From positions 1-39,703 of IMG/VR virus record IMGVR_UViG_3300032895_000010: a stretch of 39,703 nt of DNA; one strand, 5' to 3'. Shown piece after piece: positions 1 to 39,703 of this stretch (within the stretch, counting starts at the first letter, position 1; every line of letters starts with the position of its first letter). The translations under genes and the position numbers were made by a program. This stretch comes from a virus. Below the pieces are notes generated by a model. The model did no database searches. It was not told the DNA's origin and saw only the letters and a list, made by a program, of their open reading frames with translations.

Positions 1-396
1 AACGAGAAAACTGGGGTCCCAAGCGTTAAGGATTACGTGGAGCCTAAGTTTTACACTAAAGAAAACGGAAAATCCGTACCCGTTAAGACGAAGCATGATC
101 CTTATGCTTTGCTGGACGAAACGGTAAATTTCCTGCAAGAGGAATTTCCCGACGAACATCCGGTTTTGTGGTTGCTCGGCGCGGGTAGCGAAAAGTACAA
201 TTTGTGGCTGAAGCAAAACTTGAAACCTGCGGCGCCGGTTGACGTTGACAATCAAATTTCGCGTTCTGCGAAATTGCTTGTTCCTGTTTATCGGCAAAAC
301 CCGCTGCACAAGGGTAAGTCGGATAAGGAATTGTTCGATTTCATCGTTTCTGAGTTGTCGGGTATGGCAAAGCCCCCTGAGGAAAATGCGGCTTAA
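1..396 (+). CDS. Hypothetical phage protein, 5' end outside window
   Basis: The frame is open from the first base of the window and reads NEKTGVPSVKDYVEPKF before it reaches a GTG at 37. I therefore treat it as the C-terminal part of a gene that begins upstream, not as a GTG-started 119-residue protein. About 131 residues are visible, ending in a flexible PEENAA tail. The visible part is charged, has Trp and Leu in predicted helices (FLQEEFPDEHPVLWLLGAG), and lacks cysteines and membrane segments. I do not recognise the family. Base composition is more GC-balanced than the late region that follows, as in the other genes up to 1162. A small gene with its own ribosome site follows 69 bases downstream. 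Confidence 0.7.
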   Translation, partial: NEKTGVPSVKDYVEPKFYTKENGKSVPVKTKHDPYALLDETVNFLQEEFPDEHPVLWLLGAGSEKYNLWLKQNLKPAAPVDVDNQISRSAKLLVPVYRQNPLHKGKSDKELFDFIVSELSGMAKPPEENAA

Positions 397-465
397 TTCT
401 TTGCGGTTGAGAGGGGAATCTAAAAAATTCCCCTCGACACCGGAGTGAATTAGGAGCACTCTAAT

Positions 466-636
466 ATGGAACAGAAACCGTCTCAAAAAATCAAACTGAT
501 TCGCGACTTTTTTGGGGCAACTATGTCAGACATGAAAAATCTGACTTCAAAAGATCGGGATGAACTCGGAAGTGCAATTGCTAGGCAATTAGGAATCAGC
601 GAAAAGGATGCTGGTTTCACGTTCGTAGAATACTAA
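466..636 (+). CDS. Small conserved-looking phage protein (56 aa)
   Basis: A 56-residue frame begins MEQKPSQKIKLIRDFFG and ends TFVEY. The start is supported by AGGAG at 452-456, nine bases before the ATG. The pattern of a basic helix (KIKLIRDFFG), then MKNLTSKDRDELGSAIARQL, then a short hydrophobic tail matches, from memory, a common type of tiny phage protein with an LTxxDRxEL helix. The function is unknown. It is likely one compact helical domain, cytoplasmic. A strong terminator follows 20 bases after the stop, so it is the last gene of the transcript entering from the left. Confidence 0.7.
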   Translation: MEQKPSQKIKLIRDFFGATMSDMKNLTSKDRDELGSAIARQLGISEKDAGFTFVEY

Positions 637-655
637 CTTTCGACAAGAAAAACTT

Positions 656-689
656 TGGCGCGGTACGATTGACGTACCGCGCCATTTTT
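656..689 (+). terminator. Rho-independent terminator
   Basis: GGCGCGGTAC (657-666) pairs perfectly with GTACCGCGCC (674-683) across a 7-base loop. One more T-A pair sits at the base, and five T residues follow. It directly follows the gene ending at 636 and should end that transcript. Confidence 0.9.
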
Positions 690-715
690 GTTAGGATTGT
701 ATTGGAGGATAAATT

Positions 716-886
716 ATGATTCCGTTCGATAGTGAGTATTCTAGTCGTTTATGGTATTTGGAACACGCGCAAGGACCTGCCTCGTTTGTGATCTATGATT
801 TTTATTCTCAATCTCGCAAAGATTTGCTAAAAGTCTCTCAGTATCCTATGCGGACGGTTGTGGTGTTGGAGAATATTTCAAAATGA
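716..886 (+). CDS. Small hypothetical protein (56 aa)
   Basis: This frame starts MIPFDSEYSSRLWYLEHAQG and ends VVVLENISK. GGAGG at 704-708, seven bases before the ATG, is a strong ribosome site and the main argument that the gene is real. The protein is aromatic-rich in its first half with a short beta-like C-terminus, and has no recognisable motif. Its TGA overlaps the ATG of the next gene (ATGA), so the two are probably translationally coupled. It is the first gene after the 656-689 terminator, so a promoter would have to lie in the short gap before it, but I could not pick one out. Confidence 0.6.
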   Translation: MIPFDSEYSSRLWYLEHAQGPASFVIYDFYSQSRKDLLKVSQYPMRTVVVLENISK

Positions 887-996
887 CAATAGCTTACGTT
901 TTTATCGCGGCTTACACTGCGATCTACAGTTTTTACCTCGGTATGGAATTGGCAGACTGTCAGACCGACTGGAATCGAGTCTGGCGTATTAGATAG
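883..996 (+). CDS. Putative single-pass membrane peptide (37 aa)
   Basis: A 37-residue frame (MTIAYVFIAAYTAIYSFYLG, then a polar tail ending VWRIR) is coupled by an ATGA overlap to the gene before it. Residues 2-20 are hydrophobic and aromatic enough for one membrane helix, followed by a charged segment. This would suit an inner-membrane peptide. The function is unknown. Support comes from the overlap and from the next gene's ribosome site lying at its stop codon; without these it would be too short to trust. Confidence 0.5.
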   Translation: MTIAYVFIAAYTAIYSFYLGMELADCQTDWNRVWRIR

Positions 997-1009
997 GAGA
1001 ACAACTACG

Positions 1010-1162
1010 ATGCAACTTTCGCCTTTTGACCTTTTGATCCTCGTCGCACGGTACTCAAATGAATATGGACAGTACCGTATTTTCAACGCGATTAATCACT
1101 TGCGACTTTCCCAGGGTCGCCGGAGATTGTCTCGCGCAAACTTCAACCGAAAAATCAACTAA
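1010..1162 (+). CDS. Small basic hypothetical protein (50 aa)
   Basis: This frame starts MQLSPFDLLILVARYSNEYG and ends in a strongly basic tail rich in Arg (SQGRRRLSRANFNRKIN). AGGAGA at 995-1000 sits nine bases upstream of the ATG and overlaps the previous stop. The N-terminal half is a hydrophobic helix and the C-terminal half could bind nucleic acid or phospholipid, but no family is recognised. It is the last gene before a perfect hairpin terminator at 1190-1224 and before the non-coding region. Confidence 0.55.
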   Translation: MQLSPFDLLILVARYSNEYGQYRIFNAINHLRLSQGRRRLSRANFNRKIN

Positions 1163-1189
1163 CCCAAATCTCAAATTTCCTCAGTTTAC

Positions 1190-1224
1190 GGCCATAGCTA
1201 AATCAAAGCTATGGCCTTTCTTTT
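1190..1224 (+). terminator. Rho-independent terminator
   Basis: GGCCATAGCT (1190-1199) pairs perfectly with AGCTATGGCC (1207-1216) around a 7-base A-rich loop, followed by a T-rich run (TTTCTTTT). It closes the block of small genes at 716-1162 and isolates the late region. Confidence 0.9.
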
Positions 1225-1532
1225 GCCCTACAATCAATCGAGCGCGGCGCGGGTACTGTCCTATTATCCAGGTCTATTCAAGCGATTCTAGGGGAATGGC
1301 CGTAGAATTGCGTCTGGCGAATAGACTACGAAATTATCATAAGCACTGCTAATCAATGTTTCGCCATTGTTTCGCCACGATTAATTTAGGATAATCAGGT
1401 CTTAAACTATTGAATCTTGCCGCGCGCCGCGCGATGCATAGTGCTTTGATCTATTAGAATAATTTAATACTTAAATTACTCAATTTAATTTAAGTTATTT
1501 AAGTCTTAAATTACTTTGTGCGGCGAAGTACT

Positions 1533-1596
1533 TTAAATCGTAAAGCGATTTAAGACTTAAATTGCTTAAATTAAATTCGGATAATCAGATCCGAAT
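1533..1596. repeat. Two consecutive inverted repeats
   Basis: TTAAATCG (1533-1540) and CGATTTAA (1546-1553) form one perfect 8-base stem with a 5-base loop. ATTCGGAT (1575-1582) and ATCCGAAT (1589-1596) form a second 8-base stem with a 6-base loop. They lie in the most AT-rich part of the non-coding region. Neither has a T-run typical of a terminator, so protein binding or an origin role is more plausible, as inference only. Confidence 0.6.
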
Positions 1597-1786
1597 ATCT
1601 GAAATACCCCCTATGGCCTGCGCTTTAGGAGTCCCGAATAATTAAACCTTCAGGCCCATTACTCACTCTCGAAAATTTAAAAAATTACAATTTTGGTTTA
1701 ATAAAAATTTTTAAAAATTTCGGTTCCATAAAAAGCATGCTTTAAAAAGAAACTATTAGCCAGAAAATTATTAATTCGTAGTCGAG

Positions 1787-1804
1787 GTACTAGTACTTGC
1801 AAGT
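1787..1804. promoter_or_regulatory. Overlapping palindromes upstream of the late promoter
   Basis: GTACTAGTAC (1787-1796) and ACTTGCAAGT (1795-1804) are two perfect 10-base palindromes that share two bases. They end 26 bases before the -35 box at 1831. That position suits a dimeric activator or other regulator of the late promoter. No candidate regulator gene is visible in the window. Confidence 0.4.
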
Positions 1805-1830
1805 TACTGAAAACAAAGTAAATAAAGTCC

Positions 1831-1860
1831 TTGACAGAGAATTGTACGATATGCTATTAT
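1831..1860 (+). promoter_or_regulatory. Strong sigma-70-type promoter for the late operon
   Basis: TTGACA at 1831-1836 is a perfect -35 hexamer. TATTAT at 1855-1860 matches five of six bases of the -10 consensus, with an 18-base spacer. Transcription would start near 1867, about 100 bases before the first late gene at 1971. It lies downstream of the 1190-1224 terminator and upstream of an unbroken + strand gene series that runs to 32955, so it is the best candidate for the main late promoter. Confidence 0.7.
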
Positions 1861-1892
1861 CTAAGTAGAGTGTATAGATGCGCGGCCCAAAA

Positions 1893-1927
1893 TCTAATAG
1901 AATTTTTCTACGGTAAGTTCTATTAGA
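1893..1927 (+). promoter_or_regulatory. 5' leader stem-loop of the late transcript
   Basis: TCTAATAGAA (1893-1902) pairs perfectly with TTCTATTAGA (1918-1927) across a 15-base loop, within the predicted leader between the promoter and the first gene. The right arm is part of a 12-base word, TCTATTAGAATA, that also occurs at 1450-1461. The hairpin could stabilise the 5' end or be a binding site. It has no T-run and is not a terminator. Confidence 0.5.
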
Positions 1928-1970
1928 ATATGTTGTACAATTCTTCATGTCGTGAGACGTTGAGAATTTC

Positions 1971-2525
1971 ATGAAAATTACTCCAGAAGAGTTACAAAGA
2001 CGATTACGAAGTTCTAATAATCTTTGTAACAGGCTAAATCCTAATTCTCCACAAAAATCCAAAAAAGGCAACGATTCAAACAACAGAAATAATTGCGGCC
2101 GCGTTAGTGATGTGCCTAACGCGCCTATAGAAATTAGAAACGTTGCCGCAATTCTGTCAGCCGCAGAAAACAACGCCGCTAAAGTTTCACGAGGCTTAGA
2201 CGGAATTTTATCTCCCGAACAAGTCAGATATGCAGACAAAACTTTAATCCAACGAGACAATAAATTAAGTATTAAAGAAGTCCAAGACGTTGCATTAACT
2301 CGTTTAATGGATTCGATGGGATTACTGACAGTCGAAGATATTTCTAGTGAGAGTCCAAAAAATATCTCGATAATTGCGGCTAATTTAAGTAGAGTACATA
2401 GTAATTTACGTGAGAGAATTGATGATACCGGCAAAGAAGCCGGTAAAGTAGTAATTAATCTTTACACTCCAGAACAAAAGAAGATTGAAGATTACGACGT
2501 AATTGAAGTAAGAACTGGAACGTAA
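1971..2525 (+). CDS. Probable terminase small subunit-like protein
   Basis: The protein has 184 residues. It begins with a helix (MKITPEELQRRLRS), passes through an Asn/Lys/Ser-rich linker (about 20-45), and continues with helices around LSIKEVQDVALTRLMDSMG. It ends with INLYTPEQKKIEDYDVIEV. A YxP...EDYDVIEV ending is a pattern I associate with small terminase or terminase-adjacent DNA-binding proteins of podoviruses. In such proteins an N-terminal helical domain recognises phage DNA and the C-terminus meets the large subunit. The gene is first in the late operon, about 110 bases after the promoter, and the large subunit follows at 3669. The ribosome site is weak. The assignment rests on position and the C-terminal pattern, so it is tentative. 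Confidence 0.5.
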   Translation: MKITPEELQRRLRSSNNLCNRLNPNSPQKSKKGNDSNNRNNCGRVSDVPNAPIEIRNVAAILSAAENNAAKVSRGLDGILSPEQVRYADKTLIQRDNKLSIKEVQDVALTRLMDSMGLLTVEDISSESPKNISIIAANLSRVHSNLRERIDDTGKEAGKVVINLYTPEQKKIEDYDVIEVRTGT

Positions 2526-2685
2526 TTTGAAATTAAAATTTAAAATGCCACAATTTAATTTAACTTCAAGACCAAGATTAAGAAAAGAATTTCTTGCAAA
2601 GAAAGTTACTGCGGCAAAATCAGCCGCAGAAAAGCAACCAGCCGCACAACAAAGTTCAGAGAAAACAATAAAAGGAGAAACAAAG

Positions 2686-2934
2686 ATGTCATTTTGGTCA
2701 ACGTTAGAAGCGGACGTAAACAAAGGATTGGAAGTTGCTTCTGTAGTAATTGGAGCGTTTATTCCTTCAGCTTCTGGAATCCTAACAGATATTGCAACGG
2801 CTGTCGAAGCATTAGAAACAGCATTTGCTAAACCAGTTTCTGAAATTCCAGCGGCGACAGTCTCCGCTGTCACTCAGGCAGCTACAACTTTAAACGCAGT
2901 TAAACAAGCTGCTGCGGCTAAAAGTTCTTCTTGA
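2686..2934 (+). CDS. Small Ala/Val-rich helical protein (82 aa)
   Basis: I start the gene at the ATG at 2686 because AGGAG at 2673-2677 precedes it by eight bases. The protein (MSFWSTLEADVNKGLEVASV...) is made of amphipathic to hydrophobic helices rich in Ala, Val and Thr, and ends in SSS. It lacks a clear polar-hydrophobic-polar membrane segment, so membrane association is possible but unproven. The same frame is open back to 2527 through a very basic Lys/Ala/Gln-rich stretch with an ATG at 2545. A longer product of up to 135 residues is therefore possible and the gene may have two starts. No family is recognised. Similar small Ala-rich proteins of unknown role are common near terminase genes. 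Confidence 0.6.
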   Translation: MSFWSTLEADVNKGLEVASVVIGAFIPSASGILTDIATAVEALETAFAKPVSEIPAATVSAVTQAATTLNAVKQAAAAKSSS

Positions 2935-2962
2935 ATGGGTAATAAAAGGAGAATTTAAAGCC

Positions 2963-3439
2963 GTGACAACACAAACCATATTACCAGCCGCGGGAACAGC
3001 CGCACCAAAAGTTCCATTTGGTTTTGTAGGAACGTGGACTCCACCGTCTCAATACGGAACGCTTATATCAAGTCCAATGACATTTACAGCCGCATCGTGG
3101 ACTACAGAAGCTCCTCCAGGATCTAATCAAGATGCACCTTGGGATTGGGCTACAAATCTAGGACAAGTAATTGCAGGAAATTGGTATCCTTGGGGAACAG
3201 ACGTTCAAATAGAAGAATCTCCATATTGTGCGCCTCTGTATTATCCAGGAAACGCTCCAAAATCTGGACCGTCACAATCAATTAACAATGCTTTGATTTC
3301 TCAAGCATCGGTTAATATGATTGTGAAAACTTGTGTTCCATCAAGTACGACAGTTCCAGCGCAGAATATTCCTGCTGTTAAAATGCTTCAGGAATTAATT
3401 TCTATGTTGGAAAGTGTAATTGCTGAACTGTCTACTTAA
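2963..3439 (+). CDS. Hypothetical Trp/Pro-rich protein (158 aa)
   Basis: A GTG start at 2963 is preceded by AGGAG at 2947-2951. The first 110 residues are rich in Trp, Tyr, Pro and Gly (GFVGTWTPPSQYG, APWDWATNLGQ, NWYPWGTD). The C-terminus is an amphipathic helix (MLQELISMLESVIAEL) suited to oligomerisation. Two Cys residues lie in the central region. There is no signal peptide or membrane helix. It resembles an extracellular or virion surface protein in composition, but I do not recognise a family. It lies between the putative small and the large terminase subunits in the late operon. Confidence 0.6.
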   Translation: MTTQTILPAAGTAAPKVPFGFVGTWTPPSQYGTLISSPMTFTAASWTTEAPPGSNQDAPWDWATNLGQVIAGNWYPWGTDVQIEESPYCAPLYYPGNAPKSGPSQSINNALISQASVNMIVKTCVPSSTTVPAQNIPAVKMLQELISMLESVIAELST

Positions 3440-3468
3440 TTTAATTTTTGCTTGGGCGACGAGCAAAA

Positions 3469-3513
3469 CGTGCGGCTGATTGAACATCCTCCGATAATTA
3501 AATCGGCCGCACG
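3469..3513 (+). promoter_or_regulatory. GC-rich stem-loop before the terminase gene
   Basis: CGTGCGGCTGATT (3469-3481) pairs with AATCGGCCGCACG (3501-3513) over 13 positions with one G-U wobble, across a 19-base loop. No T-run follows, so it is not a standard terminator. It sits in the 229-base gap between the gene ending at 3439 and the terminase at 3669. The GTGCGGC/GCCGCAC arms recur in the hairpin after the capsid gene (18764-18797). A role as processing site, attenuator or protein-binding element is inferred. Confidence 0.55.
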
Positions 3514-3536
3514 ATAAGATTAGAGGGGAATTTAAA

Positions 3537-3608
3537 ATGCTATGGGGCCTACACAGTATATTGTTCGGAGCGCCAGTAAAGAATCCTAGGACCCACCAAA
3601 ATACTTGA
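3537..3608 (+). CDS. Possible micro-ORF (23 aa)
   Basis: A 23-residue frame (MLWGLHSILFGAPVKNPRTH..) lies in the otherwise empty gap before the terminase gene. The only positive sign is GAGGGG at 3523-3528, eight bases before the ATG, which is a fair ribosome site. A leader peptide or a remnant are both possible, and it may be chance. Confidence 0.3.
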   Translation: MLWGLHSILFGAPVKNPRTHQNT

Positions 3609-3668
3609 GATAGTAATTAAATGAGAATGATTGGAGATATAAATGAAACGAAAGAGAGGAATAAATAG

Positions 3669-6440
3669 ATGCCTCTCGAATGGAAACCAACTCCTAGACA
3701 AGAACAATTCATTTCATTGCCCGACGCCGTAAAAGAAGCCCTTTACGGTGGTGCGGCTGGAGGAGGCAAAGATTTAGACCTAAATTCTATAATTTTTACA
3801 CAAAATGGAGTTAAACGTTTTGAGGATGTTCACCCTGGAGATTATGTATTTGATCCAGAAGGTTGGCCAACTAGGGTAGTTGCAGAATCTGAAATATTTA
3901 CAGATCATGTTTGTTATGAATTAAGTTTTTCAAATGGAACTAAGATAATTGCAGGAGAGGGTCATTTATGGAGAGTTCTTGATTTAAAAGATAGAGAGAA
4001 CGCTTATAAAAGAACTGAAGAATATAGAGCACGAAAACGTGAATTACGTGCGGCAAACAAAAAATACGGAACGAAACGGATTGATTTAGTATTAAGAAAT
4101 CAATCTAGACACCACGATTTAAAGCCTCAATTTACCGATAAGTTAGTTACCACAAAAACTCTTTTTGACAATCAAATTGTAAGACGTAGAGTAAATTTCT
4201 CTATTGATTGTCCAAAAGAAGTTAATACTTTAACCAGTAAATTACCGTTAGATCCATATATTTTAGGATGCTGGTTAGGTGATGGTAATTCTTATGCTGG
4301 AGTAATAACTAATATTGATTCACAAGTTGTAGATTATTTTATTGCAGAATTTGGTATACCAGCTAAATATAATAACGAGGCTTGGGGGATTTATGGACTT
4401 CAAACTAAGTTAAGGGAAATTGGAGTATTCAAAAATAAACACATTCCGCAGATTTATTTAACTGCTAGTTACGATCAAAGACTGGATTTGCTTCGTGGTT
4501 TAATGGATACTGATGGAACTTGTAATTCAGATGGGCAAGTTGAAATAAGTCAATGTAGAGAGGATTTAGCGGAACAGATTGCATTACTAATAAGAACATT
4601 AGGTGATAACGTTAGAGTAAATGAGGATACATCTTTTTTATATGGCATACAAAAGCAAAATCGTTATAGAATTAAATGGATTCCCTCATTTATTTGTTTT
4701 AATTTAGACAGAAAGAGAAACAATCAAGTAAAATTTAAGGAACGTGTTACAACTGAAAGAATATATATAAATGAAGTAAAGAAAGTAAGTACAGTTCCTA
4801 CTAAATGTATTCAGGTAGATTCTTCTGATGGAATGTTTTTGATTGGTGAAGGATTAATACCAACACATAATTCAGAAGTTCTTTTATACCTGCCATTAGT
4901 TCGTCAATTCTACCAACATCCGAAATTTAAGGGAATCATTCTTCGTAGAACATTACCTGAATTAGAACGTGAATTAATTCAGCGAAGTAAGGTAGATGGA
5001 TTCTATAAAGCATGTGGAGGAATTTACAAAGAACAGAAAAAAGTTTGGGAATTTCCTTCAGGCGCGCGAGTCGAATTTGGGCACGTCGAACATGAAAAAG
5101 ACGTTGAGATTTATGACACCGCGCAGTACAATTATATAGGATGGGACGAAGCGACTTCCTTTACAGAATATCAATATGAATACTTGTCTTTCTCTCGTTG
5201 TAGATCATCGTCGATCGACTTACCAAGTATTGTTAGGGCAGGAACAAATCCTGGAGGGGTTAGTCACGGTTACTTTCGTAGAAGATTTGTTGGTAAAACT
5301 AGAGACGAAGCTATCTTCCGTGCAAATAAAATTGTTAAAGAAATAGTTAAAAGAGGAGATAAAGAATTTGAAAGTTACTTAGCATTCATACCATCCAAAC
5401 TTCAAGACAATCCTCACCTCTTAAAATCAGATCCTAATTACATTAATGACATTCAAAGATTACCTGAAGTAGTAAGAATTGCTAAAGCTGACGGCGATTG
5501 GTGGATTTATGCTGGTCAAATGTTTGATGATTTTAGAGATCATCATATCGAATCAGAACCAGATAATGCAATTCATGTAATTAAACCTTTTGAAATTCCT
5601 TACTATTGGCCAAGAGTTTTATCAATAGATTGGGGCGGCGGAACGAAGACTAGCGCGATGACACACGCGCTATGGACCGCTATAAATCCGAATCCCTCAG
5701 AATTTTATCCAGCGAAATTCTATTCCTATAGAGAATTTACAGCAGTAGGGGAGAAAGTTTCTAATTGGGCATCTCATATATCTAAACTTTCAGGAGGGGA
5801 AAATTTAGTTGACGTAGCGTTAGATCCTTCGGCGTTTGGAGATAGAGGAACTGAACATACAATCGCAGAAGAATTTGCAAAACATTTCGGTCGTGAGGCG
5901 CGCCGCGCAGATAACGATAGATTAGCTGGTGCGGTAATTATATCAGAATACCTGCGATGGAAACCACTTCCAGCGAAATACGTTCCACCTGAAGGATACA
6001 ATCAAGACGTTGCAACCAGAATTAGAAGGATTCAAGGAGAGCAAGCATTAAAAGATTACGAGAGTTTATTTATTTTAGATGACGTGCAAGAATTCCTTCC
6101 TAAATATCAAATCTTTGAAGACACTTGTCCCAAATTAATCGAAGCAATTCAAAATTGTTCAAAAGATCCTGAAAAGCCTGGAGACATCATTCCATTTAAA
6201 GGTGATGATCCCTACGATAATTTACGTTATAATTTAAGTGCATGTTTAAATTATTTAAATTCTGGTCAGCAGTTTGCTGCAAATGAAGCGGAAAGAGCTA
6301 GAGTATTAGATTACTTTCATCGAACAGGTAATTATAATGCTTTAGAAACCGGAATGAATAGATTAGAGAAACGTGAGAGAGTATTAAACTCTCCCGTGCC
6401 AATGCGACGTTACATGAGGTTAAGAAGAAGATATGCCTGA
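3669..6440 (+). CDS. terL: Terminase large subunit with in-frame intein
   Basis: The precursor of 923 residues contains the packaging ATPase-nuclease split by an intein at residues 35-401. After splicing, the 556-residue enzyme would read YGGAAGGGK-S, a classical terminase P-loop. Other ATPase parts are Walker B YIGWDEAT (489-496, D493/E494) and motif III TNPGG (526-530). The RNase H-like nuclease shows SIDWG (D654), a later ALDPSAFGD acidic site (D719/D725), and KGDDPYDNLRY near 844-854. The enzyme would cut and pump phage DNA into the prohead through the portal (7351-9795). Without splicing the P-loop is destroyed, so packaging should depend on intein removal. Its stop overlaps the next ATG by eight bases. 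Confidence 0.95.
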   Translation: MPLEWKPTPRQEQFISLPDAVKEALYGGAAGGGKDLDLNSIIFTQNGVKRFEDVHPGDYVFDPEGWPTRVVAESEIFTDHVCYELSFSNGTKIIAGEGHLWRVLDLKDRENAYKRTEEYRARKRELRAANKKYGTKRIDLVLRNQSRHHDLKPQFTDKLVTTKTLFDNQIVRRRVNFSIDCPKEVNTLTSKLPLDPYILGCWLGDGNSYAGVITNIDSQVVDYFIAEFGIPAKYNNEAWGIYGLQTKLREIGVFKNKHIPQIYLTASYDQRLDLLRGLMDTDGTCNSDGQVEISQCREDLAEQIALLIRTLGDNVRVNEDTSFLYGIQKQNRYRIKWIPSFICFNLDRKRNNQVKFKERVTTERIYINEVKKVSTVPTKCIQVDSSDGMFLIGEGLIPTHNSEVLLYLPLVRQFYQHPKFKGIILRRTLPELERELIQRSKVDGFYKACGGIYKEQKKVWEFPSGARVEFGHVEHEKDVEIYDTAQYNYIGWDEATSFTEYQYEYLSFSRCRSSSIDLPSIVRAGTNPGGVSHGYFRRRFVGKTRDEAIFRANKIVKEIVKRGDKEFESYLAFIPSKLQDNPHLLKSDPNYINDIQRLPEVVRIAKADGDWWIYAGQMFDDFRDHHIESEPDNAIHVIKPFEIPYYWPRVLSIDWGGGTKTSAMTHALWTAINPNPSEFYPAKFYSYREFTAVGEKVSNWASHISKLSGGENLVDVALDPSAFGDRGTEHTIAEEFAKHFGREARRADNDRLAGAVIISEYLRWKPLPAKYVPPEGYNQDVATRIRRIQGEQALKDYESLFILDDVQEFLPKYQIFEDTCPKLIEAIQNCSKDPEKPGDIIPFKGDDPYDNLRYNLSACLNYLNSGQQFAANEAERARVLDYFHRTGNYNALETGMNRLEKRERVLNSPVPMRRYMRLRRRYA
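3771..4871 (+). mobile_element. Intein with LAGLIDADG endonuclease, class 3 features
   Basis: The 367-residue insert lies between Lys34 and Ser402 of the terminase P-loop. It begins DLDLNSIIFTQNG, so residue 1 is Asp rather than the usual Cys or Ser. It ends LIPTHN followed by Ser. The splicing blocks include GTKIIAGEGHLWRV (H99, W101), KCIQVDSSDG (C380) and THN (T399, H400, N401). Trp two residues after the block B His, Cys at block F position 4 and Thr before the terminal His-Asn together match the WCT signature known for class 3 inteins, which use the block F Cys as first nucleophile. Between them sits a two-motif homing endonuclease: YILGCWLGDGNS (197-208) and LLRGLMDTDGT (274-284), both with catalytic-type acidic residues, so it may be active. 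Confidence 0.92.
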
Positions 6441-6894
6441 ACAAGTTCAAACAATTGAAGAATTTCAAAAGAGAGCAAATGAATTACTTGAGAAAAAGTA
6501 TAGCGACAAAGCTGAATTGCCACAACAGGAAAACAAAAAATATCCGGGCGTTAGCCCGCAGCCTAATTGGGAATTTATTGCCAAAGAACGTTTGCAAATG
6601 TTAAATCAAATGCAAACAGAAATGATTGAATGGCAAGAGGCTTATCGCAGGGAACGTGCGCGAGTCGATGAATTATTTTCAAAAGTTTTAGGATTAGAGG
6701 TAAATAAAACGATCGAGCGCAGCGAGACCGAGATTAAACATTCAGTAATGTCTCCAGAACAATTATCTCATACGAGAGCTAGATGGCCACAGGTTAAGGC
6801 AATGAAAGAAAAGTATTATGTAGAACAGGCTAGACTAGCTCATGACGCAGGATTAGAAAAACCGGAAACTGCAAAACAAGAACAGGAGAGTTAA
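6433..6894 (+). CDS. Hypothetical coiled-coil protein (153 aa)
   Basis: This highly charged, almost wholly helical protein has a long Glu/Arg/Gln heptad-like stretch (MLNQMQTEMIEWQEAYRRER, about residues 56-75) and a C-terminal helical part ending in Gln/Glu. There are no cysteines or membrane segments. The ATG lies inside the terminase gene (8-base overlap), which implies coupled translation. A place between terminase and portal suggests a packaging or assembly helper, but I recognise no family and this is positional inference only. Confidence 0.65.
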   Translation: MPEQVQTIEEFQKRANELLEKKYSDKAELPQQENKKYPGVSPQPNWEFIAKERLQMLNQMQTEMIEWQEAYRRERARVDELFSKVLGLEVNKTIERSETEIKHSVMSPEQLSHTRARWPQVKAMKEKYYVEQARLAHDAGLEKPETAKQEQES

Positions 6895-6900
6895 AAAATC

Positions 6901-7128
6901 ATGCCTGTAAAAAGCCCCAAGCAGTTCAGATTTATGGAAGCTGCCGCGCACGGAAATATGAAATCAGCCGGCGGCCCATCTCCTTCAGTAGCAAAAGAAT
7001 TTCTTAGCAAAACTCCAGAATCAAAGAAAAAGAAATTCGCTCACGCTGTACGAAGTAAGATGGGAAAGAAAAAGCCAGTTCAAGGCTCTGGACATGAAAT
7101 GAGAAATATCTTTAAAGAGATAAAGTGA
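6901..7128 (+). CDS. Small basic conserved phage protein (75 aa)
   Basis: The protein starts MPVKSPKQFRFMEAAAHG and continues with GPSPSVAKEFLSKTPESKKK. The opening MPVKSxxQFRFMxA followed by a short linker and a VAKEFL helix is a pattern I have seen in many small phage and plasmid-borne proteins of unknown function. It is strongly basic (runs of Lys), so nucleic-acid contact is plausible. A ribosome site (GGAGAG) precedes the ATG. The TGA overlaps the next gene's ATG (TGATG). Confidence 0.65.
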   Translation: MPVKSPKQFRFMEAAAHGNMKSAGGPSPSVAKEFLSKTPESKKKKFAHAVRSKMGKKKPVQGSGHEMRNIFKEIK

Positions 7129-7361
7129 TGTTTATTTTACCTTGTACACAAGATCAATTCAATAAATTATTAGTTGAATTGGAAAATTGTGGAGTTTCTG
7201 TAAATAGTTACTCTAATGGCTATCATATTGATGGTCATGGAGTTGAAGCAATTGCAACTTTTTCAAATAATGAACTTAGAGTAGTAGTTAGCAAGAAACC
7301 ATTTTTTGTTTCTGTTGCACATATTAAAGAAGCATTATACGAATCGTTAAATGCTAAATAA
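7128..7361 (+). CDS. Hypothetical protein (77 aa)
   Basis: I choose the ATG at 7128 because it overlaps the previous stop as TGATG; a GTG one codon upstream would add one residue. The protein (MFILPCTQDQFNKLLVELEN...) alternates predicted strands and helices in a small alpha/beta fold, and has two Cys. No family is recognised. It overlaps the portal gene start by 11 bases and is part of the coupled packaging block. Confidence 0.6.
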   Translation: MFILPCTQDQFNKLLVELENCGVSVNSYSNGYHIDGHGVEAIATFSNNELRVVVSKKPFFVSVAHIKEALYESLNAK

Positions 7362-9795
7362 TAAAAAGAAAAAGAAAGAATTAGATGACGAACTTAAGAA
7401 TTCTCTTAAGGATATAATTAAAATTTGTGAAAACGAAGATGAATTCGTGAGAAAAGCTCAAATTAGAACTTGGAAGAAGAACGAAGAATTTTGGCATGGT
7501 GTACAGTATTTATTTTGGAATGAGAAAGATCAAACTTGGATTAGTCCTCAATCAGGTGCGGCGCCGAATTTAGGTTTCTCGATGGAAGAAACTCAAGAAT
7601 TAGGGCCGTTCTACGATTTTGTAATTAACATATTTTTAGGTCATGGACAATCAATTATCTCAGCGTTAAGTGCACAAGTTCCTGCCATTAAATTTCTACC
7701 GGATGATGGCAATGATGATAAGGACATTGATACCGCAAAAACTTTTGATAAAATTGCTGAACTTGTCGCACGACACAACGACGCTAAACTTAAGTTCATT
7801 AAAACTTTATTCTTTCTTTATATTAATCCACTCGTTGCTGCTTATCGGTATATTGATACTGATAAGAAGTATGGTGTATATAAAGTCCCTGTTTTTCAAA
7901 ACCAAGAAGTAGAACAGAAAGTTTGTCCGATTTGCGGGGCAGAGATTGTAGGAGGTGATGATGAAAGTTTAAATAATGCACCGGTCAACCTAAAGAGCGA
8001 TGAGAGTCAAGATGTAGAAGAATCTAATGCCCCGCAACATACTTCTGACGAAGGGATTGAAGGTACAGAGGAAACAGGAGAGAATCAAGATACTGAGGAG
8101 ATTAATCAAGAACAAGAGCAAGAGTTAGTTTGTCCAAATTGCGGCTCGCTAGTCGAACCACAATTAGTTAAGAAAACTATTCCAATTCATGCATACGACG
8201 AAGATAAACCAAAATCCAGAGTTAAGTACGAGATTTTTGGCTCATTATTCGTTAAAATCCCAGTCTATGCATTCGATCAGGACTCTTGTGGTTATTTGGG
8301 ACTTTATTTAGATAAACCAAAAGATGAGTTAGTCGCTAATTTTTGTTATGATGAAAAAGGAAAATTAGATCGTGAATTAGCCAAAAAGATTGAATCGGAG
8401 TATATGATTAATCAGGATCGTTTCGCGCGCAACGAGTATCAATATCCAACTGGTCCAGAAATGGAAAACCGCGAAATGAGTACATTGATTCAATACTGGC
8501 TACGACCAAGTAAATTTAATTTAGAAAAGGATTTCGATAAACGAGAAAAACTTTTAGAAACTTTCCCGAAAGGTTGTAAAGTAGTTTTAATTGGAAAGAA
8601 CAAAGTATTCGTTTCTGCTGATGAAGAAGAATTAGATAAACGGTGGACATTAGGTAAAGCAGGATTATCAACTTATGTTCACGGAGATCCAATTTGTCAA
8701 CCTCTTGTTCCAATACAAGAGATGAGAAATAATTTAGATAATTTAATCATGGATACCATAGAACATGGTATTCCATCAACTTTCGTAGATTCTGAAGTTT
8801 TAGACTTTGATGCATATGGTCGTTTTGAAGCATTGCCTGGTTATATGTTTAAAGCTAAAGCACGACCGGGGAAGACTTTAGGGGAATCATTTTTCGTAGA
8901 ACCAAAAGCTCAAGTTCCTAGAGAAGTTGGAACATACAGACAAGCGTTAGATAAAGACGCACAATTCACTGTGGGATCATTTCCTAGTTTATACGGTGGA
9001 CCTAGCGAAGGAAAATCACGAACTCTAGGAGAGTATCAACAAAGTCGTCAACAAGCATTACAAAGATTAATGTTAATTTGGGTATACGTCGCAGATTTCT
9101 ATCGACGTAATATGGAAGAAATGTGTAGAATGTTCGCTGAAATGATGATTGAAGACGAATATTTTACAAAACTCTCAAGCAATGGAAATTATATAACTGT
9201 TTGGATTAAGAAATCTCAATTAGCTGGAAAAATTGGTGGAGTTGAAAGTGAAGCAAGCGATCAATTTCCAATGAGTATCCAACAAATTCAGATATTCTTG
9301 GAGAAATTTATTGAACTAAATAATCCTCAAATCAACGCAGCGTTGTATGCTCCAGAGAATCGAAAAGTTCTTCAAGACTATTTCATGCTTAATAAATTAA
9401 AGATGCCTGGAAGGAATCAAATTTATAAGCAGGTAGTCGAAATAAACAAGATGTTAAATGGAGTAGAAAATCCTTTAACTGGACAGAAAACTTACGGTCC
9501 TATCGCTGTTCCGAATCCGCAAAATCCAGGACAAACTATAAATCAGTCTTCAGTTCCAATTGATCCATTAGTAGATGATGATGCAATTCATATTTCTGAA
9601 TTGAAAGATTTCATGACTGATGACATTGGATTAGATTTGAAAGATCAGCAACCTTTAATTTATGCCGATCTTGAAGCCCATTTAAAAGCTCATCAACTTA
9701 ACTTACAATTAAAAACTATGACACAATTTGAATCTTCGCCTCCTGGCGAAGCACCGGATACTACAGAAACTTCTGACGCGGGAGGCGACGAATGA
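7351..9795 (+). CDS. Portal protein (podovirus type) with zinc-knuckle insertion
   Basis: The length of 814 residues suits the large portal (head-to-tail connector) proteins of podoviruses. The order of the parts fits too: a basic helical N-terminus (NKKKKKELDDEL), a wing/clip region, a conserved middle (EMRNNLDNLIMDTIEHGIP, TLGEYQQSRQQALQRLMLIW) and an acidic C-terminal tail. It follows the terminase and precedes the scaffold and capsid genes. Twelve such subunits would form the DNA channel and docking site for the terminase. Unusual are two CxxC knuckles, CPIC (192-195) and CPNC (261-264), separated by about 65 residues that are almost all Asp, Glu, Gln, Asn and Ser. These could form a zinc ribbon with a disordered acidic loop. 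The portal call itself is by overall pattern and context. Confidence 0.8.
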   Translation: MLNNKKKKKELDDELKNSLKDIIKICENEDEFVRKAQIRTWKKNEEFWHGVQYLFWNEKDQTWISPQSGAAPNLGFSMEETQELGPFYDFVINIFLGHGQSIISALSAQVPAIKFLPDDGNDDKDIDTAKTFDKIAELVARHNDAKLKFIKTLFFLYINPLVAAYRYIDTDKKYGVYKVPVFQNQEVEQKVCPICGAEIVGGDDESLNNAPVNLKSDESQDVEESNAPQHTSDEGIEGTEETGENQDTEEINQEQEQELVCPNCGSLVEPQLVKKTIPIHAYDEDKPKSRVKYEIFGSLFVKIPVYAFDQDSCGYLGLYLDKPKDELVANFCYDEKGKLDRELAKKIESEYMINQDRFARNEYQYPTGPEMENREMSTLIQYWLRPSKFNLEKDFDKREKLLETFPKGCKVVLIGKNKVFVSADEEELDKRWTLGKAGLSTYVHGDPICQPLVPIQEMRNNLDNLIMDTIEHGIPSTFVDSEVLDFDAYGRFEALPGYMFKAKARPGKTLGESFFVEPKAQVPREVGTYRQALDKDAQFTVGSFPSLYGGPSEGKSRTLGEYQQSRQQALQRLMLIWVYVADFYRRNMEEMCRMFAEMMIEDEYFTKLSSNGNYITVWIKKSQLAGKIGGVESEASDQFPMSIQQIQIFLEKFIELNNPQINAALYAPENRKVLQDYFMLNKLKMPGRNQIYKQVVEINKMLNGVENPLTGQKTYGPIAVPNPQNPGQTINQSSVPIDPLVDDDAIHISELKDFMTDDIGLDLKDQQPLIYADLEAHLKAHQLNLQLKTMTQFESSPPGEAPDTTETSDAGGDE

Positions 9796-9920
9796 GTATA
9801 TTTTGGAATTTGTTAGGTTCTGTAATTTTATTAATTATAGGATTTTGTGTTGGATTTATTGCCGGTGGGGCGGCTGTTTATAGATCTATATACAAATCAA
9901 TAGAAGGACAAAATAAATGA
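9792..9920 (+). CDS. Single-pass membrane peptide (42 aa)
   Basis: The ATG overlaps the portal stop as ATGA. Residues 5-29 (WNLLGSVILLIIGFCVGFIA) form one strong membrane helix with a small-residue GxxxGG patch, followed by a short basic tail. Together with the next gene it forms a pair of tiny coupled membrane proteins. A lysis, membrane or injection role is possible, but nothing decides. Confidence 0.6.
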   Translation: MSIFWNLLGSVILLIIGFCVGFIAGGAAVYRSIYKSIEGQNK

Positions 9921-10051
9921 TTACGATTCATTTCATAATTATAATATTTGCAATTATTTGCTTCTTTCTTGCAGCAATTAACGTTCCAAGTAAGATAAAT
10001 TTAGTTGCTTTAGGTTTGTTGTTTTGGCTGATAAGTACATTGATTCACTAG
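9917..10051 (+). CDS. Two-helix membrane peptide (44 aa)
   Basis: Coupled to the preceding gene by an ATGA overlap, this frame encodes MITIHFIIIIFAIICFFLAA, a short turn (NVPSKIN), and a second hydrophobic stretch (LVALGLLFWLISTLI). Two membrane helices joined by a short basic turn would suit a holin-like hairpin, but no lysin gene is visible nearby, so no lysis role is asserted. Confidence 0.55.
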   Translation: MITIHFIIIIFAIICFFLAAINVPSKINLVALGLLFWLISTLIH

Positions 10052-10061
10052 GAATAAAACT

Positions 10062-10406
10062 ATGATGCAAGGATGCCAAATTACATTATCTGATACAGCC
10101 GCATATAATCTGTATGCATTGATTTTGTCTACTTTAAATTTAGCCTCTCCTCCACAAACAGGATTAGGGCAACGAGTCTTTGCATCTAATGTTGCCTATT
10201 TATGTTTAACTTTGGCAATTAATCAATCAGGAAATTCTGGTAACTTTGTATCTGTTCAGGATCAAAACGGTCAAGAAATGAATGTTTTGATTTCTGGTAT
10301 TCCTTGGATTGTATTTGATACAACGAATACTATTGATTTACAAGGAATTAAATTGCAGGCTACTGCTGATGGTGCGGTCGTTGACGTAGCGATAAACGTG
10401 AAATAA
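10062..10406 (+). CDS. Small virion-type protein (114 aa)
   Basis: The protein (MMQGCQITLSDTAAYNLYAL...) shows an N-terminal helix and then predicted beta strands (NFVSVQDQNGQEMNVLISG, IDLQGIKLQATADGAVVDVA). It has no signal peptide. A small beta-rich protein between the portal and the appendage-like genes could be a minor virion component. Two ATGs are possible, at 10062 and 10065. The next gene starts one base after its stop. Confidence 0.6.
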   Translation: MMQGCQITLSDTAAYNLYALILSTLNLASPPQTGLGQRVFASNVAYLCLTLAINQSGNSGNFVSVQDQNGQEMNVLISGIPWIVFDTTNTIDLQGIKLQATADGAVVDVAINVK

Positions 10407-10407
10407 T

Positions 10408-12006
10408 ATGAAACGACTTTTATTTTTATTATTTGCAATAACAAGCGTAGCTCAAAGTCAAATTGCTATTCACGTAATTTTTGGTTCTACGTTACCATCA
10501 TTTTGCAGTCCATTAACAGGAGATGTTTTCTTCTTAACAACTGGAGGAGCTGGAGTACAAGGATTATATTCGTGCGATGCAACTAATACTTGGGTATTTC
10601 ATGGAAATGGAGGAACTGGAGTAGATTCTGTTTCTGGTTCTGGACCAATTACAGCAACTGGAACAGGCGCTGTAACTGTAGGAATGTCATCTAGTGCAAC
10701 TTTACCAGGAACTCCTAGCGTTCAAACTGCACCAACTAATTCAGATAATTCAAATGATATAGCTTCAACTAATTTCGTTAGACATTTATTAGCTAGTTTA
10801 AATCCTGCAGCTTCAGTTGCAGCTGGCACGACAACAGTTTTACCTAATACTCCAACTTATAATAATAGTGCAGGAACTTTGACTGCCGCAAGTAATGGTG
10901 CGTTAACTATTGATGGATATTCCACTAATTTAAATGATAGATTATTAATTAAAAATCAAGCTAGTGCTTTTCAAAATGGAGTATATTCTGTAACAACTTT
11001 AGGATCTGGTTCGGTATCGTATGTCCTCACGCGCACGTCAGATTTTAATACTGTCGCAAGTATAAATAATGCTGGTGTAATACCTGTATTAAATGGAACT
11101 GTTAATAATAATACTACTTGGGTTTTAGATACTGCAATTACAACTTTAGGTACGTCTAGTATAATTTACGATCAAACTAATAGTCAACCTCCTGTAACTA
11201 CAGTTAATGGAGTAACTTTTAGTACTGCATCAGGATCTTATGAGGCTTGTATAAATACGTCAGCTACAGCGTGTACTTGGGAAAAAATACCGAATGTTGC
11301 ATTAGCAAATTCTGCAACTACAGTAAATGGGCAAACTTGTACTTTAGGATCTACTTGTACAATTTCTACATCATCAAATCCTAATGGTTATGGAATGTGG
11401 CAACTTTCTGTACCTAGTTACTCATCATTTAATTGGTATAATCAAAGTTCTGCTAGTGATGTTACAGGAACAAATTTTTTATCAATCCTAGGCACTGGAT
11501 GCAGTGGTTCTACATGCCTGAACATACTTCATCAAGCTTGCCCATCTGGATTTACTTCTGGAACTGAGGATTTGTTTGCGCTGGTTTTAGTGAGCGGGTC
11601 GAATGGGTACGGGCAAGTCCCGTTGGCGGGGATTGAAGTTGATGACGGAACGAAAATAGTAGGTCTTTTGGACATTCCGAATAACACCTCATTTACTCCG
11701 AATGACACTGGCATTTTCCTGAACACCTACACAAGTGCAACTGGTACGGCCGCAAACGTCTCTCTGGATAATAATTACACGCAAATTCAGTGGCCGATCT
11801 GGTTAAGGCTCCACGATGCCTCTGGGACAATTTCAGGGCTTTACTCGTTTTCTGGTGTGGATTGGAGAACGTTAGGCTCAACAACGACAGGGGGATTATC
11901 TTCGGTCGCTAACTGTGGCTTTTTTGCGTCTGGGTCGATTACGGGACAGCAGGATTCCGTGACTATTTTATCATGGCAATTTGCATCGAGTTTAACTCCT
12001 CAATAA
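10408..12006 (+). CDS. Secreted tail-fibre-like protein with C-terminal lectin-like domain
   Basis: This 532-residue protein begins with a clear Sec signal peptide (MKRLLFLLFAITSVA, likely cut before Gln16). It then shows modules typical of phage tail fibres: APTNSDNSNDIASTNFV (108-124) and NGALTIDGYSTNLNDRLLIK (163-182) with QNGVYSVTTLGSGS after it. The last 200 residues (QWPIWLRLHDASGTISGLYS, then GVDWRTLGS and a final TILSWQF strand) resemble concanavalin/LamG-like carbohydrate-binding domains. So a receptor- or glycan-binding protein appears to carry an export signal, which virion fibres normally lack. The DNA from about 11490 to the end is visibly more GC-rich than the rest, pointing to a separately acquired C-terminal segment. 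Confidence 0.75.
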   Translation: MKRLLFLLFAITSVAQSQIAIHVIFGSTLPSFCSPLTGDVFFLTTGGAGVQGLYSCDATNTWVFHGNGGTGVDSVSGSGPITATGTGAVTVGMSSSATLPGTPSVQTAPTNSDNSNDIASTNFVRHLLASLNPAASVAAGTTTVLPNTPTYNNSAGTLTAASNGALTIDGYSTNLNDRLLIKNQASAFQNGVYSVTTLGSGSVSYVLTRTSDFNTVASINNAGVIPVLNGTVNNNTTWVLDTAITTLGTSSIIYDQTNSQPPVTTVNGVTFSTASGSYEACINTSATACTWEKIPNVALANSATTVNGQTCTLGSTCTISTSSNPNGYGMWQLSVPSYSSFNWYNQSSASDVTGTNFLSILGTGCSGSTCLNILHQACPSGFTSGTEDLFALVLVSGSNGYGQVPLAGIEVDDGTKIVGLLDIPNNTSFTPNDTGIFLNTYTSATGTAANVSLDNNYTQIQWPIWLRLHDASGTISGLYSFSGVDWRTLGSTTTGGLSSVANCGFFASGSITGQQDSVTILSWQFASSLTPQ

Positions 12007-12013
12007 TGATTTT

Positions 12014-12718
12014 ATGATGAAAAAATTATTATTTTTATTGTTAATTTACAGTTGCAAATTAAATGCACAAAATATTATATCTTGTGCGGGATCTAATTGG
12101 TCTGGACCATATAGACAATTATGTGCAATAGATGGAACATCTCCATTACAAATTGATGTTTGTCCAGTTAATCCAGCTTGCTCAAATCAATCGCAATGGC
12201 AAAATATTAATTCTTCAGGATCAGCCGCAGCGTTTAATTCTCTAACTAGTGGAACTAATAATTCTGCTGCGATGGTAGTGGGAGGATCTGCTAGTTTAAA
12301 TTATGCAAATACAGGAATTATTAATGCTAATGAATGTAACGGCGCGGCTTGCGGGACGTTATTAGGATCGGGACTAACTAGTTACGCTTTATTGGTAGGA
12401 AACGGAACTGTAAACGTTAAAGTAGCAAACGCTGCATTACTATCGGATAGTTTTGGAGATTTAACTATTCCAGGGAATTTAACTGTTTTGGGAAATATAA
12501 TTGGTTCAGGAAGTATCAGTTTAATACAATTTACGAATTTATATTCTGTAGCAGGAACTGCTTTACCAACTTGCAATCTTTCAAACGTAGCAACTATAGC
12601 TTGGGTTAGCGATGGTAATTCGGCAACTTTAGGAACTGTATATACAGGATCAGGAAGTATAAAAATTGAAGTAGAATGCATCTATACTGGTTCTACTTAC
12701 GAATGGTTAATTCACTAA
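12014..12718 (+). CDS. Secreted tail-fibre-like protein (234 aa)
   Basis: The N-terminus MMKKLLFLLLIYSCKLNA is a Sec signal peptide with probable cleavage before Gln19. IYSC is only a poor lipobox, so a lipoprotein is less likely. The mature part has several Cys (CAGSNW, CAIDG, CPVNPAC) and a fibre-type module, FNSLTSGTNNSAAMVVGGSA, followed by low-complexity beta-rich sequence (LLVGNGTVNVKVANAALLSD; LTIPGNLTVLGNIIGSG). The pattern suits a trimeric or repetitive surface protein. Paired Cys and the signal suggest folding in the periplasm or outside the cell. The stop overlaps the next ATG (TAATG). It is second in the run of signal-peptide genes. Confidence 0.65.
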   Translation: MMKKLLFLLLIYSCKLNAQNIISCAGSNWSGPYRQLCAIDGTSPLQIDVCPVNPACSNQSQWQNINSSGSAAAFNSLTSGTNNSAAMVVGGSASLNYANTGIINANECNGAACGTLLGSGLTSYALLVGNGTVNVKVANAALLSDSFGDLTIPGNLTVLGNIIGSGSISLIQFTNLYSVAGTALPTCNLSNVATIAWVSDGNSATLGTVYTGSGSIKIEVECIYTGSTYEWLIH

Positions 12719-13065
12719 TGTTTAGAACAGACGAAAACAATAATCCAACGGCTTTTACAACTGACCTAGCTAAACAGGCTGGTTTAGTTCTTGGAACTGA
12801 TTATGTCGATGGAACATCTTTTCCAAAGGGAATTTTAGTAACTGCAAAAATAGTTGGAGATCCTATTGCAACTACTATAAAATTAATTGACGCAGTAGGA
12901 TACTATACTAAATCTGGACATACAAGATGGGTATATATAGCTATTCCTAACTTTATTTGGAATAGTTTAACTGATGATGAAAAACGTGATGTGATAGGAT
13001 TTCATTATCGACGTGAAGGTGGGACTGAGATGAGAAGTTTGTTTCCTAATTATGGTAAATCATGA
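12718..13065 (+). CDS. Hypothetical cytoplasmic protein inside the secretion cassette (115 aa)
   Basis: I use the ATG at 12718 because it overlaps the previous stop as TAATG; an earlier in-frame ATG at 12676 would overlap by 43 bases. The protein (MFRTDENNNPTAFTTDLAKQ...) lacks a signal peptide, unlike its neighbours. It contains KIVGDPIATTIKLIDAVGYY and a C-terminal GFHYRREGGTEMRSLFPNYG. I believe a similar RTDxxNNPxAFTTD...EGGTEMR protein occurs in other phages, but its function is unknown to me. Its stop overlaps the following gene as ATGA. Confidence 0.65.
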   Translation: MFRTDENNNPTAFTTDLAKQAGLVLGTDYVDGTSFPKGILVTAKIVGDPIATTIKLIDAVGYYTKSGHTRWVYIAIPNFIWNSLTDDEKRDVIGFHYRREGGTEMRSLFPNYGKS

Positions 13066-14390
13066 TTAAATCTTTTATATTAGGAATTTCAATAATTAGT
13101 GTAGCAGTAGCTCAGCCAGGAACTTGTTATATTTTAGGAACAAATTCAGGTTGTAGCACAGGACCACAATCTCCTAGCTTACAAAGTTATGTAGGAACAG
13201 TAACTACCCAATTAAGTAATTTAGTTTTTGGAAATTCAGTTAAACCACAAATTGTAGTAGAAATGACTGCCGCAACTCCAAGTTATAGAACTACTGATTC
13301 TCCTGGTTGTCAAAACAATGGAACTTGCGTATTTTCTACGGCAAATTCTAACAGCGTTAGTATTGGATTAATTAATTATTTTAATTATGCATTGAAAAAT
13401 TCTGGAGCTAATGTAGTAGTTTATAATTTCGATCCTTATTTTGGATTAGCCGCGTCAGAATACGCGGGAACTTGTAAAGCTACAGATCCTAATTTTAATT
13501 CTTGGCAATTATCTCAAGATGTTTTAATGTTACAGGCGATTCAAAGTGCGGGATTCCAAATTTGGCTAAGTGCTACAGGATTGCCTAGTTCTATGACGGC
13601 TTGCGGTTATACGCTTGGAAGTATAACGGCCGCACAGTATAATTCTGCAATAGATCCAATGATTACTGCTTATATTAAACATTTAAATAATAATTCTATA
13701 AATGTAACGGCAGTAGTTGGAGTACATGAAGTAAATGGAATACAACAAATCACTACGGAGAATGCAGTTGCATTCTCCCCTTCAGATTTTACTTTAACAA
13801 TGAACGGAGCCTGCGCAGCAACTACAGCTGCGAATAATACAATTAGATGCGGTGCAGGATTTACTGCAAGTGATGGAACTTGGGCAACATACGCTTTTGC
13901 ACATTATAATTCATCAGTAAATACATTCTTCGCAGAAACTTATGGACCTTATAATGCGTATACACAAACTATAGAAAATGTAGAATCAATGTGCGCGTCA
14001 GCGTTAGCTGCGGGATTGCAACGCTGTGATAATTCAGAAGGAAATCCTCCAGTTTGGGGAACTGGAAATAGCGAATCAGACGCATTTGCTGGTTGTACTT
14101 GGAGTAGTTGGACTACGTATAATCAAATTTATTCATGGTTATTTACTGTATCACATCATTTAGCAGCTAATAACTTTAGTTCTTTTGTTTATTTTGGAAC
14201 TTATCCAATGGCTTATCAAACTTCAAGTATGACTCCTAATTGTTATGCGTCAGACAACACTGACGCTCCATATTTAACCATGACAAATAGTACAGGTAGT
14301 ACATCAGTATTGCAATTATTTCAGCAAGCAACAAGTTGGTCAGCAATAAATGTGCAAGGAGTAACGATTCAAGGAATTAAGGTTAATTAA
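13062..14390 (+). CDS. Secreted protein, possibly glycoside-hydrolase-like barrel (442 aa)
   Basis: A Sec signal peptide (MIKSFILGISIISVAVA, cut before Gln18) leads a Cys-containing extracellular-type protein. The body alternates strands and helices in a way that suits a TIM barrel: KPQIVVEMT, ANVVVYNFDPYFG, GFQIWLSATGLP, VTAVVGVHEVNG, FSSFVYFGTYPM. VVGVHEVNG at the end of a strand could be the acid/base region of clan-A-type glycosidases, and CDNSEGNPPVW could hold a second acidic residue. This is a structural guess, not a family match. An exported polysaccharide-degrading enzyme would fit the lectin- and fibre-like neighbours. Confidence 0.55.
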   Translation: MIKSFILGISIISVAVAQPGTCYILGTNSGCSTGPQSPSLQSYVGTVTTQLSNLVFGNSVKPQIVVEMTAATPSYRTTDSPGCQNNGTCVFSTANSNSVSIGLINYFNYALKNSGANVVVYNFDPYFGLAASEYAGTCKATDPNFNSWQLSQDVLMLQAIQSAGFQIWLSATGLPSSMTACGYTLGSITAAQYNSAIDPMITAYIKHLNNNSINVTAVVGVHEVNGIQQITTENAVAFSPSDFTLTMNGACAATTAANNTIRCGAGFTASDGTWATYAFAHYNSSVNTFFAETYGPYNAYTQTIENVESMCASALAAGLQRCDNSEGNPPVWGTGNSESDAFAGCTWSSWTTYNQIYSWLFTVSHHLAANNFSSFVYFGTYPMAYQTSSMTPNCYASDNTDAPYLTMTNSTGSTSVLQLFQQATSWSAINVQGVTIQGIKVN

Positions 14391-14750
14391 ATGAAGAAAT
14401 TGATTTTCTTAGCAATCTTGTTTACGTCTGCGAGTTTTGCACAGCATTCGACTACTTTGACATGGTCTTGGAGTCAAGGAACTGGAGATCCAGCGACAGG
14501 ATTTCATGTTTGGAGAATCCCTATTTCTGGAACTACCTGTCCAGCATTTGGAACATCTCCTTATGCTACTGTAAGTTCTCCATCAACTTTAACTTATACA
14601 GATACAGCAGTAACAGCAGGAGTTACAGAATGTTATGGCGTTACAGCTTATAATTCAGGAGGTGATTCGTCGATGTCTAACGTAGTTAGCGCGACAACTC
14701 CGTTTCTGCCGCCAACTATTCCCAGTGCTTTGTCGGCAGTTCCCAAATAA
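14391..14750 (+). CDS. Secreted fibronectin type III domain protein (119 aa)
   Basis: The protein consists of a signal peptide (MKKLIFLAILFTSASFA, cut before Gln18) and one fibronectin III domain of about 85 residues: LTWSWSQGTGDPATGFHVWR, a middle TYTDTAVTAGVTECYGVTAY, and GGDSSMSNVVSATTP. The YTDT...Y.V.A.N..G..S..SN pattern is diagnostic. A Pro-rich tail follows. Single FN3 modules usually bind polysaccharide or protein and are common in exported bacterial and phage surface proteins. It starts directly after the previous stop and is the fourth signal-peptide gene in the cassette. Confidence 0.8.
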   Translation: MKKLIFLAILFTSASFAQHSTTLTWSWSQGTGDPATGFHVWRIPISGTTCPAFGTSPYATVSSPSTLTYTDTAVTAGVTECYGVTAYNSGGDSSMSNVVSATTPFLPPTIPSALSAVPK

Positions 14751-14773
14751 ATGTATAGAATGTGAGAAATGAT

Positions 14774-14947
14774 ATGAGAAACTATCAAAGATGGTTATTA
14801 ACGTTAGGATTAACAGTATCTATTGCAGTATTGACTTGTTTGGCAGATAGTACATTTACTTGGCAATCAATAGTTAAAGCTGCTGCTATTGCAGCATTAC
14901 CTATGATTATAGCTTTAAAAACCAAGTTAAATGATAATGAACAATGA
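14774..14947 (+). CDS. Two-helix membrane protein, holin-like candidate (57 aa)
   Basis: MRNYQRWLLTLGLTVSIAVL opens a protein with two hydrophobic helices (about 7-24 and 34-50) linked by a short polar turn, and a charged C-terminus (KTKLNDNEQ). This matches the shape of small holins or other inner-membrane proteins. I prefer the ATG at 14774 over a GTG at 14762 because a GAGA-type ribosome site precedes it. The stop overlaps the next ATG (ATGA). No endolysin lies next to it, so the holin reading is weak. Confidence 0.5.
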   Translation: MRNYQRWLLTLGLTVSIAVLTCLADSTFTWQSIVKAAAIAALPMIIALKTKLNDNEQ

Positions 14948-16191
14948 GATTCTTAATGATTAGCGTTGCAGGCGAAGGTGCGGGAGTCTTGAAAATGATT
15001 CAAGACGAAGGCAACGACGTAGAACTATTCATTCAAGAAGAAGGTTACGATTCTGTATATGACGGAATTGTAGATAAATGTTATCAAATAGATCCGGAAG
15101 ATGATGACATAATAATTTTTGATATGTCAGGAAATGGAGACATTGCAGATGGCTTAAGACATGATGGATATTTAGTTTATGGATCATCTAAATTTGCTGA
15201 CGATTTGGAAAAAGATAGGCAATGCGGCTTAGAGTTAATGAAATGTGCGGGAATCAAATTACCAATTACAGAAGAATTTGAAGATTGGGAAGAGGCTGCT
15301 GAATTTATAAAACAGCATGAAAATAAGAAATTTGTATTTAAACCTTCCGGAACAATGCCTTGCAAATTAACTTATTGTTCAGAAGATAACGAAGACCTTT
15401 TAACTTACATGAAATTCGTTCATTCGAAATTTGGTAATGAAATTGATTCATTTGTTCTACAAGAATTTGTTGAAGGAGATTTAATTTCTACAGAGATTTT
15501 CTTTGATGGAAATAAAATGGTAGGAATGCCTAATCAGACAGTTGAAGCTAAGAAATTCATGAATGATGATAAGGGTCCTTCAACTGGTTGTGCTGGAAAT
15601 ACTGTATGGCTACCAAAAAGCGACAAGATAGCTAAACAAGGAGCTATGAAAATAATTCCTGAACTAAAGAAACAACAATTCGTTGGTCAAATTGATTTAA
15701 ATGCAGTAATTAACGAAAAAGGTTTATTTGGTTTAGAGTGGACGCCGCGCTTTGGGTATGATTCAATTCCAGTTTATACTCAAATGTTAAATATGGAAGT
15801 TGGAAAATTCTTTTCGGATATAGTTAGAGGACAAGCAAAGTATTGGGATCATAAATTGGATACTTGCTCAAGTGTAAGATTTACAGTTCCTCCATATCCT
15901 GTAGAACCTGAAGAAGGCGCAGATCCAGAAGAATTTTCTCCAAACGTTGGAATACCAATTTTGCACTGGGAAACCTTCGATAAAAATCTATACTTTTTTG
16001 AAGTGATGAAAAATATAGATCAACAATTAGTTCATTCTCAAGGAACTGGAGTAATTGGTTGTGTATTTCATGAAAATCCTAAAAGATGTTATGAAATACT
16101 TGATAAAATCAAGGTTCCTGATATTCAGTATCGAACAGATTTAGTTAAAGTTTTAGGAGACATGAAAAAAGCTGCTGAAAAGTGGCTATAA
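14944..16191 (+). CDS. ATP-grasp enzyme, PurD-like
   Basis: The 415 residues follow the order of phosphoribosylamine-glycine ligase. First comes a small N-terminal Rossmann-like part (MRFLMISVAGEGAGVL). The ATP-grasp fold follows, with a VFKPSG lysine (K133), QEFVEGDLISTEIFFDG (173-189) as the adenine-side loop, a DKGPSTGCAGNT loop (209-220, like the GPNTGGMG loop of PurD) and metal/phosphate residues in DLNAVINEKGLFGLEWTPRF (251-270; E265, R269). It lacks the GxGGREHAL opening of true PurD, so the substrate is probably different. ATP-grasp enzymes join a carboxylate to an amine via acyl phosphate. Set between secreted proteins and the scaffold, it might modify a peptide, a nucleotide or a cell-envelope precursor. 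Confidence 0.75.
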   Translation: MRFLMISVAGEGAGVLKMIQDEGNDVELFIQEEGYDSVYDGIVDKCYQIDPEDDDIIIFDMSGNGDIADGLRHDGYLVYGSSKFADDLEKDRQCGLELMKCAGIKLPITEEFEDWEEAAEFIKQHENKKFVFKPSGTMPCKLTYCSEDNEDLLTYMKFVHSKFGNEIDSFVLQEFVEGDLISTEIFFDGNKMVGMPNQTVEAKKFMNDDKGPSTGCAGNTVWLPKSDKIAKQGAMKIIPELKKQQFVGQIDLNAVINEKGLFGLEWTPRFGYDSIPVYTQMLNMEVGKFFSDIVRGQAKYWDHKLDTCSSVRFTVPPYPVEPEEGADPEEFSPNVGIPILHWETFDKNLYFFEVMKNIDQQLVHSQGTGVIGCVFHENPKRCYEILDKIKVPDIQYRTDLVKVLGDMKKAAEKWL

Positions 16192-16200
16192 GGAAATAAT

Positions 16201-17391
16201 ATGCCAGATGAAGTAATTCTAGATAATGAACTTGAAACTGATAATGACATTCTTAATAAAGAAGTCGAAGATGAAAAAGTAACTGAAGAACCTGAAAAAG
16301 AAGTCGAAACTGAAGAAACTGAAGAAGAAGATAAAGAAAAGAAACCGGCCAGCGAAGACGAAGACAAGCCTTTTCCTTATGAACGTCCTTCAATACAGGA
16401 AATTAAAGCAAAGTATCCTGATTTCTTCAAAGATTTTCCAATTTTTAGAGACGTAGTATTTCGTGAATTAGAATTTACGAAAGTATTTCCTACGATTGAC
16501 GATGCAAAAGAATCTTTGGAAGACTCGATTACATTATCTGGATTACGTGATAGTGTATTGGCTGGTAAGTCAGAAGACGTATTCGATGCTGTAAAGAATA
16601 CTGACGAAAAAGCTGCTGAAACTTTTGCATTAACTTTTCTGCCAACTTTATACAAAAAGGATAATGAACTATACAAACAAGCACTGACTCCGGTAATGGA
16701 AGCTGCTGCGAGAAATATGTTTAGTTCTAGCGATGAAAACGTTAGAAATGCAGCAATAGTTTTCATCAAACATTTATGGCCCGGATTATCGAATGATAAC
16801 GTAATGGCTATAGTTGAAGGAAGGGGAACATTAGCTAAAAATTTAACTGAATCAGAAGATGCTAAGAAATTAAAAGAGGAGCGTCAAAGAAACGCTGAAA
16901 ATGAATTAACAAAATTTCACGCTTCAACAATACAAGAATTGGGAAAACAACGTGCGGCGCTGATTTCGCGCGGCTTAGATCCCGAAAAAGTTTTAACGGA
17001 AGCACAAAAGCAATATCTTGTAAAAGAGATTGCTAATGAGGTAGACAAGCAGTTAATAGCTGACGAAATTCATATGAAAAATATGAATGCTCGTTGGTTA
17101 CGTGCAACAAAAGAGGGTTTTAACGACACTTCAAAAGAGAAGATTATTTCCGCGTATCTCTCACGCGCGAAGCAAGTTATCCCTTCAATACGAGAAAAGG
17201 TCAAAAACGACCTATTAGGAGCGCGAGCAAATCACTCGCGCAAAACTATCGAGAATATAGACTCAAAATCTAATTCTCGAAAAGAAGTCGTAAGTGGTAA
17301 AGTTTCTGGAAGTCAAGGTTCTGAAACAGAACTAAAACCGAGTAAGAAACTTTATCGTGAGATGTCAGACATCGACATTCTAAACTCGTAA
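16201..17391 (+). CDS. Capsid scaffolding protein
   Basis: The first 60 residues are almost only Glu, Asp, Lys and Thr. A helical middle and a long coiled-coil stretch follow (about 205-290, KKLKEERQRNAENELTKFHA), and then a basic C-terminus (SRAKQVIPSIREKVKNDLLG) with a Ser/Lys-rich tail. An acidic, helical, non-membrane protein of about 400 residues directly before the major capsid gene is the standard profile of a podovirus scaffold. It guides prohead assembly and then leaves. AAGGAA lies just before the ATG. The call is by composition and position. Confidence 0.8.
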   Translation: MPDEVILDNELETDNDILNKEVEDEKVTEEPEKEVETEETEEEDKEKKPASEDEDKPFPYERPSIQEIKAKYPDFFKDFPIFRDVVFRELEFTKVFPTIDDAKESLEDSITLSGLRDSVLAGKSEDVFDAVKNTDEKAAETFALTFLPTLYKKDNELYKQALTPVMEAAARNMFSSSDENVRNAAIVFIKHLWPGLSNDNVMAIVEGRGTLAKNLTESEDAKKLKEERQRNAENELTKFHASTIQELGKQRAALISRGLDPEKVLTEAQKQYLVKEIANEVDKQLIADEIHMKNMNARWLRATKEGFNDTSKEKIISAYLSRAKQVIPSIREKVKNDLLGARANHSRKTIENIDSKSNSRKEVVSGKVSGSQGSETELKPSKKLYREMSDIDILNS

Positions 17392-17406
17392 AGAGAGGAA
17401 AAACAT

Positions 17407-18717
17407 ATGGCGGCAGGCAGTGAGAGTCAAGTTATTGCGGCCGAAATAGAGAGAGTGGAATCAAAAGTTCCTATTCTCTTTGATCGTGATGATACATTCT
17501 ATTCACAGGTTGAAAAAGTTCCTGTGGAAGTTGTAACGTCGCGCGCTATGCGCGTACCGCTCGAAATTTATCCTGGTGGAAAAACCCGTCACGTTTCATT
17601 AGATGGTTATGATCTTGGACGTGGCGATATGCCAACTTATCAATACGGTAATTTATCTCCAGTTACCATTGCACATGCTCTGGAGTGGACTACCGCTAGA
17701 AAAGTTGGAACGGATTCAAGCAAAAAATCTGTAATCAATGCATTTCGCAGAGATTTAGCGTCTGCAATGAAAGAATGGCGTAGAAACGTTGATTCTCTTT
17801 GCATGACTTCTGGAAATGCTGTTCTTGGGACAATCGGTGCAATTTCAACGTCTGATAGAATTGATACTTACACGTTAGGTTTCACTGGAGCTACGAGATT
17901 AGATGGTTTTGGCGCGCGGCTGTTGCGATTCGATATGGATATTGCAGTTTACAATTCTACGTTAACTGCGTATCGTACACCGGCAGTCACACCACCGTCT
18001 ACAATGTCTAGTTTGGAAGGAACTATTCAGTATTATTCTGCTCAACAGGATCAGATTCAAGTTCCTAGTTTTACAGGAGCTTCGGTCGGTGATTTAGTTG
18101 TAGCATCTGGATTGGCTCCACAAACTCCTCCCCAAAGTATTTTCGGCGTTCCTTACCACGACAATAATTCTACAGTTGGAATGTGGTTAACTTTTAATCG
18201 TGCCACAACTCCACCTGTAGTTGCATCGGGAGTTAACGCTAACGGTGGAAGTTTAACACTTCCGTATCCCAGATTAGCCATGAATTTAATTATGGATCGT
18301 GTTGGAATTAATACGAGCCAGAAATTAACTGCATGGATGCACATGGCACAGAAACAAGCCTATGAAGAACTTGGTTTCCAAATTAGCATTATTAATAAGG
18401 AAGCTAAGGAACAAGGCTTGGATCTGTATTTCAACGATAACATGCAGATGGCTGGTGCGCCCGTCAAAATATCTGCATCGTGGGATAAAACTCGAATTGA
18501 TTTCATCGACTTGGAAAACTGGGGCCGCGCAGAATATATGCCTCCCGGCTGGTACAAAGATGAAAACGGTTTGAAATATTTCGTAGTTCGTGGCGGAACT
18601 GGTGGCGTTGCAACAAGTAATTTGGCGTATTTAATTACGTCATTTAACCTGTGGATGCGAAATCCTGCAATGGCCGCCTATATCTACGGGCTATTGGTTC
18701 CGGCGGGTTATTATTGA
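17407..18717 (+). CDS. Major capsid protein
   Basis: The 436 residues begin with a helical N-arm (GSESQVIAAEIERVESKVPI) and contain mixed alpha/beta sequence. They include IYPGGKTRHVSLDGYDLGRG near 54-73 and AHALEWTTARKVGTDSSKKS near 90-109, and end AAYIYGLLVPAGYY. There are no cysteine pairs, signal peptide or membrane helix. The position directly after the scaffold, a strong purine-rich ribosome site (GAGAGG) and the double hairpin after its stop all fit the most highly expressed late gene. It should form the HK97-fold shell. The fold itself is not proven from the sequence alone. Confidence 0.88.
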   Translation: MAAGSESQVIAAEIERVESKVPILFDRDDTFYSQVEKVPVEVVTSRAMRVPLEIYPGGKTRHVSLDGYDLGRGDMPTYQYGNLSPVTIAHALEWTTARKVGTDSSKKSVINAFRRDLASAMKEWRRNVDSLCMTSGNAVLGTIGAISTSDRIDTYTLGFTGATRLDGFGARLLRFDMDIAVYNSTLTAYRTPAVTPPSTMSSLEGTIQYYSAQQDQIQVPSFTGASVGDLVVASGLAPQTPPQSIFGVPYHDNNSTVGMWLTFNRATTPPVVASGVNANGGSLTLPYPRLAMNLIMDRVGINTSQKLTAWMHMAQKQAYEELGFQISIINKEAKEQGLDLYFNDNMQMAGAPVKISASWDKTRIDFIDLENWGRAEYMPPGWYKDENGLKYFVVRGGTGGVATSNLAYLITSFNLWMRNPAMAAYIYGLLVPAGYY

Positions 18718-18728
18718 GTTGTAGTTTT

Positions 18729-18797
18729 CCAATAACTGCTGTTTTCTCCTTGTAGTTATTGGCTTGTGCGGCGGCCCGGCGTTTAGCCGCCGCACAA
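18729..18797 (+). terminator. Double stem-loop after the capsid gene
   Basis: CCAATAACT (18729-18737) pairs with AGTTATTGG (18754-18762). A second, very strong stem follows: TTGTGCGGCGGC (18764-18775) pairs perfectly over 12 bases with GCCGCCGCACAA (18786-18797), with a 10-base loop. No T-run follows; the next gene starts 11 bases on. It may be a partial terminator, or an element that protects capsid mRNA 3' ends and lowers expression of downstream genes. Confidence 0.55.
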
Positions 18798-18807
18798 TGA
18801 AAAATTT

Positions 18808-19446
18808 ATGTTTTATTCAGATAACGAAGAAAAACGACGAATTGACGAATATTTAGCTCAACAAGAGAAGAATTACAAAGGTGAGCAAATATTTAGATTG
18901 GTTCGTGCAGATGAACAATTTGAATATCGTGAAGGAACTTATAACGAGTTTAAAGGCGATCTGTTTGTTAGAACAGTTCATGGAATTAAAAAAACTCCAA
19001 AATATCCTGTATTAGGATCATGTTTTATATTAGAGCAATGGTTTGATCCTGGACAGTGTCAAATTAAAGAAATTAAAGATCATAATGGATACGAATGTAT
19101 TTATGCATTTAGAAATGGTCCTAAACATTTTCAAGGCTATAAACCATTTGCACCCATTCCATTACGTTTAGTTGCTGTTCAATTAATTTTAAAAGCTAAA
19201 CGTGAAGCAAGAAAATCTTATATGTTACAGAAATCCTTGCTTCAAGATCATGTCGATGCAATAGAAAATGCGGCCGACAAATATACTTTCGATGCAATAG
19301 ATCCTAGTTCTCCAATTGAATCAGCATTACATTTTAAAGAAGGAGTGAGTTTAGCGGGATTAGAAATTCCGGGGAATAAAAATGCCAAGACTACCAGAAC
19401 GAATGATGAACTTCTCAAAGGTTTTACCAGTAAATCTGGAAAATGA
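18808..19446 (+). CDS. Hypothetical protein downstream of capsid (212 aa)
   Basis: This charged, soluble protein begins MFYSDNEEKRRIDEYLAQQE. Its middle holds KYPVLGSCFILEQWFDPGQC and APIPLRLVAVQLILKAKREA, and it has a Lys/Ser-rich tail. No motif is recognised. A gene at this spot is commonly a small head or connector protein, but nothing in the sequence confirms that. It starts right after the capsid hairpins without a clear ribosome site, so the hairpin may limit its translation. The last 65 bases overlap the next gene in another frame. Confidence 0.65.
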   Translation: MFYSDNEEKRRIDEYLAQQEKNYKGEQIFRLVRADEQFEYREGTYNEFKGDLFVRTVHGIKKTPKYPVLGSCFILEQWFDPGQCQIKEIKDHNGYECIYAFRNGPKHFQGYKPFAPIPLRLVAVQLILKAKREARKSYMLQKSLLQDHVDAIENAADKYTFDAIDPSSPIESALHFKEGVSLAGLEIPGNKNAKTTRTNDELLKGFTSKSGK

Positions 19447-20068
19447 TGACGTAGTAACTTTAGTTTCTATCGTCCCATTTTTGATTTCTGAATTTAAACC
19501 AGGAATCTATCCAGGAAGATTTGTAATTCCTCCCTGCATTAATACAGCAGTTCCATGCATTTTGGAAGTTGGGCCAAGTGTTCATTTTATACAACAATTT
19601 AGTGGCGGTGAAGAAGAAATGACACCAATTGTTGTAAAAGATATCGCAAAGGATATTGCGGCTGCGATATTAAGTGATTATTTCAACGCACAAATGGACG
19701 TTGACGGAGATTGTCGTCCAGGATTAACTGCCGTTAATGGAAGAGTTAGACCAGAAGAATTTGTTGTAAAATACAAAGCAAAACATCTCAAATTAATTTC
19801 AGATCAAAATGCTTGGTTTGGTAAATTAGTTCGTAGGGCTGACAACGATTGGAATCGTTACAAGAATCATTTGGTAGTTTCAGACAATCAACGATTTGCA
19901 GCGCGGGCGTTAGGACTGGAAAAAGAATGGTTAACTCCGTTAGCTACTGAGATTCCCATAAAATGTCCGTCTTGTATGCAAAACTGTGATCCGAGAGCTG
20001 TAGTTTGTTCATTCTGTCGTTGTATTTTGAAACCTGAAGAGTATAAGAAACTGAATTTTGCGGCATAA
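19382..20068 (+). CDS. Protein with C-terminal zinc-ribbon (228 aa)
   Basis: I accept the ATG at 19382, with GGGG eleven bases upstream, despite a 65-base overlap with the previous gene. The N-terminal part is beta-rich (VVTLVSIVPFLISEFKPGIY). The middle is helical and includes MTPIVVKDIAKDIAAAILSD. The C-terminus holds four zinc-type Cys: CPSC (195-198) and CSFC (209-212), with two extra Cys at 202 and 214. The ribbon could bind nucleic acid or stabilise a virion connector protein. No family is recognised. Confidence 0.65.
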   Translation: MPRLPERMMNFSKVLPVNLENDDVVTLVSIVPFLISEFKPGIYPGRFVIPPCINTAVPCILEVGPSVHFIQQFSGGEEEMTPIVVKDIAKDIAAAILSDYFNAQMDVDGDCRPGLTAVNGRVRPEEFVVKYKAKHLKLISDQNAWFGKLVRRADNDWNRYKNHLVVSDNQRFAARALGLEKEWLTPLATEIPIKCPSCMQNCDPRAVVCSFCRCILKPEEYKKLNFAA

Positions 20069-20069
20069 T

Positions 20070-20783
20070 ATGGTCATAGAGGCTATAACAGTTTGCATAG
20101 ACTATGCTGATTTTTTAGCATGGTCTATGCCTCTAAATAAACAACATTTCGATAATTGGATCGTTGTTACTGAGCCAAGAGATAACCATACCAAAGAAGT
20201 GTGTAGATACTATAATGTTAATTTCTTGGAAACTTATTCAGCAGAATTGCATAAAGGAGAATTTCATAAGGGAGTTTGTGTAACTGAAGGAATAGAAAAA
20301 TTAAGTAAAGCTGATTGGCTATTATTAATTGACGCTGATACGATTCTTCAACCGAATTTCAGAAGAGTAATTGAGACATTAAATTTGAACAATGAATTAG
20401 ATAAATCGTGTTTGTACACGATTGATCGAGTAAGATTTGATTCAATAGAAGAGTGGTTAAAGTTTTACACTAGGCCAAGTTTTAATTTAGGCAATCGTCC
20501 ACGGGACGGTCGTTTCTGTCTGCCGAATTTTATTCCGACAGGCTTTTTCCAGATGTGGAATGTTGAAACTGGTATTATTCAATATATCCATCAATGGTGT
20601 ACTGTAGGTGGTGAAGATATTCGTTTTGCATATCTTTGGCCGAGAAATAAACGAATATTCATCCCTGAAACAACTTGCTATCACATAGCCAGCGACCGAC
20701 AAAATAATTGGCTAGGAAGAAAAAGCAAGCCTTTCGAAATAGATAGAAGAGAGGAATTAAAGTGTCTGCTACACTCACCGTAA
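20070..20783 (+). CDS. GT-A type glycosyltransferase-like protein (237 aa)
   Basis: I start at the ATG at 20070, just after the previous stop; an upstream TTG is weaker. Strand-helix alternation (MVIEAITVCIDYADFLAWSM; NWIVVTEPRDNHT) leads to ADWLLLIDADTILQPNF, with DAD (88-90) in the position of the metal- and nucleotide-sugar-binding DxD motif. A later GGEDIRFAYLW resembles the ED acceptor/base region of family-2-like enzymes. It would move a sugar from an activated donor to phage protein, DNA or a host glycan. It shares the operon with the methyltransferase at 22748, so a shared modification pathway is possible. The last 22 bases overlap the next gene. Confidence 0.7.
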   Translation: MVIEAITVCIDYADFLAWSMPLNKQHFDNWIVVTEPRDNHTKEVCRYYNVNFLETYSAELHKGEFHKGVCVTEGIEKLSKADWLLLIDADTILQPNFRRVIETLNLNNELDKSCLYTIDRVRFDSIEEWLKFYTRPSFNLGNRPRDGRFCLPNFIPTGFFQMWNVETGIIQYIHQWCTVGGEDIRFAYLWPRNKRIFIPETTCYHIASDRQNNWLGRKSKPFEIDRREELKCLLHSP

Positions 20784-21142
20784 AACAATATTGGACTGAT
20801 GGAAAACGCCAGCACGTTGTAGGAACTTTAGCATTAACAGGAAACTATACTACTGGCGGCATTCCATTAGGTCTCCTCGTTGACGGAATATTTACAAGTC
20901 AATCAATCGTACATTCCGATGTTACAGGGCGCGGCGGTTATTATGGCTTTGACATTGGAACATTGTACGAATATCGCTACGTTCCTGCTCCATATCAATC
21001 TGGTATCGGTGCGCCTGCCAATTTTCTAAGTGAGGGAACACTTAGAATATTTGAAAGTGGTACAGAAATTTCGGCAGGAGCCTTGCCATCAGGTGTAACT
21101 GAAGATACCGTATTCTTTTACGGAATATTCCAGAAATTCTAA
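20762..21142 (+). CDS. Beta-rich structural protein (126 aa)
   Basis: A GTG start inside the previous gene is backed by GAGGA a few bases upstream. The protein (MSATLTVKQYWTDGKRQHVV...) is predicted to be mostly beta strands with Gly-rich turns (GYYGFDIGTLYEYRYVPAPY), like small head or tail decoration and fitting proteins. No Cys, signal peptide or membrane helix is present. The specific role is unknown. It precedes the first head-tail adaptor paralogue by nine bases. Confidence 0.65.
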   Translation: MSATLTVKQYWTDGKRQHVVGTLALTGNYTTGGIPLGLLVDGIFTSQSIVHSDVTGRGGYYGFDIGTLYEYRYVPAPYQSGIGAPANFLSEGTLRIFESGTEISAGALPSGVTEDTVFFYGIFQKF

Positions 21143-21151
21143 GGAGATTAT

Positions 21152-22006
21152 GTGGCAAGCGTGGAATTGTCAGTCGCGCTGCAAATGGCGCGAACATTTC
21201 TAAACGATACTAACGCTACAGTTTGGACTGACGCAAATCTTATTCCGTCAATGCAACAGGCGGATTATGAATTACAGGTAGATTTGTGGCAAATAGGATC
21301 TCCTGTAGTTCGTGCCCAAACTGGACCGATTCTAGTTCCTTCTGGATACAATCCAAACATCAATGCTGATTTGCCTTCTGATTTCTTAATTCCTACATTA
21401 GGATGGGAATGTGGGCAAATTTCTGCTACGATTACTGCTGTAGCTGTATCAGGAGGTTCCGCAGTTTACAGTTATAGTGGATATTCTGGAGCATTAGCAC
21501 CAGCACCAGGAATGACTGTAACTATAACTGGAATGGCTCATTCTGGTAATAATGTTACAGGAATTATTGTTGCTGCCGTAGCAGGAACGTCATTTACTCT
21601 TGTAACTACAACACAAGAATCTGAAACTGAAGCTGGCGTAGGAGTTATGCCAGATAATGTTTGGATTCCATTAACAGAACAATTCTTTCTGACAATTGGT
21701 ACAGTAATTGGACCAACTCTAACGTTTTGGTCTTGGCAGGAAGAAGAATTGTTATTTAATGGATCTACGGCAAATCGTTATGTAAATTTCCAATATAGAC
21801 GTTTGATTCCAATACCGGATTCTGCAACGTCAGAAATTGGAATTACATTTGGCGAGCTATATCTTGGAGCGCGTGGCGCGGCTATCGCGGCGGGAAGCGT
21901 AGGAAATACGGCAGCCGCACAAGTTCTGGATGGTATAGCTCAAATGAATTTTGGCAAGGTAGTTTCGGCTAATCGTGGCCAACAAAAGCCAGTTAATAAA
22001 CCGTAA
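21152..22006 (+). CDS. Head-tail adaptor-like protein with inserted Ig-like domain
   Basis: A GTG start follows AGGAG. The N-terminus (MARTFLNDTNATVWTDANLI) and the C-terminal part (LTFWSWQEEELLFNGSTANR, NFQYRRLIPIP) match the same regions of the gene at 23233, so the two are paralogues. The family shape, an N-terminal helix bundle and a WxWxxE core, suits podovirus head-tail adaptor/connector proteins. Unlike its sister, residues about 88-163 hold an inserted beta-rich module (ATITAVAVSGGSAVYSYSGY ... TVTITGMAHSGNNVTG) that looks Ig-like. It probably forms or decorates a ring under the portal. Confidence 0.65.
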   Translation: MASVELSVALQMARTFLNDTNATVWTDANLIPSMQQADYELQVDLWQIGSPVVRAQTGPILVPSGYNPNINADLPSDFLIPTLGWECGQISATITAVAVSGGSAVYSYSGYSGALAPAPGMTVTITGMAHSGNNVTGIIVAAVAGTSFTLVTTTQESETEAGVGVMPDNVWIPLTEQFFLTIGTVIGPTLTFWSWQEEELLFNGSTANRYVNFQYRRLIPIPDSATSEIGITFGELYLGARGAAIAAGSVGNTAAAQVLDGIAQMNFGKVVSANRGQQKPVNKP

Positions 22007-22021
22007 TGAGGAGATAAGAAA

Positions 22022-22531
22022 ATGGCAGGAACATACGTAATTACGAACGACACAAATGGTTTATTCGTAGGATTTTTCCAAACCCTTACGAATATGATTA
22101 ATCAAAGCTCTCAGCAAGGAATTACAATGGAATTATCTTCTCCTGGAGGAATCGTTAACAATAATAACGTTGTTAATCCTCCTTTGGCTGAAGGTGCACC
22201 CGTTGAGGCATTTTCATTATATCCTTCTGGTGGAGCGATTGTAGCTGGAACTGCACAACCTCCAGTTGCCGCGCCTACAATTACTGTATCATCTCAAGGT
22301 GGAACGAATAATGAGTTCGCCATCACTAATGATACAAACGGATTCTGGAATGGTTATTTCCTTGCATTGACAGCGTTTATCAATCTGTATTATGCAAATG
22401 GAATAACTATGGAATTGACTGCTCCAATGGCATCCCCTGGACAGCCGATACAAAATTTCCAGAGTTCAAAATATGCGGTTTCTGGAACAGCATTTCCGGC
22501 CCCCGCACAACCAACTATTACGGTGAGTTGA
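22022..22531 (+). CDS. Protein with two internal repeats (169 aa)
   Basis: The sequence is an internal duplication. Residues 5-90 (YVITNDTNGLFVGFFQTLTN ... GITMELSSPGG ... PTITVSS) are repeated at 99-169 (FAITNDTNGFWNGYFLALTA ... GITMELTAPM ... PTITVS). Each unit has a short helix between beta strands. Gly/Ala/Pro-rich linkers join them. GAGGAG precedes the ATG. A two-domain virion surface or connector protein is likely. No family is recognised. Confidence 0.7.
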   Translation: MAGTYVITNDTNGLFVGFFQTLTNMINQSSQQGITMELSSPGGIVNNNNVVNPPLAEGAPVEAFSLYPSGGAIVAGTAQPPVAAPTITVSSQGGTNNEFAITNDTNGFWNGYFLALTAFINLYYANGITMELTAPMASPGQPIQNFQSSKYAVSGTAFPAPAQPTITVS

Positions 22532-22532
22532 T

Positions 22533-22757
22533 ATGAACGTTTTGCATTGGATCACTATGAATGTAGTTAATTGGCTTTTCATCTGCTTCATTGTAGGTTT
22601 GATTGGCTTTGGTTATGGTCATAAACACGGAATACGTTGTATGATTGATATCATGAAAGGTCACATGGTATACGATCATTTTGACATATCTGAAGCAATT
22701 GAATATGAAGAAGATGTTTTGAAAGGCATCGTTCCACAGGGAAAGGAATGTCGATAG
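22533..22757 (+). CDS. Single-pass membrane protein (74 aa)
   Basis: Residues 8-29 (TMNVVNWLFICFIVGLIGFG) form a membrane helix. A His/Lys-rich turn (YGHKHG) and an acidic amphipathic C-terminal half (FDISEAIEYEEDVLKG) follow. The start is one base after the previous stop. The tail may face the cytoplasm by the positive-inside rule. The function is unknown. It overlaps the methyltransferase gene by ten bases. Confidence 0.6.
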   Translation: MNVLHWITMNVVNWLFICFIVGLIGFGYGHKHGIRCMIDIMKGHMVYDHFDISEAIEYEEDVLKGIVPQGKECR

Positions 22758-23236
22758 GTGAACACATAGATCCTTGGATGAGTGTTACGTTAGTAGAATT
22801 ACAATTTCTACACGACCAAGCAAAAAAGTATGAAAGTATTGTAGAAATTGGATGTTGTCTTGGACGCAGCACTTATGCATTATGTTCAGGTCGTACAGGA
22901 TTAGTTACAGCTATTGATGATTTTGAGATGTCACCAGGCTGTGAACCTGTATTCTTTAAAAATCTGGCAGAATTCAAGAATATTCGTTTCCTAAAAATGA
23001 AGTCATATAAAGCTGTCGAATTTGTAGACAGCGCTGATATGATCTTCATTGATGGAAATCACGAATACAATGAAGTAATGAAGGATCTTGAATTGTGGAC
23101 ACCAAAAATCAAGAAATTTATTTGTGGCCATGACTATCGTCCAGGAATGGGTTGGACTGATGTTGATAAGGCTGTAGATAAATTCTTCGACAAGAAACCT
23201 AGTCTTTATCAAAGCATTTGGTATTATGAATTATGA
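22748..23236 (+). CDS. SAM-dependent methyltransferase-like (class I)
   Basis: The 162 residues show a Rossmann-type methyltransferase core. Motif I is VEIGCCLGRST (32-42) and binds AdoMet. An acidic strand end in TAIDDFE (D57/D58) would contact the ribose. A later SADMIFIDGNHEYN (96-108) has the DGxHxY signature of the Methyltransf_24 type. The signature is shared with O-methyltransferases acting on sugars or small molecules rather than with DNA methylases, as no NPPY/DPPY motif is present. The glycosyltransferase-like gene lies 2 kb upstream, so methylation of an added sugar is a reasonable guess. The stop overlaps the next gene as ATGA. Confidence 0.8.
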   Translation: MSIGEHIDPWMSVTLVELQFLHDQAKKYESIVEIGCCLGRSTYALCSGRTGLVTAIDDFEMSPGCEPVFFKNLAEFKNIRFLKMKSYKAVEFVDSADMIFIDGNHEYNEVMKDLELWTPKIKKFICGHDYRPGMGWTDVDKAVDKFFDKKPSLYQSIWYYEL

Positions 23237-23931
23237 GCAATCCCAATGATCCTACAGTTTCAGACGTAATGGCATCAGTGCGCGGGTATCTAAACGACGT
23301 TGATGCTGTAGTCTGGACTGACGCTCATTTACTTCCATTAATTCAAGAAGCTCACAGAGAATTGCAACTTGAATTATCTCTAAATGATATTGCAGTAGTT
23401 AGAGTTCAGATAACAAATGCTCCAACGACTAGCGGATTAATGTTTCCCGCATATGCAACTTCACTTACAGCCGCAGGATTAATGCCAAATGATTTGGTAG
23501 AACCAATTGAAGTAAATGAAAGAGATTGGGGAGATACCACTCCAGAAGATTATTTAGAAATGCAGAGATTACCTTGGCTACCAAATTATTCGCAATGTAA
23601 TTTCTTGTATTTCTGGGCTTGGGAACAGGAGGATATTAAATTTCTAGGAGCAACTGTAGCGCGGGACCTACAGATTAGATACCGAAGTTCTTTAAGCACT
23701 CCATTGAATAATAATTCAACAATGGGATTCCTTCGCGCACAGTTATATGTTGGGCCGCGCGCAGCTGCTTTGGCTTGTCAAAATACTAAAGATTTCAAAA
23801 GTTTCAATAATTTTAACACTCAGGCAATGACTAACCTAGATAAATTAATAAGGACGAACGTGAAAAATGACCAAGGAACAGGAGTTAGACGAATCCCGTA
23901 TAGACGAGCCGGTAGAGTCAGAGTCTACTGA
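23233..23931 (+). CDS. Head-tail adaptor-like protein, second paralogue
   Basis: The protein shares with 21152-22006 the N-terminal YLNDVDAVVWTDAHLLPLIQ and the later LYFWAWEQEDIKFLGATVAR and QIRYRSSLSTP. This copy (232 residues) lacks the Ig-like insertion and looks like the ancestral form. The C-terminus is basic (RRIPYRRAGRVRVY), suitable for contact with DNA or an acidic partner in the connector. By pattern it belongs to podovirus adaptor proteins that sit between portal and tail. It is coupled upstream by ATGA, and the last 65 bases overlap the next small gene. Confidence 0.7.
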   Translation: MSNPNDPTVSDVMASVRGYLNDVDAVVWTDAHLLPLIQEAHRELQLELSLNDIAVVRVQITNAPTTSGLMFPAYATSLTAAGLMPNDLVEPIEVNERDWGDTTPEDYLEMQRLPWLPNYSQCNFLYFWAWEQEDIKFLGATVARDLQIRYRSSLSTPLNNNSTMGFLRAQLYVGPRAAALACQNTKDFKSFNNFNTQAMTNLDKLIRTNVKNDQGTGVRRIPYRRAGRVRVY

Positions 23932-24016
23932 TTCTAAGATTTTAACCGTCGAAGAATTTATTAATTATCAACGTTATTTAGGTTTAGAACGTCATTTATA
24001 TGGTACAGGATTTTGA
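23867..24016 (+). CDS. Small acidic protein bridging two genes (49 aa)
   Basis: This frame begins MTKEQELDESRIDEPVESES inside the end of the adaptor gene and continues through the 81-base space before the next long frame. It ends EERHL-type charged/aromatic sequence (YQRYLGLERHLYGTGF). AAGGA lies about a dozen bases upstream. Its TGA overlaps the TTG start of the following gene (TTGA), which explains that rare start. The function is unknown; its acidic first half and helical second half recall small assembly helpers. Confidence 0.55.
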   Translation: MTKEQELDESRIDEPVESESTDSKILTVEEFINYQRYLGLERHLYGTGF

Positions 24017-24531
24017 CCCAGACTAAACCATTTCAAATTGTCACTGGAGCAAGTATCACTCCTAAGCAACCATTTGCTTACTTGTATCAGCATGTTCGCC
24101 AAAAAGATCCGAAATTAGCAGAAACTTTAGATAATTTAGCTCAGCCTGCAAGTCTATCCTCAAATTTATCCAATCCTCTTCAATGCTTAACTGCAATACT
24201 TACGATATCAGGGCAATCAAATTGGTCAAATATCGTATCTAATGTACCTAATGATGAAACTAATTATTTTCCTGTAATTGCAGTAGCTAATGTTGATTCT
24301 TCATACGGTTCAGATATTACTATAGATATTCAAGTATCTCATGATGGAGGAAATACATTTACTACAATATTAAATTCTTTAATTACAATACCTTCAGGAC
24401 AAACTGGCCCAATTCAAGTTTTGACATTTGCAGAAGGATCATATTTTAAGAATTTAGATTTAGTAGTTGCTATAAATGATACATCAGATTATTCAGGAGG
24501 AGCAATAACTGTAAATTTGCTATTTCAATAA
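24013..24531 (+). CDS. Beta-rich virion protein (172 aa, TTG start)
   Basis: The TTG at 24013 overlaps the stop of the 49-residue gene, and no ATG lies near the conserved-looking N-terminus (MTQTKPFQIVTGASITPKQP), so I accept it. After a helical first third the sequence is beta-rich (SDITIDIQVSHDGGNTFTTI; NLDLVVAINDTSDYSGGAIT). The middle resembles a small jelly-roll or carbohydrate-binding module (SHDGGNTF), though not specifically enough to name it. It is likely a tail or appendage component. Its TAA overlaps the next ATG. Confidence 0.6.
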   Translation: MTQTKPFQIVTGASITPKQPFAYLYQHVRQKDPKLAETLDNLAQPASLSSNLSNPLQCLTAILTISGQSNWSNIVSNVPNDETNYFPVIAVANVDSSYGSDITIDIQVSHDGGNTFTTILNSLITIPSGQTGPIQVLTFAEGSYFKNLDLVVAINDTSDYSGGAITVNLLFQ

Positions 24532-25274
24532 TGCCAGGAGTAACTTTACTATCTCCAAATAATTCGTTTTTCGTAAATTATGGTGGAGACGTTGATGGTG
24601 ATCCTATAAATTTATCAGGATCATACCCTAATCCTAATATTGAAGGAGATATTGGTTTATTATTTATACAATCTAATTTACCACCTGAATCTATTACTAG
24701 TTTGAATGGAAATAATTGGGTACAGATAACTAATATTAGTAGCAATTTTGGATCATTAAGTATTTGGGTCTGTATGCAGTTAAATCCAGGAAGTGAAACT
24801 GTTACAACTGCTACGTTAGTTACTAATACATATGGAGGACCGAATATGGTGGGGTGTGAATTAGTTCCTCCACCATGTCCACTAGGATCTGTAATGTGTG
24901 GTGCATTTATTCCTGGCCCAGGAATAGATACTGGACTTGCTAGTTCAGGACCGTTACTACAATATTCTGATACTGTCATTGCTCCAGGATTTGTTTATTA
25001 TCATACATTAGTAGTTGGTATTGCTACTGGGTGGTATGCACAAGATTCTGTGCAGCGCACAGGATATGATTTAAGTTCTCCTTCTGAAAATATTTATACA
25101 GAAGAAATTATTTATTATGCTAGTGGAGGTACAGTATCTGGATGTTTGGGAATGACAACTATGCCATATCCTAATACTCAAAATTGGTTACAATTTAATC
25201 CCGAACCTAATACTCCGGATGTTCCACTTTATGCGACAGAAGCTTTAGGAGTAGTTTTTACTACGGTATCATGA
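24531..25274 (+). CDS. Tail appendage-like protein (247 aa)
   Basis: Near the N-terminus it carries GDVDGDPINLSGSYPNPNIE, which matches the GDVSGxYPNP linker seen at the base of many phage tail fibres. The rest is beta-rich with several Cys (CMQLNPGS, CPLGSVMC). There is no signal peptide. It is probably part of a receptor-binding or adhesin structure together with the next gene, to which it is coupled by an ATGA overlap. Confidence 0.6.
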   Translation: MPGVTLLSPNNSFFVNYGGDVDGDPINLSGSYPNPNIEGDIGLLFIQSNLPPESITSLNGNNWVQITNISSNFGSLSIWVCMQLNPGSETVTTATLVTNTYGGPNMVGCELVPPPCPLGSVMCGAFIPGPGIDTGLASSGPLLQYSDTVIAPGFVYYHTLVVGIATGWYAQDSVQRTGYDLSSPSENIYTEEIIYYASGGTVSGCLGMTTMPYPNTQNWLQFNPEPNTPDVPLYATEALGVVFTTVS

Positions 25275-26386
25275 ATCCTAGCTTTTCAGTAGTACAAACC
25301 GTTTCTGCTATAGGATCTCCTTGGGGATCTACTACTCCAAATATAACTATTCCAAATGTTCAATATGGTGATATAATTGTGTTACAATGGGGTGCATGGT
25401 GGGATTATTCTAGTACTCCAAGTCAATTTCCTACTACACCAACAGACAATCAAGGCAATGATTATATATTACTTTGTACGTCTCAAGGTAATCCAGCTGA
25501 TGAATTTATGTGGGTGGCAGTTGATGTGGAAGGAGGTGATTTAACTATTACAATTCCTTGGAGTGATGGAGGTGATACAAATTCAATTTGGGCATATGGC
25601 CCTCATTTAATTGCTACAGAACTTGAAGGTCCTGTAAATTATAGGGTAGTTGGAATTGGAGCATATCAGCCAAATGGAGCTTTTACAGCTTGGAATGTAA
25701 CTGATGATGTTGGCGGAGAAGGAGGATATGGAACTCCAGTAATATGTAGATTCCTATTAAATAATGGAACGGGCGGAGGATTTGCCTGCTCTGATACTGG
25801 AGATGATAATGCAGTAGAATTTCAAGATATTCAACTTTATCCTACAACTTCAGATGGAGGTGTAGCTCCATATTCTACACAAAGTAACTTAGGAGTAGCT
25901 CTAATAAATATTGGATTTGATGTATTTATAATTGCTGGAACATTTAACGATACTAATTATTATAATTTATGGTATACCACTGGAACTTTAATTAATTCAA
26001 CTAATGATGCAACTCCATCTGGAATGGCTCAAGCATGGCAAGATTTTCCATTTTTAGGTGGTCCGATGGTTGCTAGCTGTGATAATCCTCCAAATGGAAC
26101 TGTTGGAATTGCTTATGGTCCTGATGACGATGGACATTATTTAGTTGCTGACGGAGGAACAGGATCTTATACTTGGACTCAAATTGGAGGAATTTTACCA
26201 CCAGGATTAAGTTTAGATAGTTCTACTGGATTAATTTCTGGAACTCCTACAGTAGCAGGAAAATTCAATTTTTCAATTTCAGTAACTGATGGGGAAACCA
26301 CTATAGTATTAAATTGTTGTATTTCAATTTGTCCTGCTTCTAGTCCATCTAGTACTGGAAATGTATTATATTTAAGTAGGTGCTGA
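25271..26386 (+). CDS. Tail appendage protein with C-terminal putative Ig domain
   Basis: The first 270 residues are beta-rich, with many Gly, Thr, Tyr and Trp (VLQWGAWWDYSSTPSQFPTT). They share a general style with the preceding protein, and possibly a fold. Residues about 280-350 read LPPGLSLDSSTGLISGTPTV then AGKFNFSISVTDG. LPPGL.L...TG.ISGTPT..G...F...VTD is the hallmark of the putative Ig (He_PIG) domain found in surface adhesins. The C-terminus has three Cys close together. It is likely a fibre or spike component that binds cell-surface sugar. No depolymerase residues are evident. Confidence 0.7.
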   Translation: MNPSFSVVQTVSAIGSPWGSTTPNITIPNVQYGDIIVLQWGAWWDYSSTPSQFPTTPTDNQGNDYILLCTSQGNPADEFMWVAVDVEGGDLTITIPWSDGGDTNSIWAYGPHLIATELEGPVNYRVVGIGAYQPNGAFTAWNVTDDVGGEGGYGTPVICRFLLNNGTGGGFACSDTGDDNAVEFQDIQLYPTTSDGGVAPYSTQSNLGVALINIGFDVFIIAGTFNDTNYYNLWYTTGTLINSTNDATPSGMAQAWQDFPFLGGPMVASCDNPPNGTVGIAYGPDDDGHYLVADGGTGSYTWTQIGGILPPGLSLDSSTGLISGTPTVAGKFNFSISVTDGETTIVLNCCISICPASSPSSTGNVLYLSRC

Positions 26387-26387
26387 T

Positions 26388-28577
26388 ATGTTAGGACCAG
26401 AAGATAAAGTAATAGAATTACGAGAATTTAATGGAATCTGGTCGCGCGGGAATCCAGACGAAGTACCACAGGATCATCTAATTGATTCTTTAAATATAAT
26501 GCATGTTGCCAAAGGAAAATGCATCACAAGATTTGGAACATCAGAATATCAAGCATTAGGATTTACTGGAACTGTAGCAATGTTTCAATCTTCAATGCTT
26601 CCACAACCTGCTGCTACTGATACAACTGAAGTATTAAATTGGTTAACTTTAGGAACTGATGGAAATTTGTATTTCGGAGATTCTGGTACTCCATTAATTA
26701 GTTTAGGTGGTGCGACTGATTTCGCTGCTTTAAATATGTTCAATAGGACTTTTATAAGTCCTAACGTTGGAAGATTAGGATTCAAGACTGGTTATCTTCT
26801 AATCTTATACAATTACAATGGAAGTTATTTAATTCGTGAAGCCGCCGGACCCGCACCAAGAGCTGATACTGATAATTTTGCGGCGGCAAATACTTCTACA
26901 GATGGTAATACTGCTGCTGGAGTTCATTTATATTGTGTAGCATATCAAACTGATACAGGATTTGTAACTTCTCCAGGTCCTAAAGTTAAATTAACAGGTC
27001 CTCCTTGGTTATTTACAGTAACGGCTGGAAATCCTACCTTAATAACTTCAGCAGTTCCATTAAATTTCGTAACTGGCGATAGTATACAGATATCTGGTTG
27101 TACAGGATCTTGGGTTCCGTTAAATGATTTTTGGAATCTTACAATAAAAGCTGCAACTTATGAAGGAGTTACTCAGTTTACAGTTCCTTTAGATAGTTCA
27201 GCATTTGGAGGATTTTCTGGAACTTTGGTAGTTTATGGAGAATTTTACGCAGCTAGTGTAGATGCTGATGGTATTCATACAGTCGAGTTAACGAATATTC
27301 CTACTGGTCCATCGTATGTTATACAAAGAATTATACTTGCAACTCAAGCGGGCGGAACAGAGTTTTTCTTTGTTCCAAATGGTACGATATACGACAATTC
27401 TACTACAACTTTCGATGTTGATTTCTACGATACTGATCTTGTTATTTCTGCTGATTATCTATTTGATTATATGGAAGTAATTCCAGGCGGGACAGGATTA
27501 TGTAAATATAATGGTCGATTAGTTATAACTGGAGCATTCTTTTACGATCAAACTGCATTATTATCTGATGTGTCTAATCCTGAAGGAATTAATACCGTTT
27601 CGGATTATGTATCAATTCCACTTGAAAATGACGGAAATTCTCTAGTTGCGTGCTCTATCCTAAGAGGGATATTGTATTTATTCAGAGAAGTAGGATTTTG
27701 GAATACTCAAGATAACGGTGGAGATCCTTCTACTTGGCCAGTTTATGTCACAGATTTAACAATTGGAGCATATCAAAAAGGATTATGTGGATTTACAACT
27801 ACACAGTCCGGTGCGGCCGATACTGGAGATATAATTCTGATAGCCGCGCGTGAAGGACTTTATATCTTTGATGGAACTGTACGACGACCTGAATTAAGTT
27901 TTAAAATTCAAGATATTTGGTCAACAATTCCTCTTGCTGTAAGTTATGGGGGATTTAATAACGTCCAAGTATGTCAATCAGTTTGGACTCATCAAATATT
28001 TATAGCTTATCCAAGTACTTCAGAATCTCAGTATGCCGATGCATTATTAGTAGGGGATTATGATCCCATTCCAGGAGTATTAGATCCTATAGGAATTAGA
28101 TGGTCAAGATTTGTATTTCCTAATACTCCTACAGCAATTAAAACAGGAGCTACGTTATATGTAGCGTCTGCTGATGGTGACGGTCCTGGATATATTTGGC
28201 AATTAGATTCTACACAAGAAAATGATTACGGTGATAATGCAATTGAAAATTACATAATGACATTCTTATGGTCTGCAATGCCTGGTTGGGTATGTTTTTA
28301 TAAGGCATTCAGATTTCGTATAAATGCTAATGGAACAGTTTCTGTAACATGCTACGGTGAGGATAACGTTCTCTCAGAAACTACTCCAGCAACAGGTTAT
28401 ATTTTAAATACTTTAGCGGGTATGTCACCACCCGCTGGAAAGGAGTTTTTACAGTTAATAAACTTCGTTAATGAGAAGATAAGTTTAAAGATAGGTACTA
28501 ACGCCACTGATGCTAATATGAATATTAATAGATTAGAAATCTTCGGATTAGGAAGGTGGCAAGTACGACCGGGGTAA
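26388..28577 (+). CDS. Large tail hub/nozzle-like protein (729 aa)
   Basis: The N-terminus (KVIELREFNGIWSRGNPDEV, then DSLNIMHVAKGKCITRFGTS) is of the kind found at the start of podovirus tail hub/nozzle proteins, the P22 gp10-like group. The rest is almost wholly beta, with repeated blade-like units (GYLLILYNYNGSYLI; GILYLFREVGFWNTQ; DIILIAAREGLYIFDG) that suggest a beta-propeller. In known podoviruses such a protein closes the connector after packaging and anchors spikes. The position, after adaptors and appendages and before ejection proteins, agrees. It is identified by pattern only. Confidence 0.65.
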   Translation: MLGPEDKVIELREFNGIWSRGNPDEVPQDHLIDSLNIMHVAKGKCITRFGTSEYQALGFTGTVAMFQSSMLPQPAATDTTEVLNWLTLGTDGNLYFGDSGTPLISLGGATDFAALNMFNRTFISPNVGRLGFKTGYLLILYNYNGSYLIREAAGPAPRADTDNFAAANTSTDGNTAAGVHLYCVAYQTDTGFVTSPGPKVKLTGPPWLFTVTAGNPTLITSAVPLNFVTGDSIQISGCTGSWVPLNDFWNLTIKAATYEGVTQFTVPLDSSAFGGFSGTLVVYGEFYAASVDADGIHTVELTNIPTGPSYVIQRIILATQAGGTEFFFVPNGTIYDNSTTTFDVDFYDTDLVISADYLFDYMEVIPGGTGLCKYNGRLVITGAFFYDQTALLSDVSNPEGINTVSDYVSIPLENDGNSLVACSILRGILYLFREVGFWNTQDNGGDPSTWPVYVTDLTIGAYQKGLCGFTTTQSGAADTGDIILIAAREGLYIFDGTVRRPELSFKIQDIWSTIPLAVSYGGFNNVQVCQSVWTHQIFIAYPSTSESQYADALLVGDYDPIPGVLDPIGIRWSRFVFPNTPTAIKTGATLYVASADGDGPGYIWQLDSTQENDYGDNAIENYIMTFLWSAMPGWVCFYKAFRFRINANGTVSVTCYGEDNVLSETTPATGYILNTLAGMSPPAGKEFLQLINFVNEKISLKIGTNATDANMNINRLEIFGLGRWQVRPG

Positions 28578-28584
28578 ATATAAA

Positions 28585-28911
28585 GTGTCAAATCGTGAAG
28601 GATGCGGGAATCCAGATTGGATGGATAACCTTGAAATGCGTATAGAGAGTTTAGAATGTTGGAGGGATAAGTTGGAAGATGATAACAAACATATTCTGGT
28701 ACGAGCGGAGAAGTCTGATATTATCATCACTCAACTATCAAGTAGAATGGATAAACAAGATATTAGTTTGGAAAAACAAAATGATAAATTGGATAAACAA
28801 AATGAAAAACTAGATAAGATGATTATCAAATTACAACAAGGATTTATAGGAATTTTGTTTGCAGTTCTAGTATCTATTGGAAAATTTGTGTTTGATTTGA
28901 TAACAAAATGA
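28585..28911 (+). CDS. Coiled-coil protein with C-terminal membrane anchor, XhlA-like
   Basis: GTG is the start, with GGGG upstream. Residues 10-80 are a charged coiled coil that includes a short repeat (SLEKQNDKLDKQNEKLDK, 61-78). Residues 87-105 (FIGILFAVLVSIGKFVFDLI) form one membrane helix, followed by TK. This layout, coil then C-terminal anchor in about 100 residues, matches the haemolysin XhlA-like group that accompanies holins. A lysis accessory or membrane-tethered regulator is plausible. No lysin adjoins it. The stop overlaps the next ATG. Confidence 0.6.
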   Translation: MSNREGCGNPDWMDNLEMRIESLECWRDKLEDDNKHILVRAEKSDIIITQLSSRMDKQDISLEKQNDKLDKQNEKLDKMIIKLQQGFIGILFAVLVSIGKFVFDLITK

Positions 28912-29291
28912 CATTAAAAAGTTTACAAAGATCAGATATCGAAGAACTTTGGAGAATTAAGGAGAAGTTCTATAACTTTCCTTTTCCTGATATTACTCAA
29001 CCAATTTATTGTATTCAAAATGTAATTAGAGACGATAAAGGAAATATAGTTCTTGGATCAATTTTGAAACTTACTGCTGAGGGAATTTTTATAACTAATA
29101 AAGATCTTCCTGAAATAACTCGCATGAAAGCAATTTTACTTGCTAACAAAGAAATTTCTAAACAAGCAATTAATTTAGGATTAGAAGATGTTCATATCTT
29201 TGCAGAAAGTGATGATAATTATATCAAAATTCTTAGGAAATTAGGTTGGAAAGATTGTACTGGCTATCCTATGGTACGTATGAAAGAATGA
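28908..29291 (+). CDS. GNAT-like protein of the virion region (127 aa)
   Basis: The predicted order is a helix (LQRSDIEELWRIKEKFYNFP), three strands (NIVLGSILKLTAEGIFITNK), and a helix starting ITRMKAILLANKEISKQAIN. It ends with DVHIFAESDDNYIKILRKLG and WKDCTGYPMVRM. This matches a phage GNAT-fold protein found near tail and ejection genes of T7-like viruses, where the acetyl-CoA-binding motif is degenerate. Here too the R/Q-x-x-G-x-G/A loop is not evident, so catalysis is doubtful. It may act in assembly or have a private substrate. Confidence 0.65.
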   Translation: MTLKSLQRSDIEELWRIKEKFYNFPFPDITQPIYCIQNVIRDDKGNIVLGSILKLTAEGIFITNKDLPEITRMKAILLANKEISKQAINLGLEDVHIFAESDDNYIKILRKLGWKDCTGYPMVRMKE

Positions 29292-29292
29292 T

Positions 29293-30201
29293 ATGTCCAA
29301 GAATCAACAAAAAACAACATTCAATGATGCATCAGGATTATTAAATTCATTAGAACCTAGCACTGCCGCATCTTTAGCTGGAGCTAATGCAGATATTAAT
29401 ACCGCTGGCTCTGCATTCGCTGCAATTAATCCTACATCTACTTTAGCTCCCGCCAGTTCCGCAGCTGCGGGACTGATTTCATCTGGGGGCTATGCCGCGC
29501 CACAATTGAATACATTAGAGTCTCAGGAAGCTAGTAATTTAGGTGGATTAGATCCTGGTGCATTAAATTATTTAAGCGGTCAATACCAGAATTTAATTTC
29601 AACCGGAGGAATTTCTCCAAGTACTGAAGCTGCTATGGAACGTCAAGCAGTTTCAGGAGTTGGATCTATTTATAATACTCTAGAACAACAGCAACAAAGA
29701 AATCAGGCTGTAACTGGCGGTCAAGGCGGTGGTGGTCAAACTGCACAATTAGCAAGACAATTATCTCAAGCTGAAACTGGTGCTGTAACTGGAGTGGAAT
29801 CTCAAATTGGACAATTACAACAACAAGGAACTGAAGCTGGTTTAGCTGGAGCAAGTAATTTAGCTTCTGCACAAGCTGCCGCACAAAATCAAGCAGCACA
29901 AACTTTTAGTGGTACACAATCTGGAGTAGCTAGTGGCGTACAATATGGTGCTGGCCTGTTGAGCCAGCTACAACAGGCTAATCTTGCTGCTCAATTAGGT
30001 TCTGCTGGTGGATTAACTAATGTTGCAGGATTACAATCTGGATTATATGGAACTCAATTAGGTGCTGAACAAGGATTACTTGGTGCTCAAACTGGAATTG
30101 CTAATGCTCAACAGGGGCCATTTGGTAATTTCTTAAGTTTAGCTCAAGGCGCTGGAGCTAGTATTCCTGGAGTTGGTAGCTTTGGATTAGGTGGAGGATA
30201 A
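29293..30201 (+). CDS. Ala/Gly/Gln-rich internal virion (ejection) protein
   Basis: This 302-residue protein is strikingly low in charge and rich in Ala, Gly, Gln, Ser and Leu (SAAAGLISSGGYAAPQLNTL; LEQQQQRNQAVTGGQGGGGQ; AQAAAQNQAAQTFSGTQSGV). It alternates amphipathic helices and glycine-rich turns and ends GVGSFGLGGG. Such composition is typical of podovirus ejection proteins that leave the head with the DNA and form a channel across the cell envelope. It is the first of three consecutive genes of that kind. Confidence 0.75.
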   Translation: MSKNQQKTTFNDASGLLNSLEPSTAASLAGANADINTAGSAFAAINPTSTLAPASSAAAGLISSGGYAAPQLNTLESQEASNLGGLDPGALNYLSGQYQNLISTGGISPSTEAAMERQAVSGVGSIYNTLEQQQQRNQAVTGGQGGGGQTAQLARQLSQAETGAVTGVESQIGQLQQQGTEAGLAGASNLASAQAAAQNQAAQTFSGTQSGVASGVQYGAGLLSQLQQANLAAQLGSAGGLTNVAGLQSGLYGTQLGAEQGLLGAQTGIANAQQGPFGNFLSLAQGAGASIPGVGSFGLGGG

Positions 30202-30205
30202 AAAT

Positions 30206-31453
30206 ATGCCTATAGCTGATATTGGACCTACAGTATTTAATGAAGATGGATCTGTTGTGCCATCTAAACAATTAATTCCATTTCCTCCGAATATTCCTGC
30301 TGTAGCAAATAGTAATATTCCTAGTCCGGCGCCATATACTGCAATAAATAATCCTAATATTCCTGCGCCGACGCCCGCACAACAGGGTCAAACTAATTTA
30401 CCAAAATATTCAATTCCTTCAGATCGTTATGCTGATGTTGAATCTCAACTAAGTAAATTAGATCCTAATGCTATGGCTCCTCACGGTCTACATAAAGCAT
30501 TAGATATTCTGGCTGGAATTGGTACAGGGATTTTAACCAGAAATCCTTTAGCTGGAGTAGGAACTTATCAAGCCTTACAACGATTACCATATAATCAACA
30601 AGCTAATAAATTACGTAGTCAGCTAGAAGTAATTAAACCCGAATTAACCTATCAGGAAGCTCAAGAACGTGAGCGCGGTGAACAAGCTAGAGCTACTGCT
30701 TCACAAGCTAATTTAGAACGTTACAGAGAATCTACTGATGCTGATAGAAAACAAAGAGAAGAAGCTGAGCAAAGAAGAATTGCTGATGCAGAAACTAAAG
30801 AAGCTGCTTTAGAGAAACAACGAGCTGAAGAATTAAAAAGACAACAGAATCGTGATGAAATAGAAAGAGAACTTAGAGAAGCTAATGAAAGAAGACTTCA
30901 AGCTCAAAATGTTGAATCTGAAAAAGATAGACAAGCTCAATTAGCTATTGAACGTCAAAGACTTCAAATTGAAGCCAAAAGATTAAATGAAGGTTCTCCT
31001 GGTACTTGGACAGTAATGAAGGATAGGAATGGAAATGATGTTCTGTTCAATACAAAAACTAGGGAAGTTGCTGCATCACCTGGAATTGAAAAACCCGGAG
31101 ATTATGAAAAGGGCTTAGGTCCTAAACAAGCTGTTAATTATGCAAATGATTATTTAAAATCAAGGACTTATACAGGTCCTGGAGACGAAGCACTTTTAGA
31201 AAAATTCTTTGAACTTGCTAAACCTTCTTCCGGATTTAGAATGACTCAACAACAAATTCAGTTATTGCAAAAATCTAGGAGTTGGTTTGAAGGTGCGGAC
31301 GCTCAAGTATTACACGCTCAAAAAGGCTATTGGTTTTCAGATCAACAAAGAAAAGAAATTGTTGATACTATGAATGCTTTGGCTAAAGCTAAAGGTTTAG
31401 ATACTGGCTCTAATACAAATAAACCAAAACATAACATAACTATTCACGATTAG
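30206..31453 (+). CDS. Internal virion protein with long coiled coil (415 aa)
   Basis: I set the start at the ATG at 30206 because GGAGG (30193-30197) precedes it by eight bases; an in-frame GTG at 30191 is part of that ribosome site. The first 65 residues are Pro/Asn/Ala-rich. A helical Gly/Ala segment (ALDILAGIGTGILTRNPLAG) follows. A very long charged coil occupies about 140-265 (REEAEQRRIADAETKEAALE). A C-terminal folded part includes KPSSGFRMTQQQIQLLQKSR. Its place between two ejection-type proteins suggests an ejectosome or internal scaffold role. Confidence 0.7.
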   Translation: MPIADIGPTVFNEDGSVVPSKQLIPFPPNIPAVANSNIPSPAPYTAINNPNIPAPTPAQQGQTNLPKYSIPSDRYADVESQLSKLDPNAMAPHGLHKALDILAGIGTGILTRNPLAGVGTYQALQRLPYNQQANKLRSQLEVIKPELTYQEAQERERGEQARATASQANLERYRESTDADRKQREEAEQRRIADAETKEAALEKQRAEELKRQQNRDEIERELREANERRLQAQNVESEKDRQAQLAIERQRLQIEAKRLNEGSPGTWTVMKDRNGNDVLFNTKTREVAASPGIEKPGDYEKGLGPKQAVNYANDYLKSRTYTGPGDEALLEKFFELAKPSSGFRMTQQQIQLLQKSRSWFEGADAQVLHAQKGYWFSDQQRKEIVDTMNALAKAKGLDTGSNTNKPKHNITIHD

Positions 31454-31461
31454 GAGTCATT

Positions 31462-32955
31462 ATGCCTGATGAAACTAAAACTGTTACAGTAGATGATAAA
31501 ACTTTTCAAATTAAGGTACCAAAAGGATCGTCAAAAGAATTTATAGAACAAGCTGCCGGAGATTACTATGACAAGAATTATACCAAATCGAATAGAGGAT
31601 TAAGTTATCGAACTACTGCTCCAGATGTTAATTTACCAGATATCCCAGAATCTAAAACTGAAGGATTTGGAGAAGCGTTTAAATCTTCAGCCGCACCTAT
31701 AGTACAAAATCCTGTTGGTGCATTAAATACTGTAATGCCTGGAACTGAGCAAATTAATCCTCAACAATTTGCACAGCAAATGCAAAATCCTTTACAAGAT
31801 GTTCCAGGTTATGATGCAATAAGAGATTTATTTGCTGGTAATCTTTCTGGAGCCGCCGGCCGCGCAGTAATTCCGGCACTTTATATGGCTGCTGCATCTC
31901 CAATGATTAGAGGAGGAATTAGAGGAGGAATGAGATCAATTCCTCCAACAGTTCAAGATATAGCTTCTAGAGCTACTCCGTTGGAAAGAAATTTAGGACG
32001 TGCGGCTGGCGTTGGAATAGGATATGAAGGCGCACGCTGGCCTGGAGCTATTGCAGGAGGAGCATTAGGAGGGGAATTAGGTCCTACGATATTACATCCT
32101 ATTCAATTATTAGAAGGAATTTTAAGAGGTGCTGAGCGAGGTTCTGCCGGAAAATCATTAATTCCACAAATGATGAGCAATATTCCAGAACCTTTGCCCC
32201 AGGCAAAGTCAGAAAATATAATTTATCCAAACTTTGACCGTCAAATTGAAGGTCATCCTCCAATAGTTACTGAACCTTCATTTAATGACCCACAAACTAG
32301 AATTCCAGGCCCCACTCCCCAAATTTCTAAACCACCAATTATAACTCCAGCTCCACAAGCTCCAAATGTTAACGTTGGATCTCCAGAATTTTGGCAGAGA
32401 CTTCAACATTTAGATCCATCTAAATTAAAAATGCCTGATATTGGAGTACCAGAAACTAAACCTGTTCCTGCTACAGAAAATCAACAAGTTCCTTCTGTAA
32501 CTGCTTCAGTTAAAAATCCTCTACCTTCTGGTGAATCTTTGGATTTGGCTGAAAAACCTGCTGAAAGTAAGCCTAGTAAGCAAGTCGAAAATCCTATAGA
32601 AACCCCAGGACAGAAAGCCGCAAAACGAGCTAAGGAAGCTGTAGAGAAAAATAAAGAAAATCCAGGATCAACCGTGAACAAAGGATTTAAGTTTACTCAC
32701 AAACAAATGGGAGATATTGCTAAATCAATTTCAACTCCCGAAGATAAAATAACTATGCAAGAAGTTGGAAGATTCATTCACAATAACTACGGTGAAGGTA
32801 GTTATGAAGAAGGTAAATTCAATAAAGATTTTGGAGCTAGTAGAGAATCGAAATCAGGTAGAAAACAAGTTGGTGAGAACGTAACTAAGTCTCACGAAGC
32901 TATGATTAAAGAAGGAATTAGAAAATATATCAAAGATAATCCTCATGAATTTTAA
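31462..32955 (+). CDS. Internal virion/ejection protein with glycine-zipper segments (497 aa)
   Basis: AGGAG precedes the ATG. The N-terminal 50 residues look like a small folded domain (VTVDDKTFQIKVPKGSSKEF). Residues about 135-215 contain Gly/Ala-rich helices able to insert in membranes (AASPMIRGGIRGGMRSIP; GRAAGVGIGYEGARWPGAIA, then GGALGGELG). A long Pro/Lys/Glu-rich linker and a basic C-terminal domain (MGDIAKSISTPEDKITMQEV) follow. This fits a large ejection protein that crosses the host membrane. It is the last late gene. Its TAA overlaps the TAA of the convergent gene. Confidence 0.7.
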   Translation: MPDETKTVTVDDKTFQIKVPKGSSKEFIEQAAGDYYDKNYTKSNRGLSYRTTAPDVNLPDIPESKTEGFGEAFKSSAAPIVQNPVGALNTVMPGTEQINPQQFAQQMQNPLQDVPGYDAIRDLFAGNLSGAAGRAVIPALYMAAASPMIRGGIRGGMRSIPPTVQDIASRATPLERNLGRAAGVGIGYEGARWPGAIAGGALGGELGPTILHPIQLLEGILRGAERGSAGKSLIPQMMSNIPEPLPQAKSENIIYPNFDRQIEGHPPIVTEPSFNDPQTRIPGPTPQISKPPIITPAPQAPNVNVGSPEFWQRLQHLDPSKLKMPDIGVPETKPVPATENQQVPSVTASVKNPLPSGESLDLAEKPAESKPSKQVENPIETPGQKAAKRAKEAVEKNKENPGSTVNKGFKFTHKQMGDIAKSISTPEDKITMQEVGRFIHNNYGEGSYEEGKFNKDFGASRESKSGRKQVGENVTKSHEAMIKEGIRKYIKDNPHEF

Positions 32956-33182
32956 GTTTTTGAATTTTTAATTTTTCTGGCTTGAAGACATAACTGTTTC
33001 AATAAATTATGTATAAATTCAACATCATATCCCCACCTGGATGCAACGTCACAATAGTTCATTGCATCAATTAATTCATCATCCAATTGCTCTAATGGAT
33101 GTCCTATAAATTCAGGACCGTATTTAATCTGTCCCAACCTCCATTTTTCTTTCTTGGCTTCTTCGATTGATAAATTAGTCAT
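32952..33182 (-). CDS. Small MazG-like/unknown protein (76 aa)
   Basis: The protein opens MTNLSIEEAKKEKWRLGQIK and has a central helix HPLEQLDDELIDAMNYCDVA (28-47). The EQxxDELxDAxNY pattern resembles the acidic metal-binding helix of MazG-like nucleotide pyrophosphohydrolases, but only one such helix is present and the protein is short, so enzyme activity is uncertain. It is the last gene of the - strand block. Its TAA (32954-32952) overlaps the + strand TAA (32953-32955), and no terminator is seen between the convergent operons. Confidence 0.55.
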   Translation of the reverse strand: MTNLSIEEAKKEKWRLGQIKYGPEFIGHPLEQLDDELIDAMNYCDVASRWGYDVEFIHNLLKQLCLQARKIKNSKT

Positions 33183-33186
33183 AAGA

Positions 33187-34416
33187 TTAATTACTCGACT
33201 TTCTTACGTAGTCTAAATAATCTCTTACTACATCATCTTTCATAGTAATAAATTGATCTTGTCCTCTAGTTAAACTTATCATTCCTGCTTGAAGTAAAGT
33301 CTCAATTACTATATCTAAACTCATAGGATCAATGTCTCCCCAATACTTTCTAAGTATTTGTGATCGAGATAATCTATGATCTGGATGTGACAGGAGTGAA
33401 CTAATGACTAATTTAGTTTGGGCAACTACACTTGATCCGCCGCCCATTGACATTCTTTTAGTTCCTAAAGCACAATTCATTGCTTCAGCTTTTGCTTCTT
33501 GTAATGCGTCTAAATCCATTTCTAATTGTAGTCCATTTCTAGCTAATGATAACAATATAGCTAATTTAATTATACTATCACCTATTCGATTATATACTCC
33601 AGTTTTTTCATCTGGGGCTGATGGCATAAAATCATTATACCAATCATCGTACCACTCCCCAGTTTCCTTAGTCCAATGAAACTCTCCACGTAACTTAGCT
33701 AAATCTTGTAAGAATGGAACGAATTGATCTAAATTAACTAATTTTTTTGGAGGACTAACCAAAGAATTTGGAGTGGGTTTGTCATCTGAATAAACTATAA
33801 AAGTTCTTGCTATGAAACCACCTTTAACATCAGACTGTGGAATAGTTTCAGCAAAATGATCGTCATTTGTAGCTCCTATAATACTTAAACATGGTTCTAC
33901 AAGAACATCAATTCCTGTACCTTTTAATGCATTTTCCCACTTTTCTTCATGTTCATGAGTATTATATAAATCAGTTAGAATATGTAGTCCATCAGTATCC
34001 TTAACTAAAAATGATGCTAATTCTCCTGAAATTATTAATGCTTGAGCTTTCTTCGATCCCGTTCCATTTACATTAATCGTAGCACTTGCAGTATTAATAG
34101 ACGGTTTAGGTTCTGGAGATCGTAATTTACCTAGTTCTTGAAGCATTTTAGGTACTGAAGTTCTACCAGTAATTACTCTAGCTTCGCCAGATTTTTCTAC
34201 TAACTGTCTACACACACGTATCGGAACACCTTTTTTCATTCCTGACTTTGCAATGATAAATGTATAGATGTTAGGATACAATCTATAAATATGTCTTTCC
34301 ATCCATATATTTTTCTTTATGACGGCTGACATTGCCGTAACTGCTGCCCAATAATAGAATCGGCTCGGAGCCTCGGTTTCTGAGTGCACCTGAACTATAT
34401 CGTTGATCCAATTCAT
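33187..34416 (-). CDS. DUF3987-like replication ATPase/helicase candidate (409 aa)
   Basis: The N-terminal region SRFYYWAAVTAMSAVIKKNI (18-37) and the P-loop FIIAKSGMKKGVPI (AKSGMKKG, 56-63) match DUF3987-type ATPases. They have a degenerate Walker A ending in KG/KS instead of GKT. LIISGELASFL (GEL, 131-133) would stand at Walker B, and KGGFIARTFIVYS with R204 suits an arginine-finger/sensor. A C-terminal winged-helix-like part follows (SHPDHRLSRSQILRKYWGDI). Such proteins often replace a replicative helicase in phages. No primase domain is fused. The family call is moderate and the helicase role is inferred. Confidence 0.65.
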   Translation of the reverse strand: MNWINDIVQVHSETEAPSRFYYWAAVTAMSAVIKKNIWMERHIYRLYPNIYTFIIAKSGMKKGVPIRVCRQLVEKSGEARVITGRTSVPKMLQELGKLRSPEPKPSINTASATINVNGTGSKKAQALIISGELASFLVKDTDGLHILTDLYNTHEHEEKWENALKGTGIDVLVEPCLSIIGATNDDHFAETIPQSDVKGGFIARTFIVYSDDKPTPNSLVSPPKKLVNLDQFVPFLQDLAKLRGEFHWTKETGEWYDDWYNDFMPSAPDEKTGVYNRIGDSIIKLAILLSLARNGLQLEMDLDALQEAKAEAMNCALGTKRMSMGGGSSVVAQTKLVISSLLSHPDHRLSRSQILRKYWGDIDPMSLDIVIETLLQAGMISLTRGQDQFITMKDDVVRDYLDYVRKSSN

Positions 34417-34425
34417 TTGGTCTTT

Positions 34426-34572
34426 TCATCGAAAATCTTGAACTACTTTCCACTTTTTGTCTTTTGTTTTGTAAGTTCTTGAGTTTAACAACTGAATGAT
34501 TACATTACAGTATGGTAGCCAATATGCTATAGCATGATTGTCATCGGACCACAATACCGGAATTAAAATCAT
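34426..34572 (-). CDS. Small hypothetical protein (48 aa)
   Basis: This 48-residue frame (MILIPVLWSDDNHAIAYWLP ...) starts with an ATG that overlaps the stop of the zinc-knuckle gene as ATGA, and ends nine bases before the ATPase gene. Without it there would be a 150-base gap in an otherwise gapless operon, which supports it. The second half is basic (RTYKTKDKKWKVVQDFR). The function is unknown. Confidence 0.6.
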   Translation of the reverse strand: MILIPVLWSDDNHAIAYWLPYCNVIIQLLNSRTYKTKDKKWKVVQDFR

Positions 34573-34760
34573 TCGTGTAATTTTGCTTTCTTATTTCTTT
34601 CTGAAGCAAATTGAAACGGCAAGCAAAACCCGCACGAATAGACTATCATATTCGTTTGAGTACCTTCATCTCTAGTTGGATAAACTGCTGGCTTGATTTC
34701 TCTTATTTGAAAAACTACTACTTTATAAATAGCATCTCTTTGACAATGATAACATTTCAT
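34569..34760 (-). CDS. Small zinc-knuckle protein (63 aa)
   Basis: Two CxxC pairs, CYHC (3-6) and CGFC (43-46), frame a beta-rich middle (YKVVVFQIREIKPAVYPTRD). They should bind one zinc in a ribbon fold. The C-terminus is basic (ERNKKAKLHE). Small zinc ribbons between replication genes often bind nucleic acid or a polymerase partner, but the target is unknown. It is coupled to the polymerase gene upstream by ATGA and to the next gene by a second ATGA. Confidence 0.7.
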   Translation of the reverse strand: MKCYHCQRDAIYKVVVFQIREIKPAVYPTRDEGTQTNMIVYSCGFCLPFQFASERNKKAKLHE

Positions 34761-37225
34761 ATTATAATCTTGGACATCCCATCTTGAAATTGTTCATTTT
34801 TCTCGATCCATCGCTTACCAACTTTTATTTCGCACGGTATTACTAAATCATAATCTCGGCTTAAGGTGCATTTCCTAAAATTAATCGGTTGTTCTGATTC
34901 ATGCTTAACAATTTTTGCACAGCAATTAATCATATCATTTCTGATTAAAGCTAAAAATGAATCATGACTCTCTAAAACTGGAAAGAATTTATTTCGTAAT
35001 TCTGAATAATTTTTATATATTCTTTGCAAAGCGAATTTAGTTTGATCGCTTATTGTAGCTTGAGGAATTTGTGCGAATGCTTCTTTAAATAAATCATCTC
35101 CCCATTTATTGAAAAATTGTCTCTTTCGTCCATGTGGGCTGTAAAGAATGCAATTATTATCTGCTAACGCTTGAATTATCTCTGCATGAAAAACTTGTTT
35201 AATCTGAGGATTAGCTGCATGAAATTGTTCTAAGTACTTACCCATTTTCCATTCAGAAATGAATATTCCATACTTAGCCATGTTAAGCATTCCTTCATGC
35301 TTACCCATGTTATAGTTTCCAGCATGTCTAGTTTTCTTTCCAATTTGTCTATAGAAATCAGTTATTTCATCGAAAGTTAAACTACATACCATCATTGCAG
35401 TTGTAGTATGTCTATCATCTTTCAATCCAAATTTATTACGTTTAAACTCTGTTCGTGCGTAAGATTCTAACGCACTCCAGTCTTTTGCAAGCACACAAAC
35501 TACACGATCTTCTGCTTGTGATAAATCTGGTTCAATAAAACTATAACCTTCGTCTGCTACAAACATAGAACGCAAATCCGCACCACCAGCATTCATGGTA
35601 GGATCTTCGTGTTTAGTCATTGTTTGAAATGCTAAACCTTCTTGCATGATTACGACGGGCGCGCGACGGACTTGTGTAGAAGTTCTACCAGATTCAGTTC
35701 CACATATCATCATTTCAGTTCTAACCCTGTCATCACTGCTACAATTAAATTCAAGATAAGTTCCGATAGTTTTACGGATCTTTCTTTGTTCAAGTATACC
35801 TTTAATGATATCACGTTTCCTTTGATCTTTAACCGCATTATTAGCAAGGCTCTTAAGAGTAGACTCGCCGGTATCTTTTCTAACAGGACATTTGAGATAT
35901 CCGTAAAGTAAGTTGGCAACTTGTTTAGGCGAATTAGGATTAAATTTCCGAAATGTGTCTCTAAGATTTTCGTCTCCGTCGATGATACTATTGATGAGTT
36001 TTTCATATTTTTCGTCTCTTAATTCTGAATATTTCTTATGCAAATTCTTTCTAATTAATTCGTCCACTTTTAAGCCTACATCTTCCATATCTGAATATAG
36101 TCGATGTAATGGCATTATTTTGTCAAAGAAGAAATTTTTAAGTTCTGGTTCATCATTCAGCAATTGCATCTCCTCTTCGTAACACTCGTATTCAACTGCC
36201 GCATCTTTAGCGTTATATAGTTGTAAACGATCAAAACTATGTTTGCGTGCGTCATATTCTTTTCCTTCATCTTTGTAATACGGTTCTTCCGTCAAGATTG
36301 ATGATATTACATTTAATTTCTTTGGAAACTCACAATACAATGCATGCCAAGCCAGCATCGTATCGAAGAATAAATCATGAGTTTTTAATCCAATTTGTCT
36401 CAAACATTTCTCATCAAATTTTCCGTTTTGAGCACCTAATTTAATGTTTGTGTCTTGAAAGAATTCTGCTAAAGTTTTCCAGATATAAACTAATTCATGA
36501 TCTGTTAACCTATCTGATAAAGTTGGTACGCTAATCGCGTGTTGTTTGTTGAAAGCTAATGATACACAATTGACTATAGTCTTTGAAGTTTCAACATCAT
36601 AGAACGCTATAGTTTCTTGACCTTGATAATACTGTTCAATAAACCTAATTAATTGAAGGGAATTTCGACAAATTTCTAAATGTCTTCGTGGTAGGATTAT
36701 TTCGGGGAAGTTACTTTGCTGTGCGGCTCTTGAGACATCATGTTTAATTAAAGCTAAATCAGACCATTTCGCTGCATTACCGCCATCGCCGTCATGCAAT
36801 AATGACGCCGGATGTAACGTTGCTACACATTTGAATTTTGTGTTATGTGATTGAAGAATCGAACCACGATAGCTTTCTATCCCGTTACACTTAGTTAATG
36901 CTTCTAATGCAGTATTTCCTACTAAAAGTAGACAATTTGGATTAAGTAGATTCAATTCATCAATTAATTCAGGAATGAATTGCTCTAAACTATAACCTAT
37001 TAAATTTAAATCTTTGATTTTGTTATTTGGAGGACGTACTTTACAAACGTTTGTTACGTATACTCTATCTCGTGAAATTCCTGCATTTTCAAGACATTCA
37101 TTTAATAGATTTCCAGATGGTCCTACGAATGGGAATCCCTCACGTTCTTCGGCCGCACCAGGAGCTTCACCAATAACAGCTAATTTAGCATTCGGTGGTC
37201 CGTAGCCTAATACTTTTCTATGCAT
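34757..37225 (-). CDS. Uracil-DNA-glycosylase-like / DNA polymerase I (family A) fusion
   Basis: The N-terminal 165 residues match family 4/5-type uracil-DNA glycosylases: GEAPGAAEEREGFPFVG (19-35), YVTNVCKVRPPNNK (56-69), LLLVGNTALEAL (99-110) and HPAS (138-141). The iron-sulfur Cys set of family 4 is not evident, since the N-terminal CxxC is absent. A 3'-5' exonuclease follows: FYDVET (D210, E212), NGKFD (D271), YNAKDAAVEY (Y337, D341). The polymerase has TESGRTSTQ (510-518), motif A EPDLSQAEDR (D567), O-helix RQIGKKTRHAGNY (R626, K630, H634, Y638) and motif C SHDSF (D755). His634 replaces the usual Phe/Tyr, and Ser756 the usual Glu. It is the replicative polymerase, with proofreading, plus a possible uracil-sensing module as reported for SPO1-like phages. 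Confidence 0.9.
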   Translation of the reverse strand: MHRKVLGYGPPNAKLAVIGEAPGAAEEREGFPFVGPSGNLLNECLENAGISRDRVYVTNVCKVRPPNNKIKDLNLIGYSLEQFIPELIDELNLLNPNCLLLVGNTALEALTKCNGIESYRGSILQSHNTKFKCVATLHPASLLHDGDGGNAAKWSDLALIKHDVSRAAQQSNFPEIILPRRHLEICRNSLQLIRFIEQYYQGQETIAFYDVETSKTIVNCVSLAFNKQHAISVPTLSDRLTDHELVYIWKTLAEFFQDTNIKLGAQNGKFDEKCLRQIGLKTHDLFFDTMLAWHALYCEFPKKLNVISSILTEEPYYKDEGKEYDARKHSFDRLQLYNAKDAAVEYECYEEEMQLLNDEPELKNFFFDKIMPLHRLYSDMEDVGLKVDELIRKNLHKKYSELRDEKYEKLINSIIDGDENLRDTFRKFNPNSPKQVANLLYGYLKCPVRKDTGESTLKSLANNAVKDQRKRDIIKGILEQRKIRKTIGTYLEFNCSSDDRVRTEMMICGTESGRTSTQVRRAPVVIMQEGLAFQTMTKHEDPTMNAGGADLRSMFVADEGYSFIEPDLSQAEDRVVCVLAKDWSALESYARTEFKRNKFGLKDDRHTTTAMMVCSLTFDEITDFYRQIGKKTRHAGNYNMGKHEGMLNMAKYGIFISEWKMGKYLEQFHAANPQIKQVFHAEIIQALADNNCILYSPHGRKRQFFNKWGDDLFKEAFAQIPQATISDQTKFALQRIYKNYSELRNKFFPVLESHDSFLALIRNDMINCCAKIVKHESEQPINFRKCTLSRDYDLVIPCEIKVGKRWIEKNEQFQDGMSKIII

Positions 37226-37235
37226 TATCTTTTTA

Positions 37236-37511
37236 TTAGTTTATTGCTTGGTCTTTTTGTTTATTGTGTAACTCTGCTTCAGCAATGTCCAAAAATTCAT
37301 TTACCTCAGTAAAATGTTTTCTAAATATTCGAATCATTGTTATAAAACTATTATCTAATCCAATTTTAAAAGTTTGAAGTGGAATGAATGCTCCACCGAA
37401 GAAACATATTTTTAACAACTTCTTTGAATCTTCTGGAATGTCTAAATTACACAAAGTTATCTCACAAAACTTTTCAAAGCATTCTTCTAGTGTCGTATGT
37501 TCTTTTTCCAT
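37236..37511 (-). CDS. Hypothetical protein (91 aa)
   Basis: I choose the ATG at 37511: it overlaps the previous stop as TAATG and has GGAGG a few bases upstream. A TTG four codons earlier lies inside that ribosome site. The protein (MEKEHTTLEECFEKFCEITL ...) is helical and acidic, with four Cys but no paired zinc pattern. It has a hydrophobic centre (LLKICFFGGAFIPLQTFKIG). No family is recognised. It lies ten bases upstream of the polymerase gene. Confidence 0.6.
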   Translation of the reverse strand: MEKEHTTLEECFEKFCEITLCNLDIPEDSKKLLKICFFGGAFIPLQTFKIGLDNSFITMIRIFRKHFTEVNEFLDIAEAELHNKQKDQAIN

Positions 37512-37885
37512 TATTTCCTCCAAGAATCTAAAATCTCTTCTAAGTTATTTTCATACTCACCCCAATCAGCATCAAGTTCGATAGCAAGTAATTTCTCAAT
37601 TAGACTTGCAAATTTATGCTGTTCATGATAAGGTGCATCTTTTGAATCTCCAGGTTCATCTAATTCTGGATGATTCATATCAAATTCGTCTACTTGTTGT
37701 TGAGTAATTGAATATGCATAACATAAAACTGCTTCAACTAACTCATGAATACCAGCTAGAATATTATACCAAATATTACCAGTCTCAGATACTTTTATTA
37801 CTAAAGTATCTCCAATTGATTGCCAATCACCGATTGTATTATATCGTTGATCGTTATGATCTATAGTTTCGATTGTGATTTTCAT
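37511..37885 (-). CDS. Conserved-looking phage protein with HExxE motif (124 aa)
   Basis: The opening MKITIETIDHNDQRYNTIGD, a beta strand DTLVIKVSETG, and then a helix AGIHELVEAVLCYAYSI with HELVE (47-51) and an acidic C-terminal half (APYHEQHKFASLIEKLLAIE) form a pattern I recall from many phage genomes. HExxE could bind a metal, but an extended zincin motif is missing and no activity is known. It is likely the first gene after the hairpin at 37890-37929. Confidence 0.65.
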   Translation of the reverse strand: MKITIETIDHNDQRYNTIGDWQSIGDTLVIKVSETGNIWYNILAGIHELVEAVLCYAYSITQQQVDEFDMNHPELDEPGDSKDAPYHEQHKFASLIEKLLAIELDADWGEYENNLEEILDSWRK

Positions 37886-37889
37886 AGTT

Positions 37890-37929
37890 TTAAAAAATTA
37901 AGGACGGTCAGATTTAACTAACCGTCCTT
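37890..37929 (-). terminator. Hairpin terminator on the minus strand
   Basis: AAGGACGGT (37900-37908) and ACCGTCCTT (37921-37929) form a perfect 9-base stem with a 12-base loop. Read on the minus strand it is followed by a T-rich run (AATTTTTTAA) and lies right after the stop of the acidic gene at 37934. It should end or attenuate that transcript before the polymerase operon. Confidence 0.8.
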
Positions 37930-37933
37930 GAAT

Positions 37934-38083
37934 TTATTCTTTTACTTCGTCTTCTTCGTCTGATTCTTCAGAATCTTCGTCGTCTTCTTCTTCTTCGTCG
38001 TCTTCTTCTTCGTCATCAGAAGTGTCTTCTTCTAACTCCTCTATTTCCTCATCGGTTAAATCTTCGTCCTGATCTACGTACAT
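37934..38083 (-). CDS. Extremely acidic small protein (49 aa)
   Basis: This frame encodes MYVDQDEDLTDEEIEELEED and then almost nothing but Asp, Glu and a few Ser, ending EVKE. By my count 35 of 49 residues are Asp or Glu. AAGGAG stands seven bases before the ATG, and a clean hairpin terminator follows the stop, so it is a well-marked gene. Such an acidic chain could mimic DNA, as anti-restriction and nuclease-inhibitor proteins do, or serve as a histone-like protein sink or chaperone tail. Its place between the DNA-binding recombination genes and the polymerase agrees with a DNA-protein-directed role. No family can be assigned. Confidence 0.75.
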   Translation of the reverse strand: MYVDQDEDLTDEEIEELEEDTSDDEEEDDEEEEDDEDSEESDEEDEVKE

Positions 38084-38101
38084 AATTTTCTCCTTTTTTG
38101 T

Positions 38102-38191
38102 TTAATATTTATTGGCGCGTCGGTGGGAATTCCCAATCAGACTTATTTCTTTTTTAGAATCCGATACTAAATTATGCACTATCCTGAACAT
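38102..38191 (-). CDS. Possible micro-ORF (29 aa)
   Basis: A 29-residue frame (MFRIVHNLVSDSKKEISLIG ...) fills most of the 134-base gap between the acidic gene and the DUF669-like gene. It is basic at its end and has only a weak AAAGAAT upstream. The same stretch could instead be the leader or promoter of the acidic gene. Confidence 0.25.
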   Translation of the reverse strand: MFRIVHNLVSDSKKEISLIGNSHRRANKY

Positions 38192-38217
38192 AATTCTTTA
38201 TTCGCGCGCCGTAACTT

Positions 38218-38595
38218 CTATTGTCCGATTGGCTTGAAATCGTCAATCTGATTAGTCTTACGACCGTTAAACAAGCCGTTACTGACGTAAATCATCATAC
38301 GTTTCCCAACGCCATTATCCAAGCTGTAATTTCCTGATTCAGCTTGAGGCTTTCCGGTTAATACAGCAATTAACGGAGCTGTAAAACCTGGAGCGTTTTC
38401 CCAAAATCTCGTATCTACCGGAACGTCTTTGAATGCAGAATTACCTTCAATTACGAAAGTAACTTTCCATCCTTCAACTCCTGTAGATTTTGATGTAACA
38501 TCTTCTACGGCTTTCATTACAGCGGGATACCATCCTGGTGTAACGATTTTACCTCGAAGAATATCGCCTTGTGATACTGTTAGTGGTTTTGACAT
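38218..38595 (-). CDS. DUF669-like or ssDNA-binding-type protein (125 aa)
   Basis: The protein opens MSKPLTVSQGDILRGKIVTP and has a beta-rich core: GWYPAVMKAVEDVTSKSTGV, GWKVTFVIEGNSAFKDVPVD, KRMMIYVSNGLFNGRK, then DDFKPIG. The Gxy...KxTKxG...hxVxFxIexg...V order recalls DUF669-type phage proteins, which sit beside recombinase or helicase genes and are thought to be single-strand binding or accessory factors. The adjacent Sak4-like ATPase fits that. Direct OB-fold or SSB motifs are not evident, so the function stays inferred. Confidence 0.6.
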   Translation of the reverse strand: MSKPLTVSQGDILRGKIVTPGWYPAVMKAVEDVTSKSTGVEGWKVTFVIEGNSAFKDVPVDTRFWENAPGFTAPLIAVLTGKPQAESGNYSLDNGVGKRMMIYVSNGLFNGRKTNQIDDFKPIGQ

Positions 38596-38666
38596 TGTTT
38601 TGTGTTCTCTTTTCTTTGTTATTTGATTTGTCTATTTGGTTATTAGACCTGCGTTCGCACGCCGTA

Positions 38667-39485
38667 TTAAAGACTTATATCTCCGTTGATTTTCTTGATG
38701 AATTTTTCGTACAAATTACCGCCTCGAAAATCTGGCGGTTCTCCAGTAAAATCTATCTCATTTCCTGGAATCATGAAACTAGTCTTTGCAAAATCAGTTC
38801 CAGTATTTTGCATTAAAACTTTCCTACGTAATTGACCATTCATATCAATTTGATGTGCGAAATGCCATACGTCATCGAATACCGTAGGAATATAAGCCGC
38901 AACGTTTCTACCTGCCGTAACTATACGTCTAGTTACAGTAACTATCTTCGTTTTAATGTCTGGTGCGGATTCCGCAGTCATTACATGGGCGACGATGAAA
39001 ACATTCTTGGGATTACTTTGACGAGAATATAGATTCTTGCACATTTCTAACCAATACTGCTCAATGAATCTAGTCTCTCCGTTGTAATAGTCGTATCCCA
39101 TTAATTCGATTTGTTTCCCGCCCCCAGAAGTTAATTGGAATCTTTTTAGTTGTTCCATGATCTGATCTCCTTTAATTTTGGAGATAGAGTTAAGAGTCAT
39201 GACAACTAATGCAGTTAAAGAATCAAAGATCAAAGTTTCATACGGACAGTGATTCCAAAATTCTTCCATTTTCGTTTGAACGTCAAAAATTGATTCAAAC
39301 GTATCCCAATGAACTTCTTTTTCTGGAAAATGCTTTAAACAAATGTTTGGCATTTTCTTATCAAAATCGAAAACATAGGCATTTGGCCATGATAAAAATC
39401 CTACTGTTTTGCCAGAGCCAGAATCTCCTTTGCCTAAACAAAAAACTCCTTGATCCGCTTTAATTAAATCCTTAGTCGATGGCAT
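38667..39485 (-). CDS. Sak4-like RecA-fold ATPase (AAA_24 type)
   Basis: The best start is the ATG at 39485. It gives MPSTKDLIKADQGVFCLGKG directly before the P-loop, as usual for this family, and GGGGAA lies upstream. A GTG at 39548 would add 21 residues and overlap the next gene by 77 bases. Walker A is GKGDSGSGKT (18-27), and Walker B ends in YETLIFDSLT. A conserved NVFIVAHVMTAE strand and a C-terminal DVWHFAHQI follow. Such single-domain RecA-like proteins act in single-strand annealing or strand exchange of phage DNA, usually with an SSB partner, here perhaps the 38218-38595 product. Length (272) is normal. Confidence 0.8.
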   Translation of the reverse strand: MPSTKDLIKADQGVFCLGKGDSGSGKTVGFLSWPNAYVFDFDKKMPNICLKHFPEKEVHWDTFESIFDVQTKMEEFWNHCPYETLIFDSLTALVVMTLNSISKIKGDQIMEQLKRFQLTSGGGKQIELMGYDYYNGETRFIEQYWLEMCKNLYSRQSNPKNVFIVAHVMTAESAPDIKTKIVTVTRRIVTAGRNVAAYIPTVFDDVWHFAHQIDMNGQLRRKVLMQNTGTDFAKTSFMIPGNEIDFTGEPPDFRGGNLYEKFIKKINGDISL

Positions 39486-39703
39486 CTTGAAACAATTCCC
39501 CTTGTTGTCTAATCCTTCTACATTCTCTATGATGCGGTCGTGCTTCACGAAGATTATATGGCATCATAGTCATTTCTGTATTGCAATTGTTACATAAAGT
39601 TTTAAGTCCTAACGCTAAATCTCTAGCAAAAAAGCTAGTACATCCTGGTAGAATACATTTGAATACTTCATATCCAGGAGTTTTGACTAGTTTCTTCTTT
39701 CCA
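39472..39703 (-). CDS. Zinc-ribbon protein, 5' end outside window
   Basis: The frame is open from the right edge and reads KKKLVKTPGYEVFKCILPGC, then LCNNCNTE, and after an RPHHREC motif ends GELFQDAID. The Cys pairs FKC...GC and LCNNC, plus the later HHREC, suit a zinc ribbon of a type common in phage replication regions. It may assist the recombinase or polymerase. The stop lies 14 bases inside the Sak4-like gene, so the two are probably coupled. Only the C-terminal 76 residues can be seen. Confidence 0.7.
   Translation of the reverse strand, partial: GKKKLVKTPGYEVFKCILPGCTSFFARDLALGLKTLCNNCNTEMTMMPYNLREARPHHRECRRIRQQGELFQDAID

Follow-up and report, generated by a model that had tools for sequence, protein, structure and literature searches.

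The window, that is, the whole stretch of DNA analysed, is a 39.7 kb IMG/VR record of an uncultured tailed phage. The plus strand carries, in this order, a terminase gene (3669-6440), the portal gene (7351-9795), genes for two small membrane proteins, a small conserved gene at 10062 and a cassette of genes at 10408-14750. The cassette is followed by a gene for a small membrane protein (14762), an ATP-grasp gene (14944), the scaffold gene (16201), the major capsid protein gene (17407) and the tail genes. The features between the portal and the capsid genes are listed below.

7351..9795 (+), portal protein and left border of the cassette, assigned from gene order and size, with homologues in 82 loci
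10062..10406 (+), conserved small protein of 114 aa without a signal peptide, adjoining the portal gene, with homologues
10408..10458 (+), predicted signal peptide MKRLLFLLFAITSVAQS, followed by Q (rule-based caller; the +1 Gln is invariant in 8 homologous N-termini)
10459..12006 (+), mature fibre-like protein with an adaptor, a tail-fibre module (84-254) and a ConA-like lectin domain (about 325-532)
12014..12067 (+), predicted signal peptide MMKKLLFLLLIYSCKLNA, followed by Q (rule-based caller)
12068..12718 (+), mature small fibre-like protein with 8 Cys, resembling a protein of locus L009
12718..13065 (+), protein of 115 aa without a signal peptide, start shifted from the listed 12676
13062..13112 (+), predicted signal peptide MIKSFILGISIISVAVA, followed by Q (rule-based caller)
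13113..14390 (+), mature protein with 12 Cys, possibly a (beta/alpha) barrel, whose homologue in locus L005 has a signal peptide
14391..14441 (+), predicted signal peptide MKKLIFLAILFTSASFA, followed by Q (rule-based caller)
14442..14750 (+), mature FnIII-like domain (weak NCBIfam match), 71% identical to an L005 homologue with a signal peptide
14762..14947 (+), membrane protein of 61 aa with a hydrophobic segment
14944..16191 (+), ATP-grasp protein (PurD-like) and right border of the cassette (GARS_A, E=2.5e-16), with homologues in 12 loci
16201..17391 (+), probable scaffold protein with an acidic N-terminus, role assigned from position, with homologues in 83 loci
17407..18717 (+), major capsid protein, assigned from position and conservation (alignment A1, 80 IMG/VR loci)

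No informative Pfam or PHROG match was obtained for the portal protein; its homologues hold a constant position with respect to the capsid gene (alignment A2), and those of the scaffold lie immediately 5' of the capsid gene in all 83 loci. Homologues of the 10062 protein occupy the matching place in L008, L009, L012, L017 and L018. The start of the listed 12676 reading frame was placed at 12718 because of homology to a protein of L017, where the corresponding gene lies downstream of the capsid gene. Neighbouring genes of the cassette are separated by a few bases or joined by ATGA or TAATG overlaps, and this end-to-end packing makes co-expression with the structural genes likely. Promoter-like sites inside the cassette are as numerous as in shuffled sequences. 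From the packing of the genes we infer that the cassette is expressed late. The initial annotation described these genes as a run of four signal-peptide genes inside the structural operon; the coordinates and the place are confirmed, while the interval also contains the 12718 gene, whose product has no signal peptide.

Several other features of the window deserve mention. The PurD-like ATP-grasp gene stands directly 5' of the scaffold gene and is retained in 12 of the clade's loci. The gene of the terminase large subunit is interrupted by a LAGLIDADG-bearing intein, which splits the Walker A motif between GGAAGGGK and S; its first residue is Asp, not Cys or Ser, and its C-terminal end reads THN before the S, while the homologue in L005 (64% identity) has no such interruption. 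The tail operon contains a weak GT2-like glycosyltransferase gene (20058-20783) and a Methyltransf_24 methyltransferase gene (22748-23236), both absent from all other fetched loci, and these are possibly further host-surface genes. The minus strand at 34757-37225 encodes a uracil-DNA glycosylase domain joined to a DNA polymerase of family A.

Signal peptides were predicted with two rule-based callers of our own, one without and one with a bonus for Gln at the cleavage site. The four reading frames, at 10408-12006 (532 aa), 12014-12718 (234 aa), 13062-14390 (442 aa) and 14391-14750 (119 aa), begin with leaders of the canonical n-h-c design ending in small-x-small^Gln, and are predicted to be of the Sec/SPase I type. 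When every reading frame of the window was scored, the four cassette genes and the 61-aa membrane protein at 14762 lay above the threshold; the remaining picks were two low-scoring cytoplasmic reading frames, whose scores are not plausible. Gln is found at position +1 in all four proteins with the Gln-bonus caller and in three of four without the bonus, the caller without it preferring TSA^SFAQ for the 14391 protein. The Sec signal peptides ascribed earlier to the four genes were recovered at the exact coordinates, together with Gln as the likely first mature residue. No canonical lipobox was seen in the sequences of the four window leaders. Lipoprotein-like leaders were observed in L033, L055, L060, L062 and L076, so export in the clade is apparently not confined to SPase I substrates.

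The 10408 protein is composed of three parts. Its N-terminal adaptor, containing two Cys, is common to eight signal-peptide proteins from eight phages; the only invariant columns in the alignment of these eight N-termini are Met1, the +1 Gln, Pro, Cys, Gly and Cys, and the leaders are divergent. The module at residues 84-254 is also present in the tail fibres of Melnitz phages and cyanophages, and matches PDB 9efk orf22 (E=9e-17). The C-terminal domain, modelled with a mean pLDDT of 62 and a pTM of 0.70, resembles a ConA-type jelly roll, for which the top fold match is 5ly8 (Z 12.7, rmsd 3.6 over 180 residues), followed by GH43 C-terminal domains, ERGIC-53 and galectins. Both the tail-fibre modules and the lectin-like domain named in the initial annotation are therefore supported, the former by fibres of cultured phages and the PDB entry, the latter by a model of the quality given above.

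The 12014 protein is fibre-like, and an L009 protein is 34% identical to it over 132 aa. The fibronectin III domain assigned to the 14391 product agrees with its weak NCBIfam match. A candidate relative of this protein in L095 was rejected, the match being weak and its context unhelpful. In L012 (17153-17483) an FnIII-like gene has its apparent signal-peptide start one base out of frame in a run of A, which is due either to an assembly error or to phase variation. The sole homologue found for the 13062 protein is that of L005 (34% identity), in which the stretch INEPNG aligns with VHEVNG of the window protein. Clan GH-A glycosidases have a TIM barrel with an NE acid/base and a second Glu; the glycosidase-like barrel proposed for the 13062 protein in the initial annotation is a candidate fold. 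A PDB sequence search with the 13062 protein gave no match. A tblastn search of INPHARED with the 12014, 13062 and 14391 proteins returned no match, and Pfam, PHROGs, NCBIfam and PADLOC gave almost nothing for the cassette. No muralytic domain was matched in the four proteins by Pfam or NCBIfam, although a missing match does not exclude one.

These domains bear on the possibility that the cassette encodes exported enzymes and lectins, which would loosen or degrade the extracellular matrix or capsule and aid spread after lysis, as auxiliary or public-good genes. The lectin fold is close to carbohydrate-binding modules, the 13062 protein is possibly barrel-like, with the INEPNG stretch in its L005 homologue, and a LamG domain occurs in the same slot in L013. 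Nevertheless, no enzyme family scored above the Pfam or NCBIfam cut-off in the four window proteins, the 13062 model, built from a two-sequence alignment, reaches a pLDDT of 29.5, and the window copy is devoid of the NEP motif. We consider this explanation unlikely.

A second characteristic of the signal-peptide proteins is their cysteine content. Cys accounts for 1.91% of residues in the mature parts versus 0.84% in the other proteins of the same phages, and the mature parts also differ from the products of downstream genes (Mann-Whitney p=3e-6). The number of Cys is even in 23 of the 25 signal-peptide proteins having any Cys (p=1e-5); with the window proteins removed the proportion is 19/21, and among the remaining proteins it is 286/651. 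A high Cys content with even counts is expected of disulfide-bonded exported proteins. Even counts are not proof of export, because virion proteins can form disulfides unexported, as in the tail hubs of crassvirus virions (PMC10172136).

The same observations bear on whether the hydrophobic N-termini are export signals at all, or whether they are virion-assembly or membrane-tethering elements of ordinary fibres. Such a role would suit the fibre modules and the place in the structural operon. It agrees poorly with the canonical n-h-c leaders ending in small-x-small^Gln, with the enrichment and parity of Cys, and with the fibres of cultured phages, which contain the same module without such leaders and with 0-1 Cys. 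It is therefore regarded as improbable.

About 100 relatives of the capsid protein were found in IMG/VR, 80 of which were fetched; there was no match among cultured phages (INPHARED, tblastn). Both portal and capsid genes are present in 79 loci, and 59 were left after removal of near-identical ones. Some of these relatives have extra genes in the stretch from portal to scaffold, and in the others nothing lies there. Signal peptides are predicted for 27 of the 78 extra genes between portal and capsid in the 59 dereplicated relatives (scaffold and ATP-grasp set aside), versus 19 of 793 genes elsewhere (Fisher p=6e-19), so that the arrangement, which was to be sought in other phages, does recur. 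At least one signal-peptide gene at this place was found in 15 of the 59 phages, the window included, and since no more relatives than these have such genes, their role is accessory. The Gln-bonus caller puts Gln at +1 in 21 of the 27 genes, a figure somewhat inflated by the bonus; the caller without it cuts exactly at Q in 14/25. The pattern small-x-small^Q lies in the leader region of 22 of 25 signal-peptide proteins, against 77 of 956 proteins without a signal peptide. In other relatives the same slot holds collar-like or collagen-like sequences, as judged by reading them. L026 (2576-8681) and L070 (3309-8566) each have four signal-peptide genes behind the portal, some encoding proteins of about 1000 aa.

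The content of the slot changes rapidly. Compared with L009, the window shows 90% identity in the capsid protein, 69% in the portal and up to 76% in the core tail genes, and most head and core tail genes are 53-90% identical, whereas the cassettes are almost unrelated. In L005, a member of the same clade by terminase and portal, genes for homologues of the 10408 (lectin part), 13062 and 14391 proteins follow one another in a single run, and all three have a signal peptide of their own. This run is situated between terminase and portal, not behind the portal, and therefore it moves and keeps its leaders. Judged from these comparisons, the cassette lies in a rapidly changing gene-exchange site around the portal gene. 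Fast turnover is also what would be seen if the leaders had simply arrived with recently acquired cargo genes, without a selected function in the phage. We hold this to be very improbable, given that the leaders are kept in homologues differing at most other positions, and given the even Cys counts.

Homologues without leaders were also detected. In L093 the FnIII-like homologue of the 14391 protein starts with MAQHS at the predicted cut of the window protein, and is preceded by an AGGAG-type ribosome site. L007 has a lectin head without a leader, fused behind an anchor-like module and encoded in a fibre position, beside a tail gene of 1498 aa. In L006, whose upstream tail gene is homologous to that of L007 (68%), the N-terminal module is a separate gene (72% identical to the L007 module) and the lectin head, with a predicted signal peptide, is the next one. 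In our reading the head is one and the same, serving on the virion in one case and as a free exported protein in the other.

The fibre-like organization raises the possibility that exported fibres fold and acquire disulfides in the periplasm, then attach to the virion once lysis has brought the contents of periplasm and cytoplasm together; the two-Cys domain that these proteins share after their signal peptides would in that case serve for docking. To our knowledge, there is no tailed phage with exported fibres that dock on virions, and most relatives lack such genes. The variable tail genes 24531 and 25271, kept in the window and L009, have no signal peptides, and L006 encodes the anchor-like module apart from the lectin with the signal peptide. 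On the other side stand the shared N-terminal domain with a variable rest, as in tail fibres, the fibre modules themselves and the place between portal and capsid, where crAss001 has head fibre and tail fibre genes (PMC10172136). This crassvirus-like gene order fits a virion part equally. On balance, docking after lysis appears rather unlikely.

What can be read from the sequence is the predicted signal peptides kept across relatives, the Cys signature, the fibre and lectin modules, and the turnover; from these we infer the actual export, the binding target and a masking role. The best supported part is that the proteins are exported late in infection and act outside the cytoplasm. Our preferred explanation, put forward tentatively and at somewhat less than even probability, is that the four genes encode Sec-exported, disulfide-bonded fibre heads masking the glycan receptors of the host. 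The proteins would be made from the late operon together with the structural proteins during virion production, exported by Sec and cut by SPase I at Gln, and would fold in the periplasm. As free versions of fibre heads that recognise receptors or glycans, they would then act outside the cytoplasm and bind the host's own surface glycans. Receptors would be masked in this way against superinfection, and new virions kept from sticking to the producer cell and debris; the 13062 barrel protein may also trim host surface glycans. Masking is favoured because the exported modules are receptor-type, rapidly exchanged, free versions of fibre heads; docking after lysis and matrix-modifying enzymes or lectins are its serious competitors. 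A broader statement, that the clade exports disulfide-bonded fibre heads late, either as receptor decoys or as fibres docking on virions after lysis, is likewise made with reserve, as plausible and short of probable.

The general view is that tailed phages produce and assemble their fibres in the cytoplasm. Either decoys or docking after lysis, if true, would add a new step to the biology of tailed phages. The repeated export signals on fibre-type modules in the late operon of a large uncultured clade suggest a role for free secreted receptor-binding parts. They also provide specific candidates, open to testing, for proteins that mask receptors or for components of the virion that mature outside the cytoplasm. 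In addition, they yield a simple sequence rule by which more may be found: a signal peptide, Gln and a two-Cys adaptor.

With regard to the host, Acidobacteriota often show Gln at +1 too. The Gln at +1 of the SPase I cut corresponds to the Q-rule of Bacteroidetes, and high Q-values are found outside this group as well (PMC5837995). When genome contigs were scanned with the capsid alignment, two short contigs from MAGs were hit, one of them from Bacteroidetes, and a search of 198 genomes in the phylum of one MAG contig gave weak matches only. Shine-Dalgarno-like motifs precede a 0.37 fraction of the window genes versus 0.13 of control positions. The Q-rule and the low GC suggest a Bacteroidota host, an assignment that is tentative in view of the Shine-Dalgarno use and of the occurrence of +1 Gln outside Bacteroidota.

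The initial annotation knew of no described system with this layout, which is too strong. Q-rule exported proteins have been published for Porphyromonas gingivalis phages (proposed Nixviridae), and a fibre locus at a similar place for crassviruses. As in the window, the P. gingivalis phage proteins have SPase I signal peptides exposing Gln, and a modification of the host surface was proposed; they differ in being the products of five prophage genes of unknown function, and the accessible part of that report mentions neither fibre or lectin modules nor a portal-side cassette (PMC10367356). In crAss001 (NC_049977) the genes gp21-gp26, encoding a head fibre, tailspike, lectin and hydrolase, likewise put genes for fibres and a lectin into the gap that separates portal from capsid, and cryo-EM shows gp21 and gp22 as parts of the virion (PMC10172136). 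In contrast to the window genes, gp21-gp26 have no signal peptides. Homology of the window portal and capsid proteins to those of crAss001 was not detected, which does not exclude it. In the same caller test signal peptides were absent from T7, from the crAss001 structural genes and from the Melnitz and DC31 fibres, the sole caller-positive exception in crAss001 being an annotated lysis regulator. Phage fibres are assembled in the cytoplasm and have no export signal, and the window proteins, with their predicted signal peptides, depart from this. Target proteins of phage-encoded DGRs have likewise been noted without signal peptides (PMC6199706).

At the level of single modules, the central module of the 10408 protein is 36% identical over about 199 residues to tail fibres of Melnitz-type methylophages and cyanophages; the fibres inspected have no signal peptide and almost no Cys. 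The carbohydrate-binding module of the Lactobacillus phage J-1 Dit (5ly8) shares the ConA-like lectin fold and a receptor-binding role in a phage, but is virion-bound, not exported, and has 9% sequence identity to the 10408 lectin. Exported endolysins, such as fOg44 Lys44 and the SAR endolysins (PMC6116005), are also phage proteins using the host Sec pathway, whereas the window proteins carry fibre and lectin modules and no recognised muralytic domain. Superinfection-exclusion lipoproteins of the Llp/Cor type differ in their lipobox and lipid anchor, no canonical lipobox being present in the four leaders. Q-rule export, exported endolysins and the crassvirus fibre locus, as a source of virion parts, are the known elements. 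In the literature searched, no paper dealt with fibre-like phage proteins that are secreted, or with 9efk, and none described the combination seen here, in which fibre modules with export signals occupy a portal-side turnover site across an uncultured clade.
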